Under the pieces are notes generated by a model that saw only the letters and a program-made list of their open reading frames with translations, was not told the origin of the DNA and made no database searches. This document shows positions 1 through 64,000 of a stretch of DNA of 64,000 bases, piece by piece. Made by a program: the position numbers and the translations under genes. Numbering within the stretch: position 1 is the stretch's first letter; every line of letters begins with the position of its first letter. Source of the DNA: an uncultured Alteromonadaceae bacterium (GTDB lineage Bacteria; Pseudomonadota; Gammaproteobacteria; Enterobacterales; Alteromonadaceae); assembly GCA_950073835.1 (NCBI GenBank), contig CATMRP010000004.1, positions 1 through 64,000 of the forward strand, written 5' to 3'.

Positions 1-578
1 CGGGTAACAAAGGTATTTAACCATTCTGCCAGATACTTAACGTCGGCATTAACCCCAAAGAACATGTCTTTCTGGGCGTCCTTTGAGGGCAGCTCACCCT
101 CTTCGTTTTTCAGTACACGGCTGTAGCCCGTGTTAACGGGATTCACGTACACGATGTCGGCCACATCAAGAATCGAATAAGGATTTTTTTTCACACCGTA
201 TGGCTGCAGCGGATAACCCTCGTCATCAATGTTCAGGATCACCGGCCCGGTATAGGCAATGTGCATCCACACGGAGGCAGAGCCAGGCCCGCCGTTAAAG
301 CTTATTACCAGCGGGCGCGTACTGTCGTCTTTAATATCACTGCGCTTGTAATAGGTATAGTGCAAGGTGGCCACAGCATCACCTTCATCATTCCAGACCG
401 GCTGTGTGCCGGTAGTAGCGGTATAGTTTACCCTGTCGCCATTAATCGTGGTTTTATGTTCGGTGACCACGGTACTGTCGGGCTCGACGGCGCGACCGTA
501 ATCTTCAGCATAACCACACGGCGATGCCAACAGTGAAATGCCCACGGTCAGCGTGAGTAGTGATTTGATGAGTGTCAT
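1..578 (-). CDS. Serine carboxypeptidase-like (peptidase S10 family) protein, 3' truncated by window edge
   Basis: Minus-strand frame open to the window edge, starting at ATG 578: MTLIKSLLTLTVGISLLASPCGYAEDYGRAV...RPLVISFNGGPGSASVWMHIAYTGPV...NPYSILDVADIVYVNPVNTGYSR. Signal peptide and the FNGGPGSAS motif of S10 peptidases. Confidence 0.85.
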   Translation of the reverse strand, partial: MTLIKSLLTLTVGISLLASPCGYAEDYGRAVEPDSTVVTEHKTTINGDRVNYTATTGTQPVWNDEGDAVATLHYTYYKRSDIKDDSTRPLVISFNGGPGSASVWMHIAYTGPVILNIDDEGYPLQPYGVKKNPYSILDVADIVYVNPVNTGYSRVLKNEEGELPSKDAQKDMFFGVNADVKYLAEWLNTFVT

Positions 579-748
579 TGGTGCTCTCTTTTTATTGTCT
601 TGTCATTAACCATCATGGCACAAAAAACAGAGCAGGTTGAGTGTTCTCAGGGCATGCTGCCGGATCCCGGCGATAGTTAGCGGCTAAGCTGAGCAACCAG
701 TGGCGGGGGGGGTGATACAAGTCGGCACTTGTATCACCCTAATAGCGC

Positions 749-3523
749 TTACAGGTTAAATTGCTGTTCCAGTTCCGCTACCCGGGCTTTGGAGTCAGCG
801 GCATCAAAAATGCGGTCGGCCAGGCGCCGTTTAGCCAGCGGTTTTAAGTCCATCTTTAATAACAATTCAATGTAGTTAAGGTAGATTTCATCACTGCGGA
901 CCTCCTCCGACATCACACTATCGTAAATAGCTTTAGCGTCTTCGATTTCGCCTTTATCGATTAAAACCTGGGCCAGGGTATCGGCAATTTCAGGCGCTTT
1001 GGGTACCACTTCAAGCGCCTGGCGGGCATGCTTCTCGGCATCGTCCAGCATACCTTCCTGGTGCTCAAGGTAGGCGAGGTTATTCAGCGCTATGGCATTT
1101 TCCGGTTGCTTATCAGCAAGCTGACGATAGACCTCTATGGCTTTGCTACGATCCCGCTGAATAAGGCGCTCTGCGTACAGAAGCATCGCCTGGGTGTTGT
1201 CCGGATTGTTTTCTCTGAATGCCGTAACCAGCTCAAACGCCTTGTCTGACTGACCAGCCATTTCGTGGGCCGCCATGGCCAGTAACAGATTGCGAGTATT
1301 GGGAATGGCCTCATAAGCCGCTAACGCGTTGGGAATGGCCGCCGTAGGGTTATCGCGGTAAAGCTGTAACCGCGCTTTGATCCCTTTTACATAGGGCAAC
1401 TGCTGCTCTTGTGCCGATAACTGGTTAAGAATGGCTTCGGTTTGCGGAATTTGCCGTAACATGGCGTGAAAATGCGCTTTAACTACTTCAATTTGCCGGT
1501 CCGGACGTTTTTCTAAAAAGCCGTCGGTTAGCTCTACACCATTTTGGAAGCGACTTTGTAAATCAAGGATCATCGCCATGCCAAGTACTGCAGTTTTTTG
1601 ATTTGGCTGTTCACTCAGCCAGGCCTCATAATGCGCTTTTGCTTCGTTTATCCGAGAACCGGCCAGTAGTAACCGGCCCTTGGTATCCCAGTATAAATCG
1701 GGCGTATCATCGTTAAGCTTTACCTTTTCGATAAGCTCTATGCCATCGACAACGCGTTTTTCGGCCAGATAGACTCTGGCCAGTATGGTTTTAGGCACGT
1801 CGTCGTTTGGATTGCGGGCAACCACTTCCTGAATGGTATTTACTGCTTCGTTGGCTTTACCCATTTGCTTTTGCACAATATAGAGTAGCGCCAGCGATGC
1901 CTGATCGGTTGGGTCGATACTCAGCGCCTGATTAATAGCATCCAGCGCCTGCTGAGGCTGCTCCTGTACCATAGCGAGCGAGACCCGCTGGATTTTGGCT
2001 TTCAGGTTATTGCTGTCCAGCGCCTCAGCTTTGGTAATGGCGGTTTCGGCGGCCTGGTAGTTCTGCTGAGCGATATAGACCTGCCCTTTTACCAACCAGG
2101 GCTGGGCATTTTGCGGCTCGGCTTTTTGCCAGTTTTCTGCCACTTCCAGCGCTTTTTCAAACTGACGGGTAGCAATATAAGCGTTTGCCAGCGTTTGTTG
2201 GCCCATGGTGAGTTCCGGAGCACGCTCAACTGCCGCTTCCAGATTGACCAGCCCTTCGGCATCGTTAAGCGACAGCTGTAATACGCCAATGCGGGTTAGG
2301 TCTTCTGCCGAGGTGGCAATTGGCACAGACTTTTCAATCATCGCTTTCGCATCTACCACATTCCCGCTCTGCAATAATTGATAGCCGGCTTTGGAAAACA
2401 GCATGGCATCGTTCTCAGCTTCGCCATCGACTCGCGCCAAAATGTCGGTCGCTTCTTCATTTTTACCCTGCTGCAGTAAACTGTTAGCCAGCATCCGCAG
2501 TGCCGCATGAGATGGCGGCAAATCCGAAGCAATCATCGACAAGTGGCGGGTGGTAGCAGCATAATCTTCCAACTGATAAGCACTGAAACCGGCTAACAAG
2601 CGTGCCAGGGGATCGTTTCGGCCATTCTGAATCGCGGTTTCCAGGTGCTTAAGGGCAACGCTGAAATTGCCTTCACGCGCTTCAATCACGCCTTTAAACT
2701 GGTTGAGTAAAGGATGTGTAGCACTTTGCTTAAGCAGATCATTAACGAATGGCGCCGCGTCTTCAAATCGCTTGGCATCCATCAGGATAGCGGTAAGAAT
2801 AAATTTAGTTTCGGTATCATCCGGCGCCACGTCCAGATATGCATCGTAAGCGGTGACGGCAGCATCCAGATTACGTAAATACATATTCAGCCGTGCTTGC
2901 TGCATTAAGACGTCTTTGTTCAGCGGTGCCTGTTGCTGCAAGGTGTTAATAGCCTGCAGTGAATCTTCATAGTCGTCATCAAGCACCTTACCGAGTGCCA
3001 GCGATAACCCCTTATACACACTCGATGTATCTATTTTTGCAATATCCTCAAGCAGGACTCTGGCTTCTTTGTTCTTTTCCAGTCGCAGTAGCGCTTCCAG
3101 CTTGTAGTAGGTTACCTCGGCCCGTTTTACCGGCGTCAGACCGTCTACATTGTGGTTAATCTCAGACAAGGCTACTTCTGAATTGGTTTCCTGGTAGGCC
3201 CGGGTGATCAGCGGCAGCACTTCGCTGACTTCATAGCCCAGATCCAATGCCCGGTTAAGTTCTTTTTCGGCTGCCGCAAAGTCTTTTTGTTGCAGGTAGA
3301 GCTGGCCAAGTTCAAATCGCGCGTCAGGATCCTTGGGGTCTTTCTGGATGGCACTTTTATATTCAATAATGGCCGACGGGTTATCCTTCGCCTCAACAAA
3401 CTGGCGCGCAGCGAGCACGTGTTCTTCACTGGTTTTCTGACCACAGCCGGTCAGTGACAGGCTGGAGATTCCCAGCAGTACAGCACCCAATACCAGGTTA
3501 CGATTCAATGAATTTCTTTTCAT
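749..3523 (-). CDS. TPR-repeat lipoprotein resembling PEP-CTERM/XrtA-system protein PrsT
   Basis: Lipobox-like LSLTGCGQ followed by many TPR units. The likely start is MKRNSLNRNLVLG (3523) rather than the upstream ATG at 3601. Confidence 0.75.
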   Translation of the reverse strand: MKRNSLNRNLVLGAVLLGISSLSLTGCGQKTSEEHVLAARQFVEAKDNPSAIIEYKSAIQKDPKDPDARFELGQLYLQQKDFAAAEKELNRALDLGYEVSEVLPLITRAYQETNSEVALSEINHNVDGLTPVKRAEVTYYKLEALLRLEKNKEARVLLEDIAKIDTSSVYKGLSLALGKVLDDDYEDSLQAINTLQQQAPLNKDVLMQQARLNMYLRNLDAAVTAYDAYLDVAPDDTETKFILTAILMDAKRFEDAAPFVNDLLKQSATHPLLNQFKGVIEAREGNFSVALKHLETAIQNGRNDPLARLLAGFSAYQLEDYAATTRHLSMIASDLPPSHAALRMLANSLLQQGKNEEATDILARVDGEAENDAMLFSKAGYQLLQSGNVVDAKAMIEKSVPIATSAEDLTRIGVLQLSLNDAEGLVNLEAAVERAPELTMGQQTLANAYIATRQFEKALEVAENWQKAEPQNAQPWLVKGQVYIAQQNYQAAETAITKAEALDSNNLKAKIQRVSLAMVQEQPQQALDAINQALSIDPTDQASLALLYIVQKQMGKANEAVNTIQEVVARNPNDDVPKTILARVYLAEKRVVDGIELIEKVKLNDDTPDLYWDTKGRLLLAGSRINEAKAHYEAWLSEQPNQKTAVLGMAMILDLQSRFQNGVELTDGFLEKRPDRQIEVVKAHFHAMLRQIPQTEAILNQLSAQEQQLPYVKGIKARLQLYRDNPTAAIPNALAAYEAIPNTRNLLLAMAAHEMAGQSDKAFELVTAFRENNPDNTQAMLLYAERLIQRDRSKAIEVYRQLADKQPENAIALNNLAYLEHQEGMLDDAEKHARQALEVVPKAPEIADTLAQVLIDKGEIEDAKAIYDSVMSEEVRSDEIYLNYIELLLKMDLKPLAKRRLADRIFDAADSKARVAELEQQFNL

Positions 3524-3684
3524 AAAGCTTACCTTGCAAATGATTCTCTGACTTTCCGTATTGTTGCAGCGACTAATACCAATCAGACGTGGTATCCACA
3601 CTACTATTGGCCTATAATAGTGTTTTAATAATCAGCTGGCTTTTCTGCTATGCCCCATCCGAGTTATTCAGGATCCGTAATTTA

Positions 3685-5439
3685 ATGACCACTAATGTCG
3701 AACTGACCTTCACAGACCTTAATCTTCCGCAGCCTATCTTACAAGCCTTGGAGAAAGTTGGCTACGAGAAACCGTCGCCAATTCAGGCGGAAAGTATTCC
3801 GTTACTACTGGACGGACACGATCTGTTGGGTCAGGCGCAAACCGGTACCGGTAAAACCGCAGCATTCGCACTGCCCATGCTGGCTAACCTGGACATCGAA
3901 GGCAACTACCCGCAACTGCTGGTTCTGGCCCCTACCCGGGAGCTGGCCATTCAGGTAGCCGAAGCGTTCCAGGCCTACGCCAGTTTCTCTAAAAAAATCC
4001 GCGTACTACCGGTTTACGGTGGTCAGTCTTACGATAACCAGATCCGCCAGTTGAAGCGTGGCGTGCAGGTTGTTGTAGGTACCCCGGGTCGGGTTATCGA
4101 TCACATTAAACGTGGCACGCTTAAACTCGACCAGCTGAAATTTTTGGTGCTCGACGAAGCCGACGAAATGCTCCGTATGGGCTTTATCGACGACGTAGAA
4201 CTGATTTTAAGTCATGCCCCGGCAGAACGTCAGACGGCGTTGTTCTCAGCAACCATGCCCGGACCCATCAAAAAAATAACCGAGCGTTATTTAAAAGATC
4301 CCAAGCATGTCAAAATCGCCTCTAAGGTAAGCACCGCCAGCACTATCCGCCAGCGTTACTGTCAGGTTGCCGGCCACCATAAGCTTGAAGCGCTAACGCG
4401 TATTATGGAAGTTGAGCCCTTTGACGGGGTTATCATCTTTGTGCGCACCAAAACCGCCACGCTGGAATTATCAGAAAAACTGGCCGCACGCGGATATGAT
4501 GTGGAGCCGCTAAATGGCGATATCCCACAAAACGCCCGGGAGCGTACGGTTGATCGCCTCAAACAAGGTAAGATTGATATTCTGGTTGCTACCGACGTAG
4601 TCGCCCGCGGCCTCGACGTAGAACGCGTTAGCCATGTCATTAACTTCGACGTACCCTACGATACGGAAAGTTATGTACACCGTATCGGCCGTACCGGCCG
4701 TGCCGGGCGAACTGGTGATGCTATTCTGTTTATTTCTCACCGCGAAAAGCGCATGCTGCAATCGATTGAAAGAGCGACTCGCCAAACTATCGAATCCATG
4801 CCGATTCCGTCGATCACAGAATTAAACGAAACGCGCCTGAGCAACTTTAAGCAAAGCATCTCCGAAGCCACCAAAGACGACAGCATTGAAAACCTGATGC
4901 CAATTGTGGACATGCTGCGCGAAGAGATTGAAGCCAGCCCGGAAGTATTACTGGCCGCACTGGTGAAGATTGCTCAGGGTGACGAACCTTTACTGCTGAA
5001 AGAATCAGACCGTCCGGACCTGCACAGCAAGCCCCGTCGTGACCGTGATTTCGACAATAGCAACCGCCGCGACCGTGATGGTGGCAAGGGCCGTGATGCT
5101 CGCCGTAAGTCACCCCGCGACAGTCGTCGCCCGGATGAAGGTAAGCAGCGCTTCCGCATTGAGGTGGGGCACGTACACGGTGTTAAGCCCGGCAATATCG
5201 TAGGCGCCATTGCTAACGAAGCGAATATCGACAGTAAGCACATTGGCGCTATCGAAATTTATGATAATTTCAGTACCGTAGACTTGCCAGAAGGTATGCC
5301 GGCAGACACTCGCCAAACCCTGCAGGGTACTCGCGTTGCCGGCCAACGTCTGGCGCTTCGTGAATGGTCTGATAAGCCACCAGCAAAAGGCAAGGGAAAA
5401 GGCCCTGGTGCAGGCAGAGGCAAACCTCGCGGCAAATAA
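3685..5439 (+). CDS. deaD: DEAD-box ATP-dependent RNA helicase, DeaD/CsdA type
   Basis: Motifs AQTGTGKT, PTRELA, DEAD, SAT, HRIGRTGRAGR; C-terminal DbpA-like RNA-binding region and basic tail. Likely start MTTNVELTF. Confidence 0.9.
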   Translation: MTTNVELTFTDLNLPQPILQALEKVGYEKPSPIQAESIPLLLDGHDLLGQAQTGTGKTAAFALPMLANLDIEGNYPQLLVLAPTRELAIQVAEAFQAYASFSKKIRVLPVYGGQSYDNQIRQLKRGVQVVVGTPGRVIDHIKRGTLKLDQLKFLVLDEADEMLRMGFIDDVELILSHAPAERQTALFSATMPGPIKKITERYLKDPKHVKIASKVSTASTIRQRYCQVAGHHKLEALTRIMEVEPFDGVIIFVRTKTATLELSEKLAARGYDVEPLNGDIPQNARERTVDRLKQGKIDILVATDVVARGLDVERVSHVINFDVPYDTESYVHRIGRTGRAGRTGDAILFISHREKRMLQSIERATRQTIESMPIPSITELNETRLSNFKQSISEATKDDSIENLMPIVDMLREEIEASPEVLLAALVKIAQGDEPLLLKESDRPDLHSKPRRDRDFDNSNRRDRDGGKGRDARRKSPRDSRRPDEGKQRFRIEVGHVHGVKPGNIVGAIANEANIDSKHIGAIEIYDNFSTVDLPEGMPADTRQTLQGTRVAGQRLALREWSDKPPAKGKGKGPGAGRGKPRGK

Positions 5440-5529
5440 CGTTAAGGTCTAAAAAATTCTTTTTTATTCGTTTGAATAATATAAATAACGGGGCACACTA
5501 GCTGCAATAGGAAACACTGAGAGTTTGAT

Positions 5530-6927
5530 ATGCGCTACTTCCCGTTATTTATAGATACACAGAACCTGCCCTGCCTGATAGTGGGGGCGGGAGAAGTGGC
5601 CGCTCGAAAGCTCGAACTACTGTTAAAAAGCGAAGCTCAGGTAACGGTAGTAGCACCTGAAATCTGTGGAACGGTCAGGCATCTGGCCAGTTCGGCACAG
5701 GTTTCCCTTCATCAACGCCCCTTTGAAAAAGCTGATCTGGACCATGTCAGAGTGGTATTTGTTGCCACCAGCGACGAAGCGTTAAATGCTGAAATCCATG
5801 CCGAGGCCACGGCTCGCGGTTTGCTGGTAAACGTTGTAGATAACACGCCTTTGTGCGGGTTTATTACGCCCTCAATTATTGATCGCTCGCCTATCGTCAT
5901 TGCCATGAGCAGTGGCGGCCATGCACCGGTATTGCTGCGTTATATGCGCCAGAAGCTGGAGTCGTTGATTCCTGCCAATATCAGCAAGCTGGGCGCTTTT
6001 TCTGAACGATTCAGAAATAAGGTTAAGTCCTCACTGGCTTCAGTAACGGCCCGCCGCTATTTCTGGGAGTCCGTGCTCGACGGTGACATCGCCGAAGAGG
6101 TCACTCAGGGGAATAACGAAAAAGCCGAGAAAAAATTTGAGGCGGCTCTCGCTGCCGCTGCCGCCAATAAGCAAACCGAAGGGCAGGTCTATCTAGTTGG
6201 CGCCGGGCCCGGCGATCCGGACTTACTGACCTTTCGCGCGTTACGCCTGATGCAAAAGGCCGATGTGGTGGTATACGACCGCCTGGTATCGCCGCAAATC
6301 CTGGAACTGGTGCGTCGCGACGCCGAAAAAGTGTACGTTGGCAAAGCCAAAAGTGTCCACACCGTTCCGCAGGACGATATCAATCAGCTGTTGGTAAACT
6401 ATGCCAAAGAAGGTAACCGGGTTGTGCGGCTTAAAGGCGGTGACCCCTTCATCTTTGGTCGTGGTGGCGAAGAGATCCAACGCCTGATAGAAGAAGGCAT
6501 TTCCTTCCAGGTGGTACCGGGGATTACCGCTGCTGCCGGGGCCGGCAGTTACGCAGGCATTCCACTTACGCACCGCGACCATGCGCAGTCTGTGGTATTT
6601 GCCACCGGCCACTTAAAAAACAATAGCATCGATTTAAACTGGCCTTCGTTGGCACAACCAAATCAGACCGCGGTGTTTTATATGGGGTTAACCGGCTTGC
6701 CGATTATCTGTGAACAGCTTATTAAACATGGGTTAGCCGCATCGACCCCCATTGCGTTGGTACAATCAGCAACCACCCACCAGCAAAAGGTGATCACCGG
6801 CACGTTGGCAGATATGCCTGATCATCCACAGTTAAGTGAAATAGCGCCGCCAGCCCTTATCATTGTCGGCGGTGTGGTTAGTCTGCAAAAACAACTTAAC
6901 TGGTTTGAACCGGGCCAGCCTGGTTAG
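5530..6927 (+). CDS. cysG: Siroheme synthase (precorrin-2 dehydrogenase/ferrochelatase + uroporphyrinogen-III C-methyltransferase)
   Basis: N-terminal MRYFPLFIDTQNLPCLIVGAGEVAARK and C-terminal VYLVGAGPGDPDLLTFRALRLMQKADVVVYDRLVS, characteristic of CysG. Confidence 0.95.
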   Translation: MRYFPLFIDTQNLPCLIVGAGEVAARKLELLLKSEAQVTVVAPEICGTVRHLASSAQVSLHQRPFEKADLDHVRVVFVATSDEALNAEIHAEATARGLLVNVVDNTPLCGFITPSIIDRSPIVIAMSSGGHAPVLLRYMRQKLESLIPANISKLGAFSERFRNKVKSSLASVTARRYFWESVLDGDIAEEVTQGNNEKAEKKFEAALAAAAANKQTEGQVYLVGAGPGDPDLLTFRALRLMQKADVVVYDRLVSPQILELVRRDAEKVYVGKAKSVHTVPQDDINQLLVNYAKEGNRVVRLKGGDPFIFGRGGEEIQRLIEEGISFQVVPGITAAAGAGSYAGIPLTHRDHAQSVVFATGHLKNNSIDLNWPSLAQPNQTAVFYMGLTGLPIICEQLIKHGLAASTPIALVQSATTHQQKVITGTLADMPDHPQLSEIAPPALIIVGGVVSLQKQLNWFEPGQPG

Positions 6928-6988
6928 ACTATTCGTAAGCTAAAAAATTGCGCTACACTTAAAGGATGACTCGGTTAAGTTGCGCGCG

Positions 6989-7966
6989 ATGAAATGTATT
7001 AGCTTTATAAGTTGGTGTTACCTGCTGTGCGGCTTAATCAATGTTGCCCACGCCGAACAAACGGCTTATCGCCGTTCAGCCACAGCAGAAGGAACCCAGT
7101 ACACCTTTGCCTGGCTTGATCACGATAACAAACCCCGTAAAATTTCATTTTTACTGCCCGATGACAGCAGCCAGCAGTTGCCTGTTCAACAGGTTAACTA
7201 CAATCCTCAACTGGCACTCAGGGCAGTCGAGATAGAGTTACTCAAAGCTGCGCGGGATATTGATCCCCGAGAGGCTCGTTTTAAGCTGATTAACCGACAT
7301 GATTCGCTGGAGTTCAGCTTAAGCGGTAAAGATGAAAAACGCCTCGATGAGCTGACCACTGAATTAAAGGAAACCCAGGAGACCGCTCTCGATAACTACC
7401 TGACCGAGCGTTATTTTCAGCATTACCAAACGCCCCTGTTACAAAAAGCAATTAAACCCAACCACATTCGCTACATTGAAGAAAGCACGCTGCCGCTGAT
7501 CCCGTTAGCCCAATCGCTGTATGATATTGTTGATGAGCAATCCAATGCGCGCTCTTACCTTAATCTGCTGCTAAGCTGGGCACAGACCATCCCCTATGAT
7601 GAGCTGACCAATCGCGTTTCCAGTAATGGATCTGGCTTTTCGCCACCACTGGCGGTGCTTAATCAGAATCTCGGCGATTGCGACAGTAAGTCAGTACTCA
7701 CTGCGTCTTTAATCAGAGCTTTTCTGCCGAATAACTCTATGCGACTCGTGCTGTTACGTAACCATGCTTTACTGGCGATTGCCATGACTCCGCTCACAAA
7801 AGATACCACAATGATGATAGACGGCATGCCGTTTATTTTGCTCGACCCTACCGGCCCGGCACAGATGAAGCTCGGTGAAGTCAGCAAATCCACCAAGCAG
7901 GAAATCGCCTCTCAACAGTACACACTTGAAGTTATTCCCCTCACCACCTCTTCCAATGAGCAATAG
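6989..7966 (+). CDS. Transglutaminase-like-domain hypothetical protein with signal peptide
   Basis: Signal peptide MKCISFISWCYLLCGLINVAHA; a Cys-containing NLGDCDSKSVLTASLIRAF motif typical of transglutaminase-like proteins. The upstream ATG at 6980 is also possible. Confidence 0.6.
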   Translation: MKCISFISWCYLLCGLINVAHAEQTAYRRSATAEGTQYTFAWLDHDNKPRKISFLLPDDSSQQLPVQQVNYNPQLALRAVEIELLKAARDIDPREARFKLINRHDSLEFSLSGKDEKRLDELTTELKETQETALDNYLTERYFQHYQTPLLQKAIKPNHIRYIEESTLPLIPLAQSLYDIVDEQSNARSYLNLLLSWAQTIPYDELTNRVSSNGSGFSPPLAVLNQNLGDCDSKSVLTASLIRAFLPNNSMRLVLLRNHALLAIAMTPLTKDTTMMIDGMPFILLDPTGPAQMKLGEVSKSTKQEIASQQYTLEVIPLTTSSNEQ

Positions 7967-8480
7967 CGGCCTGCTCAGCCGCCAAAGCCACCTCCGGTCA
8001 TTCGAACGACTCCGCTTGCCCTGATCACCTCATCAATAATCTCAACCAAATAATCGATGGCGGCACGGTAATTTCAAAGTCATCGCGCATAAAAACGTAA
8101 GACTGTGTCATTGACTTGCTTACCTCTGCAATGTTGCCTGCCCATTACCCGTGACGGCGATATTTGCGCCCTGAAAGTCGGAAAACCTTTCCAATAATAC
8201 CTTGCAAATAGCGTGTTCATAGTTTGACCAGGTAGCGGGGCTTGCATGTTCAATCTTATCGAGGGAAAAACACGAGCGCTCAATGTTGTAATCCAGCGCA
8301 ATAACTTCAATCGTGCTGTCGTCTCGTGGCGGTCCAGGTGCCAAAATTAATCACCACTGAACATGTAACTTCTCTTTATTATGGACGCAGATTGCAGTGA
8401 ATACCGGGCAAAACCTGCAATCATTGTGCAGCTTGTTCCGGGTTTAAGTCACACCGCGCTTCAGCCAGTATTTCGTACTT
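7966..8480 (-). pseudogene. Degraded galK-galT remnant (gal operon scar)
   Basis: Nucleotide similarity, same orientation, to galK 32211-33346 and the galT 3' end 33358-~33461. Examples: CCGCCAAAGCCACCTCCGGTCATTCGAACG, CACGGTAATTTCAAAGTCATC, TTTGACCAGGTAGCGG, CAGGTGCCAAAATTAATC, TGTAACTTCTCTTTATTATGGAC. Contains frameshifts and internal deletions. Confidence 0.9.
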
Positions 8481-9983
8481 TCAGCCAGGTGCATAAACGG
8501 CTAAGAAATCCTTATGATGAAAAAGTTGCTCAACAGAGTGATTGAGGGAATAGTCGAATTTTTGGAGCAGTTTTATTAACTCGCTCACATTAGTGTTTTC
8601 CACCAATGGATCCATGCCGCGCGGTAATACACTCATGCCTGCCAGCACTGCATGCCAACTGTCAGAGGCAAACAGATCCAAATCGTTATGGACCAGTGCC
8701 CCTCGCGTGTTATACAAGGCCAGCTTTTGTTGCAGTGATTCAGGCAGCGCACGACGCTGCCAGCTTTGCCAGAATGGGGAATCATCCCGGTCCGACAAGC
8801 AATAGTGTAATACGATGAAGTCCCGAATATTTTCGTATTCTGCTGCCATCAAGCGGTTGTATTCAGCTGTGGTTGCCTGGCACGCAGGTATCGATGGCAA
8901 CAGCTTAGCGAGGTTAAGGACGCCTCGCATGATGAGGTAAATTCCGGTAGATTCAAGGGGCTCAAGAAAGCCTGAAGACAAACCAATAGCTACGCAATTT
9001 TTTTCCCAGAATACCTGGCGCCGACCGGTTTCAAAGCCAAGGTGTCTGGGTTCAGTCGTAACAGAGTCTTTCAGGCAAGCTGAAAAATATGCTGTTGCTT
9101 GCTCTACAGAGCAGTACTGATCACAAAACACCAGCCCATTGCCCACCCGGTTTTGTAGCGGAATGCGCCAGCGCCAGCCCATCGGCTCCGCGATAGACTC
9201 CGTGTAAGGCGGTAACGTTAAGGACTTTTCAGATTGCGCTACAATCGCGCCATTTACGGGCAGGTATTGCTGCCAGCTTTCAAATGCCACGCCCAGTGTT
9301 GTGCCTAGTAACAAAGCTTTGTCTCCGCTGCAATCGATAAAGAACTCTCCATCAATTTCGTTACCGTCGGCGGTAGTGAGCCCGGTAATAGTGCCGAGCG
9401 TGCGGTCAACGCGCACTCTATCAATATGCTCTCGCTTATGAATCACCCCTCTGCTGGTTGCATAGTCACATAAAAAGTCTGCGACGCGATGCGCATCGAA
9501 GTGGTATGCATAGCCCATCCGGCTTAAGTTAGTCGGTTTTGCCGAATCCGGCACAAAAAAACGGTGTTTTTCTGCCATACGCGCGGAGGGGGAAAAATCG
9601 GTATAGTCGTTCTGCAAGCCGCCGTGGCGTGCATTCAGCCACTGCTGAAAAAAGCTCTGACCGTCGATACGGGCGCCAACATTGCCAAAGGGGTGCCAGT
9701 AACTATGCCCTTTGTGAAGCCAGTCAGTAAAGCGGATCCCCAGTTTAAAAGTCGCCGCTGTGCTGGCGATAAACTCCTGCTCATTAATGCCCAGCAAGCG
9801 AACAAAATCTACAAATGAGGGCACCGTTGCTTCACCAACCCCGACGGACGGTTGATCCGGAGACTCAACTAATGTAATGCTCACCGATGATTGGGGTAAT
9901 ACCTTCGACAATAACGCCGCCGTCATCCACCCCGCCGTGCCACCGCCGACAATGACATACTGGCTAACATTTTGATGCTGCAT
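8481..9983 (-). CDS. Flavin-dependent tryptophan halogenase family protein
   Basis: YVIVGGGTAGWMTAALL (FAD motif), GVGEATVPSF, GFLEPLESTGIYLI. Start MQHQNVSQYV (9983) or 9998. Confidence 0.88.
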   Translation of the reverse strand: MQHQNVSQYVIVGGGTAGWMTAALLSKVLPQSSVSITLVESPDQPSVGVGEATVPSFVDFVRLLGINEQEFIASTAATFKLGIRFTDWLHKGHSYWHPFGNVGARIDGQSFFQQWLNARHGGLQNDYTDFSPSARMAEKHRFFVPDSAKPTNLSRMGYAYHFDAHRVADFLCDYATSRGVIHKREHIDRVRVDRTLGTITGLTTADGNEIDGEFFIDCSGDKALLLGTTLGVAFESWQQYLPVNGAIVAQSEKSLTLPPYTESIAEPMGWRWRIPLQNRVGNGLVFCDQYCSVEQATAYFSACLKDSVTTEPRHLGFETGRRQVFWEKNCVAIGLSSGFLEPLESTGIYLIMRGVLNLAKLLPSIPACQATTAEYNRLMAAEYENIRDFIVLHYCLSDRDDSPFWQSWQRRALPESLQQKLALYNTRGALVHNDLDLFASDSWHAVLAGMSVLPRGMDPLVENTNVSELIKLLQKFDYSLNHSVEQLFHHKDFLAVYAPG

Positions 9984-10020
9984 ACTCTTTACCTGCAATT
10001 ATCGCTGTATTTATAGCGCA

Positions 10021-10050
10021 AAAAGAGAGGCAGTCCCGTGCCTCTCTTTG
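10021..10050 (-). terminator. Hairpin terminator/attenuator between the TonB receptor and the halogenase
   Basis: AAAAGAGAGGCAGTCCCGTGCCTCTCTTTG: inverted repeat AAAGAGAGGCA/TGCCTCTCTTT. Confidence 0.6.
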
Positions 10051-10082
10051 CTTATTGCTTAGCTTTTTAAAACAACCCGCGA

Positions 10083-12968
10083 TTAAAACGTTGCTCTGAG
10101 CCCCAGGTAATAACGCGTTCCGGTCATTTCTACCAAACTCACCCGGTCACGCTGACCGTAGTATTGTAAGCGGGTTTCGTTAGTGAGGTTTATCGCCTCC
10201 AGAGACACCGTGAAGTTTTCGTTAATATCGTATGAGGCGCTTGCATCCAACTGCCCGTAAGCATCATTATACTCAGGCTGAATACCGTCTCCGGAGCGAC
10301 TACTTAAAAACGAATCGCGCCAGTTATAGGCAATACGCGCCTGTATCGCATCTTTGTCATAAAAGGCAATGATGTTATAGGAGTTTTTTGCAAAGCCTTC
10401 CAGGCCATTACCCGGCTCTACCACAGAGGGCAGATTAATCGGCGCCGCGCCACTGTCTTCACTGTCGGCATAGGTATAGTTTGCTTGTACACCTAAACCC
10501 GGCAAAAACTCAAAGTTATGCAACAAGCCTAATTCAATGCCCTGCACAGTACCGCCCGGACGGTTTTCCTTGCGGGTTGAATTAAAAGTTACTGTTTGGC
10601 CGAGATTGGCATAAGCCTCTACCAGATCGGGTGAAATTGGCCCCTGCCAGGCACCGACAGTGGTGATGGTAGAGATAAAGTTGGAAATATCCTTATAGAA
10701 GAATGCCGCGGAATAGGCGTTGCCATTATCACCGTAGTACTCAAGCGAGAAGTCGAACTGATCAACTTCATAAGACTGCAGATAAGGATTGCCCCCGGCA
10801 ATAGTGACTGTCGGGCTATCAACACCGGCTGTTTCCCTTAAGTTTGCACCAGCATCGGCCAGCGACGGACGGGTGATAGTCTGGGCTGCAGCCAGGCGCA
10901 TCATAAAGCCGTTCTCTAAATTAAGCACAAAGTTTGCGCTGGGCAGGAAATGGCTTTCTGAGGTTTCCACTTCTGACGCTTTCGCAGACGTCGTTGCCGT
11001 GTTATCCACCGACTCAGGCAGATTCGAGGATTGCTCATTGATCATTAGCAGGTCAATGGTTGATGCGGTACCTTGCGCGGTATTGTTAATATCGATGTAG
11101 CGGGCACCTACGTTCCCCCGCCAGGTGTAGTCACCCAGTTCGCCCTCAAGGTTAAAGCGCGCATACAGGGCGCCCATTGATTCCTGATTCTGATAAGTGC
11201 CACCCGGGCTTGCGTAGACCGTATCCCAGCCATTGTTAACAATGTCAGCGCGCCAGTCATCACCGTTTGCTACCGCTTGCTCAAGGTATGCCTGGGTTGC
11301 TTCGCGGTACGCCTGATGATCGCTGATTTGCACCCACTGACGAGGAAAGCCTGAGCCTTCGCCATCCATAAAGTTATTGTCAGACAATTCCAGCACCGAA
11401 TTGGGTAACACACCAATGGACGCATCTGTGCCCCAGGTACTGCCGTCACCAATCCACATGCCTGCACCATTCCACGCTTCGCCGCCGGTGACCGGGTCAA
11501 ACTCAGTTCCAAAGTTCATAAATGCGATCTCCCGATCAATATACGAGGCGCCCACTTTCACCGACACCAGCGGCCCGGCATCAATGTCGTACAAGGCATC
11601 CAGCTTGACTTCTTTTACCGTATCTTCAGCTTCGTTCGCAGCATAACGTTGCCAGGCTGCCCGCACTTTGGATAAATCAGTAACATCCAGACTGCCATTG
11701 GTAGATAAACTGGGAATTTCATTGCGATAGTCGAGGACAATTTCGCCTGGCTGAATATCACCATTGTCATCAAACAATGTGTAGTGCAAGGCTGTCGTAT
11801 CGTCGCCCTCATAGCTACTCTCGGCTTTTGAATAAGATGCATCAAATTCAATTACAAACCGGTCACCGGTATAAACACCGTTGTAGCCAAATGCTGTGGT
11901 TTGTGACTCTTCAAGTCCGTACACCACATTCATTTCAAGGTCGGTGTTAGCAATCGTTGCCTCCAGCAGAGTTCCTTCATCACTGACTACCGCGCGTGTG
12001 TAACGGGGTGTCTGGTTAGGTACCTGCAGGCCCGATCCCAGATATTCACGCTGAAAATCGGTATACAGGACATCTAAGGTTGATTCAAAACTATCATTGG
12101 GTGCCCACTGCAGCGCGAAGTTAGCCCCAAAGCGCTCGCGGTCCTCATCAATCATATTGAATATTGTGCGTCCCGGTCCGCGGCTTCCGTCCAGTGTAGT
12201 TGGGTTACCGTCTTCTCCGAGCACTTCACCAGCGTCCATGGGAAAGCCATAGCCGCTCCCATTGCCGGCATACTGATTCCAAAGGGATGTACGGTAGTTA
12301 TCAATGCGGTTGCTGTTTTCTTTGTACGAGGCGCCAAACAGAACGCCCCAGGTGTCGTCATCGAAGGTGTTGCTTACAACACCGGCAAATTCGGGCGTCG
12401 CCTCCTCTATAAGACTGTGATAGTTGGCTTTTGCCGTTGCAGAGGCATTAAAACCTGGTTGTTGGAGGGGCTTAGCGGTTTTTATGTTGACATATGCGCC
12501 AATACTGCCGGCGGTAAGATCTGCAGTGGGTGACTTGATCACATCTGCACCGCTTATCAGCTGCGAGGGCAACACCTGAAAGTCAAAGCTTCTGCTGCCC
12601 GTGGTAGTGGCCAGGGTACGATTATTCAGCTTTACAACATTAAACTGGGGGCCAAAACTACGCACACTGATTTGTGAACCTTCGCCATTTACCCGTGAAA
12701 TAGACACCCCGGTAATACGTTGCAGTGATTCCGCCACGTTCTGATCGGGAAACTTGCCGATGTCTTCAGCAACAATGCTGTCCTGGATGACATCTGAGGT
12801 TTGCTTCTGAAACGCTGCCTTTTCGAGGCTGCCTCGCAATCCCTTAACCTGAATTACCTCCATATTTTGCTCGCCAGATTCACTCTGCGCTAGCGCTGAG
12901 TGGCTTAAGGCACAAGTTGACAGTGCCGCAAGCACGGCAAGAGAAACTTTGCTTTTAATCATTTTCAT
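10083..12968 (-). CDS. TonB-dependent receptor
   Basis: Signal peptide; plug domain DVIQDSIVAEDIGKFPDQNVAESLQRITGVSISR; C-terminal aromatic YYLGLRATF. Confidence 0.93.
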   Translation of the reverse strand: MKMIKSKVSLAVLAALSTCALSHSALAQSESGEQNMEVIQVKGLRGSLEKAAFQKQTSDVIQDSIVAEDIGKFPDQNVAESLQRITGVSISRVNGEGSQISVRSFGPQFNVVKLNNRTLATTTGSRSFDFQVLPSQLISGADVIKSPTADLTAGSIGAYVNIKTAKPLQQPGFNASATAKANYHSLIEEATPEFAGVVSNTFDDDTWGVLFGASYKENSNRIDNYRTSLWNQYAGNGSGYGFPMDAGEVLGEDGNPTTLDGSRGPGRTIFNMIDEDRERFGANFALQWAPNDSFESTLDVLYTDFQREYLGSGLQVPNQTPRYTRAVVSDEGTLLEATIANTDLEMNVVYGLEESQTTAFGYNGVYTGDRFVIEFDASYSKAESSYEGDDTTALHYTLFDDNGDIQPGEIVLDYRNEIPSLSTNGSLDVTDLSKVRAAWQRYAANEAEDTVKEVKLDALYDIDAGPLVSVKVGASYIDREIAFMNFGTEFDPVTGGEAWNGAGMWIGDGSTWGTDASIGVLPNSVLELSDNNFMDGEGSGFPRQWVQISDHQAYREATQAYLEQAVANGDDWRADIVNNGWDTVYASPGGTYQNQESMGALYARFNLEGELGDYTWRGNVGARYIDINNTAQGTASTIDLLMINEQSSNLPESVDNTATTSAKASEVETSESHFLPSANFVLNLENGFMMRLAAAQTITRPSLADAGANLRETAGVDSPTVTIAGGNPYLQSYEVDQFDFSLEYYGDNGNAYSAAFFYKDISNFISTITTVGAWQGPISPDLVEAYANLGQTVTFNSTRKENRPGGTVQGIELGLLHNFEFLPGLGVQANYTYADSEDSGAAPINLPSVVEPGNGLEGFAKNSYNIIAFYDKDAIQARIAYNWRDSFLSSRSGDGIQPEYNDAYGQLDASASYDINENFTVSLEAINLTNETRLQYYGQRDRVSLVEMTGTRYYLGLRATF

Positions 12969-13198
12969 CTCATCTCAGTTCTTACAATATTTCAGATCTG
13001 TTCATAACAAGTTGCGCTGCATGTACAGACCAGCTGTGTGTCGAATTTCCGGCGATTATCGTCCGCTCGTGTGCGATATCTTTAGCCGTACTGCGCTTTG
13101 GCCATCGTTTTTATTTGTTAATACATCCGCTGCTACCACTTACCAGAGCCGACCTGTTAACAATTTTGCTCAAATTCGCAATATCTTTATAACACACA

Positions 13199-13214
13199 GG
13201 GTAAACGTTTACCA
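13199..13214. promoter_or_regulatory. LacI-family-type operator candidate
   Basis: GGGTAAACGTTTACCA, near-perfect palindrome upstream of the TonB receptor (minus strand). Confidence 0.6.
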
Positions 13215-13616
13215 AATTATTTACCTGAATTTTCCTTTTTGATTTCTTTATTTGCAGCCAGAGATAACCTATTTCTAACCGGAAAAACATCGCCGGAAAT
13301 AAAGAAGAAAGGCATAAAATTAAGATTTAGTATTTAAAAAACAACAGGATGAAAAATATTCTGGGGTATATTCCTCAACGGTAAAGCAACAAAACCGTCA
13401 GTAAACTTCATTTATTAAACAGCTTCATCAGGGCTAGCTGCGCACAGAAGATTCCTCACCTCGCCAGATAACCAACAAAAACCATTAAATATCAGTAATT
13501 AAAACAATATAAAACAGACACGGGAAGCTGCTTTACGCAAGTTAATAGTAAACACTTTGTTATTTTTATGTATGAACAGTGTTGAATTACCTTAAGGTAA
13601 AGGATACCTTTTTAAA

Positions 13617-13632
13617 GGGTAATCGATTTCCC
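13617..13632. promoter_or_regulatory. LacI-family-type operator candidate upstream of GH53
   Basis: GGGTAATCGATTTCCC, imperfect palindrome about 65 bp upstream of the GH53 start. Confidence 0.55.
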
Positions 13633-13698
13633 TTTGCAATTTATGACTAACTCGACTTATGACTAACTACTATCCCTCAATACAGAATGGAGCACGTT

Positions 13699-15237
13699 AT
13701 GACCTTTACAACAAAGTGGTTTCAAACCGTTGAACCGGCAGCGCACAAAAGGCGTCCGTCGATAGTCAAAGCTTCAGGCCTGGCTCTGGGGCTTTTATTT
13801 TCCGGCCAGGTACTGAGCCAGAACCTGGTAACAAATCCAGGTTTTGAAAATGGTGTCAGTGGATGGAATACGTCCGGCACAACGTCAGCACAGATAATTG
13901 AGTCATCCGGCCGCAGCGGTAACCGGCTAACTCACTGGTCTGCTGACAGCAGTTACTCGGTGTCGACTTATCAGACGATAACCGGTCTGACTCCGGGTTC
14001 GTATCGTCTGTCAGCATATACAATTGGCGGCAATACCGATGAAGCCACACTGTTTGCCAGTGATTGCGGCGGTCAGAACAGCCAGACCGTGATTCCTGCT
14101 GCGGCATGGGGTAACTGGACGCAAGTGGTGCTGGATAACATTCAGGTAACCAGCAGTAGCTGTACCATCGGCATTTATACCCAAAACTCTGACTGGACCA
14201 GCATTGACGATGTTACCTTTGAACTGCAGTCACCCGCGCCAGGCACAAGTAACGACACTGCCGTTGAAATACTTGCCGATAAAGGATTTAACTATGCGCG
14301 CATTCGCTTGCTGGTAACTCCGCCAGATAGCTATGCGTTGCATCAGGATCTGGATTATGTGATTGCTATGGCCAAAGAAGCCAGGGCAAACAATATGAAT
14401 ATTCTGCTCGATATCTTTTACTCTAACTGGTGGGCTGATCCGGGCCAGAACTGGGCCCCTGCGGAGTGGTTTAATCAGGATGTAAATACTCTGGAAAATA
14501 CCGTGTATAACTACACCCGTGATGTGCTTAACCAGATGGCAGCAGAAGGCGTATTGCCGAATATGGTGCAGGTGGGTAACGAAGTAAACCCCGGCATGCT
14601 ATGGAATCTGGGTAATATCAGCGACAATGGATGGGGTAACTTTGTGAGATTTACCAACTCAGGGTACGATGCCGTAAAAAGCGTGTCGAACAATATTCCG
14701 GTCATCATTCATTACGCTGGTGTGGGCAGTGCCGCCACGTCCTGGTATGCCAGTTATACCAACAACGGCGGTAAAATGGATGCTATCGGACTGTCTTTTT
14801 ACGAAATGTGGCACGGTACAATTAACGATGCCACCACCACTATCAGCACGCTGCACAGCTACTTTAACATACCGGTATATATGGTAGAAACCGCTGCATA
14901 CTGGACCACCAGTGATGCAGGTAGCACTACGTCTTATCCGCAAACCAAACAAGGCCAGTATGACTACCTCTTTGATTTGACCAATGCGGTTAAAAATATT
15001 AATGGCTTCGCCGGCCTGTTTTATTGGGGGGCCACCTGGACACAATCCAACAATTGGTTGAATGCTCCTGACTGGCAGGATGACGATGCCGCCACACGTT
15101 CTTTGTTTGACAACAATGCGCAGGTCAACCCTGCTGCCAGTGCCATAATGGATGCTGGCGGGTTGTCAATTCGAGGAGTGGATATCTCAGAGGCACATTA
15201 TATCGAGTCAAATGGCGTACAATATCTGGATAATTAA
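13699..15237 (+). CDS. Glycoside hydrolase family 53 endo-beta-1,4-galactanase with N-terminal carbohydrate-binding-like module
   Basis: Signal peptide; NLVTNPGFENGVSGWNT (CBM-like); EILADKGFNYARIRLLVTPP, NWWADPGQNWAPAEW, VQVGNEVNPGMLWNLG characteristic of GH53. The motif IRGVDISEAHYIESNGVQYLDN lies at the extreme C-terminus. Confidence 0.85.
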   Translation: MTFTTKWFQTVEPAAHKRRPSIVKASGLALGLLFSGQVLSQNLVTNPGFENGVSGWNTSGTTSAQIIESSGRSGNRLTHWSADSSYSVSTYQTITGLTPGSYRLSAYTIGGNTDEATLFASDCGGQNSQTVIPAAAWGNWTQVVLDNIQVTSSSCTIGIYTQNSDWTSIDDVTFELQSPAPGTSNDTAVEILADKGFNYARIRLLVTPPDSYALHQDLDYVIAMAKEARANNMNILLDIFYSNWWADPGQNWAPAEWFNQDVNTLENTVYNYTRDVLNQMAAEGVLPNMVQVGNEVNPGMLWNLGNISDNGWGNFVRFTNSGYDAVKSVSNNIPVIIHYAGVGSAATSWYASYTNNGGKMDAIGLSFYEMWHGTINDATTTISTLHSYFNIPVYMVETAAYWTTSDAGSTTSYPQTKQGQYDYLFDLTNAVKNINGFAGLFYWGATWTQSNNWLNAPDWQDDDAATRSLFDNNAQVNPAASAIMDAGGLSIRGVDISEAHYIESNGVQYLDN

Positions 15238-15270
15238 GCGCTAATCCATTAATGTCGCTGTTATACAGAC

Positions 15271-15299
15271 AAAGCCTGTTGCACTGCCAACAGGCTTTT
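15271..15299 (+). terminator. Rho-independent-like terminator after GH53
   Basis: AAAGCCTGTTGCACTGCCAACAGGCTTTT hairpin followed by T-rich sequence. Confidence 0.7.
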
Positions 15300-15390
15300 C
15301 TGTATGTCGTAGCATATAAATGAGGTAAGCTGTTGATTATGCACACTCGTTTGTTTTTACCGAGGATGATTTAGCTAACAGGCCAATACC

Positions 15391-16707
15391 ATGCTTAAAC
15401 ACAAAGTGGCTCTGGGTAGTGGTTTTTTTGCCATTTTCTTTGTTGGTCATGGGATCGGTGCCCTGGCCATACCTTATTACCAAATGACGCTGGGCGTGGA
15501 CCCCTTTTTGTTAGGTCTGGTGCTGACCATTCCGGTTTTTTTCTCAGCGCTAATCAGCCCATGGGCGGCGACAGTCATTGATACCTTCTCACCTGTGCGA
15601 CACAGCCATCGCGTTATATTGACAGCGTCCGGCTGGTTTTGTGCGCTGTCATTTGCAGCAATGTGGCGGGTCCCCACTCACTGGTCGGATACGCTCAGCA
15701 TACTTTACCTGTTTGGATGCTCACTGGTCTTTTTCTTTTTTGCTACCTTCATGACGGTAGTAGTGCGCTGCCTGGCTGTTGAGTCAACCTCTGAGAGCCA
15801 TGAGCTGACTGCCGTAATGGGGTTCACCACTGTATTTGAAAAGCTCGGCTCTATCATCTATTTCTGGCTGTTTCCGCTGGCCCAGTCAAAACTGTTTTTT
15901 TCCCTTACGCTGGGTATGAAAACCATTGGCTTATGGGTATCTGTGCTTCTGATCGGTATGCTTTCAAGCATCAGTGGTCTGTTGTGTCGTTCCAGGGCAA
16001 AACGAGCCATAGCCCATGAAAACAACCCGGCCAGCACGCCTTTTTCGCCGTCCCTTTACAGCCAGGTCAAATGGCTGTTTGCCGTTACCGTAATCCAGTT
16101 TGGTCTCATCGGTGTGTGCATCAACCTGGATTTTTACGTGTTGGTCTACTTTGTGAACGCCGGTGACATTGCTCAGGGTGCGATCTGGAAAGGTTACCTT
16201 TCTACCGGTTATGCCCTGTTTGGATTGCTGGCTATTCCGGTGATAGTAAAAGCCGGCAACCACTTTGGTAAGAAGCGAACCCTGCAATTCATTTATGTTG
16301 TTAATTGCATTAATGCAGTGAGTAAGTGGTTTGTTTATCAGCCGGGGATGGAATACTGGCTTATTATCGACAGTTTACTCGGAACCTGGGTCTGGACAGC
16401 GCACACAACACTCATACCGGCACTACTTGCAGACATCTGTTATGAAAACCAACGTCTTACGGGCAGCTTAAGCGACAGTTATGTGGTTGCACGCCATAAC
16501 CGCGTAGCAAACCTGGCGCTGGTCATATCCTTTGTAGGCTCAGGTTTACTGCTCAATGTTATTGGCTTTAATGCAGATACCACTGCAGCTCAGTCGGACT
16601 CGGTGCTGCTCACAATGCGACTGGTGTTGGTTGCTGGCAGTCTGGTTTTCAGCGGGTTAGCGTTGTTGGTGCTGAGTAAGTTTACCTTTCAGCGCACAGT
16701 TACGTAG
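15391..16707 (+). CDS. MFS transporter (sugar/GPH-like symporter)
   Basis: 12-TM-like hydrophobic protein with GIGALAIPYYQMTLGVDPFLLGLVLTIP, as in GPH/MelB-like MFS; located in a sugar locus. Confidence 0.75.
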   Translation: MLKHKVALGSGFFAIFFVGHGIGALAIPYYQMTLGVDPFLLGLVLTIPVFFSALISPWAATVIDTFSPVRHSHRVILTASGWFCALSFAAMWRVPTHWSDTLSILYLFGCSLVFFFFATFMTVVVRCLAVESTSESHELTAVMGFTTVFEKLGSIIYFWLFPLAQSKLFFSLTLGMKTIGLWVSVLLIGMLSSISGLLCRSRAKRAIAHENNPASTPFSPSLYSQVKWLFAVTVIQFGLIGVCINLDFYVLVYFVNAGDIAQGAIWKGYLSTGYALFGLLAIPVIVKAGNHFGKKRTLQFIYVVNCINAVSKWFVYQPGMEYWLIIDSLLGTWVWTAHTTLIPALLADICYENQRLTGSLSDSYVVARHNRVANLALVISFVGSGLLLNVIGFNADTTAAQSDSVLLTMRLVLVAGSLVFSGLALLVLSKFTFQRTVT

Positions 16708-16738
16708 CGTCAGCCAACATCCTGATGGCAAACTGCCC

Positions 16739-17746
16739 TTAAACGGGCGCTGCCGCTACGCTGTCACGCTCAATTAATGCCGATGTAAACAAGTGGGTTT
16801 TATTTTCCGGTGTGGCTGTGTCTTTGGCTAAATCGATAGCCAGTTTCGCGGCGTAGTTGGCCATTTCTTCAATGGGGTATTTGATAGTAGACAGTGTTGG
16901 GATACAGGCTTTACATAGTGCAGAATCATCAAAGCCCACTACAGAGACCTGTTGAGGCACCTTGTATCCATTTTTTACCAGCTCATGAACTACGCCCACC
17001 GCCATCAAATCGTTATAAGCAATGACTGCCGAAAAGGGCTCGCCACTTTGTAACAGTTCTCTGGCACAGGCTTTACCGCCTTCGAGGTTGGCTGTGGACT
17101 CCGCCAGTAGGTTTTCATTAAAGTTAAGGCCTTGCATCATAAAACCCTGACGCACGCCCAACAAACGCTGCTGAGGATCGCGGTTCTGATAAATGCTGGT
17201 TGCCACGGCAATGTGTTTGTGACCCTGGCTGGCTAACAAATCGACGATTTGTGCTGAGGAAGCCACATTGTCGAACCATACACAGCGATTGGCAATTTTG
17301 GGAATGTAACGATTAATGAAAACCAGCCCTTTATAGCGTTCACTTAACTCGATCAATTGCTTATCGGTTAAATAATCGCTGTGCATAAGAATCGACTCAC
17401 AGCCCTTGCCATGCAAGCTTTCAATGGCGGCCATTTCTGACTCTTCCTCATACAGGGAATTGCAGATAAGCAAACTGTAACCGTTAGCCCTTGCTGCGAC
17501 TTCAGCGCCCGCGGCAAGGTTACCAAAAAACTCCATCGAAATTTTGGGAGTAATGAGCCCCACATTCATGGTTTGGCGGTGCAAAAAAGCCTGTGAGGAA
17601 GAATTGGGTTTGTAGCCGAGTTCCTGAATAATTTTTTGCACTCTGGCGCGGCATGCGTCACCGACTTTCCCCTTGCCATTTACGACCCGGGAAACAGTCG
17701 CTGAAGAGACGCCAGCAGCCCTTGCTACATCACTGATTGTTACCAC
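16739..17746 (-). CDS. LacI-family transcriptional regulator
   Basis: N-terminal MVTISDVARAAGVSSATVSRVVNGKGKVGDACRARVQKIIQELGYKPN. Confidence 0.95.
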   Translation of the reverse strand: MVTISDVARAAGVSSATVSRVVNGKGKVGDACRARVQKIIQELGYKPNSSSQAFLHRQTMNVGLITPKISMEFFGNLAAGAEVAARANGYSLLICNSLYEEESEMAAIESLHGKGCESILMHSDYLTDKQLIELSERYKGLVFINRYIPKIANRCVWFDNVASSAQIVDLLASQGHKHIAVATSIYQNRDPQQRLLGVRQGFMMQGLNFNENLLAESTANLEGGKACARELLQSGEPFSAVIAYNDLMAVGVVHELVKNGYKVPQQVSVVGFDDSALCKACIPTLSTIKYPIEEMANYAAKLAIDLAKDTATPENKTHLFTSALIERDSVAAAPV

Positions 17747-17941
17747 AAATCTTCCTCAAATCCAGTTTTTAAAGTTATAGTAAAGCGGGCACTGACTGCA
17801 AGTCAAAGCCTGCGTGACATTTGATTGTAAGCGCACTCCGCCTGACTCACTTATCCCTGACTCATTTATAAGAGTGCAGCTATACCGGCTTGCCCTTCAC
17901 GCCGTTAAAAGCAAGCCGTAGCGCTTATTTACCCGCAAACA

Positions 17942-20323
17942 CTAAAACGTATACGACGCCGCACCGAGTTCAGGTGACTCAACGGTAATTGTTGCACCGT
18001 CAGGTTCTCCAAAGGTTTTCATCAGAAAAGCCCCCTGACCTCGCTCACTGACGACCGGTTCAGGATTCACCAGTTCCAGGTTGCCTGTGGCAGTCAGGCT
18101 GATTGGAATGCCATTGTCGTAAACCGGATTGCCGTTCGCATCGCGTAACTGCGCGTAAACAAAAATCAGATCGGGCGACTCGCTGGCAATGGCAACACCA
18201 GCAGTATCTACCGCTAATGTCAGGCGCTCTGCCTCCCCCGGAGTCACCACTTCATGCTGTGCAACCTGCTGGCCGTCAATATAGGCCTCTGCGCGCAATG
18301 TCCCCGCAGTAAACTCAGCAAGACTAAAAGTAAGCGGAGGGTGGGGTAAGTGACTGGATAGTCGGGTGCGCTGTGGTGACTTTCTCTCTACAAGCTGATC
18401 GTTTAAGTACAGCGCAACTTCCTCGGCGTTGCTATAAATCCGGATGTCAGTACTGGAACTGCTTTGCCACTCGCTGGCGATAAAGACCATGGGTCCGCTG
18501 TCGTAAGCAGCACTCTCATGATCCGGTGAGCGCTGGCTTTGATAGAAATAATAGCTGTACTTAGGTTGCCGGTACACACTCATTGTGCCGGATGCTTCAA
18601 TATCGTCGGCATAGCCGCGGTTGTAATCAAACATTACCCAGTACCCATCAGCATACGCCGGTGTCTGCAGATTATCGTTATGAGCCTCCTGAATATTAGT
18701 GGCTTGCTGTAACAAACGCTTTTCTCCACTGCCTAACAATTGGCGACTGGTACGTTCCTCTTCTTTAAGCCCCTGCCAGTCATCCTGATTCAGCCCGGCA
18801 TTCTGGGCGTAATACTCCCAGTCACCGTACTCAGACACATTATAGGGTTGTCTTGGCTCTTCATAATGTTTGAGTCGGTGTTGTCGAGCTTGCAAGTAGA
18901 TGTCGTAGCCATGCATCCAGCCAGCAGAAAGCGCCCCCGGATACTCTTCTTTTACCGTATTATCTAATTCAGCAACAAACGCCTCCGGCATCGCTGACTC
19001 GTTCAAGGAGCACTCCCAGGCCATCACGGATGGATGGTTGCGGTCGCGACGGATCAGATCCCGGCAGGTTTCTATCACCTGCGCCTGAAATGCAGGATCC
19101 GGGTTATAAAACTGCCAGCCCAGAATGGCGTTAAGCAGCACTAACCCAAGTTCGTCTGCTGCTTTCATAAACGCCGGAGAGTGGGGATAATGAGATAACC
19201 GCACATAATTAAAGCCGGCCGACTTAATGCGCACTGCATCGCGATAATCAGCCTGAGGAGACAGCGCATAACCAACATGCGGGTATTCCTGATGGCGGTT
19301 AACACCACGCAAGAATACTTGTTCTCCGTTAATCAGAAGCTCGTGGTTGTCGTTAAAGGCAAACTCGCGGATACCAATTCTGCGGCTTTGCCGCTCCATT
19401 AACTCACCGTTATGCAGTAACGTTGTCTCCAGTTCATACAGGTTTGGCGAGTCAGGGCTCCATAAACGGGGCTGTTCAACTGTGAGCTGCTGTTCAAGCT
19501 TTTGATCCGCGCCTGCAGGCAAAACTATGCCCTGTTCCTCACTCAGAATAACTTCATCGTTGAATCGCAACGTCTGGCGCACTGTAACCTGCTTATTAGC
19601 AGCGCTGCGGTTGTGCAAATGAGTAGCAACATTCACTAGCGATTGCGCTTCGTCTACCGTGGGATAGGTGACAAATACCCCACCACCGGCGACTTTATTC
19701 GCCAATTGCTCATCGGTGATATGAACAGGCTCTTTAACAACCAGTGATACACTTCTGTACAGCCCACCATAAGTATTGAAATCCAATGTAGATAGTGGCT
19801 TGGGACCAATCAATTCATTGTCACGATTATCCAGCTTCACCAGTAATGTATTGTTACCAGGCTGCAGGTGATCAGTGAGGTCGAGGGTGAAAGGCAGGTA
19901 ACCGCCTTTGTGGTGCCCTATTTTTTTACCGTTTAACCACACGTCAGCGACTTTCATTGCCGCCTCGAAACGAATAAGGACGATTTTATCCTGCCACGAA
20001 TCTGACCACGGTAAGGCGCGTTGATACCAGGCAGTGCCCTGCCATTGATTATTAACGATCATGGGTTCAACTTTTGGCGTATGTGGCAGCGTTACTTCAG
20101 TCCAATTCGCTTGTGTCAGTGCACCCCTGTCTTCAACATCACGAACGAACCGCCACCCGGCATTTAAACTATATGGTGTTGGCACCTCATTCGTTAGCGA
20201 GGTGGAAAGCGTTCCCTGATGGTGAACCTGACTATGATTTAATTGCGATGCGACTGGTGGGTTGGTGTCTTTGGCACATCCTGACAGTGCCAATAAAGGA
20301 AGCAAGAAAACACACTTTTTCAC
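17942..20323 (-). CDS. Glycoside hydrolase family 2 (beta-galactosidase-like) lipoprotein
   Basis: Lipobox LALSGCAKD; GH2 motifs AWYQRALPW, LRGVNRHQEYPHVGYA, RLSHYPHSPAFMKAADELGLVLL, HPSVMAWECSLNE. Confidence 0.88.
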   Translation of the reverse strand: MKKCVFLLPLLALSGCAKDTNPPVASQLNHSQVHHQGTLSTSLTNEVPTPYSLNAGWRFVRDVEDRGALTQANWTEVTLPHTPKVEPMIVNNQWQGTAWYQRALPWSDSWQDKIVLIRFEAAMKVADVWLNGKKIGHHKGGYLPFTLDLTDHLQPGNNTLLVKLDNRDNELIGPKPLSTLDFNTYGGLYRSVSLVVKEPVHITDEQLANKVAGGGVFVTYPTVDEAQSLVNVATHLHNRSAANKQVTVRQTLRFNDEVILSEEQGIVLPAGADQKLEQQLTVEQPRLWSPDSPNLYELETTLLHNGELMERQSRRIGIREFAFNDNHELLINGEQVFLRGVNRHQEYPHVGYALSPQADYRDAVRIKSAGFNYVRLSHYPHSPAFMKAADELGLVLLNAILGWQFYNPDPAFQAQVIETCRDLIRRDRNHPSVMAWECSLNESAMPEAFVAELDNTVKEEYPGALSAGWMHGYDIYLQARQHRLKHYEEPRQPYNVSEYGDWEYYAQNAGLNQDDWQGLKEEERTSRQLLGSGEKRLLQQATNIQEAHNDNLQTPAYADGYWVMFDYNRGYADDIEASGTMSVYRQPKYSYYFYQSQRSPDHESAAYDSGPMVFIASEWQSSSSTDIRIYSNAEEVALYLNDQLVERKSPQRTRLSSHLPHPPLTFSLAEFTAGTLRAEAYIDGQQVAQHEVVTPGEAERLTLAVDTAGVAIASESPDLIFVYAQLRDANGNPVYDNGIPISLTATGNLELVNPEPVVSERGQGAFLMKTFGEPDGATITVESPELGAASYTF

Positions 20324-20480
20324 TCAATTTACCTTTCAAACTGTGATGGCTGATCACGCTTTACACTGAGCCAGGCGTCTGTTCAGCACGCCCTGTTTAA
20401 GCGAAGACAGCCAGTTAACATACGAATAACATCAGGGTAGCTTGAACCGCCAAGAAATGAAAGAGGTTTCCCAAAAAAAG

Positions 20481-20495
20481 GGTAACAATTACCCT
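20481..20495. promoter_or_regulatory. Operator candidate between divergent GH2 genes
   Basis: GGGTAACAATTACCC palindrome, 15 bp (odd spacing relative to the others). Confidence 0.5.
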
Positions 20496-20702
20496 TTAAA
20501 TTTTAGTTGAAAAAACGCTAATCAACAATAAGATGAAAGCGCAAATATCTGTTAATTATATAATTTTAGGAAATCATCAGCCGTAAAAAGGTATCATAAT
20601 CCTTATTAACAAGGTTAAAACAAAAGGAAAATTCACCGTCTCATTTGCCTGAATGTTAAATTTTATGTCATATTAGGGAAAACAAAAACGGCTATATTCC
20701 TT

Positions 20703-23138
20703 ATGTTTGCAACGCTACGAAAACTTCCCCTCCTGATGACGTTATTACCACTTTTGCTAGTGCCATACAGCGCAGCGTCGGAAGACCACGCCGAATTCAA
20801 TTTAAACTGGCGGTTCCATCACGGCCACAGCAAAGAGTTTAGCCAGGTTGAATTTGATGACTCAGGATGGCGTACAGTATCAATACCTCATGACTGGTCG
20901 ATTGAAGATCGCGGTGATAGCCAAAGCCCTTTTACTGACGATGCTCCCGGGGCCTATGACACCGGATATACAACAGGCGGGATTGGCTGGTACCGCAAAA
21001 CACTTACCGGAATAGAGCCTGACTATCGGTATATCCTGATCTTCGGTGGTGTATATATGAATTCGAGCATATTTGTTAATGGTATTGAAGTAGCGACACA
21101 CTATTATGGATATACCGGCTTTCAGGTGGATATCTCCGCTCACCTTCAGCCGAACAAGCAAAACATCATTGCCGTGAAGGTGCATAACAATGAGAAGAAC
21201 AGTCGTTGGTACAGCGGCTCGGGAATTTTCCGCCCGGTACAACTGATAAAAAAGCATCGTACTCACATAAAGGTATGGGGTACGAAGGTGGTGACTCGCA
21301 AAGTGCAAAACAAATCCGCCGAGCTGCAAATCAGCACTTCACTCACCCTTGACGGTACTCTCAAGCATCCTGTTGTGCTGGAAAACGAAGTGCTACTGGC
21401 AGGAAAACGCCAGGCTTTTGAACAGATTCCCGTTACTGATCAGGCGAACACTTTGCCTGTTGTCAGTACACTGACAGTAAACAATGCCGTACTCTGGGAA
21501 CCTGAAAATCCGCAGATGTATCAGCTTGTGCAGCGACTCAAACAGGGCGACACAATCATTGATCAACAAACCGTTCCCTTTGGCTTGCGCACCGTTGAAC
21601 TTAGTAAGACTGAAGGATTGTTATTAAACGGTATGCCAATCACTTTACGCGGCATGAACATTCACCACGATAACTATTCACTGGGGGCCGCAGCCCACCC
21701 ACAGGCTGAAGCCCGCAAAGTAAAAACCATCATTGCCGCTGGTTACAACGCCGTACGCTCTGCACATAACCCGCCATCGAGTGCGTTTTTACGCGCTGCA
21801 GACAAGCACGGGTTACTGGTTATCAGCGAAGCTTTTGACAGCTGGAACCAACATAAATGGGACAACATCAACGATTATTCAGCCGTGTTTAAACAGGATT
21901 GGCGAGCCGATTTAAGGCGGTTTATTCAGCGTGACGTCAATCACCCCAGCATTATTATGTGGAGCGTGGGTAATGAAATACCGGAACAAGAATCAGCATT
22001 AGGCGCTCGCACGGCCAAACAACTGGTTGAGCAAGTAAAAGCCCTGGATAACAGCCGTCCGGTGACCATTGGCACCAATACCTCAGGTGAATCGGCAGCG
22101 CAGTTTATTGCGAACTTTGATGTAGTTGGCTACAACTACCAACCGCACAATTACGTGAATGACTATGAGGCCGGCAGGGCCCGCTTTATGTATGGCTCAG
22201 AAACCTACTCAAAAGAGGCCTTCGATTACTGGCAACTGGTAGAGGAATATCCCTATGTTATTGGTGACTTTGTGTGGACCGGCTGGGATTATATGGGCGA
22301 AGCTTCCATCGGCTGGACAGGCTACGCGCCAGAATGGGCAGGCCTTGCCGATTACCCGTGGACACTGGCCTACACCGGCGAAATAGACGTACTCGGCAAT
22401 ATGCGTCCGGCAGCCTATTATCGACAGGTGTTGTGGAATACCGGCCAGTACACGGTATCGGCCTTTGTTGAAGCGCCTCACCCTTCGCTGTCACCTACGC
22501 CTGATCCACAATGGTATGATTACTGGACTTACCCGGACATTCACCCTAACTGGACCTGGCCTGAACAGCAGGGCAAGCCGGTAAATGTCACTGTATATTC
22601 GGTGTACCCGCAAGTAGAGTTGTTGGTGAATGACCGCAGTTACGGAACGCTGCCCACCAGCAAACAGCAGCAGTATACCGCACAGTTTAAGGTTCCCTAT
22701 CAACCAGGAGAGCTGCTTGCGCGAGGATTAAACAGTGATGGTGAGGTAATGGCAACGTGGCGTCTCTTAAGCAGCTCCCGCCCTGCCACAACAACCATTA
22801 CCCCTGAACAAAACAGCCTTCAGGCGAATGGGACTGACATTTTATATCTGGACATCCGGTTAGTGGATGCAAAGGGCCGGGAAGTCTATCACTGGGACTA
22901 CGATCAAGCGTTGACGGTGAATGTGTCAGGTGCCGCAACCCTTATTGCCCTGGGCAATGGGAACCCACGCTCAGCGGCAAGTTTTAAGCAATCACAGCGC
23001 AAAACATTTCGCGGCAAGCTACAGGCAATTATTCAGTCGAACGGAGAATTAGGCGATATCAGGGTTGTCGTTAGTGGTAAAGGTCTCAAGACTCAACGCC
23101 TGTTTTTAGTAACCACGCCTGGTAAGTTGCACAATTGA
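20703..23138 (+). CDS. Glycoside hydrolase family 2 beta-galactosidase
   Basis: Signal peptide; WRTVSIPHDWSIED, GGIGWYRKTL, RGMNIHHDNYSLGAA, NAVRSAHNPPSSAFLRAADKHGLLVISEAFDSW, HPSIIMWSVGNEIPE. Confidence 0.92.
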   Translation: MFATLRKLPLLMTLLPLLLVPYSAASEDHAEFNLNWRFHHGHSKEFSQVEFDDSGWRTVSIPHDWSIEDRGDSQSPFTDDAPGAYDTGYTTGGIGWYRKTLTGIEPDYRYILIFGGVYMNSSIFVNGIEVATHYYGYTGFQVDISAHLQPNKQNIIAVKVHNNEKNSRWYSGSGIFRPVQLIKKHRTHIKVWGTKVVTRKVQNKSAELQISTSLTLDGTLKHPVVLENEVLLAGKRQAFEQIPVTDQANTLPVVSTLTVNNAVLWEPENPQMYQLVQRLKQGDTIIDQQTVPFGLRTVELSKTEGLLLNGMPITLRGMNIHHDNYSLGAAAHPQAEARKVKTIIAAGYNAVRSAHNPPSSAFLRAADKHGLLVISEAFDSWNQHKWDNINDYSAVFKQDWRADLRRFIQRDVNHPSIIMWSVGNEIPEQESALGARTAKQLVEQVKALDNSRPVTIGTNTSGESAAQFIANFDVVGYNYQPHNYVNDYEAGRARFMYGSETYSKEAFDYWQLVEEYPYVIGDFVWTGWDYMGEASIGWTGYAPEWAGLADYPWTLAYTGEIDVLGNMRPAAYYRQVLWNTGQYTVSAFVEAPHPSLSPTPDPQWYDYWTYPDIHPNWTWPEQQGKPVNVTVYSVYPQVELLVNDRSYGTLPTSKQQQYTAQFKVPYQPGELLARGLNSDGEVMATWRLLSSSRPATTTITPEQNSLQANGTDILYLDIRLVDAKGREVYHWDYDQALTVNVSGAATLIALGNGNPRSAASFKQSQRKTFRGKLQAIIQSNGELGDIRVVVSGKGLKTQRLFLVTTPGKLHN

Positions 23139-23804
23139 TTTTAATCTGGAATTGACGGCTTTTACCCGGGATATATAAATTGGCGCAGTCATCTGCGTCT
23201 TAGCACGCGCCGCCGAAGTGACAAAAATCAAACAACTTGTTCCCAAAGTTCTGAAAATTGAACATAGCTTTAATTTAAATCATATGGTTGTCTTTTACTG
23301 CAGGATTTATACTGCCCGAAATTTAATTATCGGGGGATAATCATTGTGAAAATCCTAGTCTACAGCACAAACTTTATTTCAATTAATCAAGCAATGGCAA
23401 CCGTTTAATCATAACGCTAATAACTTTGCCGGTACCGCTCATCGTATAAGTGAACACCTTGCTAACCGGGCCGCAAATTGGCCCCCCTCTTGTCGATGAC
23501 TAAAAGAAAATTCGGATAGGGTAGATCTTGCTAAGTATGGGTATCACCGGCTGGTAGTTGCCATTCGACAATCCAAAACTGTTCAAGCAGATGCAGCACA
23601 CTCCCAGGCAAAGCCATTTCACTTTCGTCGCCCATTAAGCACACAATATAGCCCTCCGTATTTCTCAGGCTTCCGGGCGTATTTGTGGAATTAGATACGT
23701 AAGAGAAAAGCCTCCCTTACCCAAAAAGGTAAGCATTTTCCCTCCCCCACCCCCTTTAATAATAGCGAAAGAAATAATTCAGGGTAAATTTTTTCAGTTT
23801 TTCA

Positions 23805-23820
23805 TGGTAAACGTTTACCC
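23805..23820. promoter_or_regulatory. LacI-family-type operator candidate
   Basis: TGGTAAACGTTTACCC (14-bp perfect palindrome GGTAAACGTTTACC) upstream of TonB receptor 2. Confidence 0.65.
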
Positions 23821-23955
23821 TCATATGTTATAAAGTTGTTATGGCATGAGAAAACACCGACGGGCAAATGTCTGCGCCCCTTTTGACATCAATGCTCATG
23901 CACTCAAACAATTTTTTTGACACACATGAAAGCCTTTACCTTAGGAGGTAACTGG

Positions 23956-26613
23956 ATGAGGACACCGTTTAAATTAAGCCTTGCTGCAATGGCACTCGCA
24001 GAGTGCTTAAATGTATCAGCAGCGAACGCACAAGAGACTGAAAATACAGAAACTGATACCGATGCCATTGAAGCAGAAGTCATTACCGTACGCGGTTTTG
24101 GTAATACCCTGACGCGGTCATTGCAATATAAGAAATTAGCCGACTCAACCGTTGAAATAATCTCAACGGATGACCTTGGTCAGCTACCTGACGTCACAAT
24201 TACCGATGCCCTTGCCCGCTTACCAGGTATTGCAGCCGACCGAGATCGTGGCAACGCCAGCCAAATATCTATACGGGGAATGGGACCGCGCTTAAATCTG
24301 GCCACCATGAATGGTCGTGAAATTGTCAGCGGCGAGCCTAGCCGCAGCGTGCGTTACGAACAATTCCCTGCGGAATTGATTAGTTCAGTTGAAGTATATA
24401 AAAGTCCACTGGCAAAAAATATTGAAGGCGGCATTTCGGGACTCGTCGACATGCAATTTGTGGAGCCTTTGGATAAAGAAGAAAGCCTGCTGAATGTCAG
24501 CGGTCATATCATGCAGTATCCCCTTGCGGACGATATACCCACCGCAGATAGTGATGGCTACCGGGCTAATTTCAGTTACATCGATCCAGTTTCTGACACC
24601 TTTGGTTATGCCTTTGGCATTGCCGTTCAGGATCAGCCATCTATTCAAAAAGACGTGACCTCATGGGAATATAATAATGTCACTGCTGACCAAGGTGATG
24701 CCAATGGCAATGGCGTGCCGGAAGCCGCTCCCTGGGGCGCACAAACTGCAACGAAAGGCGGTAATAATCAACGCCTCGGCGCAATGACCGTGTTGCAGTG
24801 GTTACCTACTGATCGCCTTGAGATGAAGTACGATTTATTCTATTCCAAATTCGATATTGAAGAGCGTGAAGACCAGATATGGTTTGACGGCTGGGGTAAC
24901 TGGGGTGGCCTGAATAACTGGAATATCGCTAATGCGAGTAACCCGCCGCAAATCATTACAAAAGAGGATGGTTCGGAACAAATCATCGCAGGCGGTATGT
25001 TATGGGGCGGTAGTCACACCGCCAACAATTCTACCTGGTTTCAAACCAATGAACTGATCAGTACTGGGTTAAACGCCGAGTGGCTGGGAGATGAGTGGAA
25101 AATCAATACGGATATTGGTTACTCAGAAGCGTCTATTGAATCCCGCTGGGTGAATATTCAGTCCTGGTACTATGATGCCGAGGCCGATGCTAATGGTATG
25201 GATTACAGCTGGGATACCACCGGCGAGCGTCTGGCCATTGGCACTGGTTATGATATCAGCGATATCAGTGATTATGGCCTTAACTATATGCAGGTTGATA
25301 ACGACCGCATATTAGAAGATGAAATGATTACGGCGAAAGTGGATTTCTCCCGTCCACTTGAGTGGGGAGTGATTGATGCGATTACCTTTGGTGTTCGTTG
25401 GACGGATCGTGAAAAAGATAACAATGTTGTAAGCTGGCAACAGGATGTCAGTGACGCCAACGTCATGGTTGATGCTTTTGCCTACGAACTCGGTGATGGT
25501 TACGATGTCCCGGCACTTTATAGCATCGGAAATTGGTCAGAAGTCGCCGAATCTGCCTTTGGTGGTATCGACAATCGCACTCAGCATAACCAAACAAATA
25601 ATGACGTATTAAACAGCTGGAACGTAGAGGAAACCAATAGCGCAGCGTACTTTCAGTTTAATCTCAATGGCGAGATTGCAGGTATTCCCTACACCGGTAA
25701 TGCCGGCGTAAGATATGTCAGCACGCAATCCACCTCCAGTGGTTTTCAACAGTCTGACGGCGGCGCCTTAACCGCAGTGTCTATTGACCATGATTACGCT
25801 GAAATACTGCCGGCATTAAACCTGCGTTTTAGTATTACTGACGATTCGCAAATCCGTTTTGCGCTGTCCCGTGCCATGTCGCGCCCACCTTTAATCGAAA
25901 TGCGTACAGGACTACAAATCAATACAACATCGACAGTGAGAACTGCATCAGGAGGAAACCCTCAGTTAAATCCCTTTGTGGCTGATCAGATTGACCTCGG
26001 CTATGAATACTTTTTTGCTGAAGATGCTGCGCTGACTGTTTCATTGTTTTTTAAAGATCTGGAGAGCCATGTTGGCTCTGCAACAGAAACCTTAAATATT
26101 AATGGTGATAACTATCAGTTTACCGGTCCGATAAATGGTGACGGAGGTCAGATTCGCGGCGTGGAAGTGATGTACCAGCAAGCCTTTAATATGCTGCCAG
26201 AACCCTTCGATGGGCTTGGTATTTACACAAACTACAGCTACACCGACACCAACGTCAAAGAGTTTGAGCCACAAAACGATCCACTGATCATGGGCGGACT
26301 TTCAAAAAACGTGGGTAGTCTTACTCTGTGGTACTACAAGGCGGGAATCGATGCAAAAATGTCTTACAACTACCGCAGTGCATACACCAGCGTTGGTAGT
26401 TGGGACCCGGGGGCAATTTTCACCATCGATGATGAAGCAACTCTGGATGCCAGCATCGCTTACGAGTTTACAGAAAACTTCCGGGTAATGTTACAAGGTC
26501 AGAATCTGACCAACGAAGCATCAACCTCATATTTTGATAATGATCCATCCCGACCTCGACAGTATGCCGAGTGGGGACGCCGTTATCTGTTTGGCTTTCA
26601 ATACTCAATGTAA
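23956..26613 (+). CDS. TonB-dependent receptor
   Basis: VEIISTDDLGQLPDVTITDALARLPGIAADRDRGNASQISIRGMGPRLNLATMNGREI plug domain; the strong Shine-Dalgarno TTAGGAGGT favours ATG 23956 over the upstream ATGs. Confidence 0.92.
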   Translation: MRTPFKLSLAAMALAECLNVSAANAQETENTETDTDAIEAEVITVRGFGNTLTRSLQYKKLADSTVEIISTDDLGQLPDVTITDALARLPGIAADRDRGNASQISIRGMGPRLNLATMNGREIVSGEPSRSVRYEQFPAELISSVEVYKSPLAKNIEGGISGLVDMQFVEPLDKEESLLNVSGHIMQYPLADDIPTADSDGYRANFSYIDPVSDTFGYAFGIAVQDQPSIQKDVTSWEYNNVTADQGDANGNGVPEAAPWGAQTATKGGNNQRLGAMTVLQWLPTDRLEMKYDLFYSKFDIEEREDQIWFDGWGNWGGLNNWNIANASNPPQIITKEDGSEQIIAGGMLWGGSHTANNSTWFQTNELISTGLNAEWLGDEWKINTDIGYSEASIESRWVNIQSWYYDAEADANGMDYSWDTTGERLAIGTGYDISDISDYGLNYMQVDNDRILEDEMITAKVDFSRPLEWGVIDAITFGVRWTDREKDNNVVSWQQDVSDANVMVDAFAYELGDGYDVPALYSIGNWSEVAESAFGGIDNRTQHNQTNNDVLNSWNVEETNSAAYFQFNLNGEIAGIPYTGNAGVRYVSTQSTSSGFQQSDGGALTAVSIDHDYAEILPALNLRFSITDDSQIRFALSRAMSRPPLIEMRTGLQINTTSTVRTASGGNPQLNPFVADQIDLGYEYFFAEDAALTVSLFFKDLESHVGSATETLNINGDNYQFTGPINGDGGQIRGVEVMYQQAFNMLPEPFDGLGIYTNYSYTDTNVKEFEPQNDPLIMGGLSKNVGSLTLWYYKAGIDAKMSYNYRSAYTSVGSWDPGAIFTIDDEATLDASIAYEFTENFRVMLQGQNLTNEASTSYFDNDPSRPRQYAEWGRRYLFGFQYSM

Positions 26614-26836
26614 GCATGCCTGATAAGCACTGCTGTTGTTCTTACGGCAGTGCTTTCCAGGTTACTACTCAAACAATTTCAGTTTTTAGATCAATCAGGC
26701 CAGCCACCATCGTTCACATACCCAGACCCGCTGCGGTAAATTCAGGCTGGCTCTGATTCGGCTAACCTCGCCATTACAATCCCGGATGATGGCTGAGTTG
26801 CAGAAATACAAGCACAACTTTATTTAGGAATTCGTT

Positions 26837-27853
26837 ATGCACATATTAGTTACCGGCGGTGCCGGATATATTGGTAGCCATACCTGCATTGCACTCATTG
26901 AAGCAGGCCATACAGTCGTAGTGGTCGATGATTTTTCAAACAGTCATCCCGAAGCCCTCAAGCGAGTCGAAACCATTTGTGAGACAAGCGTTCCTCTGTA
27001 TCAGGGCGATGTCGGTAGCAGGGCACTGCTGGAGCAAATTTTTAGTGAGCACAATATTGATGGCGTTATCCACTTTGCCGGCTCTAAAGCGGTTGGCGAG
27101 TCAGTAGAAAAGCCCATGCTGTATTACCGCAATAATGTAACAGCCAGTCAGGTTTTGATCGAAACCATGCAACATGCCGGCGTGCATACCTTAGTATTTA
27201 GTTCATCTGCAACGGTATATGGCGACCCGCACAGTGTGCCAATAGCAGAGGACTTTCCGGTTGGCGCAACCAACCCTTATGGACGAAGTAAACTGGTGGT
27301 CGAGCAGATAATGCAGGATCAGGCTGTCGCTAATAGTGCATTTAACGCCATCATACTGCGGTATTTTAATCCGGTTGGCGCACACGCCAGCGGTAAAATT
27401 GGTGAAGATCCAAACGGCATCCCAAACAACCTGATGCCATTTATTGCCCAGGTAGCCGTGGGGAAACGTTCCGAGCTGTCTATCTTCGGTGGAGATTATC
27501 CCACCAAGGATGGCACCGGCGTCAGGGACTATATTCACGTGTGTGACCTGGCCGAAGGTCACGCCAAAGCGTTAGAAACCCTGCATGGTAAACCAGGAGC
27601 ACATATTTTTAATTTAGGCACAGGCGCAGGTGTATCGGTACTTGATATGGTTAAAGCCTACGCCAGGGTGAGTCAGCGACCAATTCCATACCAAATTGTT
27701 GCACGACGCCCCGGCGATGTTGCGCAATGCTACGCCTCCCCGGATCATGCAAAAACTGTATTAGGGTGGCAGGCAGTGCGCAGTCTTGATGATATGGTGG
27801 CAAGCAGCTGGCGCTGGCAGTCATCCAATCCGCATGGTTACCGTGAAGCATAA
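26837..27853 (+). CDS. galE: UDP-glucose 4-epimerase
   Basis: MHILVTGGAGYIGSHTCIALIEAGH...NPYGRSKLVVEQI...YNFRxxGxGD-type region GDYPTKDGTGVRDYIHV. Confidence 0.95.
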   Translation: MHILVTGGAGYIGSHTCIALIEAGHTVVVVDDFSNSHPEALKRVETICETSVPLYQGDVGSRALLEQIFSEHNIDGVIHFAGSKAVGESVEKPMLYYRNNVTASQVLIETMQHAGVHTLVFSSSATVYGDPHSVPIAEDFPVGATNPYGRSKLVVEQIMQDQAVANSAFNAIILRYFNPVGAHASGKIGEDPNGIPNNLMPFIAQVAVGKRSELSIFGGDYPTKDGTGVRDYIHVCDLAEGHAKALETLHGKPGAHIFNLGTGAGVSVLDMVKAYARVSQRPIPYQIVARRPGDVAQCYASPDHAKTVLGWQAVRSLDDMVASSWRWQSSNPHGYREA

Positions 27854-27869
27854 TTTAAGGAGAGACCCG

Positions 27870-30428
27870 ATGTTTACCAAACCAGTTAAGACGGCACTAC
27901 TGTTCAGCGCATTAGCTTTAAACGGGCCGGCTGCTATGGCCGGCAACGAGTCACAGCCAATACCGGTTTCTGTTGAAAATGGCACACTGCGGTGGGCAAA
28001 TGGCGAGCCGGTATATCTGTTTGGCGCCAATTACAGCGCGCCTTTTGCCTATGGCTATCGCGCTATCGCACGCCGCGGCATCGATCATAAAGCAGCGATA
28101 GACATGGATGTTGACCACATAGCACGGCTCAAACTGGATGCCTATCGCATTCATGTGTGGGATAAAGTAATCAGTGATAAGGAAGGAAATCTCCTTGATA
28201 ACCAATATCTTGATCTGTTTGATTACCTGATGATGCGTTTACAGGAACGTGGCATTCGCGCCATTATTACTCCTATAGCCTGGTGGGGTTCGGGTTACCC
28301 CGAACCGGATCCTTCTGAACCCGGTTTTGCTGTGGGTTACAGTAAAAATGACATGAATGAAAACCCGGCACTCATCGCTGCACAACAGCGTTACCTGAGT
28401 CAGTTTTTAGCTCACAAAAACCGTTACACCGGCAAAGTCATAGGCCAGCACCCTGACATTATCGCTTTTGAATTATTTAATGAGCCTAAACACCGCCAGG
28501 CGCCTGAAAAAAGTGCCGCCTATGTGGAAACACTGATCACCACCATACGGGATGCGGGCGTCAGTAAACCTTTGTTTTACAACATCAGTGAGCAGGGTAA
28601 TCAACCTAAGTTTGCTGAAGCCATATGCCAGTCGTCAATTGATGGCATTGCATATCAGTGGTATCCCACAGGCTTACTGAAATACAGTACGCTGAATACC
28701 AATGTTTTACCCGCGGTTTCGACCTATACAGATCCCTTCAACACCATTCAGGCATGTCACGACAAGGCAAAAATGGTGTACGAGTTTGATGCTGCCGATA
28801 TCACCAATAGCGTTACCTACCCGGCTATGGCCCGCAGTTTTCGCGACACTGGCTTTCAGTGGGCCACCCAGTTTGCCTATGACCCGGCGGTCATTGCCGA
28901 CACAAACTCAGACTACAACACGCATTTTCTGAATTTGTTATATACGCCATCAAAAGCCCTGAGTTTAATGATTGCAGGAGAAGAATTCAGAAGTCTGCCA
29001 GAAGGTTACAAAGCGCCGCCATACCCTGACAGCAATCAGTTCCACCACACCACACTCGATTATCTGCACAATACGGCGTTATTTGATGACGGTAGCCAAT
29101 ACTATTATACCAACACTACACAGGTATCGCCGAAACAGCTTAGCACTCTGAAACATATTGCCGGGGTGGGTTCATCCCCCATTGTTGAGTACACCGGCTC
29201 AGGCGCCTACTTTCTGGATAAAGTGGGCAGTCAGGGCTGGCGTCTGGAGGTGTTCCCTGATGTGATTCAATTGCAGGATCCACATCAAAACTCCAGTCTC
29301 TCACGTGAAGTAGCGCGCTTATCACGGCAACAAAATGCCATAACCGTCTCATTACCGGATCTGGGGGATTCATTTTGGGTACGGGGCGTCGACAACGCTA
29401 ATGACCTTGTATCAGAGGCAGCCTCGGGCAGTTTTACTGTAAGGCCAGGTGTGTACTGGCTATCAGCATCAAACGCTGTACCTGAGACTCTGGATACAAT
29501 GTATCTGTTACCTGATATCAAACCTGCGCAAACACTTGTTACCCATCAGCAGCAACGCCAGCGCAACATTAATGAACCGCTGACATTTAGTGTTGCCGTA
29601 CAAAGTCAAACACCCGATCCTAGTGTAATATTGCAACTACGCTACGAGGGCTACAACGACTTTGTCAGCATACCCATGAAACGCAATGATAAGGGCCGCT
29701 ACAGTGTTGCACTACCTGATGACAATGCGTGGCGATTGCCTGGCAAACTCGAGTACGCTTTCACAATAGTTGATGGAGATACAACCTTGACGTTCCCAAA
29801 TGCTCAGTCAGGTAAACCGCAGGACTGGGACTTTGTAAATAGTAAGTACTACCATACCTTATTGCAGCCTGAGGGTACGCCAATTCCATTGTTCACACCT
29901 TCTGAGGCAAGAGGTACGTTTGTAGTACCCCAGAATACAGTCAGTTGGCCCGCTTCGTCAGCAACAATGGAGGGAGAAACGGTAAAGCTGGAAGTGTTTA
30001 AGGACCAGGTGCAAACAGGCGGCCCATTATTGCGGACTGACCTACCCACCAATGCAACACTGAGAGACCGGAAGCTGGACGACTATAACGCCATTGCCCT
30101 TCGTATCCGAGCTCTGGGAGGCAAAGACCGCCTGCAGTTTGGTGTGATCGCGAATGACGGACTGGCCTATGGTACTGACTTCGAAGTTGCCAAAGAATGG
30201 AAAACGCTGGTTATCCCGGTATCGGCCCTGCAACCCGTTCCCACATTATTAACCCGCGCTTACCCGATGTTTATGCCTGTTTCCATTGGACCATTTGATG
30301 ACAAGGAAACACTTTCGCTCAACCAAGTGACCGGATTACAGTTATCACTACCACCGCTTAAACGTCAGAGAAAGTCAGCCTGGCGCGGTATCGAACTGGG
30401 CGATATTGCACTGATTCAAGTCGATTAA
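27870..30428 (+). CDS. Secreted cellulase-like (clan GH-A, GH5-type) glycoside hydrolase with C-terminal accessory region
   Basis: Signal peptide; GEPVYLFGANY, DAYRIHVWD, HPDIIAFELFNEPKH, YEFDAADI. RBS AAGGAGA before ATG 27870; the longer track ORF start at 27786 overlaps galE. Confidence 0.7.
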   Translation: MFTKPVKTALLFSALALNGPAAMAGNESQPIPVSVENGTLRWANGEPVYLFGANYSAPFAYGYRAIARRGIDHKAAIDMDVDHIARLKLDAYRIHVWDKVISDKEGNLLDNQYLDLFDYLMMRLQERGIRAIITPIAWWGSGYPEPDPSEPGFAVGYSKNDMNENPALIAAQQRYLSQFLAHKNRYTGKVIGQHPDIIAFELFNEPKHRQAPEKSAAYVETLITTIRDAGVSKPLFYNISEQGNQPKFAEAICQSSIDGIAYQWYPTGLLKYSTLNTNVLPAVSTYTDPFNTIQACHDKAKMVYEFDAADITNSVTYPAMARSFRDTGFQWATQFAYDPAVIADTNSDYNTHFLNLLYTPSKALSLMIAGEEFRSLPEGYKAPPYPDSNQFHHTTLDYLHNTALFDDGSQYYYTNTTQVSPKQLSTLKHIAGVGSSPIVEYTGSGAYFLDKVGSQGWRLEVFPDVIQLQDPHQNSSLSREVARLSRQQNAITVSLPDLGDSFWVRGVDNANDLVSEAASGSFTVRPGVYWLSASNAVPETLDTMYLLPDIKPAQTLVTHQQQRQRNINEPLTFSVAVQSQTPDPSVILQLRYEGYNDFVSIPMKRNDKGRYSVALPDDNAWRLPGKLEYAFTIVDGDTTLTFPNAQSGKPQDWDFVNSKYYHTLLQPEGTPIPLFTPSEARGTFVVPQNTVSWPASSATMEGETVKLEVFKDQVQTGGPLLRTDLPTNATLRDRKLDDYNAIALRIRALGGKDRLQFGVIANDGLAYGTDFEVAKEWKTLVIPVSALQPVPTLLTRAYPMFMPVSIGPFDDKETLSLNQVTGLQLSLPPLKRQRKSAWRGIELGDIALIQVD

Positions 30429-30446
30429 GTACGTTCAGCTAATGCC

Positions 30447-30486
30447 AAAAAGGCCCGGCACAATCACTTGTGCCGGGCCTTTTTTA
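30447..30486. terminator. Bidirectional-type terminator hairpin
   Basis: AAAAAGGCCCGGCACAATCACTTGTGCCGGGCCTTTTTT: long GC-rich stem flanked by A/T tracts, between convergent genes. Confidence 0.85.
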
Positions 30487-30567
30487 CGTTTGAATTTGAG
30501 GGTTAGCGGTGCGTTCTATAAACGCTGCATCCATCTCCCTCAGTGCTGAATGATAATCCCTGAGCCA

Positions 30568-32130
30568 CTACCACCATACGGTATAAAAAGTCACGAGCAG
30601 GGCGATAACAGCGAGTGACATCACATTAAAACCCGATGTGGTACTAAACGACACATCGTTCAACTCGATGGCATTTTTATGTGTACCTTTGTTTTCAATA
30701 AGCGAAACCACAACGGCAACGCCAACACACAGTAAAAACACCAGTCCCACACGGTCAATAAATGGCAGTTCAGGCCAGAACAGGAAGAACACCAAACTCA
30801 ACAGGAATGAGCCCAGGGCGGCGAGCAGGCCGCCATTGGCAGTGGTCTTTTTCCAGAACATACCCAACATAAACAGCGCAACAATGCCCGGCGTGAAGAA
30901 GCCCGTGAATTCCTGGATATACTGAAATGCCTGGTCAAATTTACCTAACAATGGCTGAGCGGTAATCATCGCTATGATCAGCGCAACAAAGCTAACAGTT
31001 CGCCCAACCTTTACGTAATGCGCCTGGCTTTTATCCGGCCGACTTCCTTTGTAGATATCCATGGTAAAAATCGTTGATACACTGTTTGTCATAGAAGCAA
31101 GTGACGACACAATGGCCGCTACCAGTGCAGCAAAGATCACCCCTTTCAAGCCAACTGGCATCAGCACCATCAGTGACGGGTAAGCCTGATCTGCTTTATC
31201 CAGCCCTGGTACCAACAATACGGCTGCAATGCCCGGTAAAACCACTATCAGCGGCATCAGCAATTTAAGGAATGCCGCAAACACAATGCCTTTCTGTGCC
31301 TCCGTAACACTTTTCGCGGCTAACGTGCGCTGAATGATGTACTGGTTAAACCCCCAATACGATAAGTTCATGATCCACATGCCGCCGATCAATACTGATA
31401 TGCCGGGTAAATCCTGATAAAACGGGCTGTCTGAGGCCAGGATCATGTCGAACTTTTCAGGCAGTTTGTCAGACAAATCGATAAAGCCCTGAATGACGCC
31501 GTTGCCATCACTAATGAGGTTCAACGTGGTGTAGGATAAAAATAAACCACCAGCAACAAGCAGAACGACTTGGATTATATCGGTCATTGCTACCGCTTTT
31601 AAACCGCCGTACAGGGAATAAGCAAGTGAGAATGCCGCCAAAAATACCATACTATAGAGCATGTCTACGCCGGCTATGGTATTGATCGCCAGCGCGCCCA
31701 ACCACAAAACAGCGGTCAGGTTTACAAACACATATACACCCAGCCAGAATACCGCCATTACCATCCGTACGCGATGATCGTAGCGTTGCTCTAAAAATTG
31801 CGGCATCGTATAAATTTTATGCTTTAAAAAGATTGGCAAGAAATACTTGCCCACAATGATCAACGTTAACGCCGCCATCCACTCATAGGATGCAATGGCT
31901 AAGCCTATTTTATAGCCTGAGCCTGACATACCAATAATTTGCTCAGCAGATATATTGGCTGCAATAAGCGATGCACCGATTGCCCACCAGGGCAAACTCG
32001 AGCCTGCCAGAAAGTAATCATTGGTATCTTTTTCGTGTCCTTGCTTTTCACGGGAGACCCACCAGGCAACGCCGATCAGCGCCACCACATAGGTGACAAA
32101 AAGCGCAATATCTAATGTTTCAAGATTCAT
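30568..32130 (-). CDS. Sodium:solute symporter family (SSS) sugar transporter
   Basis: YFLAGSSLPWWAIGASLIAANISAEQIIGMSGSGYKIGLAIASYEWMAAL; multi-TM; downstream of galTK. Confidence 0.9.
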   Translation of the reverse strand: MNLETLDIALFVTYVVALIGVAWWVSREKQGHEKDTNDYFLAGSSLPWWAIGASLIAANISAEQIIGMSGSGYKIGLAIASYEWMAALTLIIVGKYFLPIFLKHKIYTMPQFLEQRYDHRVRMVMAVFWLGVYVFVNLTAVLWLGALAINTIAGVDMLYSMVFLAAFSLAYSLYGGLKAVAMTDIIQVVLLVAGGLFLSYTTLNLISDGNGVIQGFIDLSDKLPEKFDMILASDSPFYQDLPGISVLIGGMWIMNLSYWGFNQYIIQRTLAAKSVTEAQKGIVFAAFLKLLMPLIVVLPGIAAVLLVPGLDKADQAYPSLMVLMPVGLKGVIFAALVAAIVSSLASMTNSVSTIFTMDIYKGSRPDKSQAHYVKVGRTVSFVALIIAMITAQPLLGKFDQAFQYIQEFTGFFTPGIVALFMLGMFWKKTTANGGLLAALGSFLLSLVFFLFWPELPFIDRVGLVFLLCVGVAVVVSLIENKGTHKNAIELNDVSFSTTSGFNVMSLAVIALLVTFYTVWW

Positions 32131-32200
32131 AGTATTTTCCAACTTTTTTTGTTTTTTAACGGGCCGGATTTACCCGGTGCAAATGAGCTATGTTAAGACG

Positions 32201-33346
32201 CTAGGCAAACGCGCCCTGCTCAGCCGAACAGATATAAAGCGTTGGTTCATAGCCTGTGCGCGCGTGATATTGCTTATCAATCGCGGTGGTAATCTCTGCA
32301 ACGCTCTCTTTAGGCGTTAATGCCACCACACAGCCGCCAAAGCCACCTCCGGTCATTCGAACGCCGCCGCTTGCCCCGATCACCTCATCAATAATCTCAA
32401 CCAGATAATCGATAGGCGGCACGGTAATTTCAAAGTCATCACGCATGGACACGTGAGACTGTGCCATTAACGTGCTTACCTCTGCTATGTTGCCTGCCCG
32501 TAGAGCGTTGTACATGTCTATAGTACGTTGGTTTTCGGTAATAATATGCCGGGCGCGACGGTAAACCGGATCGGACATTGACGATTGATGACGTGCTAAT
32601 AACGCTAAATCTGCATCCCGCAATGCAGCAACCCCCATGATACTGGCTGCTTCTTCACATTGCTGCCGACGCAGGTTGTATTCACTGTCGACCAGGCCGC
32701 GTTTTACATTTGAATTAATAATGACAATGGCGTGAGTATCCGGTAGCGACGTATGTTGAAACTCCAGAGAGCGACAATCAAGCAGCATCGCCTGCCCTTG
32801 CCTGCCCATTGCTGAGATAAGCTGATCCATGATGCCACATGAGCATCCAACAAAGACATTCTCGGCTTTTTGCCCCAACAACGCGGCCTCAACACCGGTA
32901 AGGTTAAGTTCATAAAGGGTGCTGAACATTTTAACCAGTGCGACTTCAAATGAGGCCGACGAGCTTAAGCCCGCCCCTTGCGGTACATTGCCGGTGACGG
33001 CGATATTGGCGCCCTGTAAGTCGGGAAACCTCTCTAATAGTACCTGACAAACACCACGTACATAATTTGACCAGGTAGCGGTGCTTACATGTTCAATATC
33101 GTCAAGGGAGAAACGCGTGCGCTCGTTGTCGTAATCCAGCGCGATAACTTCAATCATGCGGTCGTCTCGCGGTGAAGCCGCGATCCAGGTGCCAAAATTA
33201 ATCGCCGCAGGAAACACAAAACCGTCATTGTAGTCTGTGTGTTCTCCAATTAAGTTTACTCTGCCGGGCGCCTGAATATTCACTGCTGGTGCCCCTCCAA
33301 AGGTGACTTCAAATGTCGCAGCGAGTTGAGTGTGCTGATTCTTCAT
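32201..33346 (-). CDS. galK: Galactokinase
   Basis: APGRVNLIGEHTDYNDGFVFPAAI, NVPQGAGLSSSASFEVALV, GGVRMTGGGFGGCVVAL. Confidence 0.96.
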   Translation of the reverse strand: MKNQHTQLAATFEVTFGGAPAVNIQAPGRVNLIGEHTDYNDGFVFPAAINFGTWIAASPRDDRMIEVIALDYDNERTRFSLDDIEHVSTATWSNYVRGVCQVLLERFPDLQGANIAVTGNVPQGAGLSSSASFEVALVKMFSTLYELNLTGVEAALLGQKAENVFVGCSCGIMDQLISAMGRQGQAMLLDCRSLEFQHTSLPDTHAIVIINSNVKRGLVDSEYNLRRQQCEEAASIMGVAALRDADLALLARHQSSMSDPVYRRARHIITENQRTIDMYNALRAGNIAEVSTLMAQSHVSMRDDFEITVPPIDYLVEIIDEVIGASGGVRMTGGGFGGCVVALTPKESVAEITTAIDKQYHARTGYEPTLYICSAEQGAFA

Positions 33347-33357
33347 GTAACTTCTCT

Positions 33358-34404
33358 TTATAATGGACCCAGTTTGTAGTGAATATCGGGCAACGCCTGC
33401 AGTCTCTGTGCGGCTTGTTCCGGAGTTAAATCACGCTGCGCTTCAGCCAGCATCTCGTAGCCAACCATGAATTTTCTTACACTGGCAGAGCGTAGCAATG
33501 GCGGGAAGAAGTGCGCATGCAACCCCCATTCAGGATGTGCTTCGCCATCAAAAGGTGCACTGTGCCAGCCCATGGAGTACGGAAACGAGGTTTCAAACAG
33601 GTTGTCGTATTTGGTGGTAATCTGGCCAATAATCTCAGCCAGGCTCTGCTGTTGTGAAGCGGTGAGCTGTGTTAATGATTGCACGTCAAAGCGCGGCAGT
33701 AACAAGGTTTCAAAAGGCCAGGCTGCCCAGTATGGCACCACGACTACCCAATCATCGTTTATGCATACTACGCGTTCGCCCTGTTCCACTTCACGGTGAG
33801 CATAGTCCAGCAACAAACTGCTGCCGTGCTTCTCTGTATAGGCAGAAAAGTTGGTTTGCTTTTTAGACGCTAATGTAGGCAAATGGTGCTGAGCCCATAC
33901 CTGGCCATGAGGATGCGGGTTAGAACACCCCATCATTGCACCTTTATTCTCAAACACCTGCACCCACTGGTAGGTTTGGCTGAGTTCACGGGTTTGCTCC
34001 TGCCAACACTTCACCACACCTACCCGCGCCTCATGGGATAATTCAGGCAGGGTTTTACTGTGATCAGGAGAAAAGCAAATAACCCGGCTACACCCCTGCT
34101 CGGCCTCGTAGGTAAACAAGGGATCATCTGAGCGTGAAGAGGGTGTATCTTCCTGCAGCGCTGCAAAATCATTGGCAAACACAAATGTCCCGGAATAATC
34201 GGGATTTACCTCACCGTTAACACGGGTATTCGTCGGGCACAGGTAACAGGCATCATCGTAGCTCGGACGTACTTCTGTAGATGGAGGTTCACTTTGCCCC
34301 TGCCAGGGCCGTTTAGCCCGATGAGGAGAGACTAATACCCATTCGCCAATTAAGGGATTATACCGGCGATGAGGATGGTCCGAAGGATTAAACACTACTG
34401 TCAT
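33358..34404 (-). CDS. galT: Galactose-1-phosphate uridylyltransferase
   Basis: [59 protein letters not shown]. Confidence 0.96.
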
Positions 34405-34463
34405 AACAAATCTCACAGATAATCTGATTGTATTAATTAAGGCTAACTATAACTTTCCCAAAA

Positions 34464-34479
34464 GATTAAACGTTTACCC
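34464..34479. promoter_or_regulatory. LacI-family-type operator candidate upstream of the galT operon
   Basis: GATTAAACGTTTACCC. Confidence 0.5.
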
Positions 34480-34716
34480 TCCCACCAGCAAAAGCAGCGA
34501 AAAAGTTCGTCACACATGCTAAATTACTGAAGCCTGACATTACTCCCTGTTCAACATAAACAGAGTGACGTTCACCATGCCGTAATTTATGCTTCAATTA
34601 TTGTTATAAATGCGAAAAATCCAGTATATAAACTGGCTAATCGAATTATTTTAGTTAACCATAACTTTGCAAATAAAATGCACCAGGTACTAAATTTAAC
34701 GTATAATTCACATAAA

Positions 34717-34732
34717 GGGTATACGTTTTCCC
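34717..34732. promoter_or_regulatory. LacI-family-type operator candidate upstream of lacI-like gene 2
   Basis: GGGTATACGTTTTCCC. Confidence 0.5.
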
Positions 34733-34876
34733 TATTTTTTTAAACCCTTGGTCACAACATTCTTATTTGAGCAGGGTTATTGCGGGAAATTTTACCCAAT
34801 GTGAGGCATAATTGCGCATCAACAAATAGATTCGCAAGGGCAGCATTCCCTTTCATCGGACGAGTACAATAACAAC

Positions 34877-35878
34877 ATGGCGACAATAAAAGATATTGCC
34901 AGTGTGGCAGGCGTCTCTCTGGCAACCGTTTCCCGGGTCATCAATGATGGGCCCAAAGTCGGTAAGGAAACCCGGGAGCGGGTAAAAAAGATTATGCGTG
35001 AAATGGGTTATCGCCCCAACGCGAATGCGCGCGCACTCGTAACGCAGCGCAGTGCATCTCTGGGTGTTGTTATCGCAGAGTTACTTGACCCTTTTTTTGC
35101 CACGCTGGCCCACGGCATCGAAACCACCACGCGCAGGCACAACGTACAAATACTAATGAGTGCAGGTTCGATAGCCAAAGACACCGAGCTTAAAGCCATA
35201 GAAACATTGCTGGAGCATCGCTGTGAAGCCATGGTTGTACATAGTAAAGCACTGGATGACAGTACCCTTATTGAGTTTGCACAACAAGTTCCGGGCTTTG
35301 TCCTGATCAACCGCTATATTGAAGCGATTGCCAGCCGCTGTGTGTGGCTGGATAACAAAGCTGGCGGACGGCTGATGGCAGAACACGTATTACATCAGGG
35401 CCATAAAAAGCTGGCGGTAATCAGCAGTAATTATCAGATTGACGATCCCGTTGAACGGCTTGCCGGCATCCGCCAGGGCCTCGAAGAGGCAGGTATATCG
35501 CTCCCTGACAGCCACATTGAATATGTCACGCCTGATCAGCAGGGAGGCGAAAAAGCCATTCAAAACCTGTTGGCCCGCGGCGTTGAGTTTAGCGCTGTGC
35601 TCGCTTATAACGATGCGGTGGCGTCTGGCGCAATCACCATGCTACTCGACCATAACATCGACATTCCCAATCAGGTATCAATCGTTGGTTATGATGACGT
35701 GTTGCTAGCACAATACAGCCGACCAAAGCTGACGACCTTACATTACCCCATCGAAATGATGGCCAGCAAAGCCGCTGAGCTGGCACTGCAATACGCCAGT
35801 GGCATACAGCCGCAGGCAGGGGTTACTTTTAAATATACCCCCACCATTGTAAAGCGCGAGTCGGTAGCAAGGATTTAA
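34877..35878 (+). CDS. LacI/GalR-family transcriptional regulator
   Basis: MATIKDIASVAGVSLATVSRVINDGPKVGKETRERVKKIMREMGYRPN. Confidence 0.95.
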   Translation: MATIKDIASVAGVSLATVSRVINDGPKVGKETRERVKKIMREMGYRPNANARALVTQRSASLGVVIAELLDPFFATLAHGIETTTRRHNVQILMSAGSIAKDTELKAIETLLEHRCEAMVVHSKALDDSTLIEFAQQVPGFVLINRYIEAIASRCVWLDNKAGGRLMAEHVLHQGHKKLAVISSNYQIDDPVERLAGIRQGLEEAGISLPDSHIEYVTPDQQGGEKAIQNLLARGVEFSAVLAYNDAVASGAITMLLDHNIDIPNQVSIVGYDDVLLAQYSRPKLTTLHYPIEMMASKAAELALQYASGIQPQAGVTFKYTPTIVKRESVARI

Positions 35879-35937
35879 CCCTGCCAATACCAACGTGAGC
35901 AGGAGTTGGGCGTTACAATGCCCAACCGTTTGTATCG

Positions 35938-37335
35938 CTACATATGGTTTTCCGCAAAATCAGCCAGCCTTGAACGCACCACGCCATCAAGGTTAATGGT
36001 GGCACTGCCCGAGAAGTCTTTAAACTTCTCCACCAGGTAGGTTAAGCCCGAGGTCACAGCGCTCAGATAGTTACTGTCTATCTGCGCCAGGTTACCACTA
36101 CAAATCAGCTTAGTGCCTTCTCCGCATCGGGTAATAATGGTTTTAAGCTGGGAAGCGGTGAGGTTTTGTGACTCATCCAAAATTACAATGGAATTCTGGA
36201 TACTCCGCCCGCGCATAAAGTTAACCGACTTAAACTGAATGTTGGCTTTTTCCATAATGTAACTCATGGAGCCTTTAGTGTTCTCGTCGTGTTTATGCAG
36301 CACTTCCAGTGAGTCGGTAATCGCCGCCAGCCAGGGTGCCATTTTCTCTTCTTCGGTACCGGGTAAAAAACCAATGGATTCGGCGATTTCCGGGGTATTA
36401 CGGGTAACAATAATCTTATCATACATGTTCCGCTCTACTACCATCTCCAGTGCTGCGGCTAATGCCAGCAGCGTCTTACCACTGCCTGCCGGGCCAGTGA
36501 GTATGACCAGATCGATATGCGGATCGAGTAAAGAATGCAGAGCCATGGCCTGGCCAATATTCTTCGGGTTAATACCCCACGCATGACGCGACATCAGACG
36601 CTCATAGCCGAGGTCGAGAATTTCCATCTGGTCGCTGTCCATGGATTCCACCAGGCCAGCAAACTGATTACTTTCGTCGAGTAGAAACTCATTAATGTAC
36701 GCTTCGGGTAATAACGAGCGCGGTACGGTGTGAATGGTGTCGCGCCCTTCTGAGCGACTGTCTACCGATTTTACGCGCTCCCAGAAATCCCCCTCAAACT
36801 GGTGATAGCCGCGGGTCAGATATTTAATGTCTGAAATCAGCTGATCGGTGCGGTAATCCTCAACATGAGACAGGCCGGCCCCTTTGGCTTTGAGGCGCAT
36901 ATTAATGTCTTTGGTTACCAGCACTACTTCCTGGGAGGCAAACACGGTTTGTAAATGCAGCGCCACATTAATAATGCGGTTGTCGTTTTCGTCACTGGCA
37001 AAAATCTGCTGTGACTCGGTCATATTCAAATCAGCATAAATCGATAACGTCCCCGTCGGTCGGTTATCACCAGCGCCGAATCCACTTAGTGGCACGCCAG
37101 CCAGCATGTCTTCGGGCGTCGCATCACGCAATAAATCTTCCATGGCGCGAATACAAACCCTGGCATCACGGGCAACGTCTTTCTTGCTGTCTTTTATATA
37201 ATCCAGCTCTTCCAGTACCGTCATGGGCACCACAACATCATTTTCTTTGAAAGAGAGGAACGCGAGGGGTTCGTGTAGCAGGATATTGGTATCTAGGACA
37301 TATATTCTGGTGTCTGCATTGCTTTTTCTTGGCAT
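35938..37335 (-). CDS. PhoH family protein with N-terminal PIN domain
   Basis: YVLDTNILLHEPLAFLSF (PIN) and VILTGPAGSGKTLLALAAAL...ESIGFLPGTEEEKM (PhoH ATPase). Confidence 0.92.
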   Translation of the reverse strand: MPRKSNADTRIYVLDTNILLHEPLAFLSFKENDVVVPMTVLEELDYIKDSKKDVARDARVCIRAMEDLLRDATPEDMLAGVPLSGFGAGDNRPTGTLSIYADLNMTESQQIFASDENDNRIINVALHLQTVFASQEVVLVTKDINMRLKAKGAGLSHVEDYRTDQLISDIKYLTRGYHQFEGDFWERVKSVDSRSEGRDTIHTVPRSLLPEAYINEFLLDESNQFAGLVESMDSDQMEILDLGYERLMSRHAWGINPKNIGQAMALHSLLDPHIDLVILTGPAGSGKTLLALAAALEMVVERNMYDKIIVTRNTPEIAESIGFLPGTEEEKMAPWLAAITDSLEVLHKHDENTKGSMSYIMEKANIQFKSVNFMRGRSIQNSIVILDESQNLTASQLKTIITRCGEGTKLICSGNLAQIDSNYLSAVTSGLTYLVEKFKDFSGSATINLDGVVRSRLADFAENHM

Positions 37336-37631
37336 CCGTTACTCCAATGAACATGACCAAGCTCGTCTTATTGTCGACGTGCTATTACGAGCCGATGTAC
37401 ACGGAGTTACCAGCCGACTGACACTCCGCATCACATCGACCATCAACTCCACCATAATCCAGTTTTTAAAACTATTCACTTTTTTTTGGCATTTTCAGGC
37501 AAATTAATTTTTATCAGCGGATGGCATATTCATCAGGTACGACAAGATTGCAGCTGATTGCTATATTGAGCAAGACAGCTAAGGCGGGGATCAGTACAAT
37601 ACGCCCCCCGGTTATCGCGGAGTAGTTTAAT

Positions 37632-40454
37632 ATGAGTACCGACACACAATTTGCCATTGGACAGCGCTGGCTGAGTAACACCGAAACAGATCTTGGCCTG
37701 GGCGCGATTATTCGCGTGGATTTCCGTTCCATAGAAGTGTTGTATCCGGCCACCGAAGAAAGCCGCATTTACACCAAAACCGATGCGCCACTCACGCGCC
37801 TGACGTTTACCGAAGGTGAAATGGTCAAATCGCAGGAAGGCTGGAGTTTGTGTGTTGAGACGATCACCGAGCAACAGGGTGTATTGATTTATCATGGTGT
37901 ACGGGAAGATACCAAACAGGCCGCCACGCTGGCCGAACCCAACCTCGATCACCATATCCGATTAAATCAGCCCGAGAAGCGGTTATTTAACTACCAGTTT
38001 GACCACCCCAAGTGGTTTGACTTACGCCATGGCTCACTAACCAATGAGCATGCTCACGCTAAATCCGATACCATTGGCCTGGTGGGCGCACGTATCGAGC
38101 TTATCCCTCACCAGTTGCACATTGCTTCTGAGGTGGGTCGCCGCTATGCCCCACGGGTACTGCTGGCCGATGAGGTTGGCCTGGGTAAAACCATTGAGGC
38201 AGCACTGATCATCCACCAGCAAATACTTACCGGCCGCGCGTCGCGGGTATTAATTGTGGTACCGGATACCCTGCTGCACCAATGGCTGGTTGAAATGCTG
38301 CGCCGGGTTAACCTGGCCTTTGCCATTTACGACGAAAGCCGCTGCGTGGCACTGGAAGATGAAAGCGATAACCCCTTTGATAACGACCAGTTGATCCTGT
38401 GCGGTCTAAACTGGCTGACCAGCAGCCCCAAACGTCAGCAGCAAATTCAGGGGACGTCCTGGGACTTACTGGTGGTCGATGAAGCCCATCACCTGGCCTG
38501 GTCTGCCGATGAGCCGTCGCTGGAATATCAAACCATTGAAAAACTAGCCGAAGCCACACCGGGTGTATTACTGCTTACCGCTACGCCGGATCAACTGGGT
38601 CATGAGAGTCACTTTGCGCGACTACGCTTGCTAGACCCTGCGCGGTTTTATGATTACCCGGCGTTTTTAAAAGAAGAGTCGCAGTACACTCAACTGGCAG
38701 AAGCAGTGGCACCGCTTATCGAAGGCGACGAATTAAGCACAGAGCAAACCGCTCAGTTAACCGCGCTTGCGCCTGAAATCATGGCGCAGTTTGATGATTT
38801 AAGCAGTACCGAAAACCGCGACGCCATTTTGCATCAGCTTATCGATTGTCACGGTACCGGCCGGTTATTATTCCGTAACCGCCGCGCCGCTATCGAAGGG
38901 TTTCCGTCGCGCCATTTGCATGCTTATCCGCTGCCTAAACCAGAGCTTTACGAGAATGACGAGATTACCTCGTTAACCGAAGCTTTGTACCCCGAGCGCC
39001 AACCGGCGCTTGCCGATGTCTGGCTGGATGCCGACCCACGGGTGGAATGGCTGTTAAACCTGCTGCCCGACATCAAGCCGGAAAAAGTGCTGTTAATTTG
39101 TGCCAGTGCCGCCACCGCTCAGCAATTAGCGGAACTTATCAGGGTGCGTACTGGTATTCGTCAGGCCGTGTTTCATGAAGGCATGAGTATTGTGGAACGT
39201 GATAAAGCCGCCCATTACTTTGCCGATCCGGAAGACGGTGCACAAATCCTGCTGTGTAGTGAAATTGGCAGTGAAGGCCGTAACTTCCAGTTTGCCCATC
39301 ACCTGGTGCTGTTTGATTTACCACTGACACCGGATCTGCTGGAACAGCGTATTGGCCGACTCGACCGTATTGGTCAGACCCAGGATATCCAGATCCACGT
39401 GCCGGTAATTGAAGAGTCTGCCCAGTCGGTATTATTAAAGTGGTACCACGAAGGCCTGAATGCCTTTGAACAAACCTGCCCTACCGGCGGTAAGGTGTTC
39501 GACACGGTAGAAGAAACCCTGGTAATGAACTGCCTCACCCCGTTTGACATCGAACTGCAGCAGGAGCTGATTGAACAAAGCCGGCAGCTTAACGCCGAGC
39601 TCAAAGCCAAACTAGACGCCGGGCGCGATAAGCTGCTGGAATTAAACGCAGCCGGTGTAGGCCGGGTCGATACGCTGTTGGAACAAATCGTCGCCCAGGA
39701 CAGTGCCAGCGAGTTACCTAAATTTGCCGGCCGATTGTTTGATGCCATTGGTATTCAACAGGAAGAAAAAGGCCAGGACTGTTTTATCCTGCGCCCCAGC
39801 GAGTCCATGATTGGCCACCTGCCGGGCCTCGACCCGGAAGGCATGACGGTCACCTACCGTCGTCGCACCGCCACCACACTGGAAAACGTGCACTTTTTAA
39901 CCTGGGATCATCCGCTCATTCATCATGCCATGGAAATGGTGATGACCGACATTTACGGTAAGAGCAGCGTGGGTTTTGTGGCAGATACCAGCCAGCCTAA
40001 AGGCGCATATTACCTGGAAACTCTTTTTGTGTTGTCGGCTAAAGCGCCTGCGGCACTGCAACTGGAACGCTTCCTCCCGCCGACGCCAATCCGGTTGTGT
40101 CTGGATGCCAAGAGTCAGCCATCAGATCTTGATACCACAGCCCATCGCCCGCTCGGCCGCAAGGTAGCAACACAGTTAGTACAGGCGCTTACGCCGCAGT
40201 TGCAACAGCATTTACAGCATGCCCGCGAGCTGGCCCATAAACAGGCAAATCACGTTCTCGGCGAAGCCATGAATGCAATGCAAACCACTCTGGGCGGGGA
40301 AGTACAGCGTCTGAAAGATTTGCAGCGGCAAAATCCGGCTATTCGTGACAGCGAAATCGAGTTTATCGAAATTCAGATGGCAGCGTTAACCAAGGTGCTG
40401 CAGGAAAGTGACGTGCAGCTCGACGCCGTACGAGTGCTGGTAAACAATCCTTAA
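37632..40454 (+). CDS. rapA: RNA polymerase-associated ATPase RapA
   Basis: FAIGQRWLSNTETDLGLGAI; LLADEVGLGKTIEAALI; LVVDEAHHL; EQRIGRLDRIGQ; 940 aa. Confidence 0.96.
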   Translation: MSTDTQFAIGQRWLSNTETDLGLGAIIRVDFRSIEVLYPATEESRIYTKTDAPLTRLTFTEGEMVKSQEGWSLCVETITEQQGVLIYHGVREDTKQAATLAEPNLDHHIRLNQPEKRLFNYQFDHPKWFDLRHGSLTNEHAHAKSDTIGLVGARIELIPHQLHIASEVGRRYAPRVLLADEVGLGKTIEAALIIHQQILTGRASRVLIVVPDTLLHQWLVEMLRRVNLAFAIYDESRCVALEDESDNPFDNDQLILCGLNWLTSSPKRQQQIQGTSWDLLVVDEAHHLAWSADEPSLEYQTIEKLAEATPGVLLLTATPDQLGHESHFARLRLLDPARFYDYPAFLKEESQYTQLAEAVAPLIEGDELSTEQTAQLTALAPEIMAQFDDLSSTENRDAILHQLIDCHGTGRLLFRNRRAAIEGFPSRHLHAYPLPKPELYENDEITSLTEALYPERQPALADVWLDADPRVEWLLNLLPDIKPEKVLLICASAATAQQLAELIRVRTGIRQAVFHEGMSIVERDKAAHYFADPEDGAQILLCSEIGSEGRNFQFAHHLVLFDLPLTPDLLEQRIGRLDRIGQTQDIQIHVPVIEESAQSVLLKWYHEGLNAFEQTCPTGGKVFDTVEETLVMNCLTPFDIELQQELIEQSRQLNAELKAKLDAGRDKLLELNAAGVGRVDTLLEQIVAQDSASELPKFAGRLFDAIGIQQEEKGQDCFILRPSESMIGHLPGLDPEGMTVTYRRRTATTLENVHFLTWDHPLIHHAMEMVMTDIYGKSSVGFVADTSQPKGAYYLETLFVLSAKAPAALQLERFLPPTPIRLCLDAKSQPSDLDTTAHRPLGRKVATQLVQALTPQLQQHLQHARELAHKQANHVLGEAMNAMQTTLGGEVQRLKDLQRQNPAIRDSEIEFIEIQMAALTKVLQESDVQLDAVRVLVNNP

Positions 40455-40473
40455 GGTTAGCGAAATAAATATA

Positions 40474-41184
40474 ATGAGTGCCAACCCGGAATTTGTTTAT
40501 CAGCCGCCACTGAGCCCGTTTTTAAGCTTGTTGTATCATGATGACGACGTGATTGTGGTTAACAAGCCCAGCGGGCTGCTCAGCGTGCCGGGCAAAGCAC
40601 CGGAGCATCGTGATTCGCTAATTTCCCGTATTCAACGGGTTTACCCTGATGCGAGGATCGTTCACCGCTTGGATATGGCCACTTCCGGGGTAATGGTAGT
40701 GGCTCAGCACAAAGACAGCCATCGTCAGCTTTCGCGGCAATTTGAGCTACGCCAGACCGCCAAGCGATACTTCGCCAGGGTAGCCGGTGTACCCGCGCAA
40801 TTATCAGGCTCAGTAGATTTACCGTTAATATGTGACTGGCCCAACCGGCCGAAACAAAAGGTTGATTTTGAGTCTGGCAAGCCTGCCCTCACCCATTATG
40901 AAGTGGTACAAGAAGATGCTACCGAAGCGCTGGTAGCGCTAATCCCGATAACCGGTCGCTCCCACCAGCTGCGGGTCCATATGCTTGAAATGGGCCACCC
41001 CATTCTGGGCGATCGCCTGTATGGCACACCCACCGTAATTGCCAGCGCGCCGCGGCTACAATTGCATGCAGAAACATTATTATTTACCCACCCGGCGAGC
41101 GGTAAACGCATGCGGTTCAGTGCGCCCCTCCCATTTGGTCACTACCAGCCGGATATTTACCGGGAAGCGACGCCAGGCGCTTAA
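40474..41184 (+). CDS. rluA: RluA-family pseudouridine synthase
   Basis: VVNKPSGLLSVPGKAPEHRDSL...RIVHRLDMATSGVMVVA...GRSHQLRVHM. Confidence 0.88.
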   Translation: MSANPEFVYQPPLSPFLSLLYHDDDVIVVNKPSGLLSVPGKAPEHRDSLISRIQRVYPDARIVHRLDMATSGVMVVAQHKDSHRQLSRQFELRQTAKRYFARVAGVPAQLSGSVDLPLICDWPNRPKQKVDFESGKPALTHYEVVQEDATEALVALIPITGRSHQLRVHMLEMGHPILGDRLYGTPTVIASAPRLQLHAETLLFTHPASGKRMRFSAPLPFGHYQPDIYREATPGA

Positions 41185-41246
41185 TGTTTGCGGATCATCG
41201 CCGATAACCTACTATTAGTGTTTGTCCGGACCCGCTTAATTTAGTC

Positions 41247-42089
41247 ATGAATCGCCTCTTAGCCATCATCAGCGTTGCTTTTATCCTGCTTTTACTGGTG
41301 GTTTACAGTCGCCCGGTAACGGCGCTGACACTGGACGATCTGACCCATTATTTTCATGACGAGGATTTACTGACGCTTGCCGTAGCCGACCAGCAAATTC
41401 CGGTCCTTGAGATCCAACCGAGCGTCCCCTTAGTACGCGGTACTGCCATTATTCTGGTATCCCTTCAGTCACAATCGATTAATCTGGATACCGGCCTGGT
41501 ACTGGCCGAAAGCCTGGGTAAAAAAGGCTGGCGCACCTTGCTTATTCCCACTGACTTTAATCAGGCTGAGGCTACTCAGCCAGCTACGGTAACCAGTGAT
41601 AAACCGGTGGCTAACCTGCTAACGGCGCCGGTGGACTACGATGCCTACCGGCTGCAAATAATCGGTTTGATTAACGCCGCCTATACCCATGCGAATCAGT
41701 TTAAAGGCTACACGTTTATTATTGCTGAAGGCATGACCAGCGCGGTGTTACTCGACGCCATCCACAATGGGTTGGTCAGTGCGCCGGACACGCTGGTGAG
41801 CGTTGGCGCTTTCTGGCCGGCCAGAACCCAAAACAATGCGCTGGCCGGGATGTTGGCCCAGAGCAGCTACCCGGTACTGGATATTAGTTTGCCGTCGCTG
41901 AGCCAATGGCAATCCGCCACTGTTGAGCAGCGCAGAAATGCCGTAGCGATGAGTTTGAAGCAACTTTATCGTCAACGCACGTTTACAGCGCAGCAAAGTT
42001 ATGGCGGTGCCGGCGACCGACTGCCCCGGCCGGGCAGTGCCTGGTTAGGCACCGAGATCTACAGTTGGTTACGCTATCTCGGCTGGTAG
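41247..42089 (+). CDS. DUF3530-family (alpha/beta-hydrolase-like) protein
   Basis: Signal-anchor N-terminus; GTAIILVSLQSQSINLDTGLVLAESLGKKGWRTLLIPTD pattern. Confidence 0.65.
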   Translation: MNRLLAIISVAFILLLLVVYSRPVTALTLDDLTHYFHDEDLLTLAVADQQIPVLEIQPSVPLVRGTAIILVSLQSQSINLDTGLVLAESLGKKGWRTLLIPTDFNQAEATQPATVTSDKPVANLLTAPVDYDAYRLQIIGLINAAYTHANQFKGYTFIIAEGMTSAVLLDAIHNGLVSAPDTLVSVGAFWPARTQNNALAGMLAQSSYPVLDISLPSLSQWQSATVEQRRNAVAMSLKQLYRQRTFTAQQSYGGAGDRLPRPGSAWLGTEIYSWLRYLGW

Positions 42090-42331
42090 TATATCTGCTG
42101 GAATCGCACTCAGAATCGAAAACCGTTGAACTCTCAGTGGCTTTAGCAGTAACGAAAAGTTCTTCTAAAATCGCTCACCATTAAGACCGATAATTCTCTT
42201 ACAGCCTATGCCAGGCGAGGTATTCAAAGACCTACAGGTTTTACTGCAACTCGTCGCATTTTTACAATTCTCCCGGTGATTTTAGAATTTTGGACTATAC
42301 TTCGTTTAGGTTTTTTTAGCGGATTGCCAGC

Positions 42332-42655
42332 GTGAGTATCAGTCAATTTATTGAGGAAAAATCCCGACAGCTGTGTTTTTATTTGCGCGCTTTCTGGCAG
42401 GGCACCCTGAATTATCAGGAACTCAATTTTTTTTTCTGGGACACCCTTGAGGAGTGGTCTCTTTACCGCAGTGACGATCTGGAGCCAAGCACTCATAAAG
42501 AACGCGTCTTTTGGCACTTATTGCACCAAATACATTACTGGCGAGAAGATCAGCTTATAGACGACGAAATTTTACGCGAGGAATTAACCCATTGCGTGGC
42601 TTACCTTAAAGGCGAGTCGGTGTATCCCATGGATTGCATCGGTATCCGTCCTTAA
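42332..42655 (+). CDS. Hypothetical protein
   Basis: 107-aa ORF, MSISQFIEEKSRQLCFYLRAFWQGTLNYQELNFFFWDTLEEW...; plausible independent gene between two core genes. Confidence 0.6.
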   Translation: MSISQFIEEKSRQLCFYLRAFWQGTLNYQELNFFFWDTLEEWSLYRSDDLEPSTHKERVFWHLLHQIHYWREDQLIDDEILREELTHCVAYLKGESVYPMDCIGIRP

Positions 42656-42758
42656 CGCCAGCGGTACTCGTTCCCTTCATTGCCAGACTTTTACTTGCAG
42701 CCACTGACTATCCGTGATCCAATAAGCGCATAACAAAAGTTAAAAAGAGTTTTTCTCA

Positions 42759-44102
42759 GTGCGCACATCCCTGGCCATTTTCCGCGACAAGCGCTTATTC
42801 AGTATTTTTGTATTTGGCATCGCCAGTGGTTTTCCCTGGGTCATGATAGGCTCAGTACTGTCTGCCTGGCTGAAGGATGAATCGCTGTCACGTTCAGCCA
42901 TTGGACTGTTCGGCGCTATTTTTGCCGTTTACTCCTTTAATTTTTTATGGGCACCGTTGCTCGACCGCATTAAACCGCTGGTGCTTGGTCAACGCCGTGG
43001 CTGGATAGGGCAAATGCAGTTGCTGATCATTGGTTGCTGTGTGTGGATGTCGACCCTCGATGCCCAAAGCTCGCTGTATCAGATTGCTCTGTGTGGTTTT
43101 ATTATTGCGTTAAGTTCTGCCACTCAGGATATCGCCATTGATGCCTTCAGAATAGACACCATCGCTCAACACGAGACCGACGCCATGTCGGCAGCCTCCT
43201 CGCTGGCCACCGCAGGATGGTGGACAGGTTACGGCGGACTTGGCGCTATTCCGTTTATGGTGGCCGACATGCCCGGCTGGGAGTGGCAGCAAATCTATTT
43301 ACTGCTGGCCGCTATTATGGCGGTATGCCTGATGGCTACCCTCCTGGTGGCTAAAGAGCCCAAGGTAAACCGACAAGCCATGCTGGATGCCGCCACTGAG
43401 CGCTATCAGGCATTACTCAATGCTGGCGACAGCCTCTTTGGTAAAATCTCCAGTTGGCTATTGGTCAGCCTGGTAGAGCCGTTTCGGGAGTTTTTCAGCC
43501 GTAACGGCGTAAAGCTGGCCCTGCAAATACTGCTGTTTGTATTTTTGTTTAAAATTGGCGAAGCGTTTCTTGGCCGGATGAGTATTGTGTTTTACAAAGA
43601 GATAGGTTTCAGCAACAGTGAAATAGGCACCTATTCAAAATTACTCAACTGGTGGGTCACCATTGTGTTTTCCATTATCGGCGGACTGGTGAATATCCGC
43701 TACGGTATCTTCCGCGGTCTGTTTATTGCCGGCATTGCCATGGCGGCAAGTAATCTGATGTTCGCCTGGATGGCGGAAATTGGCCCGCACAAAGGTTGGT
43801 TTGTGGTCACCATTGTGCTGGACGGCTTTACCTCAGCGTGGAGTACCGTGGCCATGGTAGCGTTTATATCGCTGTTATGTAACCGGGCGTTTTCGGCCAC
43901 ACAATATGCTTTGATGGCGTCTTTAAGTGTTGCCAGCCGCACTTTACTGGCCTCGGCCAGTGGTATTCTGGTGGATGCGATGGGCGGTAACTGGGCACTG
44001 TTTTTTATCCTCACCGCCTTGATGGTAATCCCCAGCCTGGTTATTTTGTACCGGCTGAGGCATAACATTACGGCAATTGAAAAAGGCAATGCGGCCAGTT
44101 AG
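42759..44102 (+). CDS. AmpG-family MFS permease
   Basis: FGIASGFPWVMIGSVLSAWLKDESLSRSAIGLFG...SATQDIAIDAFRI, typical of AmpG-like muropeptide permeases. Confidence 0.85.
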   Translation: MRTSLAIFRDKRLFSIFVFGIASGFPWVMIGSVLSAWLKDESLSRSAIGLFGAIFAVYSFNFLWAPLLDRIKPLVLGQRRGWIGQMQLLIIGCCVWMSTLDAQSSLYQIALCGFIIALSSATQDIAIDAFRIDTIAQHETDAMSAASSLATAGWWTGYGGLGAIPFMVADMPGWEWQQIYLLLAAIMAVCLMATLLVAKEPKVNRQAMLDAATERYQALLNAGDSLFGKISSWLLVSLVEPFREFFSRNGVKLALQILLFVFLFKIGEAFLGRMSIVFYKEIGFSNSEIGTYSKLLNWWVTIVFSIIGGLVNIRYGIFRGLFIAGIAMAASNLMFAWMAEIGPHKGWFVVTIVLDGFTSAWSTVAMVAFISLLCNRAFSATQYALMASLSVASRTLLASASGILVDAMGGNWALFFILTALMVIPSLVILYRLRHNITAIEKGNAAS

Positions 44103-44113
44103 TTCAGGCAGGG

Positions 44114-45091
44114 TTATTTAATTCGCAGGATAGCCTGATTTCGGCCACTTTCCTTGGCTTCATAAAGCGCCTGATCGGCGATATCCAGCCATTGCATCTC
44201 ATTTTGAAATGCCGGCGAAAACTCAGCCAGGCCAAGACTAACGGTAAACCGAATAGACTGCCCTTCGTGGGTAACTGTGGTTGCCTCGGCCGCTTTACGG
44301 ATCCGCTCGGCCACCTGCATAGCCCCGTCGCCATTGGCGTCGGCCAGGATAATAGCAAACTCCTCCCCGCCATAACGGCCGGCCAGGTCAGTTTCACGCA
44401 CCTGCTGTTTAATAATTCTCGCCAGGGTCTGAATCACTTTATCCCCTGCCTGATGACCGTAGTTGTCATTGACCGCTTTAAAGTGGTCAATATCGAGCAT
44501 AATGGCTGTATTAACCGACTCACGGCGTTTTGCCAACCGGTACAGGCTCTGAAAACGCTCCTGCCAGTAACGGCGATTGTAAAGCTGAGTCAGTCCGTCC
44601 ACGCGGCTCATTTCGGTAAGCTGATTATTGAGGCCTTCGATATTCAGCCGGCTGCTGGCCTGGTCTGTTACGTCGTAAACCAGCATACACATACGCTCAA
44701 CGTTACCGGTAAGCGATGACAACGGAAACAAAGTCACGTTCTGATACATCACATCAAGTTCGGAAGTAATCGGTCGGTTACAGCCAAACTTAAACAAATA
44801 AGGGCGTTGCTCCCAAATCAGGAACACCGGTGATTTAAGGTTAAAGACGGGCTCAGCTTTTAGCATTAACCAGTCCTGTTCAATCTCCGGAAAGTGCTGG
44901 AACAGCGATTTACCAACAATCTGGCTGGGCCGCAGGTTGCTGTGATTCTCCATAAACTGGTTCCACACTTCCACGTTAAAGTCGCGGTCGAGCACTACTA
45001 TCCCAACTTCAAGGGAGCTCAGTAGGTCATGTAACCAATGCTGGCGGCTTAGTTCTTCCATTACATCAGTGTTCACGGCATTAGTCCTCAA
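44114..45091 (-). CDS. PAS-GGDEF diguanylate cyclase
   Basis: RVDGLTQLYNRRYW...DIDHFKAVNDNYGHQAGD...DLAGRYGGEEFAIIL (GGEEF). The start overlaps the upstream response-regulator ORF. Confidence 0.92.
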   Translation of the reverse strand: MRTNAVNTDVMEELSRQHWLHDLLSSLEVGIVVLDRDFNVEVWNQFMENHSNLRPSQIVGKSLFQHFPEIEQDWLMLKAEPVFNLKSPVFLIWEQRPYLFKFGCNRPITSELDVMYQNVTLFPLSSLTGNVERMCMLVYDVTDQASSRLNIEGLNNQLTEMSRVDGLTQLYNRRYWQERFQSLYRLAKRRESVNTAIMLDIDHFKAVNDNYGHQAGDKVIQTLARIIKQQVRETDLAGRYGGEEFAIILADANGDGAMQVAERIRKAAEATTVTHEGQSIRFTVSLGLAEFSPAFQNEMQWLDIADQALYEAKESGRNQAILRIK

Positions 45092-46094
45092 TATCTACCA
45101 GTCGTGAATAAATACGCTCCATGGAGGTATCCGGGAACAGCAACAGCAACTCAAAATGGATGCCGCGCTGTTTGATGCCGTAACCAATTTCCACCGCCAT
45201 AATGCGATTCCAGCGTTGTTTGGTATTTGCTAGCAAACTCTCCAACTCACGGTTACGCCCCAGAATAATCGGCGACGAATGACTGAAGGTAACGTTGAGC
45301 TGATCCGACAGTGCATTCAGGCAGGCTCCAATCAGGATATTAGAAATATCCATCAGCGCTTCAAGCTGCGCAGGCGCTGCCGACAACTGGTCATAATTTA
45401 ATAACGTAATAATGTTTTCAAAGTCAGTATCATTGAAAATTACCAGCGCCTCGCCGTTGATACCGGCACTTACAAACCCTTTGGACACTGCCGAAACGCT
45501 GTCATTGCGGTTTACCTCGGCAAAGGCCATATGCAGTTCGTTGTTCTCAATAATATTTACATTAGGAATGGGTAAGTCGATAAACTCTCCCAACTGACGA
45601 GCAAGATTTTCACCGGCGCGGCCCATGGCCACGTTAACCAGTTCCCGGTAAGCATCCAGTTTTTCGCTGTCGCTGCTACCAGCCAGTGCAGTTTGTTTCT
45701 TGCGTTGCTCTGACCGGGCGTCGCCGGTGTAAATGCCATACTGCTTGAGTAAGGTGATGAGCTTTTGATTATCGATAGGTTTGCGAATAAAGTCCAAAGC
45801 GCCCATGGCCAGCATTCGGGTTCGCGCTTCTGGCTGAACGTCCCCAGACACCGTGATCACCAAGCAAGGTAAGTCCTCTCGGCGGACAACTTCCATAGTG
45901 GCATACCCGTCCATCACCGGCATATTCAGATCGAGAAACATCACATCGCCTTTTCCGGCGCGAATCATCTCCAACGCTTCCTGACCGTCTTTGGCAAAGT
46001 GCAACTGCACATCCCAGCCATCCGGGATAGCTCGGGCCATCTGCTTTCTGGCAAAGGCTGAGTCATCACAAATTAATACATTGGTTTTACTCAT
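45081..46094 (-). CDS. Response regulator with CheC/CheX-like C-terminal domain
   Basis: VLICDDSAFARKQM...GDVMFLDLNMPVMDGYATMEVV receiver domain; C-terminal LEALMDISNILIGACLNALSDQL. Confidence 0.85.
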   Translation of the reverse strand: MSKTNVLICDDSAFARKQMARAIPDGWDVQLHFAKDGQEALEMIRAGKGDVMFLDLNMPVMDGYATMEVVRREDLPCLVITVSGDVQPEARTRMLAMGALDFIRKPIDNQKLITLLKQYGIYTGDARSEQRKKQTALAGSSDSEKLDAYRELVNVAMGRAGENLARQLGEFIDLPIPNVNIIENNELHMAFAEVNRNDSVSAVSKGFVSAGINGEALVIFNDTDFENIITLLNYDQLSAAPAQLEALMDISNILIGACLNALSDQLNVTFSHSSPIILGRNRELESLLANTKQRWNRIMAVEIGYGIKQRGIHFELLLLFPDTSMERIYSRLVDIED

Positions 46095-46102
46095 AATCCA
46101 CC

Positions 46103-46375
46103 CTAAACGGCCACCGGCGCTTTGATGTGCGGATGCGACTGATAGTTTTCTAATGTGAAATCATCAATGCTAAAACCAAAGATATCCTTAACCTCAGGGT
46201 TGAGTCGCATAATCGGGCGCGCAAAGGGCTCGCGACTGAGTTGCAGCTCCGTTTGCTCCAGATGGTTCAGGTATAAATGCGCATCGCCCAGGGTATGAAT
46301 AAACTCACCGGGCTGCAAATCGCACACTTGTGCCACCATCAGGGTAAGTAAGGCATAACTGGCGATATTAAACGG
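46103..46375 (-). pseudogene. thyA: Displaced 3' fragment of thymidylate synthase
   Basis: [54 protein letters not shown]...[18 protein letters not shown] is the ThyA C-terminal third. Homology stops abruptly upstream of PFNIAS; the first 18 aa of the track ORF ([18 protein letters not shown]) do not look like ThyA. Confidence 0.92.
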
Positions 46376-46533
46376 TTTTGTGACAATGGGGGTTACATCA
46401 ACAAACGCTTCGCACACATTATTAATCACAATAACTTAACTCTTTCTTCTTAGTCTAAGCAGCATAGTAATATAAAAGGTGGAAGTGTTAAATTGTAAAA
46501 GCTGAAACCATTTCTATAGAAAAGGACTAGACG

Positions 46534-46773
46534 CTAGTTCTTTCTCAAAAAACTGAGTCCTTCAGTTGGCTCTAAACCAAGCGCCTCGCAATATTGCACA
46601 TACTCATATACATTTAGCTTACGTTGAAATGTTTCAACTTTGTTGACGAATTGATGTGATTCATCAATGCGTTCAGCGAACTGGCGAACCGTCAGCCCTT
46701 GCTCTTTTCTGGCGTCTACCAGCCATTTTATTAATGACACGTACCGTTGATTATTGATTGTTTTGTTCATCAA
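46534..46773 (-). CDS. Small XRE/HTH transcriptional regulator
   Basis: VSLIKWLVDARKEQGLTVRQFAERIDESHQFVNKVETFQRKLNVYEYVQYCEALG helix-turn-helix pattern. Confidence 0.8.
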   Translation of the reverse strand: MMNKTINNQRYVSLIKWLVDARKEQGLTVRQFAERIDESHQFVNKVETFQRKLNVYEYVQYCEALGLEPTEGLSFLRKN

Positions 46774-46878
46774 ATCATTATGTTGCCCTTTTCATTTGTC
46801 TCCAAAATAGGGATAAGTAGGAAGTAATCTGCTACGATATAGACTTTCGATAAACCTTATAATCAGCAACCAATTGAA

Positions 46879-47220
46879 ATGAAAGAACTAACGAATGATA
46901 TTGACAGTGGACATGTTAGAGAGCTTTTGAAGGTTGGCGCTCAAGCAATGTTATCTAATCTTCTGGAACATAAAGAGTATCGCGATGGTGTTCTCCAATT
47001 AATGGAAAATCACAACCGAATTGAAACAGGTGAATTGTTATTTGTAGCGCCGTACTATAATTATTGTTGTCAGGCATACGTTGCAGAAGGTAAAAATGGT
47101 CTGTATCGCATTTTTCAACAGAATATCTCTCCAAACATTTCAGCCCCAATCTTTACCATGGACTATATAAACTCGGTTTACATTGAAAACTATGAGCGTT
47201 ATTTCGAAGATAACAAATAG
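46879..47220 (+). CDS. Hypothetical protein
   Basis: 113-aa ORF ending just before the IS30 element; no recognised family. Confidence 0.5.
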   Translation: MKELTNDIDSGHVRELLKVGAQAMLSNLLEHKEYRDGVLQLMENHNRIETGELLFVAPYYNYCCQAYVAEGKNGLYRIFQQNISPNISAPIFTMDYINSVYIENYERYFEDNK

Positions 47221-47235
47221 GATATTCAGGTGTCC

Positions 47236-48322
47236 CGAATTCAGATAATAAGTGCACCACTCATGGTTAAACGGTGAGGAGAGATCAACTGCCTGTTGGT
47301 GGTACTCTGTAGTCGCCAAACAAACATGAGTAGTTACCATGAGTTACAAACAGTTGATCGAGGGACAACGATACCAGATTGAGGCCTACTTGCGCGAGGG
47401 TTTCAGTTATCGGGAGATTGGAAAACGTCTGAGAGTGAGTCATAGCACTATTAGTCGGGAAGTAAATCGCAATCGAATTCGGGATAGCCATTACCTGCCG
47501 GAAGTCGCTCAGGCGAAGACAATAAAACGACGTTGTCAGGCCGCAAAGTACAGGATATTTGAACTGACGATTACCTTTGTTGAGTTCGGGCTTAACGAAA
47601 AGTGGAGCCCTGAGCAGATTGCTGGTGTAGGTAAAATCATCGGTCATCCCGTCAGTCACGAATGGATTTATGGTTATGTCCAGCGGGACAAGTTACGCGG
47701 CGGCAAGTTGTATAAACTACTGTGCCAGAGTCACCGAAGATACCGTAAAGGTAACCGCGCGAAGCGTGTGATTATCCCGAATCGCGTTGGCATAGAACAT
47801 CGTCCCGCTATCGTGAACAAGAAGGAGCGGTTCGGTGACTGGGAAGCTGACACGGTTTTGGGCAAGCAAGGAACGGGCGCGATTGTTAGCTTGGTAGAGC
47901 GTAAAAGTAAGCTGTATCTGATACGCAAAGTGCCTGCGAAAAGCGCAGCCGATGTGGCCCGTGCCATGGTAGGCATGTTGTGGAAATATCGCAGTCATGT
48001 GCGATCTATCACGGCGGACAACGGCAGTGAATTCTGTGACCACGAGCTGGTCGCAGAGAAACTTAAAACGGATATTTACTTCGCAAACCCATATTCATCC
48101 TGGGAACGCGGACTGAATGAAAACTTTAACGGTTTGCTTCGCCAATACATACGTAAAGGCACCGATTTACGGACAGTAACGAACAGGCAGATTGCTGAGA
48201 TTGAACGGGCATTAAATGCCAGACCGAGGAAGTGCCTTGGCTTCAGGCAACCTGTCGCGGTATTCATTGAATTACGCAAGGCTGCCTAATTTAGCGAGTG
48301 GTGCACTTCGGAGTTGAATTCG
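47236..48322 (+). mobile_element. IS30-family insertion sequence
   Basis: Imperfect terminal inverted repeats CGAATTCAGATAATAAGTGCACCACTC (left) and GAGTGGTGCACTTCGGAGTTGAATTCG (right) flanking an IS30-type transposase. Confidence 0.88.
47339..48289 (+). CDS. IS30-family transposase
   Basis: Helix-turn-helix YREIGKRLRVSHSTISREVNRN; DWEADTVLG, SITADNGSEF, NPYSSWERGLNENFNGLLRQYIRKGTDL (DDE). Confidence 0.95.
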   Translation: MSYKQLIEGQRYQIEAYLREGFSYREIGKRLRVSHSTISREVNRNRIRDSHYLPEVAQAKTIKRRCQAAKYRIFELTITFVEFGLNEKWSPEQIAGVGKIIGHPVSHEWIYGYVQRDKLRGGKLYKLLCQSHRRYRKGNRAKRVIIPNRVGIEHRPAIVNKKERFGDWEADTVLGKQGTGAIVSLVERKSKLYLIRKVPAKSAADVARAMVGMLWKYRSHVRSITADNGSEFCDHELVAEKLKTDIYFANPYSSWERGLNENFNGLLRQYIRKGTDLRTVTNRQIAEIERALNARPRKCLGFRQPVAVFIELRKAA

Positions 48323-48555
48323 CGGTAAGCTAAAAACCTTAAAGTTATGAATTTAAGTGTTTTATTTTTAAATTTTGATTGTGGTGTGTGAATCATTTTG
48401 ATGTATTTTTTTTCGCCCCTCTTTATTGGATAATACCTATATAACGAAGATGGATTTATTTTGCCTGGTATTCCAATTCAGGATAATTTTTATCGCCTGT
48501 TACCCAAAACTAAGTTTGGTAATTAGCACTACACTAGCTTTAGGTTACTGTACTC

Positions 48556-48933
48556 ATGTTTAAATGCTCCGAGATAAATTTCACTCCCGAAAAGATTGTC
48601 GAAAATTTAGATGTATTGGCTCAGACCTATTCAATAAGAACGATTTCTTTTTTGCGTTCTATAGGTTTGTCATTTGAGATTACTGAGCTAGATAACGATA
48701 ATCCTGCAAATCGGGCGCAAGCCTTAAATAGGCTATGCGAAATTGACACCTTTTTAAATTCCGCGCGGCCTTGGTTTACTTCTGATAATGAGTGCTGGAA
48801 TTGGTTCATGAATGAGCAGCTCGAAGCGTTTTCACATTTAACGCCGTCAGAAATCGTGAGGCGCTACCAGGGGCGTGGAATTAGCGCTTTGCTTGAGTGG
48901 GCGGAAGAACGAAATCTTGGTAATTTTCAGTAA
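48556..48933 (+). CDS. Hypothetical protein
   Basis: 125-aa ORF in island; no recognised family. Confidence 0.5.
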   Translation: MFKCSEINFTPEKIVENLDVLAQTYSIRTISFLRSIGLSFEITELDNDNPANRAQALNRLCEIDTFLNSARPWFTSDNECWNWFMNEQLEAFSHLTPSEIVRRYQGRGISALLEWAEERNLGNFQ

Positions 48934-49027
48934 AACCACAGCATATTAACTTCCAGGCATAATGATAAAGCGGGAAGTAACACTTCGATTCTTTAGTCAA
49001 TGTCAGAACTAATAATTGGATAAAAAT

Positions 49028-49333
49028 ATGACAGATAATGCTTTTGACGAAATAATGGACAATTTAAGGCATTGGACCAGTGAGGAGATCCATTCACCTT
49101 CATTACTAATGTCCTTGGATGATGGTTCTTTCCATTTAGGCTACTACGCGGGAATGGGGAACTCTGATAGTTCACCTATCGACAATTTTTCGCCACTGTA
49201 TAGAACGAAAATCAACCAGCTTTATCGCGAGGGACAACTGGAAGTCACAGGGCGAGCATTCAGCCTATACCCAGGAAGCGGCCGTTTTAGAAAACTGGTA
49301 TTTACAAAGCAATACCCTGAACCTGGGTCGTAG
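49028..49333 (+). CDS. Hypothetical protein
   Basis: 101-aa ORF MTDNAFDEIMDNLRHWTSEEIHSPSLLMSLDDGSFHLGYYAG... Confidence 0.5.
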   Translation: MTDNAFDEIMDNLRHWTSEEIHSPSLLMSLDDGSFHLGYYAGMGNSDSSPIDNFSPLYRTKINQLYREGQLEVTGRAFSLYPGSGRFRKLVFTKQYPEPGS

Positions 49334-49420
49334 TCAAAATGGATTTCTATGACTAGATACAATGTACAATAGTTATATTTCGTCAGTCATCAATACAAAC
49401 TCTACAGGGACCTTACACTT

Positions 49421-50104
49421 ATGAGCACAAAAGAATGGGTTTCAGAGCCAGCAGACGGTGTTGGAACTTATCAGGATTGTATCTATGATTGGGACAATTA
49501 TGCGGTTAACCCTAATCCGGCGGTAATTCAATTAACCCACTCCGCTGACACGACGATTACGCAGAAATTCATTAACGATAAATTGGCATCACAATTTACG
49601 ATGGAAGTGACTATACCTGCGAAAACGTTTGATAAAATCGCAATCGAATGGTGCAGAAAGCGCTCTCTCAACACAAATAAATACAAGCTAGAGGAACTAC
49701 TCAGTAAATACAATTTTCCGCAATCACATCGAGCAGATGAATCGACCGAAGTTCTGGAAGATGCATTAAGTGGTTCTGAATTTACTCAAACGATAAAAGA
49801 GCAAAGCGAACAGCCTGAAATCGAAGCTAACCTCGAAATAGATAATATATTCAACATATTAACTACAGATCCTCTCGAAGCCGAATATATGCAGGAATCC
49901 AGTAACAAGTTGCTCCAACTCCGAGATGAGGGGCGAAATTTGTCCCGGAAATATCCAATACTAAGCAAAATAGGTAGTGAAGAGGAGCATACGAAGGCAT
50001 TGAGGATGATGGAAATCTTGCTAAACGATTATGACAGTAATTTACTGCTGATTGATGCGCTGAGTTGTTCTATCGCTCGATATGAAGCAGATAATGACGT
50101 TTAA
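49421..50104 (+). CDS. Hypothetical protein
   Basis: 227-aa ORF, 5 nt upstream of the next ORF. Confidence 0.55.
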   Translation: MSTKEWVSEPADGVGTYQDCIYDWDNYAVNPNPAVIQLTHSADTTITQKFINDKLASQFTMEVTIPAKTFDKIAIEWCRKRSLNTNKYKLEELLSKYNFPQSHRADESTEVLEDALSGSEFTQTIKEQSEQPEIEANLEIDNIFNILTTDPLEAEYMQESSNKLLQLRDEGRNLSRKYPILSKIGSEEEHTKALRMMEILLNDYDSNLLLIDALSCSIARYEADNDV

Positions 50105-50109
50105 AAATA

Positions 50110-50547
50110 ATGGTTAGCATTATGGTCAAATCTACAGGTCGGGCTCAACAAGCATTTAATGAAGTAGTACAAAGTCGACTTTCAGATATATCTTCAGAGC
50201 CACTTATTATCGTTGCTTTAGCAATTTGGTACGAAGACTTCATACCGGACATAACTCAATTGACCCGGATTAATGAGATAGCAAGAGCCGGGTATGTTTT
50301 AGAAAAATTAATGACCTTTCACTGTGTGACCCGTGATGTAAGACTCTCTATAACCCCTACGATTAATGAGCTAATTCGGGAGGCTTCAAGTCATATCAAG
50401 TTATTACCCATTGGATCGATTCTAAACGTCAAACAGTTTTCCGGTGACGGGCTAGCACTAAGGTGGAGACTTAGGGAAGATATTCACCGGCAAGTACAAG
50501 ACTTACTGCCCTACCAAGGGCGCACGTATACACATAATAGAGAATAA
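50110..50547 (+). CDS. Hypothetical protein
   Basis: 145-aa ORF (start 50110 or 50122), probably co-transcribed with the preceding ORF. Confidence 0.5.
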   Translation: MVSIMVKSTGRAQQAFNEVVQSRLSDISSEPLIIVALAIWYEDFIPDITQLTRINEIARAGYVLEKLMTFHCVTRDVRLSITPTINELIREASSHIKLLPIGSILNVKQFSGDGLALRWRLREDIHRQVQDLLPYQGRTYTHNRE

Positions 50548-50686
50548 GGCATTGTAAACTCGTAGTTTACAGCGTGTTGGCTCTTAGCTGTTATCTGAGT
50601 CGAAGGTTTGGGAGCATCAATGTTCCGCACTGGTGAGTTTTCTGGTGAATAGTGGCGGTTCAAAGCGAAATAAAATGGATATATAA

Positions 50687-50941
50687 ATGCCTGTTTTACG
50701 AAGTAATCGGTTACCAATTCAGCATCCCGGGGTTGTATTCAAACGATACTATCTTGATAGATATAATATTAAGCTCTCCGATGCTGCGAAGACACTAAAT
50801 TTGAAGATATCTCATCTTAATAACTTTCTCAACGGTGAGGCCACTGTTACTACCCCCTTGGCTACAAAATTGGAGAGCGTCACTGGCATTTCATCAGGCT
50901 TCTGGCTTAATCTACAGAAAAGCTACAAGCTTTATACATAA
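50687..50941 (+). CDS. HigA/VapI-like XRE-family antidote protein
   Basis: IQHPGVVFKRYYLDRYNIKLSDAAKTLNLKISHLNNFLNGEATVTTPLATKLESVTGISSGFWLNLQKSYKL matches the HigA-type pattern. Confidence 0.85.
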   Translation: MPVLRSNRLPIQHPGVVFKRYYLDRYNIKLSDAAKTLNLKISHLNNFLNGEATVTTPLATKLESVTGISSGFWLNLQKSYKLYT

Positions 50942-51367
50942 TCCATAAGGCAACCATGCTTTTCTCTAGACACAAGTTGTTTTTGTTGTGAGGAAGTTGG
51001 CTATAGAAAGAGCGGTGGTTCAAGTCTCCGAAATTAGAGATAAACCATGCCCGATGTAACAGGACTAAAAATGCATTCCCCGAGAGCTTACGAAAGTGTA
51101 CAGAATAGCTTGGAGGTACCCTAAATCTTGAATATCCGATTGCATCTCGTGACAGGAACACATCATTGTACGGTTAGGGTAATTTGGTGGCGTTGTAGAA
51201 GTAATATGCATAATATAACCTGAACATTGACTATAAATTCTGAGATCACATGTTAATCAAAAACGGGTTGAAAGGCTGTTTTTGTTTCGACATATAGTGC
51301 TGTATTTAGGAAGCAAAAAGAATGGCTTGACTTAACGAACAGTGAACGTTGGAGCCGAGGCGTATCC

Positions 51368-53254
51368 ATGGATCATGAAAAATTTAAAAAATTATTAAAA
51401 GACATAAAATTAGGAAAAAAATTACCTGACGCAATCTACCTCCATGTTGATGCATTTGATGAGATTCCTGGCGCCTTGAGTAAGTTTACCCAAATCGTAG
51501 CGAATGCACTGAAAGTGTCTTCATGGAATGTTGCTAAATTTTCCAGGAAGGAATTCAAGCTGTCTTTGTTATACTACCCTGATTTTTATGAAGATTCCTA
51601 TCCTGCTTTAGAACAGGCTGTAACTGTCGACTTAAAAAAGCTTGAACATAAAGTAATTTCCTATAAGGACAGTGAGAACCCACCAATACTTCACCGTAAA
51701 GAGCTTTTCGTACCAGAGTCGCATGGGATGTATGGCCTTTTTTGTGAGATTACCAAAGAAGGCGAAGATGTTGGCTTATATGAAAATACGCGGATCATTG
51801 GCTTTAAGGAAACATGGAAAAATTTAATTGAGAAAAAAGGGTTTACCTTAATTAATGGCCGTATAGCTAAATCATCAGGAAATGGGAGTACTACGACTGA
51901 CGATAAAGTCGTTGATAGGCATAAAACAGCAATTGTCAGACATGAGCTTTCCGCTCCGATGAAGTTGTTAGCTAAAAATGGGTTCCTGAATGGCGACTAC
52001 TCGATATTTGATTTTGGCTGTGGAAGAGGCGATGACTTAACTGAGCTCCAAGCTCATGGTATTGATGCCGTTGGATATGACCCAAACTTCTACCCTGAGT
52101 CTGAAAAAGTCGTAAGTGATATTGTGAACCTAGGCTTCGTTATAAACGTCATAGAAGACAGAGATGAGAGAATTGATGTTGTTCTCCAAGCATGGGAATT
52201 TACCCAAAAGATGCTTGTAGTATCTGTCATGTTAGCAAGTGAAAGCTATATTTCACAGTTTACTGCGTATAAAGACGGTGTAATAACTTCAAGAAACACT
52301 TTTCAAAAGTATTACACGCAAAGTGAAATAAAAGGGTTTCTTGAGTCAGTCATTGGAGATAACGCGGTTGCGTTAGCGCCAGGTATATTCGCTATATTCA
52401 AGGACAAAGAGCTAGAGCAGACATACCAAAAGCACCGATATCAGCGAACTTATGAATGGCAACAAAAGACCTCCCCGCAGTTACCAACTGATGCTGAAAA
52501 ATTAAGAATTGTTTTCGCGCAAAACGAAGAGTTATTCAAAGCATTTTGGCTTAAATGTCTAGTGTTAGGTAGGTGTCCTGCGAACGATGAGTTTTCGAAT
52601 TCAGATGATGTAAGAAAGCTTGTAGGTTCACACAAGAAAGCTTTTAAACTGGCTTTAGATTTCTATTCTGAAGAAGAATTTAAAACAGCAGAGTTGATGA
52701 AAAAAGAGGATTTACTCCTATATTTCTCGATGAGTCTGTTCGACAAACATAAACCTTATACTAAACAGCCTGAAGAAGTGAAACGTGATGTAAAGGCGTT
52801 TTTTGGCGATTATAAAACCGCTAAATCGCTAGCGACTGAATTGCTATTTGAAATTGCAGATGTAGATAAGATTGAAGCGGAATGTATTTTTGCAAATGAA
52901 TCCTTACCTGCTAGTAAACTAGAGCATGAAAGCGGAAAACCGCATTCACTAACAGTTCATAAAACTTATATCGATGCATTGCCTCTTCTTCTGAGAGTTT
53001 ATGTAGGTGCGGCATTACAGCTATATGGAGATCTAGAAGACATCCAATTGGTTAAGCTTCATATTACATCTGGTAAAGTTACTTTGCTTGGATATGAAAA
53101 CTTCGAAAAAGAGGAATTTCCGAAATTGAAGGAGAGGGTTAAGATCAAAATGGCAGAGCAAGATATTGATTTTTTTGATTATATTCATTCGTCAGAACAA
53201 CCTAGGCTAACGGACCGAAGTTCATATGTAGGAGACTTCACTGATGAAAACTAA
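51368..53254 (+). CDS. DNA phosphorothioation-associated putative methyltransferase
   Basis: DRHKTAIVRHELSAPMKLLAKNGFLNGDYSIFDFGCGRGDDLTELQAHGIDAVGYDPNFYPESEKVVSDIVNLGFVINVIEDRDER, the signature of the dnd-associated methyltransferase family. Confidence 0.85.
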   Translation: MDHEKFKKLLKDIKLGKKLPDAIYLHVDAFDEIPGALSKFTQIVANALKVSSWNVAKFSRKEFKLSLLYYPDFYEDSYPALEQAVTVDLKKLEHKVISYKDSENPPILHRKELFVPESHGMYGLFCEITKEGEDVGLYENTRIIGFKETWKNLIEKKGFTLINGRIAKSSGNGSTTTDDKVVDRHKTAIVRHELSAPMKLLAKNGFLNGDYSIFDFGCGRGDDLTELQAHGIDAVGYDPNFYPESEKVVSDIVNLGFVINVIEDRDERIDVVLQAWEFTQKMLVVSVMLASESYISQFTAYKDGVITSRNTFQKYYTQSEIKGFLESVIGDNAVALAPGIFAIFKDKELEQTYQKHRYQRTYEWQQKTSPQLPTDAEKLRIVFAQNEELFKAFWLKCLVLGRCPANDEFSNSDDVRKLVGSHKKAFKLALDFYSEEEFKTAELMKKEDLLLYFSMSLFDKHKPYTKQPEEVKRDVKAFFGDYKTAKSLATELLFEIADVDKIEAECIFANESLPASKLEHESGKPHSLTVHKTYIDALPLLLRVYVGAALQLYGDLEDIQLVKLHITSGKVTLLGYENFEKEEFPKLKERVKIKMAEQDIDFFDYIHSSEQPRLTDRSSYVGDFTDEN

Positions 53255-53536
53255 AAGTTACGTTATCAATTAATCAGGCATGTTTGTAAACGCAATTTCG
53301 ATAAACAGTTGCTTGCAAATTGCCTCATCGAAACTTTCATAATGCCTAAATAGACCTCTAAATCTATAAGTCTAATCTAATATGTTTGATTTTGGTGCTC
53401 TGATTTTCTAAAATCGAATCAACAGATGGAGTTATTCGTTAATCTTTAGAATCAAAGTTTTAACGTTATAGGTGTAATAAATGGATTTTTGCAGTTATTT
53501 TTGTGTATCTATGCTTTTGAGAAAAGACTATTAAAA

Positions 53537-55639
53537 ATGTCTCTAGAGCAGCTTTCTTCGATTTACTTCCCTTCTGAATGTGATATTGACCAAGAATTGT
53601 TCTATCCGGTAGCTTGTTCTAGCAAGTCAATGGATTGTATGGTGGGTTATTTTACAAGCGGCTCTTTAAAAGAACTCGCGCGTTCAATATCAGCCTATCT
53701 GTCAATTGATCAATCGACCAAAATGAGACTAATTGTTAGCCCAACTTTTTCCGATGCAGATATGCAAGCAATTCGTGATGGGCTGGAAACAGATGAAAAT
53801 ATTGTGCCTCTGTTGTTCCCTGATTTTAGGTTGGAAGAGGAAACCTTAAGATCAAAATCTGTGACGGCACTTTTTTATCTAATCGCCAAAAAGAAAATTG
53901 AATTAAAAATTGCACTTAAGTCGTCAGGTATTCTTCACACAAAATGTTGGCTGTTTAATACAGATCATGGAGAAGTTGCGATTCATGGCTCAGGGAATGC
54001 GACACAAGGTGGATTGTCAACTAATTTTGAACAGTTGATATTGAGTCGGAATTGGTTAGATCGATCTTCGGAAGAAATTGTGAAAGGTCTTCGGGATAGG
54101 TTCGATAGGCTTTGGCGGAATGATTATCCAGGAGTCTATACAGCAGGTCTAAATGTTAGAACTATAGACTTTATTAATCGAATTCAACTTGAGTCTAAAG
54201 AAGTTTCTAAACTAAAGATTGAACTTGAACAACTTTTGGCACTGGATAGTTCGGAAGTTCAATTGCAAAAAGCTACTTTAAAAATTCCTGATTGGTTGAG
54301 ATATAGTGAAGGAAAGTTTTCACATCAAGGAAAAGCAATCAATGCGTGGAAAGAGAATAACTACGCAGGAATTCTTTCAATTGCAACCGGTGGTGGAAAA
54401 ACTTTGACATCGCTAGTAGGCGCAACGCTGCTAAATCAAATAAATGACAAGTTATTTTTGGTTATCGCTGTTCCAACTAAGCCCCTGCTAGATCAATGGG
54501 CTGAAGAAGTCGAGCAATTTGGCATAAAGCCAATAATTTGTAATGACATCCCTCAAATTAAGATTAAAAATTATATTAAAAATTGTTTTAAAAACTTGCG
54601 ATTAGGTGTATCAAATTCAGAATGCATAATAATTACGCACGAAGGTTTGAAGTCTTCAGCGATAGAAGAAATAAGTGTATCTAAACGAAAGATTAAAACA
54701 CTTTTGATCGCTGACGAGGTTCATAACCTTGGCAGTCTTGGCTTTAGGGAAGTGGCTCCTAAATTTTTCGATTACAAATTAGGTTTGTCTGCGACACACG
54801 AAAGACAATACGATGAAGATGGTTCTAATTTCCTTTTAGAGTATTTTGGAGGGGTGGTCTTTGAGTATGGATTGGATGAAGCGATTGGGAATTGTTTGGT
54901 AACATACAAATATTTTCCTAAAACGGTTTATCTTACGCCTGAAGAACAAGACGATTTTGCAGATCTGACATTCGAAATTAAAAAATTGTCATTTGCATTC
55001 AACTCTCCGAGTGACTCGAAGGAAGCTGAGAGATTGAAGATTCTTTGTATGAAACGAAGGAAAATAATTGAAACTGCTTCAAACAAAGTTGAAGCGTTTA
55101 AATCTCTTGTCAATGAAAAACCTGGATCATTAGTTCGTGCTTTGGTGTTTTGTTCAGATAAAAAACCAGAACAGTTACAATATATCAATGAAATTTTAAC
55201 TAGTAAAAAGCAAAAGTTTCATCAGGTTACACAAGCAGAAACTTCAAATAAAAAGCTTTTAAAAAGTATAGTTTCAGACTTTAACGATGGGAATTTAAAT
55301 GTTCTTACGTCAATGAGAGTCTTAGATGAAGGATTCAACGTTCCACAAACGGAAAATGCTTTCTTATTGGCAAACAATACAGTCCGACGTCAATGGATTC
55401 AGAGGCTCGGTAGGGTATTAAGACTATCACCTGCAACAGGAAAAAGAGAGGCAATCATTTACGATTTTGTTGCATTACCTTTTTTGCAGGATGATGTTTT
55501 AGACAGAGATTTAGAGTCCTTAATCAAGGGCGAATATATACGTGTCAAGTTTTTTACAGAGCTAGCATCTAATTCCGCATCGAGCGATGGTGGATTGCTA
55601 TTAGTTTCTAATCTTCTGGAGTTGATGAAACAAAAATGA
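53537..55639 (+). CDS. Phospholipase-D-like nuclease / SF2 DEAD-type helicase, resembling the DNA phosphorothioation system restriction enzyme
   Basis: PLD-type HTKCWLFNTDHGEVAIHGSGNATQGGL; helicase LSIATGGGKTLTSLVGATLL, LLIADEVHNL, QRLGRVLR. Confidence 0.75.
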   Translation: MSLEQLSSIYFPSECDIDQELFYPVACSSKSMDCMVGYFTSGSLKELARSISAYLSIDQSTKMRLIVSPTFSDADMQAIRDGLETDENIVPLLFPDFRLEEETLRSKSVTALFYLIAKKKIELKIALKSSGILHTKCWLFNTDHGEVAIHGSGNATQGGLSTNFEQLILSRNWLDRSSEEIVKGLRDRFDRLWRNDYPGVYTAGLNVRTIDFINRIQLESKEVSKLKIELEQLLALDSSEVQLQKATLKIPDWLRYSEGKFSHQGKAINAWKENNYAGILSIATGGGKTLTSLVGATLLNQINDKLFLVIAVPTKPLLDQWAEEVEQFGIKPIICNDIPQIKIKNYIKNCFKNLRLGVSNSECIIITHEGLKSSAIEEISVSKRKIKTLLIADEVHNLGSLGFREVAPKFFDYKLGLSATHERQYDEDGSNFLLEYFGGVVFEYGLDEAIGNCLVTYKYFPKTVYLTPEEQDDFADLTFEIKKLSFAFNSPSDSKEAERLKILCMKRRKIIETASNKVEAFKSLVNEKPGSLVRALVFCSDKKPEQLQYINEILTSKKQKFHQVTQAETSNKKLLKSIVSDFNDGNLNVLTSMRVLDEGFNVPQTENAFLLANNTVRRQWIQRLGRVLRLSPATGKREAIIYDFVALPFLQDDVLDRDLESLIKGEYIRVKFFTELASNSASSDGGLLLVSNLLELMKQK

Positions 55640-55869
55640 GTATTTCATACAAAAAAATAAATTCTTTAATAGATCAAGTATTAGATGAAGAAATACCAAA
55701 TGAAGAATTTCGTGCTCTTTCAAATGAGCAAAAATTGACATTAAGAAAACTTTGTAAAGAGGTTTATATGTTGGAATCGTCCCCTGGAAATGAATTCAGC
55801 TCCTCTCAAATTTTATCTGATATTAAAGGAAAGATTAATCTTTCGTCCGATAAAATAGTTGGAGGGTGA
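55636..55869 (+). CDS. Small hypothetical protein in defence operon
   Basis: ATGA overlap with the upstream helicase stop; its 3' end contains the RBS (GGAGGG) of the next gene. Confidence 0.7.
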   Translation: MSISYKKINSLIDQVLDEEIPNEEFRALSNEQKLTLRKLCKEVYMLESSPGNEFSSSQILSDIKGKINLSSDKIVGG

Positions 55870-55871
55870 AT

Positions 55872-58016
55872 ATGAAACTGATTTCGGCAAAAATCCAAAA
55901 TTTTAGGATGCTTAAAGATATTTATCTTGAATTTTCAGTCGATCCTGAAAAGCCTTTGACGGTAATTCGAGCAGCAAATGAAACTGGCAAAACAACATGT
56001 TTAAATGCATTAATGTGGTGCCTATACGGCGATGATGCTCTTCCATCTAAAACGTCATATGTTTTGTTCCCTAATGATCTCAAAAAAACAGAAACAAAAC
56101 GTGTAGAAGTCTCAGTAGAAATTGACTTTCAAATGGAAAAACCTCCGGTTAAAGAAAGCGATAAGCCATCGATCGTTACGTATAGAATTAATCGCAGAGT
56201 TTCAGAACGTTTAGACCAATCAGGTTTTTCTAAAAGAGCTGGCGCTGATGAATTGAATATGTACGTTGTGAGAAATGTTGGCTTGGAACGTGTAATCGAC
56301 TCTGAAGCCGCTCGAATCATAGAAAATGCGTTACCTCAAAGTTTGAAAGATGTCTATTTCACTGATGGTGATTCAGTAATGTCATTTATTGAGGCCTCAG
56401 CAAACCAAACAGCTAAAAGAAGAAGGGTTAGTAGAGCAATAGAGGCGCTTCTAGGACTAGATTACTTGGATTCAGCGATAAAGCGAGTTGAAAAAGTCAG
56501 TAAAGAATTTAGTCGAGCGATAGATGACAAAGATTATGCGGAGGAAGTTAAAAAAATTGAAGATCAAATTGAATTCTTTGAAGACGAATTAGATGAACGC
56601 CAAGCTTCATTGGATGAAGCTAGTAGCAATCTCGCTAATGCAGATAAGGAATTGGAATCTGTAGAAAAGCGGATTCAAGAAGAACTTAAAAAAGGTGACA
56701 AGTCCGAACTAGTCCAGAGGAAAACAAGTTTGAAACATAGGCTTGTAAAACAACAGGCTAATTTAGATAAGGATCTGGGTAAACTTGCAAGCTGCCTATA
56801 CTCTGAATCACTTGCAACCGAAATGTTAGCAGCGCATTTTCAAAAAGGCTTCAAGATATTAAAGGAGCTCAGTGACCACAAGCAACTACCTAAAGTAAAT
56901 ATACCAATTTTAGAAGAACTTTTAGGACGTAATGATTGCTTTTGCGGAGCAGACCTGTCAATTGAAAGCGAGGAAGGTTTAAGTCGACACAATAAAATAA
57001 AAGAAGCGATTGAAGATAGTCGGACTTCCGACAAAATTCAGGAAGTAGCAACAAGCCTTTATTATCGTGTTAGAAGTATCGATTTTAACAATGCCGTTGG
57101 TACATGGGTTGATGAATATGGTCAAGATTTTAGAGCTTGGAATAATAGCGCGACTCTTGTTGCGGGTGTTGAGGCGGATTTAGAATCTTTAGAATTAGAA
57201 ATCGATGCTTTTGGTGATGGAGCAAAACTATTACCGGAACTTCGTGATTTAGAGCGCTCCCTTCGTAAGGCAAGAGATGAAGCAATCGGGAAAATTGGGG
57301 CTGATAACGCAGCTATAAAATCTACTAAAGAGAAGATAACCGAGTTAAATGAAGATCTTGAAAAATCGACAAAAAAATTAGGTAAAAAAGATTCCAATGC
57401 TGATAAATATAAAACTGCCAAACTAGTAAAAAAAGTTCTTCAAAATGTTGAGGAAGCTCTTAAAGGAGAAGAGCTACTCAAGGTTAGTAATGAAATGAAT
57501 AGAATCTTTCTAGAAATGATTGGTTCTAGTCCAGAGGAAAACGACTTTGCGCAGATTACTAAAGCAGAGTTGACTCAAGATTTTGATATCATGGTGTATG
57601 GTTCAGGTGGAGCCGAGTTAAATCCTGATAGAGATCTTAATGGAGCATCAAGACGTGCAATTACACTCGCTTTTATTTTAGCTCTGACAAAGGTAAGTGA
57701 AGTTGAAGCACCAAATGTTATTGATACTCCTCTTGGAATGATGTCTGGGTATGTAAAGCAATCGTGTCTAAATCAAACGTTGAAAGAAGGTAGTCAGGCT
57801 ATTTTATTTCTAACACATTCTGAAATACACGAGGTAGAGGGAATTTTAGACAAAAAGGCCGGAAAAATATTCACATTAACAAACCCTGCTCATTTTCCAA
57901 GGATGTTAATAAACAAGCCGCCGGTGGAAGATTTTAGAATTATACGCTGCGATTGTACTCATCGTATGGAATGTGAAGTATGTGCTCGGCGAGATCTTTC
58001 GGAGGCATTAGCATGA
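55872..58016 (+). CDS. SMC/Rad50-like ATPase resembling DndD
   Basis: AANETGKTTCLNALMWCLYGDDALP Walker A; long coiled-coil region; CFCG motif mid-protein; late VIDTPLGMMSGYVKQ Walker-B/D-loop region; C-terminal CDCTHRMECEVCARRD. Confidence 0.75.
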   Translation: MKLISAKIQNFRMLKDIYLEFSVDPEKPLTVIRAANETGKTTCLNALMWCLYGDDALPSKTSYVLFPNDLKKTETKRVEVSVEIDFQMEKPPVKESDKPSIVTYRINRRVSERLDQSGFSKRAGADELNMYVVRNVGLERVIDSEAARIIENALPQSLKDVYFTDGDSVMSFIEASANQTAKRRRVSRAIEALLGLDYLDSAIKRVEKVSKEFSRAIDDKDYAEEVKKIEDQIEFFEDELDERQASLDEASSNLANADKELESVEKRIQEELKKGDKSELVQRKTSLKHRLVKQQANLDKDLGKLASCLYSESLATEMLAAHFQKGFKILKELSDHKQLPKVNIPILEELLGRNDCFCGADLSIESEEGLSRHNKIKEAIEDSRTSDKIQEVATSLYYRVRSIDFNNAVGTWVDEYGQDFRAWNNSATLVAGVEADLESLELEIDAFGDGAKLLPELRDLERSLRKARDEAIGKIGADNAAIKSTKEKITELNEDLEKSTKKLGKKDSNADKYKTAKLVKKVLQNVEEALKGEELLKVSNEMNRIFLEMIGSSPEENDFAQITKAELTQDFDIMVYGSGGAELNPDRDLNGASRRAITLAFILALTKVSEVEAPNVIDTPLGMMSGYVKQSCLNQTLKEGSQAILFLTHSEIHEVEGILDKKAGKIFTLTNPAHFPRMLINKPPVEDFRIIRCDCTHRMECEVCARRDLSEALA

Positions 58017-58447
58017 CTGACAACCCTTTCGCTACGTTTAATATAACTACGCCAAGAAGATACACAGAAGAAATTAAGAAATATTGTCAAACTTCTGGTG
58101 GTCAGGTAACTCACAAGTATGCTCCATTTAAACGACAAGTGGATTTTTGGTACTTAGCGTTTTTATATGCTGTAAGACAGGGTTTGCAGCCTGTTAAAGA
58201 AACTGATTCAGTGAATATGACTACTGCAACAATTCTTACTCAAGAGTCTTATCGTATTAGTTATATACAACTATCACATTTGGGGGAGTTCCAAGATATA
58301 AATTTGTTAGCTGAACATAGGGTGGTTTTCGAATGGGCCATATCAATGGCGAATGCTGGTATTCCTTATCTGCTCCAAATTGTATCAGACACCGATGATA
58401 CTCCCTTAGATAACTTGCTTACAGAGGTAGAGAGGATACTAGGTTAA
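58013..58447 (+). CDS. Hypothetical protein, last gene of the DndD-like operon
   Basis: ATGA overlap with the upstream ATPase; MTDNPFATFNITTPRRYTEEIKKYCQTSGGQ...; no family recognised with confidence. Confidence 0.7.
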   Translation: MTDNPFATFNITTPRRYTEEIKKYCQTSGGQVTHKYAPFKRQVDFWYLAFLYAVRQGLQPVKETDSVNMTTATILTQESYRISYIQLSHLGEFQDINLLAEHRVVFEWAISMANAGIPYLLQIVSDTDDTPLDNLLTEVERILG

Positions 58448-58603
58448 ATGTCTATATAGGGGGGGACGTTTTAATAGCTATCTTTTGTAAATAAAATGTT
58501 AAATTTAAATTCGATGCATAAACCTTCGATTTTAAATAACTGCGTATAGCTGACTCCCCTTTTCTTAGGTGCATTAGTTTCTCATAGTATTATGCAAATT
58601 TTT

Positions 58604-58618
58604 TCACACCTTGTGTGA
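58604..58618. promoter_or_regulatory. Palindromic operator candidate upstream of the DUF4007 operon
   Basis: TCACACCTTGTGTGA, 6-bp arms with 3-nt spacer. Confidence 0.4.
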
Positions 58619-58651
58619 TATATGATGTGTTTATAATACAACTATCTTGAG

Positions 58652-58670
58652 ACAGGTTTTAAAGACCTGT
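58652..58670. promoter_or_regulatory. Second palindrome upstream of the DUF4007 operon
   Basis: ACAGGTTTTAAAGACCTGT, 6-bp arms. Confidence 0.35.
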
Positions 58671-58768
58671 GCTTAAACATTTTCAAAGTTAACGAATTTT
58701 CTCCTTGCTTGCTCTATCTGTATAGTTACAATCTTGTCTTGGACAAATTCTCCAGTAGGTAAGATGTA

Positions 58769-59728
58769 ATGGAACCTAAGTTCTCAGGACACGAGACATT
58801 CCCTTTAAGATATGGCTGGCTTTATAAATCAGTCAACTTATTGAATAAAAAAACAAAACTAAGCACCTCAAATAACGAAGATGTACAAGACGCAATCGTT
58901 GAGCTAGGTGTTGGTAAAAACATGGTGAACGCAATTCGCTACTGGAGTGAAGCGTGCTCGGTGATAAAGACGCAAAAAAATGACGCCTCTCAGAGCTTAA
59001 CTGAAATAGGTAAGTATCTATTTTTGCCGTCAGATACACTAACTTCGCGAAGCAGTAATGATGCTGCAAATGATCCTTTTCTCGAAAAGACAGGCAGTAT
59101 TTGGCTAATTCATTTCCTTCTCAACTTTGACGAAGATGTCCTAACTTCATATCGCTATTTTTTCAACTTATCTCCTATGCAGAATTTTGAAAAGGAAAAG
59201 TTAACTTACGATATTTCACATGATATCAATTCGTTATGTGGAAAAGAGGTTAATGATAGTACCATCAAAAAAGATGTTGATTGCTTCCTACAATCCTACG
59301 CACGAAAGGCGTCTTCAACTGGTAAGAAGTCAGGGAATATTGGCGAAGAACATTTTGCATCACCATTAATTGAGCTTGGTCTTATCAAAGACTTAGGTAA
59401 AGGTGCTTATTCTTCTTTGTTAGAAGAACGTTCTAGTTTGCCTACAGAGATATTTTCATATGCGTTATTACGCTTTCTGAAAGACATTAAGAGAACAGAT
59501 ACAATAGGTTTTGACTCATTACTGTCAGATCAGTGTTCTCCCGGAAAAATCTTCAGACTGTCTGAGCGAGGTCTCGGCATACAGTTAGATAATGCAGTAA
59601 GAAAATATCCTGAACTATTCGTCGAAACGGATACCCAGGGAATGCGACAAGTGCGATTAATGAAAAAATTTAGTGAAAATGAAAACTACCACTTCATTCT
59701 CGATGATTATTACAGAGGCGCGAAGTGA
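58769..59728 (+). CDS. DUF4007-family protein
   Basis: FSGHETFPLRYGWLYKSV...AIVELGVGKNMVNAIRYWSEACSVI, characteristic N-terminus; the family is recurrent in phosphorothioation/BREX-type loci. Confidence 0.85.
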   Translation: MEPKFSGHETFPLRYGWLYKSVNLLNKKTKLSTSNNEDVQDAIVELGVGKNMVNAIRYWSEACSVIKTQKNDASQSLTEIGKYLFLPSDTLTSRSSNDAANDPFLEKTGSIWLIHFLLNFDEDVLTSYRYFFNLSPMQNFEKEKLTYDISHDINSLCGKEVNDSTIKKDVDCFLQSYARKASSTGKKSGNIGEEHFASPLIELGLIKDLGKGAYSSLLEERSSLPTEIFSYALLRFLKDIKRTDTIGFDSLLSDQCSPGKIFRLSERGLGIQLDNAVRKYPELFVETDTQGMRQVRLMKKFSENENYHFILDDYYRGAK

Positions 59729-62700
59729 TAAGAATTAAGCAAAATTATAAAAGCTCTACGAGAATAGACGGTGCAGTAGATTCAAAGACATTCGTAGAGA
59801 ATTTTGTACTTCACGGAACAGCGTTGAGTACATTAGATACGCTCGGTAAAGAAGTTAGGAATACTAGCCAAAGGTGTTTTACTCTCACAGGCACCTATGG
59901 AACAGGTAAGTCAACATTTGCTCTTTTCATGTCATTGCTTCTTTCGGGTTGTAAGAAGGATCGAGATTTTGCGCAGAAAAAATTATTAGCAGCGGATCCA
60001 AGCAGCAGCTTTATAAATGAATTAGGTTTAAAAAAGGGCTGGAGGATAGTAAAGCACGTATGTGGCCTAGATTCTCCTGCTGAAGGGTTAGCAAACAGCA
60101 TTTTACAGGCTCTTGAAAACTCATCTGCTCCAGCAAATAAATCAGATCATGACTATATAGACTTAATTGATACATCACTTTCTAACGCTGCTAAAAGTGA
60201 TGATGGAGTCCTTATTTTACTCGATGAGATGGGTAAGGCGCTTGATTACCAATCTCGTGAAAACAAAGACTTACATTTCTTCCAAGAATTAGCTGATACG
60301 ATAGAAAAAAGTAACACTCAAGTGGTTTTAGTCGGCTTTTTACACCAATCTTTCGCTGAATATGCTCGCTCAATGACTTCTCATATTCAAAGGGAGTGGG
60401 GGAAAGTTCAAGGGCGCTATAGAGATATAGCCTACTCACCATCAATTGATGAGTCTTTAGTTCTGATTGGTGAAACGGTTGTTGCTGATGACATTTCTCG
60501 AAATAAATTAGCGGAGAAATATACAGGGTTGGTCGATGTTGTTAGTAAATACCTCGTCCAAAAACGAAATGTTTTGTCATCTCTAAGAAATGCACTTCCA
60601 ATAGATCCCGTGGTCAGCTTACTTTTAGGACCGATTTCTAAGCGTTCTTTTTCTCAAAACGAGCGAAGCTTGTTTGGATTTTTAGCTTCTAGCGAAAAGC
60701 TAAGCTTCAATCAATTTATTAATACCTTCTATAAAGATGACTCTCAAAGCTCTGAGTTGCGATTATATAATGCAAACTTATTTTGGCAGTATCTAACCGT
60801 TAACTTAGACCACATCATCTCAGCCAGTAGAGACGGTAAAATATGGTTGGAAGCGAAAGATGCAATCTACCGAGCATCTTTAGATGGCCATGAGTTGCAT
60901 GAGGCCATTACTAAAACCGTAGCCCTTATTACGATGTTTGGCTTTCAACATCAATTATTTGCCAAACGTGAATTCCTGGAAAATTATTTTAATGAACTGG
61001 GTTATACTAAATCCAAAGTCAAGGCAGCAATTAAGGATCTAGAAGCTTGGAAGGTACTAATTTATAGAGATCAATACAAAGCTTTAGCTATATTTCAGGG
61101 AAGCGATATTGATGTCAACGAATTGGTAACATCAACCGTAGATGCTATCAAGGATGGTATTGATTGGGTTGCAGAGATTCAATCAACCAAGCATGTTTTA
61201 GCAACTGCACACTATCATAAGAAAGGAACGATGAGATGGGCTGATGTTACTTTGCTTAGTGAGCGTAATATCAGTTCGGTTGGCAATATTTCTGAAACCC
61301 CAAAAGATAATGAACCCTTTTTGTACTTCTTTGTTCCAACATCTGCTTCTACACTTCAAGCTTTACATCGATCTTCAAATGTACACAAAAGGATTGTGCT
61401 CGGTCGTAATGTAACACCAGAGAGTTTAAAAAGTCTCGCTATTGAGCAGATAGCTCTTAGAAAAATTTTAAAAATTAATAAAGCTTTGGCGCATGACAAG
61501 ATTGCCAAAGAAGAAATTACGAGCAGACTTCAAGCCAACGATAGAGCTTTGGAAAGTGAGTTAGAAGTAATCTTTAATAAAGCAGAGTGGTTGTACTGTG
61601 GTAAGTCATACAATGACAAGAATCTAAATTCACTTGTTTCTAAATTTGCAGACGAAATTTACCCTCAATCTCCAGTTATCATTAACGAACTAGTTAACCG
61701 TAACAAGCCTTCTGGTAGTGCTAACGCAGCAATTAAAAAGTTAGTGCTGGCGATGGCGGAGAACTACGATCAAGAGCTATTAGGGCTGCCTGAAGATACT
61801 TTCCCTGCTGAAAAAGGACTATATTTTTCGTGTTTGAAAAACTTTGGAATACACGCCCAGGAAAAAAACGCAGAGTGGGGATTTGTTGAGTTTATTAGAG
61901 ATGAAAATGAACTCGTAGATCAATTATTCCATAACACTCACGAGCAGTTAGTATTGAAAGCTCAATCACCGGTTTGGTTATCTGAAATAGACGCCTACTG
62001 GGCAGCTCCACCTTATGGTTTAACGAAAGGGATTCGTACAATTTGGCTCATGGCCTTCGTGCTACAGCATATGAAAGACTATGCGTTTTACGATAAAAAT
62101 GAGTCTACAGGGGAAGTGATTTTCATAACTCAACCTGATGACGAGTTTGCCTTGAAGCTTTTTCAGAAGCCTCAAAGCGTCGCTGTACAAGCTATTCAAA
62201 TAGACCAAGGAAAAACAGCGTATCTAAACAAGTTGGCGGAGGCTCTTGATTTAGTGACAGGCAATGAATTTGGGTACGCAAAAGAAGTTACTCCCCTAAG
62301 AATTGCAGAAGGTTTTGTTACATTCTTCTCGAAGCTGTCTAGTTGGACAGTTGCGACTAAAAATGTGCCAGCAAAAGGGCGTAAATTCATAGAAATCACA
62401 AGAAAAGCCTCGGATCCACATGATTATCTGTTCAAAGCAATACCATCGATTTTTGAGACGGCATTGGACAATATCACTATATTACAAGTAGAAGATTTAT
62501 TACTCTCACTGCGGAACGCTCACCAAGAGATGATATCCAATTTTGAGATGACGATTAGAAAGGCATTTGGAGAAAAGTTGATTTCCTCAGATGTTTGCGA
62601 AGCTGTAATTAACTTTACTCACGATCATAAACTGAAATCATTTTCGCAGCGATTGAGTGAGCGTAGAGATGGAGATAATAGCTGGGTATCAAACATTATT

Positions 62701-62949
62701 TCATTGCTTTCATCTAAATCGGAAAGAAATTGGGATGACCTTGCAATCAATCGTGCTTCATCTGAACTACCTGAATTAGTTGAAAAATTCAAATTGGCTG
62801 CGCATCGTGCAGAATTTAAAGATATGGACTCTTTGTTAATAAAGCGAGAATTTCAGAGCCAGGTGTCCTCTATCACTAAGTCACTTGATGGGTTGGATGT
62901 GAATAAGAAGCGTGCATTGTTAGTGGCGTTATTGGACGAGCTAAATTAA
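59725..62949 (+). CDS. Large P-loop ATPase, BrxC/PglY-like
   Basis: FTLTGTYGTGKSTFALFMSLLL (Walker A), GVLILLDEMGKALDY (Walker B), 1074 aa; start overlaps the DUF4007 stop; followed immediately by a PAPS-reductase gene. Confidence 0.7.
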   Translation: MIRIKQNYKSSTRIDGAVDSKTFVENFVLHGTALSTLDTLGKEVRNTSQRCFTLTGTYGTGKSTFALFMSLLLSGCKKDRDFAQKKLLAADPSSSFINELGLKKGWRIVKHVCGLDSPAEGLANSILQALENSSAPANKSDHDYIDLIDTSLSNAAKSDDGVLILLDEMGKALDYQSRENKDLHFFQELADTIEKSNTQVVLVGFLHQSFAEYARSMTSHIQREWGKVQGRYRDIAYSPSIDESLVLIGETVVADDISRNKLAEKYTGLVDVVSKYLVQKRNVLSSLRNALPIDPVVSLLLGPISKRSFSQNERSLFGFLASSEKLSFNQFINTFYKDDSQSSELRLYNANLFWQYLTVNLDHIISASRDGKIWLEAKDAIYRASLDGHELHEAITKTVALITMFGFQHQLFAKREFLENYFNELGYTKSKVKAAIKDLEAWKVLIYRDQYKALAIFQGSDIDVNELVTSTVDAIKDGIDWVAEIQSTKHVLATAHYHKKGTMRWADVTLLSERNISSVGNISETPKDNEPFLYFFVPTSASTLQALHRSSNVHKRIVLGRNVTPESLKSLAIEQIALRKILKINKALAHDKIAKEEITSRLQANDRALESELEVIFNKAEWLYCGKSYNDKNLNSLVSKFADEIYPQSPVIINELVNRNKPSGSANAAIKKLVLAMAENYDQELLGLPEDTFPAEKGLYFSCLKNFGIHAQEKNAEWGFVEFIRDENELVDQLFHNTHEQLVLKAQSPVWLSEIDAYWAAPPYGLTKGIRTIWLMAFVLQHMKDYAFYDKNESTGEVIFITQPDDEFALKLFQKPQSVAVQAIQIDQGKTAYLNKLAEALDLVTGNEFGYAKEVTPLRIAEGFVTFFSKLSSWTVATKNVPAKGRKFIEITRKASDPHDYLFKAIPSIFETALDNITILQVEDLLLSLRNAHQEMISNFEMTIRKAFGEKLISSDVCEAVINFTHDHKLKSFSQRLSERRDGDNSWVSNIISLLSSKSERNWDDLAINRASSELPELVEKFKLAAHRAEFKDMDSLLIKREFQSQVSSITKSLDGLDVNKKRALLVALLDELN

Positions 62950-62963
62950 GGAGATTTAAAGCC

Positions 62964-64000
62964 TTGGATTCTAACAAAACGTTACATGTTTTAGGTCTAT
63001 CTGGTGGAAAGGATAGTGCTGCGCTAGCCATGTATATGAGGGACAACTATCCAGATCTCGATATTCATTATTACTTCACTGATACAGGTAAAGAACTACC
63101 AGAAGTAAACATTTTTATCGATAAATTGAGAGGTTACCTGGGAAAGGAAATCATTGACCCGTATGAAGAAGTCTTTACATCTAACCGAAAGAAGAAAGAC
63201 TTCGACTATCATTTAGAACAGCATAAGAATTATTTACCTTCCCCTCAAGCTCGTTGGTGCACTATTCAAATGAAATTAGTGCCTTTTGAGCAATGGGTTA
63301 AGAAGAAAATAGAAGAGGAAGGTTATACCGAAATAATTTCTTATGTTGGTATTCGTGCCGACGAACCCGAACGTGATGGTTTCTTAACAAACAATGTAAC
63401 GGAAGAGTTTATAACCATCAAAATGCCTTTCAGAGAAGATGGTTTGAATCGTCAGGATATACTCAATATCTTGCAACAAGCTGATTTGTATAGCGATGAT
63501 GAAGAAGTTAAAGCTTTCAGGGAAGTAAAGTTAGGCTGCAATGGCATAGAGCAAATGTTGCCAGAAGAGCTTCTCTTTGGACATTTTGAGCAAAGATTAA
63601 AACTTATAAAGTCAAACCCTAATCATCCATATTATGGCTCGAATATCGATGTATCTACACTTGCAAAGGTAGTGAGTGCGATGGATCAAGGTAAACCTGG
63701 CTATTATGGCTGGCGATCTCGAAGTGGTTGTACATTTTGCTTTTATCAACAAAAAATTGAATGGCTTCGATTAATGGAAATTTATCCTGATGCATATGAA
63801 GAAGCCAAACAATACGAGAAAGCTGCTGAAGACGAAAGACCAGACGGTACGTTTTATTGGTTAGGTAAGGGGACGCCTCTTTCAGTTCTTGAAGATGAAG
63901 AACGAAAGCAAATGATCTTGGAAAACCATAAAAAGCGTTATGATCGTTTTGTGAAAAAGCAAGAAAGACAAAGAGCAAGAAACCCACTACAAAAAATCAT
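62964..64000 (+). CDS. Phosphoadenosine phosphosulfate reductase-family protein (BrxP/DndC-like), 3' truncated by window edge
   Basis: Frame open to window end from TTG 62964 (RBS AAGGAG): MDSNKTLHVLGLSGGKDSAALAMYMRDNYPDLDIHYYFTDTGKELPE (PP-loop SGGKDS)...YYGWRSRSGCTFCFYQQKIEW (CxxC). Confidence 0.85.
   Translation, partial: MDSNKTLHVLGLSGGKDSAALAMYMRDNYPDLDIHYYFTDTGKELPEVNIFIDKLRGYLGKEIIDPYEEVFTSNRKKKDFDYHLEQHKNYLPSPQARWCTIQMKLVPFEQWVKKKIEEEGYTEIISYVGIRADEPERDGFLTNNVTEEFITIKMPFREDGLNRQDILNILQQADLYSDDEEVKAFREVKLGCNGIEQMLPEELLFGHFEQRLKLIKSNPNHPYYGSNIDVSTLAKVVSAMDQGKPGYYGWRSRSGCTFCFYQQKIEWLRLMEIYPDAYEEAKQYEKAAEDERPDGTFYWLGKGTPLSVLEDEERKQMILENHKKRYDRFVKKQERQRARNPLQKI

Follow-up and report, generated by a model that had tools for sequence, protein, structure and literature searches.

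Linear members of family GH53 (PF07745), in which strand 1 precedes helix 1, include the enzymes of Ignisphaera (7osk), B. licheniformis (1ur0/1r8l), G. proteiniphilus (GanA, 9fli) and fungi (1fhl/1hjs). The roles of the two catalytic glutamates in GH53 have been described (PMC8447715). Natural permutations of glycosidase barrels are few, and the cases that we found in the open-access literature all belong to clan GH-H: GH70 glucansucrases and GtfB enzymes are permuted relatives of GH13 (PMC11299179), and E. coli MalS (GH13_19) is a natural circular permutation (PMC10223318). Transaldolase and class I aldolase are likewise permuted TIM barrels (PMC2213659). We found no published permuted GH53 or permuted clan GH-A enzyme in the open-access literature. 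Circularly permuted glycosidase barrels are thus already known in clan GH-H, and what appears to be new here is one in GH53, in clan GH-A. The protein described below resembles GH70/GtfB and MalS in being a naturally permuted glycoside-hydrolase barrel; those enzymes, however, are alpha-glucan-active and are cut at other sites. The transaldolase/aldolase permutation is ancient and was recognised by structure, whereas the permuted and linear forms of GH53 are still 41-49% identical. Since the permutation is recent by this measure and moved a single strand, cause and effect could be tested by building both orders of one protein.

The window, a stretch of 64,000 nucleotides from an uncultured Alteromonadaceae bacterium, contains a gene that we interpret as encoding a secreted GH53 endo-beta-1,4-galactanase whose (beta/alpha)8 barrel is permuted by one strand, with strand 1 completing the barrel in cis. 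We give this reading a probability of roughly 0.8. The order of domains in the 516-residue protein is putative signal peptide, CBM61-like module, GH53 from strand 2 to helix 8, and finally strand 1. The features of the gene are as follows.

13687-15237, + strand: open reading frame of the permuted GH53 protein, 516 aa counted from the first ATG
13699-13815, + strand: putative signal peptide, residues 5-43, read from the sequence (basic HKRR, then a hydrophobic stretch)
13816-14226, + strand: CBM61-like carbohydrate-binding module, residues 44-180, by phmmer to 2xom
14227-14256, + strand: linker QSPAPGTSND at the new barrel N-terminus, residues 181-190; the cut lies between strand 1 and helix 1
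14257-15138, + strand: GH53 catalytic domain from helix 1/strand 2 to helix 8, residues 191-484, profile positions 31-334
14416-14418, + strand: F244, replacing the strand-3 His that is found in 59/59 linear GH53s (alignment)
14581-14583, + strand: E299, predicted to act as acid/base; it falls on the GNE motif in the alignment with solved GH53s; Glu in 59/59
14887-14889, + strand: E401, predicted nucleophile; it aligns with the site of the E263A mutation in 2gft; Glu in 59/59
15139-15168, + strand: last part of helix 8 with the short connection to strand 1, SAIMDAGGLS, residues 485-494
15169-15234, + strand: transposed strand-1 segment, residues 495-516, IRGVDISEAHYIESNGVQYLDN; profile positions 4-24
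15263-15305, + strand: terminator-like hairpin 3' of the stop, its core conserved in a second species

The first ATG in frame is at 13687. The likelier start is the ATG at 13699, as the first-pass annotation of this DNA had assumed, with a GGAG (13689-13692) six bases upstream. The reading frame, the order of motifs and the terminator after the stop were also found as that annotation had described them. The hairpin AAAGCCTGTTG...CAACAGGCTTTT has a folding energy of -23.3 kcal/mol (z = -6.2) and is followed by a T run; a generic terminator scan did not include it among its listed terminators. An NCBIfam search gave no match. The carbohydrate-binding module matched 2xom over residues 42-176 (phmmer 2.6e-10); 2xom and 2xon are the solved galactanase CBMs. 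We take 2xom, a chain from a galactanase, to be a CBM61, and the assignment of our module is one of similarity to 2xom. The Pfam family CBM_4_9 matched the module below its cut-off only.

The strand order was analyzed with two profiles. PF07745 matched the protein with 242.3 bits (E 9.1e-72; curated cut-off 24), and the match covered residues 188-484 and profile positions 26-337 of 340, the N-terminal part of the profile being absent. Annotation by this best segment only would mask the permutation, and the enzyme would then look merely truncated. Our own profile, built from 59 non-permuted GH53 ORFs of Pseudomonadota genomes and plasmids, gave the two segments in swapped order that had been predicted from the motifs: positions 31-334 at residues 191-484, followed by positions 4-24 at residues 495-515, one residue short of the stop. 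When the tail was put in front of the domain in silico, PF07745 gave a single unbroken match from 1 to 337, and the score rose from 242.3 to 262.5 bits. The C-terminal stretch of 32 residues (485-516) scored 13.0 bits, while the best among 5000 shuffles scored 5.3 bits, shuffles below the reporting level being counted as lower. The tail carries the core residues of strand 1: G497 (58/58 in linear GH53s), D499 (58/58), S501 (56/58), E507 (53/58) and G510 (57/58).

A strand 1 ahead of helix 1 would have contradicted the permuted order, but the CBM/GH53 junction, read in all forward frames, showed no remnant of strand 1. No further GH53 piece was found in any forward frame of the 153 bases 3' of the stop, in agreement with the earlier view that the tail does not begin a second complete domain, and no second GH53 was found in the same genome. 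Every segment thus occurs a single time and the order is rotated, with replacement confined to loop residues at the cut, and homologues with the original order exist. The canonical GH53 order, strand 1 first, is not that of this protein. Judged by its sequence, the protein is a permuted relative of GH53 and not a canonical member of the family.

A search for homologues with the same order, as had been proposed, found one in another species, the MAG HF-Dia07 (JABXHM010000038.1; L009/L003/L076). The two proteins are 94% identical over 516 aa, and the flanking genes are identical in kind and arrangement to those in the window. Comparison of the two permuted genes gave dN of 0.033 and dS of 0.447, and dN/dS was about 0.07 for the whole gene and for the tail alike. 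In the tail (494-516), the two copies differ by 4 synonymous changes and a single nonsynonymous one; at the dS of the gene, an unconstrained tail would be expected to show about 17 nonsynonymous changes. The stop codons differ (TAA/TGA) at an identical position. Since order, neighbours and constraint on the tail are shared, selection has maintained the permuted order in no fewer than two species. Conservation of the same rearrangement under strong selection indicates a genuine circular permutation of natural origin in GH53.

Alignment with the 59 linear GH53s showed that the acid/base Glu on strand 4 and the nucleophile Glu on strand 7 are both present. Of 36 near-invariant columns, 33 are retained, among them E299, E401 and, in the tail, G497, D499, S501 and G510. 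The three columns that are not retained all lie around strand 3: F244 (His in 59/59), N255 (Gln in 59/59) and N247 (Asp in 56/59). The same three residues are found in the second permuted copy, so that the strand-3 H-Y-S of GH53 reads F-Y-S in both. The permuted protein therefore shares with the linear GH53s the catalytic Glu pair, most near-invariant residues and the top matches of a fold search, and differs from them in having strand 1 after helix 8, not before helix 1, and Phe in place of the strand-3 His. By analogy within clan GH-A, the end of strand 3 faces the substrate. The rate, activity or specificity of the galactanase may consequently have shifted through the strand-3 changes.

There is another possible interpretation of these data, which we consider unlikely. 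Fusion to the CBM may have removed strand 1, and the tail may be a structurally idle leftover of a second, deleted GH53 copy, which would leave a seven-stranded or dead barrel, perhaps retained for galactan binding. Alteration of the invariant strand-3 His and its two neighbours is compatible with such decay, as is the poor modelling of the tail in one AlphaFold run. The tail, however, is under purifying selection similar to that of the core and has an identical end point in both species, between which dS is 0.45; its near-invariant strand-1 residues are conserved, and so are both catalytic Glu. The first-pass annotation had offered a permuted barrel or the remnant of a duplication. The swapped segments and the selection on the tail favour the former, and a mere remnant is disfavoured because there is no other strand 1, there is no second GH53 and the tail is selected.

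The structure was predicted twice. AlphaFold model 1, made with an alignment of five sequences, had a mean pLDDT of 65; in it, residues 482-489 form a helix and residues 496-499 a strand (pLDDT about 62). In a fold search with this model, ranks 1-13 were GH53 crystal structures, the best being 7osk (E 2.8e-20). In model 2, of the GH53 part alone, strands 2-8 were modelled, but the last 68 or so residues had pLDDT below 50 and formed no tail strand; the tail was still unplaced although strand-1 fragments of GH53s from viral contigs had been added as extra alignment rows. Modelling had been proposed to see whether the C-terminal strand fills the beta-1 slot; on this point the two models disagree, with a tail strand in the first and none in the second.

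Helix 8 of a (beta/alpha)8 barrel ends at the bottom, next to strand 1, so that a turn as short as DAGGLS can connect the two. We propose that the chain was opened in the beta1-alpha1 loop and that the former chain ends were linked by this short turn after helix 8. Strand 1 would be synthesised last and would take up its normal position between strands 2 and 8 of the same molecule, so that one new break in the beta1-alpha1 loop would be the only cost of the permutation. Alternatively, the C-terminal strand 1 might complete the barrel of a neighbouring molecule, and dimers or oligomers would then form by domain swapping. The tail lies at the end of the chain, after a glycine-containing linker, and the computed data are equally compatible with cis and trans pairing. 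Nevertheless, given where helix 8 ends in a barrel, the joint DAGGLS is long enough for a turn in cis, and we regard exchange between molecules as very unlikely.

It is scarcely credible that a sequencing or assembly error, such as a wrong join in a tandem gene or a normal one, mimics the swap, a possibility that had been named as fatal to the permuted order, because, although both genome assemblies are fragmented, the diverged assembly of MAG HF-Dia07 shares the order with 94% identity, identical junctions, an intact ORF, mostly synonymous differences and the same neighbours, and a second GH53 is absent from the genome.

The direction of the change was examined with the linear relatives. Among the 59 non-permuted ORFs, the profile match starts at position 1-5 in 58; in the remaining one (L067), a stop interrupts the reading frame. 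When the relinearised domains were placed in a maximum-likelihood tree, the two permuted proteins came out as sister to three GH53s of Deinococcus plasmids (WP_264777783.1, WP_014695569.1 and WP_249395704.1) with support of 100/100. These are the nearest relatives in the set, at 41-49% identity, and their genes adjoin beta-galactosidase genes. Unlike the permuted pair, they are linear, with strand 1 at the N-terminus (e.g. WIRGVDVSEARGAEAAGVQFRD), and have no CBM. Since this sister group and all 58 intact non-permuted ORFs are linear, the permuted order is the derived state.

A permutation usually arises when a gene is duplicated in tandem and in frame and then acquires new start and stop points (PMC2213659). 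The permuted GH53 is likely to have arisen in this way, by in-frame tandem duplication and subsequent trimming, and the new start would have been provided by fusion to the CBM. No intermediate tandem form was found among the GH53s searched. Modules similar to this CBM occur in linear GH53s, at the N-terminus in a Streptomyces protein and at the C-terminus in Alteromonadales, the order of the host. The best-matching CBM of the set is that of Streptomyces fungicidicus WP_121548951.1, which is N-terminal as here and is followed by PGTSGLSVKGADIS. The barrel of WP_121548951.1 is linear, however, so that its CBM is attached to the bottom of strand 1, whereas the CBM of the permuted protein is attached to helix 1. 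With the barrel opened in a beta-alpha loop, the CBM on the new N-terminus would be expected on the catalytic face, near the substrate groove, and not at the barrel bottom. The permutation might even be a functional innovation, in which this placement of the CBM, together with F244, N247 and N255, allows a new substrate or mode of attack; we regard this as tentative and rather doubtful.

The permuted gene is part of a galactan-use locus, which includes LacI regulators and contains the following genes.

8481-9998, - strand: tryptophan-halogenase-like protein, beside the receptor
10083-12968, - strand: TonB-dependent receptor
15391-16707, + strand: MFS sugar transporter
16739-17746, - strand: LacI-type regulator
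17942-20323, - strand: GH2 glycosidase, likely a beta-galactosidase by inferred specificity
20703-23138, + strand: second GH2 glycosidase
23917-26613, + strand: second TonB-dependent receptor
26837-27853, + strand: NAD-dependent epimerase (GalE-like)
30568-34416, - strand: SSF symporter, galactokinase and galactose-1-P uridylyltransferase (GalK, GalT; Leloir pathway)

That the permuted protein is the only GH53 in the locus and in the genome argues that it supplies the endo-galactanase step, with a predicted activity on galactan. An ORF of 880 aa in the same locus (27786-30428, + strand) has a weak Pfam GH5 match (2e-5) and may encode a divergent glycosidase.

Further permuted members were searched for with the protein or PF07745 as query, in 1999 genome look-ups in all, some of them overlapping. 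Beyond MAG HF-Dia07, no permuted GH53 was found in the genus (60 genomes) or in samples of the family, order, class and phylum, nor in one GTDB contig scan, plasmids, phages or viral contigs. Among these 60 genomes of the genus, the permuted GH53 is present in two only, and a third has a distant linear GH53. Several candidates were rejected. Matches in G1161, G790 and G1085 start near profile position 26-30 and were discarded as permuted forms after reading. The first of them (L072, G1161:C30, 884-2986, + strand) is a divergent GH53-like domain from profile position 26 with no C-terminal RGxDxS; those in G790 and G1085 resemble a regulator-type protein and a GH5-like protein. A tblastn match in Deinococcus QL22 to query residue 512 runs beyond a stop codon, and the protein is linear. 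The profile start at 35 in L067 (G1353:C70) results merely from a frame interrupted by TAA in a linear GH53.

Some other observations were made in the course of these searches. The catalytic domain of L072 sits behind a long N-terminal region. L067, from the same family as the host, is probably a broken gene, and a second GH53 lies elsewhere in its genome. GH53 genes (L078, L079 and L080) are present on contigs classed as viral in IMG/VR, L078 near an integrase-like ORF. Two short "Listeria phage" records (OR849165.1 and OR847100.1) carry a CBM-GH53-like gene that covers 84% of the query, and are possibly mislabelled or contaminating. Finally, positions 51368-62949 (+ strand) of the window encode a methyltransferase-like protein, a ResIII/helicase with a PLD domain, an AAA ATPase and a large AAA protein, a cluster that resembles a defence or mobile island.

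Follow-up and report, generated by a model that had tools for sequence, protein, structure and literature searches.

A PbeABCD effector cassette beside a predicted SspABCD phosphorothioation writer on an island of an uncultured Alteromonadaceae bacterium

Gene content of the locus

The window, the stretch of 64,000 nucleotides analysed here, covers positions 1-64000 of contig C4, which belongs to a 4.9-Mb draft genome in 301 contigs and ends at position 76,872. From position 51368 to the end of the window every gene lies on the plus strand, in the order given below from 5' to 3'. The gene labels rest on HMMs that were built from few sequences.

51368 to 53254, plus strand: phosphorothioation-associated methyltransferase-like protein, 628 aa (TIGR04096 dnd_rel_methyl, 1.4e-189)
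53537 to 55639, plus strand: pbeA, fusion of an HKD/PLD nuclease with an SF2 helicase (PADLOC PbeA, 3.4e-180; Pfam PLDc_2, ResIII and Helicase_C)
55636 to 55869, plus strand: pbeB candidate, 77 aa, with overlaps at the stop codon of pbeA (ATGA) and at the start region of pbeC
55872 to 58016, plus strand: pbeC, CxC zinc-hook ABC ATPase of a sister clade of DndD (PADLOC PbeC, 1.3e-49)
58013 to 58447, plus strand: pbeD candidate, 144 aa, its start overlapping the pbeC stop
58769 to 59728, plus strand: sspB (PADLOC SspB, 3.3e-84; DUF4007, 2.1e-74; PDB 6juf/6lb9, 1.7e-30)
59725 to 62949, plus strand: sspC, ATPase, overlapping sspB by 4 bp (PADLOC SspC, E = 0, 1360 bits)
62964 to 64000, continuing to C4:64082, plus strand: sspD, PAPS-reductase/ATP-pyrophosphatase family, 372 aa (PADLOC SspD, 4.8e-99)
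C4:64151-65248, just outside the window, convergent to sspBCD: sspA, cysteine desulfurase (best PDB match 'SspA complex protein', 1e-96)

Beyond the window on C4, the genes after sspD are sspA, then one for an integrase-like protein of 438 aa and one for a RecD2-type helicase, then two that encode large recombinase-like proteins, and finally thyA. The thyA gene is the host site of a mobile island that carries the locus, and the Pbe cassette is the exchangeable part of this island. C4 terminates within the island. A promoter and terminator scan of the locus gave a site count not above that of shuffles, and an Rfam scan of 46-64 kb returned no RNA family.

Profile matches bear out the one-strand gene set beginning at 51368 that a sequence-only reading of this DNA had listed, comprising a dnd-associated methyltransferase, a PLD-nuclease/helicase, a DndD-like ATPase, DUF4007, a BrxC-like ATPase and a PAPS-reductase-family protein. 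The composite phosphorothioation-type defence locus proposed in that reading is likewise supported. The pbeB and pbeD candidates and sspA had not been listed in it.

The predicted SspABCD writer

SspABCD systems put sulfur into a single DNA strand within a short motif, which is CCA in Vibrio (PMC8092258). At the present locus SspB, SspC and SspD are encoded in one operon, which is adjoined by the gene for the SspA cysteine desulfurase. The sequence-only reading had recognised no SspB-like protein; the DUF4007 protein is SspB, as it matches the SspB model and both 6juf and 6lb9, two solved structures titled 'SspB protein'. Judged by these matches, SspBCD together with SspA is a complete predicted writer of single-strand-type DNA phosphorothioation. 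A DndC search of the whole genome gave no match over the cut-off and SspD alone responded, weakly. Because DndC is lacking, SspD is the sole recognisable sulfur writer of the genome.

The DUF4007-ATPase-PAPS reductase set had been read as the modification arm of a BREX type 4-like system. A modification arm it is by our assignment, and the three proteins are indeed homologous to the DUF4007, BrxC-type ATPase and PAPS reductase components of BREX type 4 (PMC12839542), but the SspB, SspC and SspD models fit far better. In PADLOC, the ATPase scored E = 0 with SspC versus 1.4e-53 with BrxC (SspC is assigned to an Orc/Cdc6-type clade, PMC10853773); the sspD product scored 1.1e-9 with BrxP and 4.5e-8 with DndC, against 4.8e-99 with SspD. 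Unlike the BREX type 4 arrangement, SspB and SspD are separate proteins here, and the locus also has a dedicated SspA gene alongside a Pbe cassette. PglZ (PF08665) is absent from the genome, a draft with about 4% missing. The pglZ and brxL/lon-like genes predicted to follow were not found downstream; the genes there are sspA and those named above up to thyA, with none BrxL-like among them. BREX type 4 was rejected on the absence of PglZ and the SspD and BrxP scores, and we give a system of this type hardly any credence.

The PbeABCD effector cassette

The operon upstream of sspB had been regarded as a sulfur-dependent or independent restriction arm. It corresponds to a restriction arm of the PbeABCD type, for which sulfur dependence would follow from the Dnd-Pbe precedent (PMC6459918). 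The two hallmark proteins of Pbe, PbeA (PLD nuclease plus SF2 helicase) and PbeC (CxC ABC ATPase), are both encoded; a DndCDEA partner is absent and SspABCD stands in its place. DndCDE elsewhere in the genome was rejected as a partner on the DndC search described above.

The longest open reading frame of pbeA begins at 53489, but an ATG at 53537 is the likelier start from its context. The product also matches TIGR04095 (2.5e-102), although below the cut-off of that model, and in the alignment H150, K152, G167, S168, N170, the Walker A motif ATGGGKT and DEVH are all intact. PbeC likewise remained under the cut-off of the DndD model TIGR03185. Its hook cysteines C356 and C358 as well as G39, K40 and T41 are invariant in the alignment (12/12 sequences). 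The window lineage of PbeC carries a C-terminal tail of the form CxCx(n)CxxC with a second RCxC motif, whereas the Dnd-paired PbeC proteins, among those listed, lack the C-terminal RCxC...CxxC.

The identities of pbeB and pbeD rest mainly on position and both genes are therefore treated as candidates. No family match was obtained for the pbeB candidate. The proteins that fill its slot at a Thiothrix locus (L075) and at a further locus (L077) are 37% identical to it over 67 aa and 32% identical over 78 aa, respectively. Homologues of the pbeD candidate occupy the same slot in 10 loci. The protein matched no Pfam, PADLOC or NCBIfam family, and a profile-profile comparison with DndE was negative, so that an assignment as DndE was not supported by this route. 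Its predicted structure (pLDDT 89) points to a weak but specific likeness to DndE by fold: the top 7 of 26 PDB hits in Foldseek were all DndE, yet with E >= 1.8, and no other consistent fold appeared. The PbeD counterparts in other Pbe lineages match dnd_assoc_4, mostly under the model cut-off.

SspE and SspFGH were considered as effectors and rejected. SspE (GmrSD_N, DUF262-type) is absent from the genome, and none of SspF, SspG or SspH was found at the locus, where the window proteins match Pbe models in PADLOC instead. The SspF, SspG and SspH models do match at other loci (L060). A genome search with a related SspH as query also gave no match, which is a weak negative.

The TIGR04096 methyltransferase-like protein

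The TIGR04096 protein has a class-I SAM fold with an invariant motif I, D-x-G-C-G-x-G-x-D, in the alignment. Small-molecule and tRNA-type methyltransferases were closest to its model in Foldseek (best E 6e-4) and no DNA base methyltransferase was among the 50 hits listed; a function as DNA base methyltransferase thus finds no support in the fold search with the predicted structure. Full-length TIGR04096 occurred in five genomes of a 369-genome sample of the class, and all five carry SspD on the same contig, 7-27 kb away. A reading as Ssp-specific was nevertheless dropped, because the gene also adjoins DndCDE (L086, L113, L114). Since it is found alike with Ssp-SspFGH, Ssp-SspE, Ssp-Pbe and Dnd loci, TIGR04096 would be a general companion of sulfur writers and is not specific to Pbe.

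Exchange of effector cassettes beside a near-identical writer

A copy of the island occurs in Alteromonas oceani S35 (L108), in which SspA and SspB are 100% identical, SspC 99.3% and SspD 99.5%, and the TIGR04096 protein (98.9%), the integrase (99.3%) and RecD2 (99.0%) are similarly close. By blastn, positions 46265-53190 match at 99.1% and 58676-68293 at 99.6%, with no match between them.

53191 to 58675, no strand: exchanged segment, 5485 bp here, in A. oceani 5568 bp that hold a Pbe cassette of a different lineage in inverted orientation

The left junction at 53190 falls in the last 22 codons of the TIGR04096 gene and the right junction at 58676 lies 93 bp upstream of sspB. Between the two cassettes PbeA is 29.8% and PbeC 20.8% identical. 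An assembly chimera could mimic such a difference, and the genome is a draft in which C4 ends inside the island. However, the genes at the junctions stay open (the methyltransferase at 628 aa, sspB intact), the inserted cassette comprises all four pbeABCD genes, which overlap, and residual similarity tapers at both junctions, as in homologous exchange. The A. oceani arrangement also recurs in Pseudoalteromonas (L089), and two further effector states are found beside SspBCD in the same genus. A chimera is therefore very improbable.

The chromosome directly left of the island is only about 89% identical between both genomes, by subtraction of alignment totals, versus about 99% for the island, which indicates that the island moved recently and that the cassette changed at about that time. 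As the Pseudoalteromonas locus has the same gene order as A. oceani and also the PbeA closest to that of A. oceani, the cassette of the window is probably the newcomer. A further three genomes of this genus have an SspB that is about 75% identical. Beside it, one carries a second Pbe lineage (G389), another a third (G380), and the last a different trio made up of an SF2 helicase, a GHKL-ATPase and a PLD protein (G401).

A Mantel-type comparison of identities over 13-17 loci (9 for TIGR04096) gave high correlations within modules (SspC-SspB 0.88, SspC-SspD 0.92, PbeA-PbeC 0.81) and low ones between them (SspC-PbeA 0.18, p 0.10; SspC-PbeC 0.12, p 0.18); TIGR04096 and PbeA correlated at -0.09. 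The near-identical copy in the sister species A. oceani with a different module in the same slot suggests that attack modules get swapped between fixed marking machines.

Ssp-Pbe linkage in other genomes

A PbeA-alignment scan of 85,462 species genomes yielded 80 loci, which are those nearest to the PbeA of the window and hence biased toward it, so that the counts are no census. SspB or SspD was encoded within about 10 kb in 14 of the 80, and one further locus is a probable Ssp-Pbe pair with SspA and TIGR04096 at contig ends. Dnd genes were present at 20 of the 80, and neither Ssp nor Dnd at 45, many of these lying on short contigs or having a truncated PbeA from cyanobacteria. Strong SspD matches occurred in 10 of the 369 genomes of the class; by arithmetic from this density about 0.02 linked loci would be expected by chance versus the 14 observed. 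Linkage of Ssp and Pbe hence exceeds chance. Two more pairs lie within the same genus (L160, L163), and two plasmids carry both modules. On one of these, the finished plasmid CP099618.1 (L183), sspA-B-C-D-pbeA-B-C-D are co-directional, with genes overlapping or nearly abutting. Outside the window, Ssp-Pbe pairs amount to at least 16 loci and cover at least six phyla.

In a PbeA tree calculated by a quick method, the clade of the window comprises 12 rows (SH-aLRT 100), of which 11 are Ssp-linked and the remaining one has no writer in view. Its members come from Thiothrix, Colwellia, Rhodothermales, Verrucomicrobiota, Acidobacteriota, Poribacteria and alphaproteobacteria. A second Ssp-linked lineage, mainly gammaproteobacterial, neighbours Dnd-linked rows, and the tree requires at least three switches between Ssp and Dnd partners.

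The two modules could also be independent defence systems that share an island, SspABCD being an orphan or having another partner and Pbe working with the TIGR04096 methyltransferase or another signal. The near absence of correlation between SspC and PbeA identities would fit, but module exchange predicts the same. Many Pbe loci have no sulfur writer, and with none near some modules Pbe could act without one; solitary PbeAC near methyltransferases has been noted (PMC6459918), and clustering is the default for defence genes. Against independence, the linkage is far over background, spans at least six phyla and includes one-direction operons with overlapping genes, while TIGR04096 is also found at Ssp-SspFGH, Ssp-SspE and Dnd loci and resembles small-molecule and tRNA-type methyltransferases in fold. 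We consider independence rather unlikely. A modular phosphorothioate defence system is the reading that suits the locus best, and it is probable that its two separately inherited modules, the Ssp writer and the Pbe effector, together form a phosphorothioate-based anti-phage system.

Proposed mode of action and relation to known systems

For such a system we infer the following order of events. SspA would draw sulfur from cysteine, and SspD would activate and then transfer it. SspB, in nickase and DNA recognition functions, and the SspC ATPase would then insert it into one strand of the host DNA at a short motif. A complex of the ABC ATPase PbeC with the putatively DndE-like PbeD would scan incoming DNA, take DNA without sulfur marks as foreign and engage the PbeA helicase/PLD nuclease, so that replication of unmarked DNA would be blocked or damaged. 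PbeB may be a small accessory protein or regulator. This division of labour follows the expectation of Rakesh et al. (PMC10853773) for known Pbe, with DNA scanning by PbeC and PbeD and cleavage by PbeA. In archaea, PbeABCD requires phosphorothioate in the cell, spares marked virus and stops the replication of unmarked virus (PMC6459918). Roughly half of the marks in archaea are hemi-modified (PMC6459918), and by analogy it is plausible that Pbe can read a one-strand Ssp mark.

The writer sspB-C-D with sspA nearby and a separate adjoining effector cassette is common to this locus and the SspABCD-SspE/SspFGH systems of Vibrio and E. coli (PMC8092258), in which SspFGH targets DNA without phosphorothioate (PMC8092258); the effector here is PbeABCD instead. 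With DndCDEA-PbeABCD of Haloterrigena jeotgali A29 (PMC6459918) it shares the pbeABCD order, the PLD-helicase PbeA, a small PbeB candidate, the CxC hook of PbeC and a PbeD candidate of about 150 aa, but differs in its SspABCD partner, in the extra cysteine tail of PbeC and in a PbeD too diverged for dnd_assoc_4. The Pbe type is also called the 'CxC ABC ATPase-DndE system' (PMC10853773).

PbeABCD has been described as a partner of DndCDEA (PMC6459918) and was thought to be a reader of Dnd marks. Its position beside an Ssp writer would be new, as until now it was known only with Dnd. The pairing is stated in no paper that we found among accessible main texts, so that priority is not fully excluded. 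A 2020 survey tallies strains of the human microbiome that have pbeA-D in addition to PT-modifying genes, but in its accessible part does not present them as a linked Ssp-Pbe locus (PMC7464106). In the large majority of sspBCD operons neither sspE nor sspFGH adjoins (Wang et al., PMC8092258), and for some of them Ssp-Pbe provides a partner that recurs across phyla. We lean slightly towards a wider picture of fixed writer platforms, where SspABCD recruits SspE, SspFGH, at least three Pbe lineages and the helicase, GHKL-ATPase and PLD trio by exchange, with one Pbe lineage dedicated to strand-asymmetric Ssp marks. If Pbe works with such marks, its sulfur-sensing part becomes testable by lineage comparison. 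The window and A. oceani provide a natural swap, with a writer 99-100% identical and two Pbe cassettes 20-30% identical, that is usable for tests of compatibility and phage range.

Insertion site and recombination genes of the island

The native thyA gene is the insertion site of the island, which brings its own intact thyA. The left boundary of the island lies near position 46375 of the window, where homology to congeners ends. In Alteromonas oceani, ~41.7 kb separate the C-terminal from the N-terminal fragment of the interrupted native thyA. The recombination set of the island consists of a 438-aa integrase-like protein, a RecD2-type helicase, two small proteins, a 701-aa Phage_integrase protein and a 989-aa protein, and those compared with A. 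oceani have 99% identity.

Window 46103-46429 (-) and C4:74970-75887 (-): thyA sequences, source genome
G431:C26:109519-109797, 138469-139383 and 151476-152036: thyA sequences, A. oceani
C4:65410-74963 (L002:7411-16964, contig continuation): recombination genes
Window 47339-48289: 316-aa protein resembling an IS30-type transposase (HTH and integrase core, judged by eye)
Window 50687-50941: HigA-family antitoxin (TIGR02607 above cut-off)

The transposase-like protein is encoded at the island's left end. The antitoxin gene is located directly upstream of the TIGR04096 methyltransferase-like gene, and no HigB was noticed adjoining it.

Features of PbeC and SspD

The effector protein PbeC of the window's lineage carries a conserved cysteine cluster at its C-terminus, which is absent from Dnd-paired PbeC among those listed.

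Window 55866-58016, C-terminal end: PbeC cysteine cluster, RCxCxH...CxxC

This cluster is a candidate for a part in mark recognition or partner binding. SspD of the window locus (62964-64000, continuing beyond the window) comprises 372 aa, whereas most SspD proteins have ~278 aa, a difference of ~95 aa. Colwellia (L076) and the examined congeners share the long form.

Second effectors, a possible further effector type and other loci

Some Ssp-Pbe loci (L079, L081, L093) contain a second effector. In addition, two distant genomes have a trio of SF2 helicase, HATPase_c_3 (MzaB-like) and PLD proteins adjoining sspBCD; this trio may represent a further Ssp effector type.

L079:15033-17345: SspE (PADLOC, 1.6e-213)
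L081:5700-8039: protein of the same size
L093:7641-9974: GmrSD_N protein
L161:5172-9568 and L067:11230-15634: SF2 helicase/HATPase_c_3/PLD trio
G000:C13:36154-43236 (L074:6154-13237): second PLD-helicase-type protein of the source genome, 1280 aa

The latter protein adjoins two 1077-aa proteins, and its locus is probably another defence locus. In a Cetobacterium and a Clostridia MAG (L103 and L091), PbeA adjoins distant SspB/SspC/SspA-like genes, possibly a BREX-4-like writer with Pbe.
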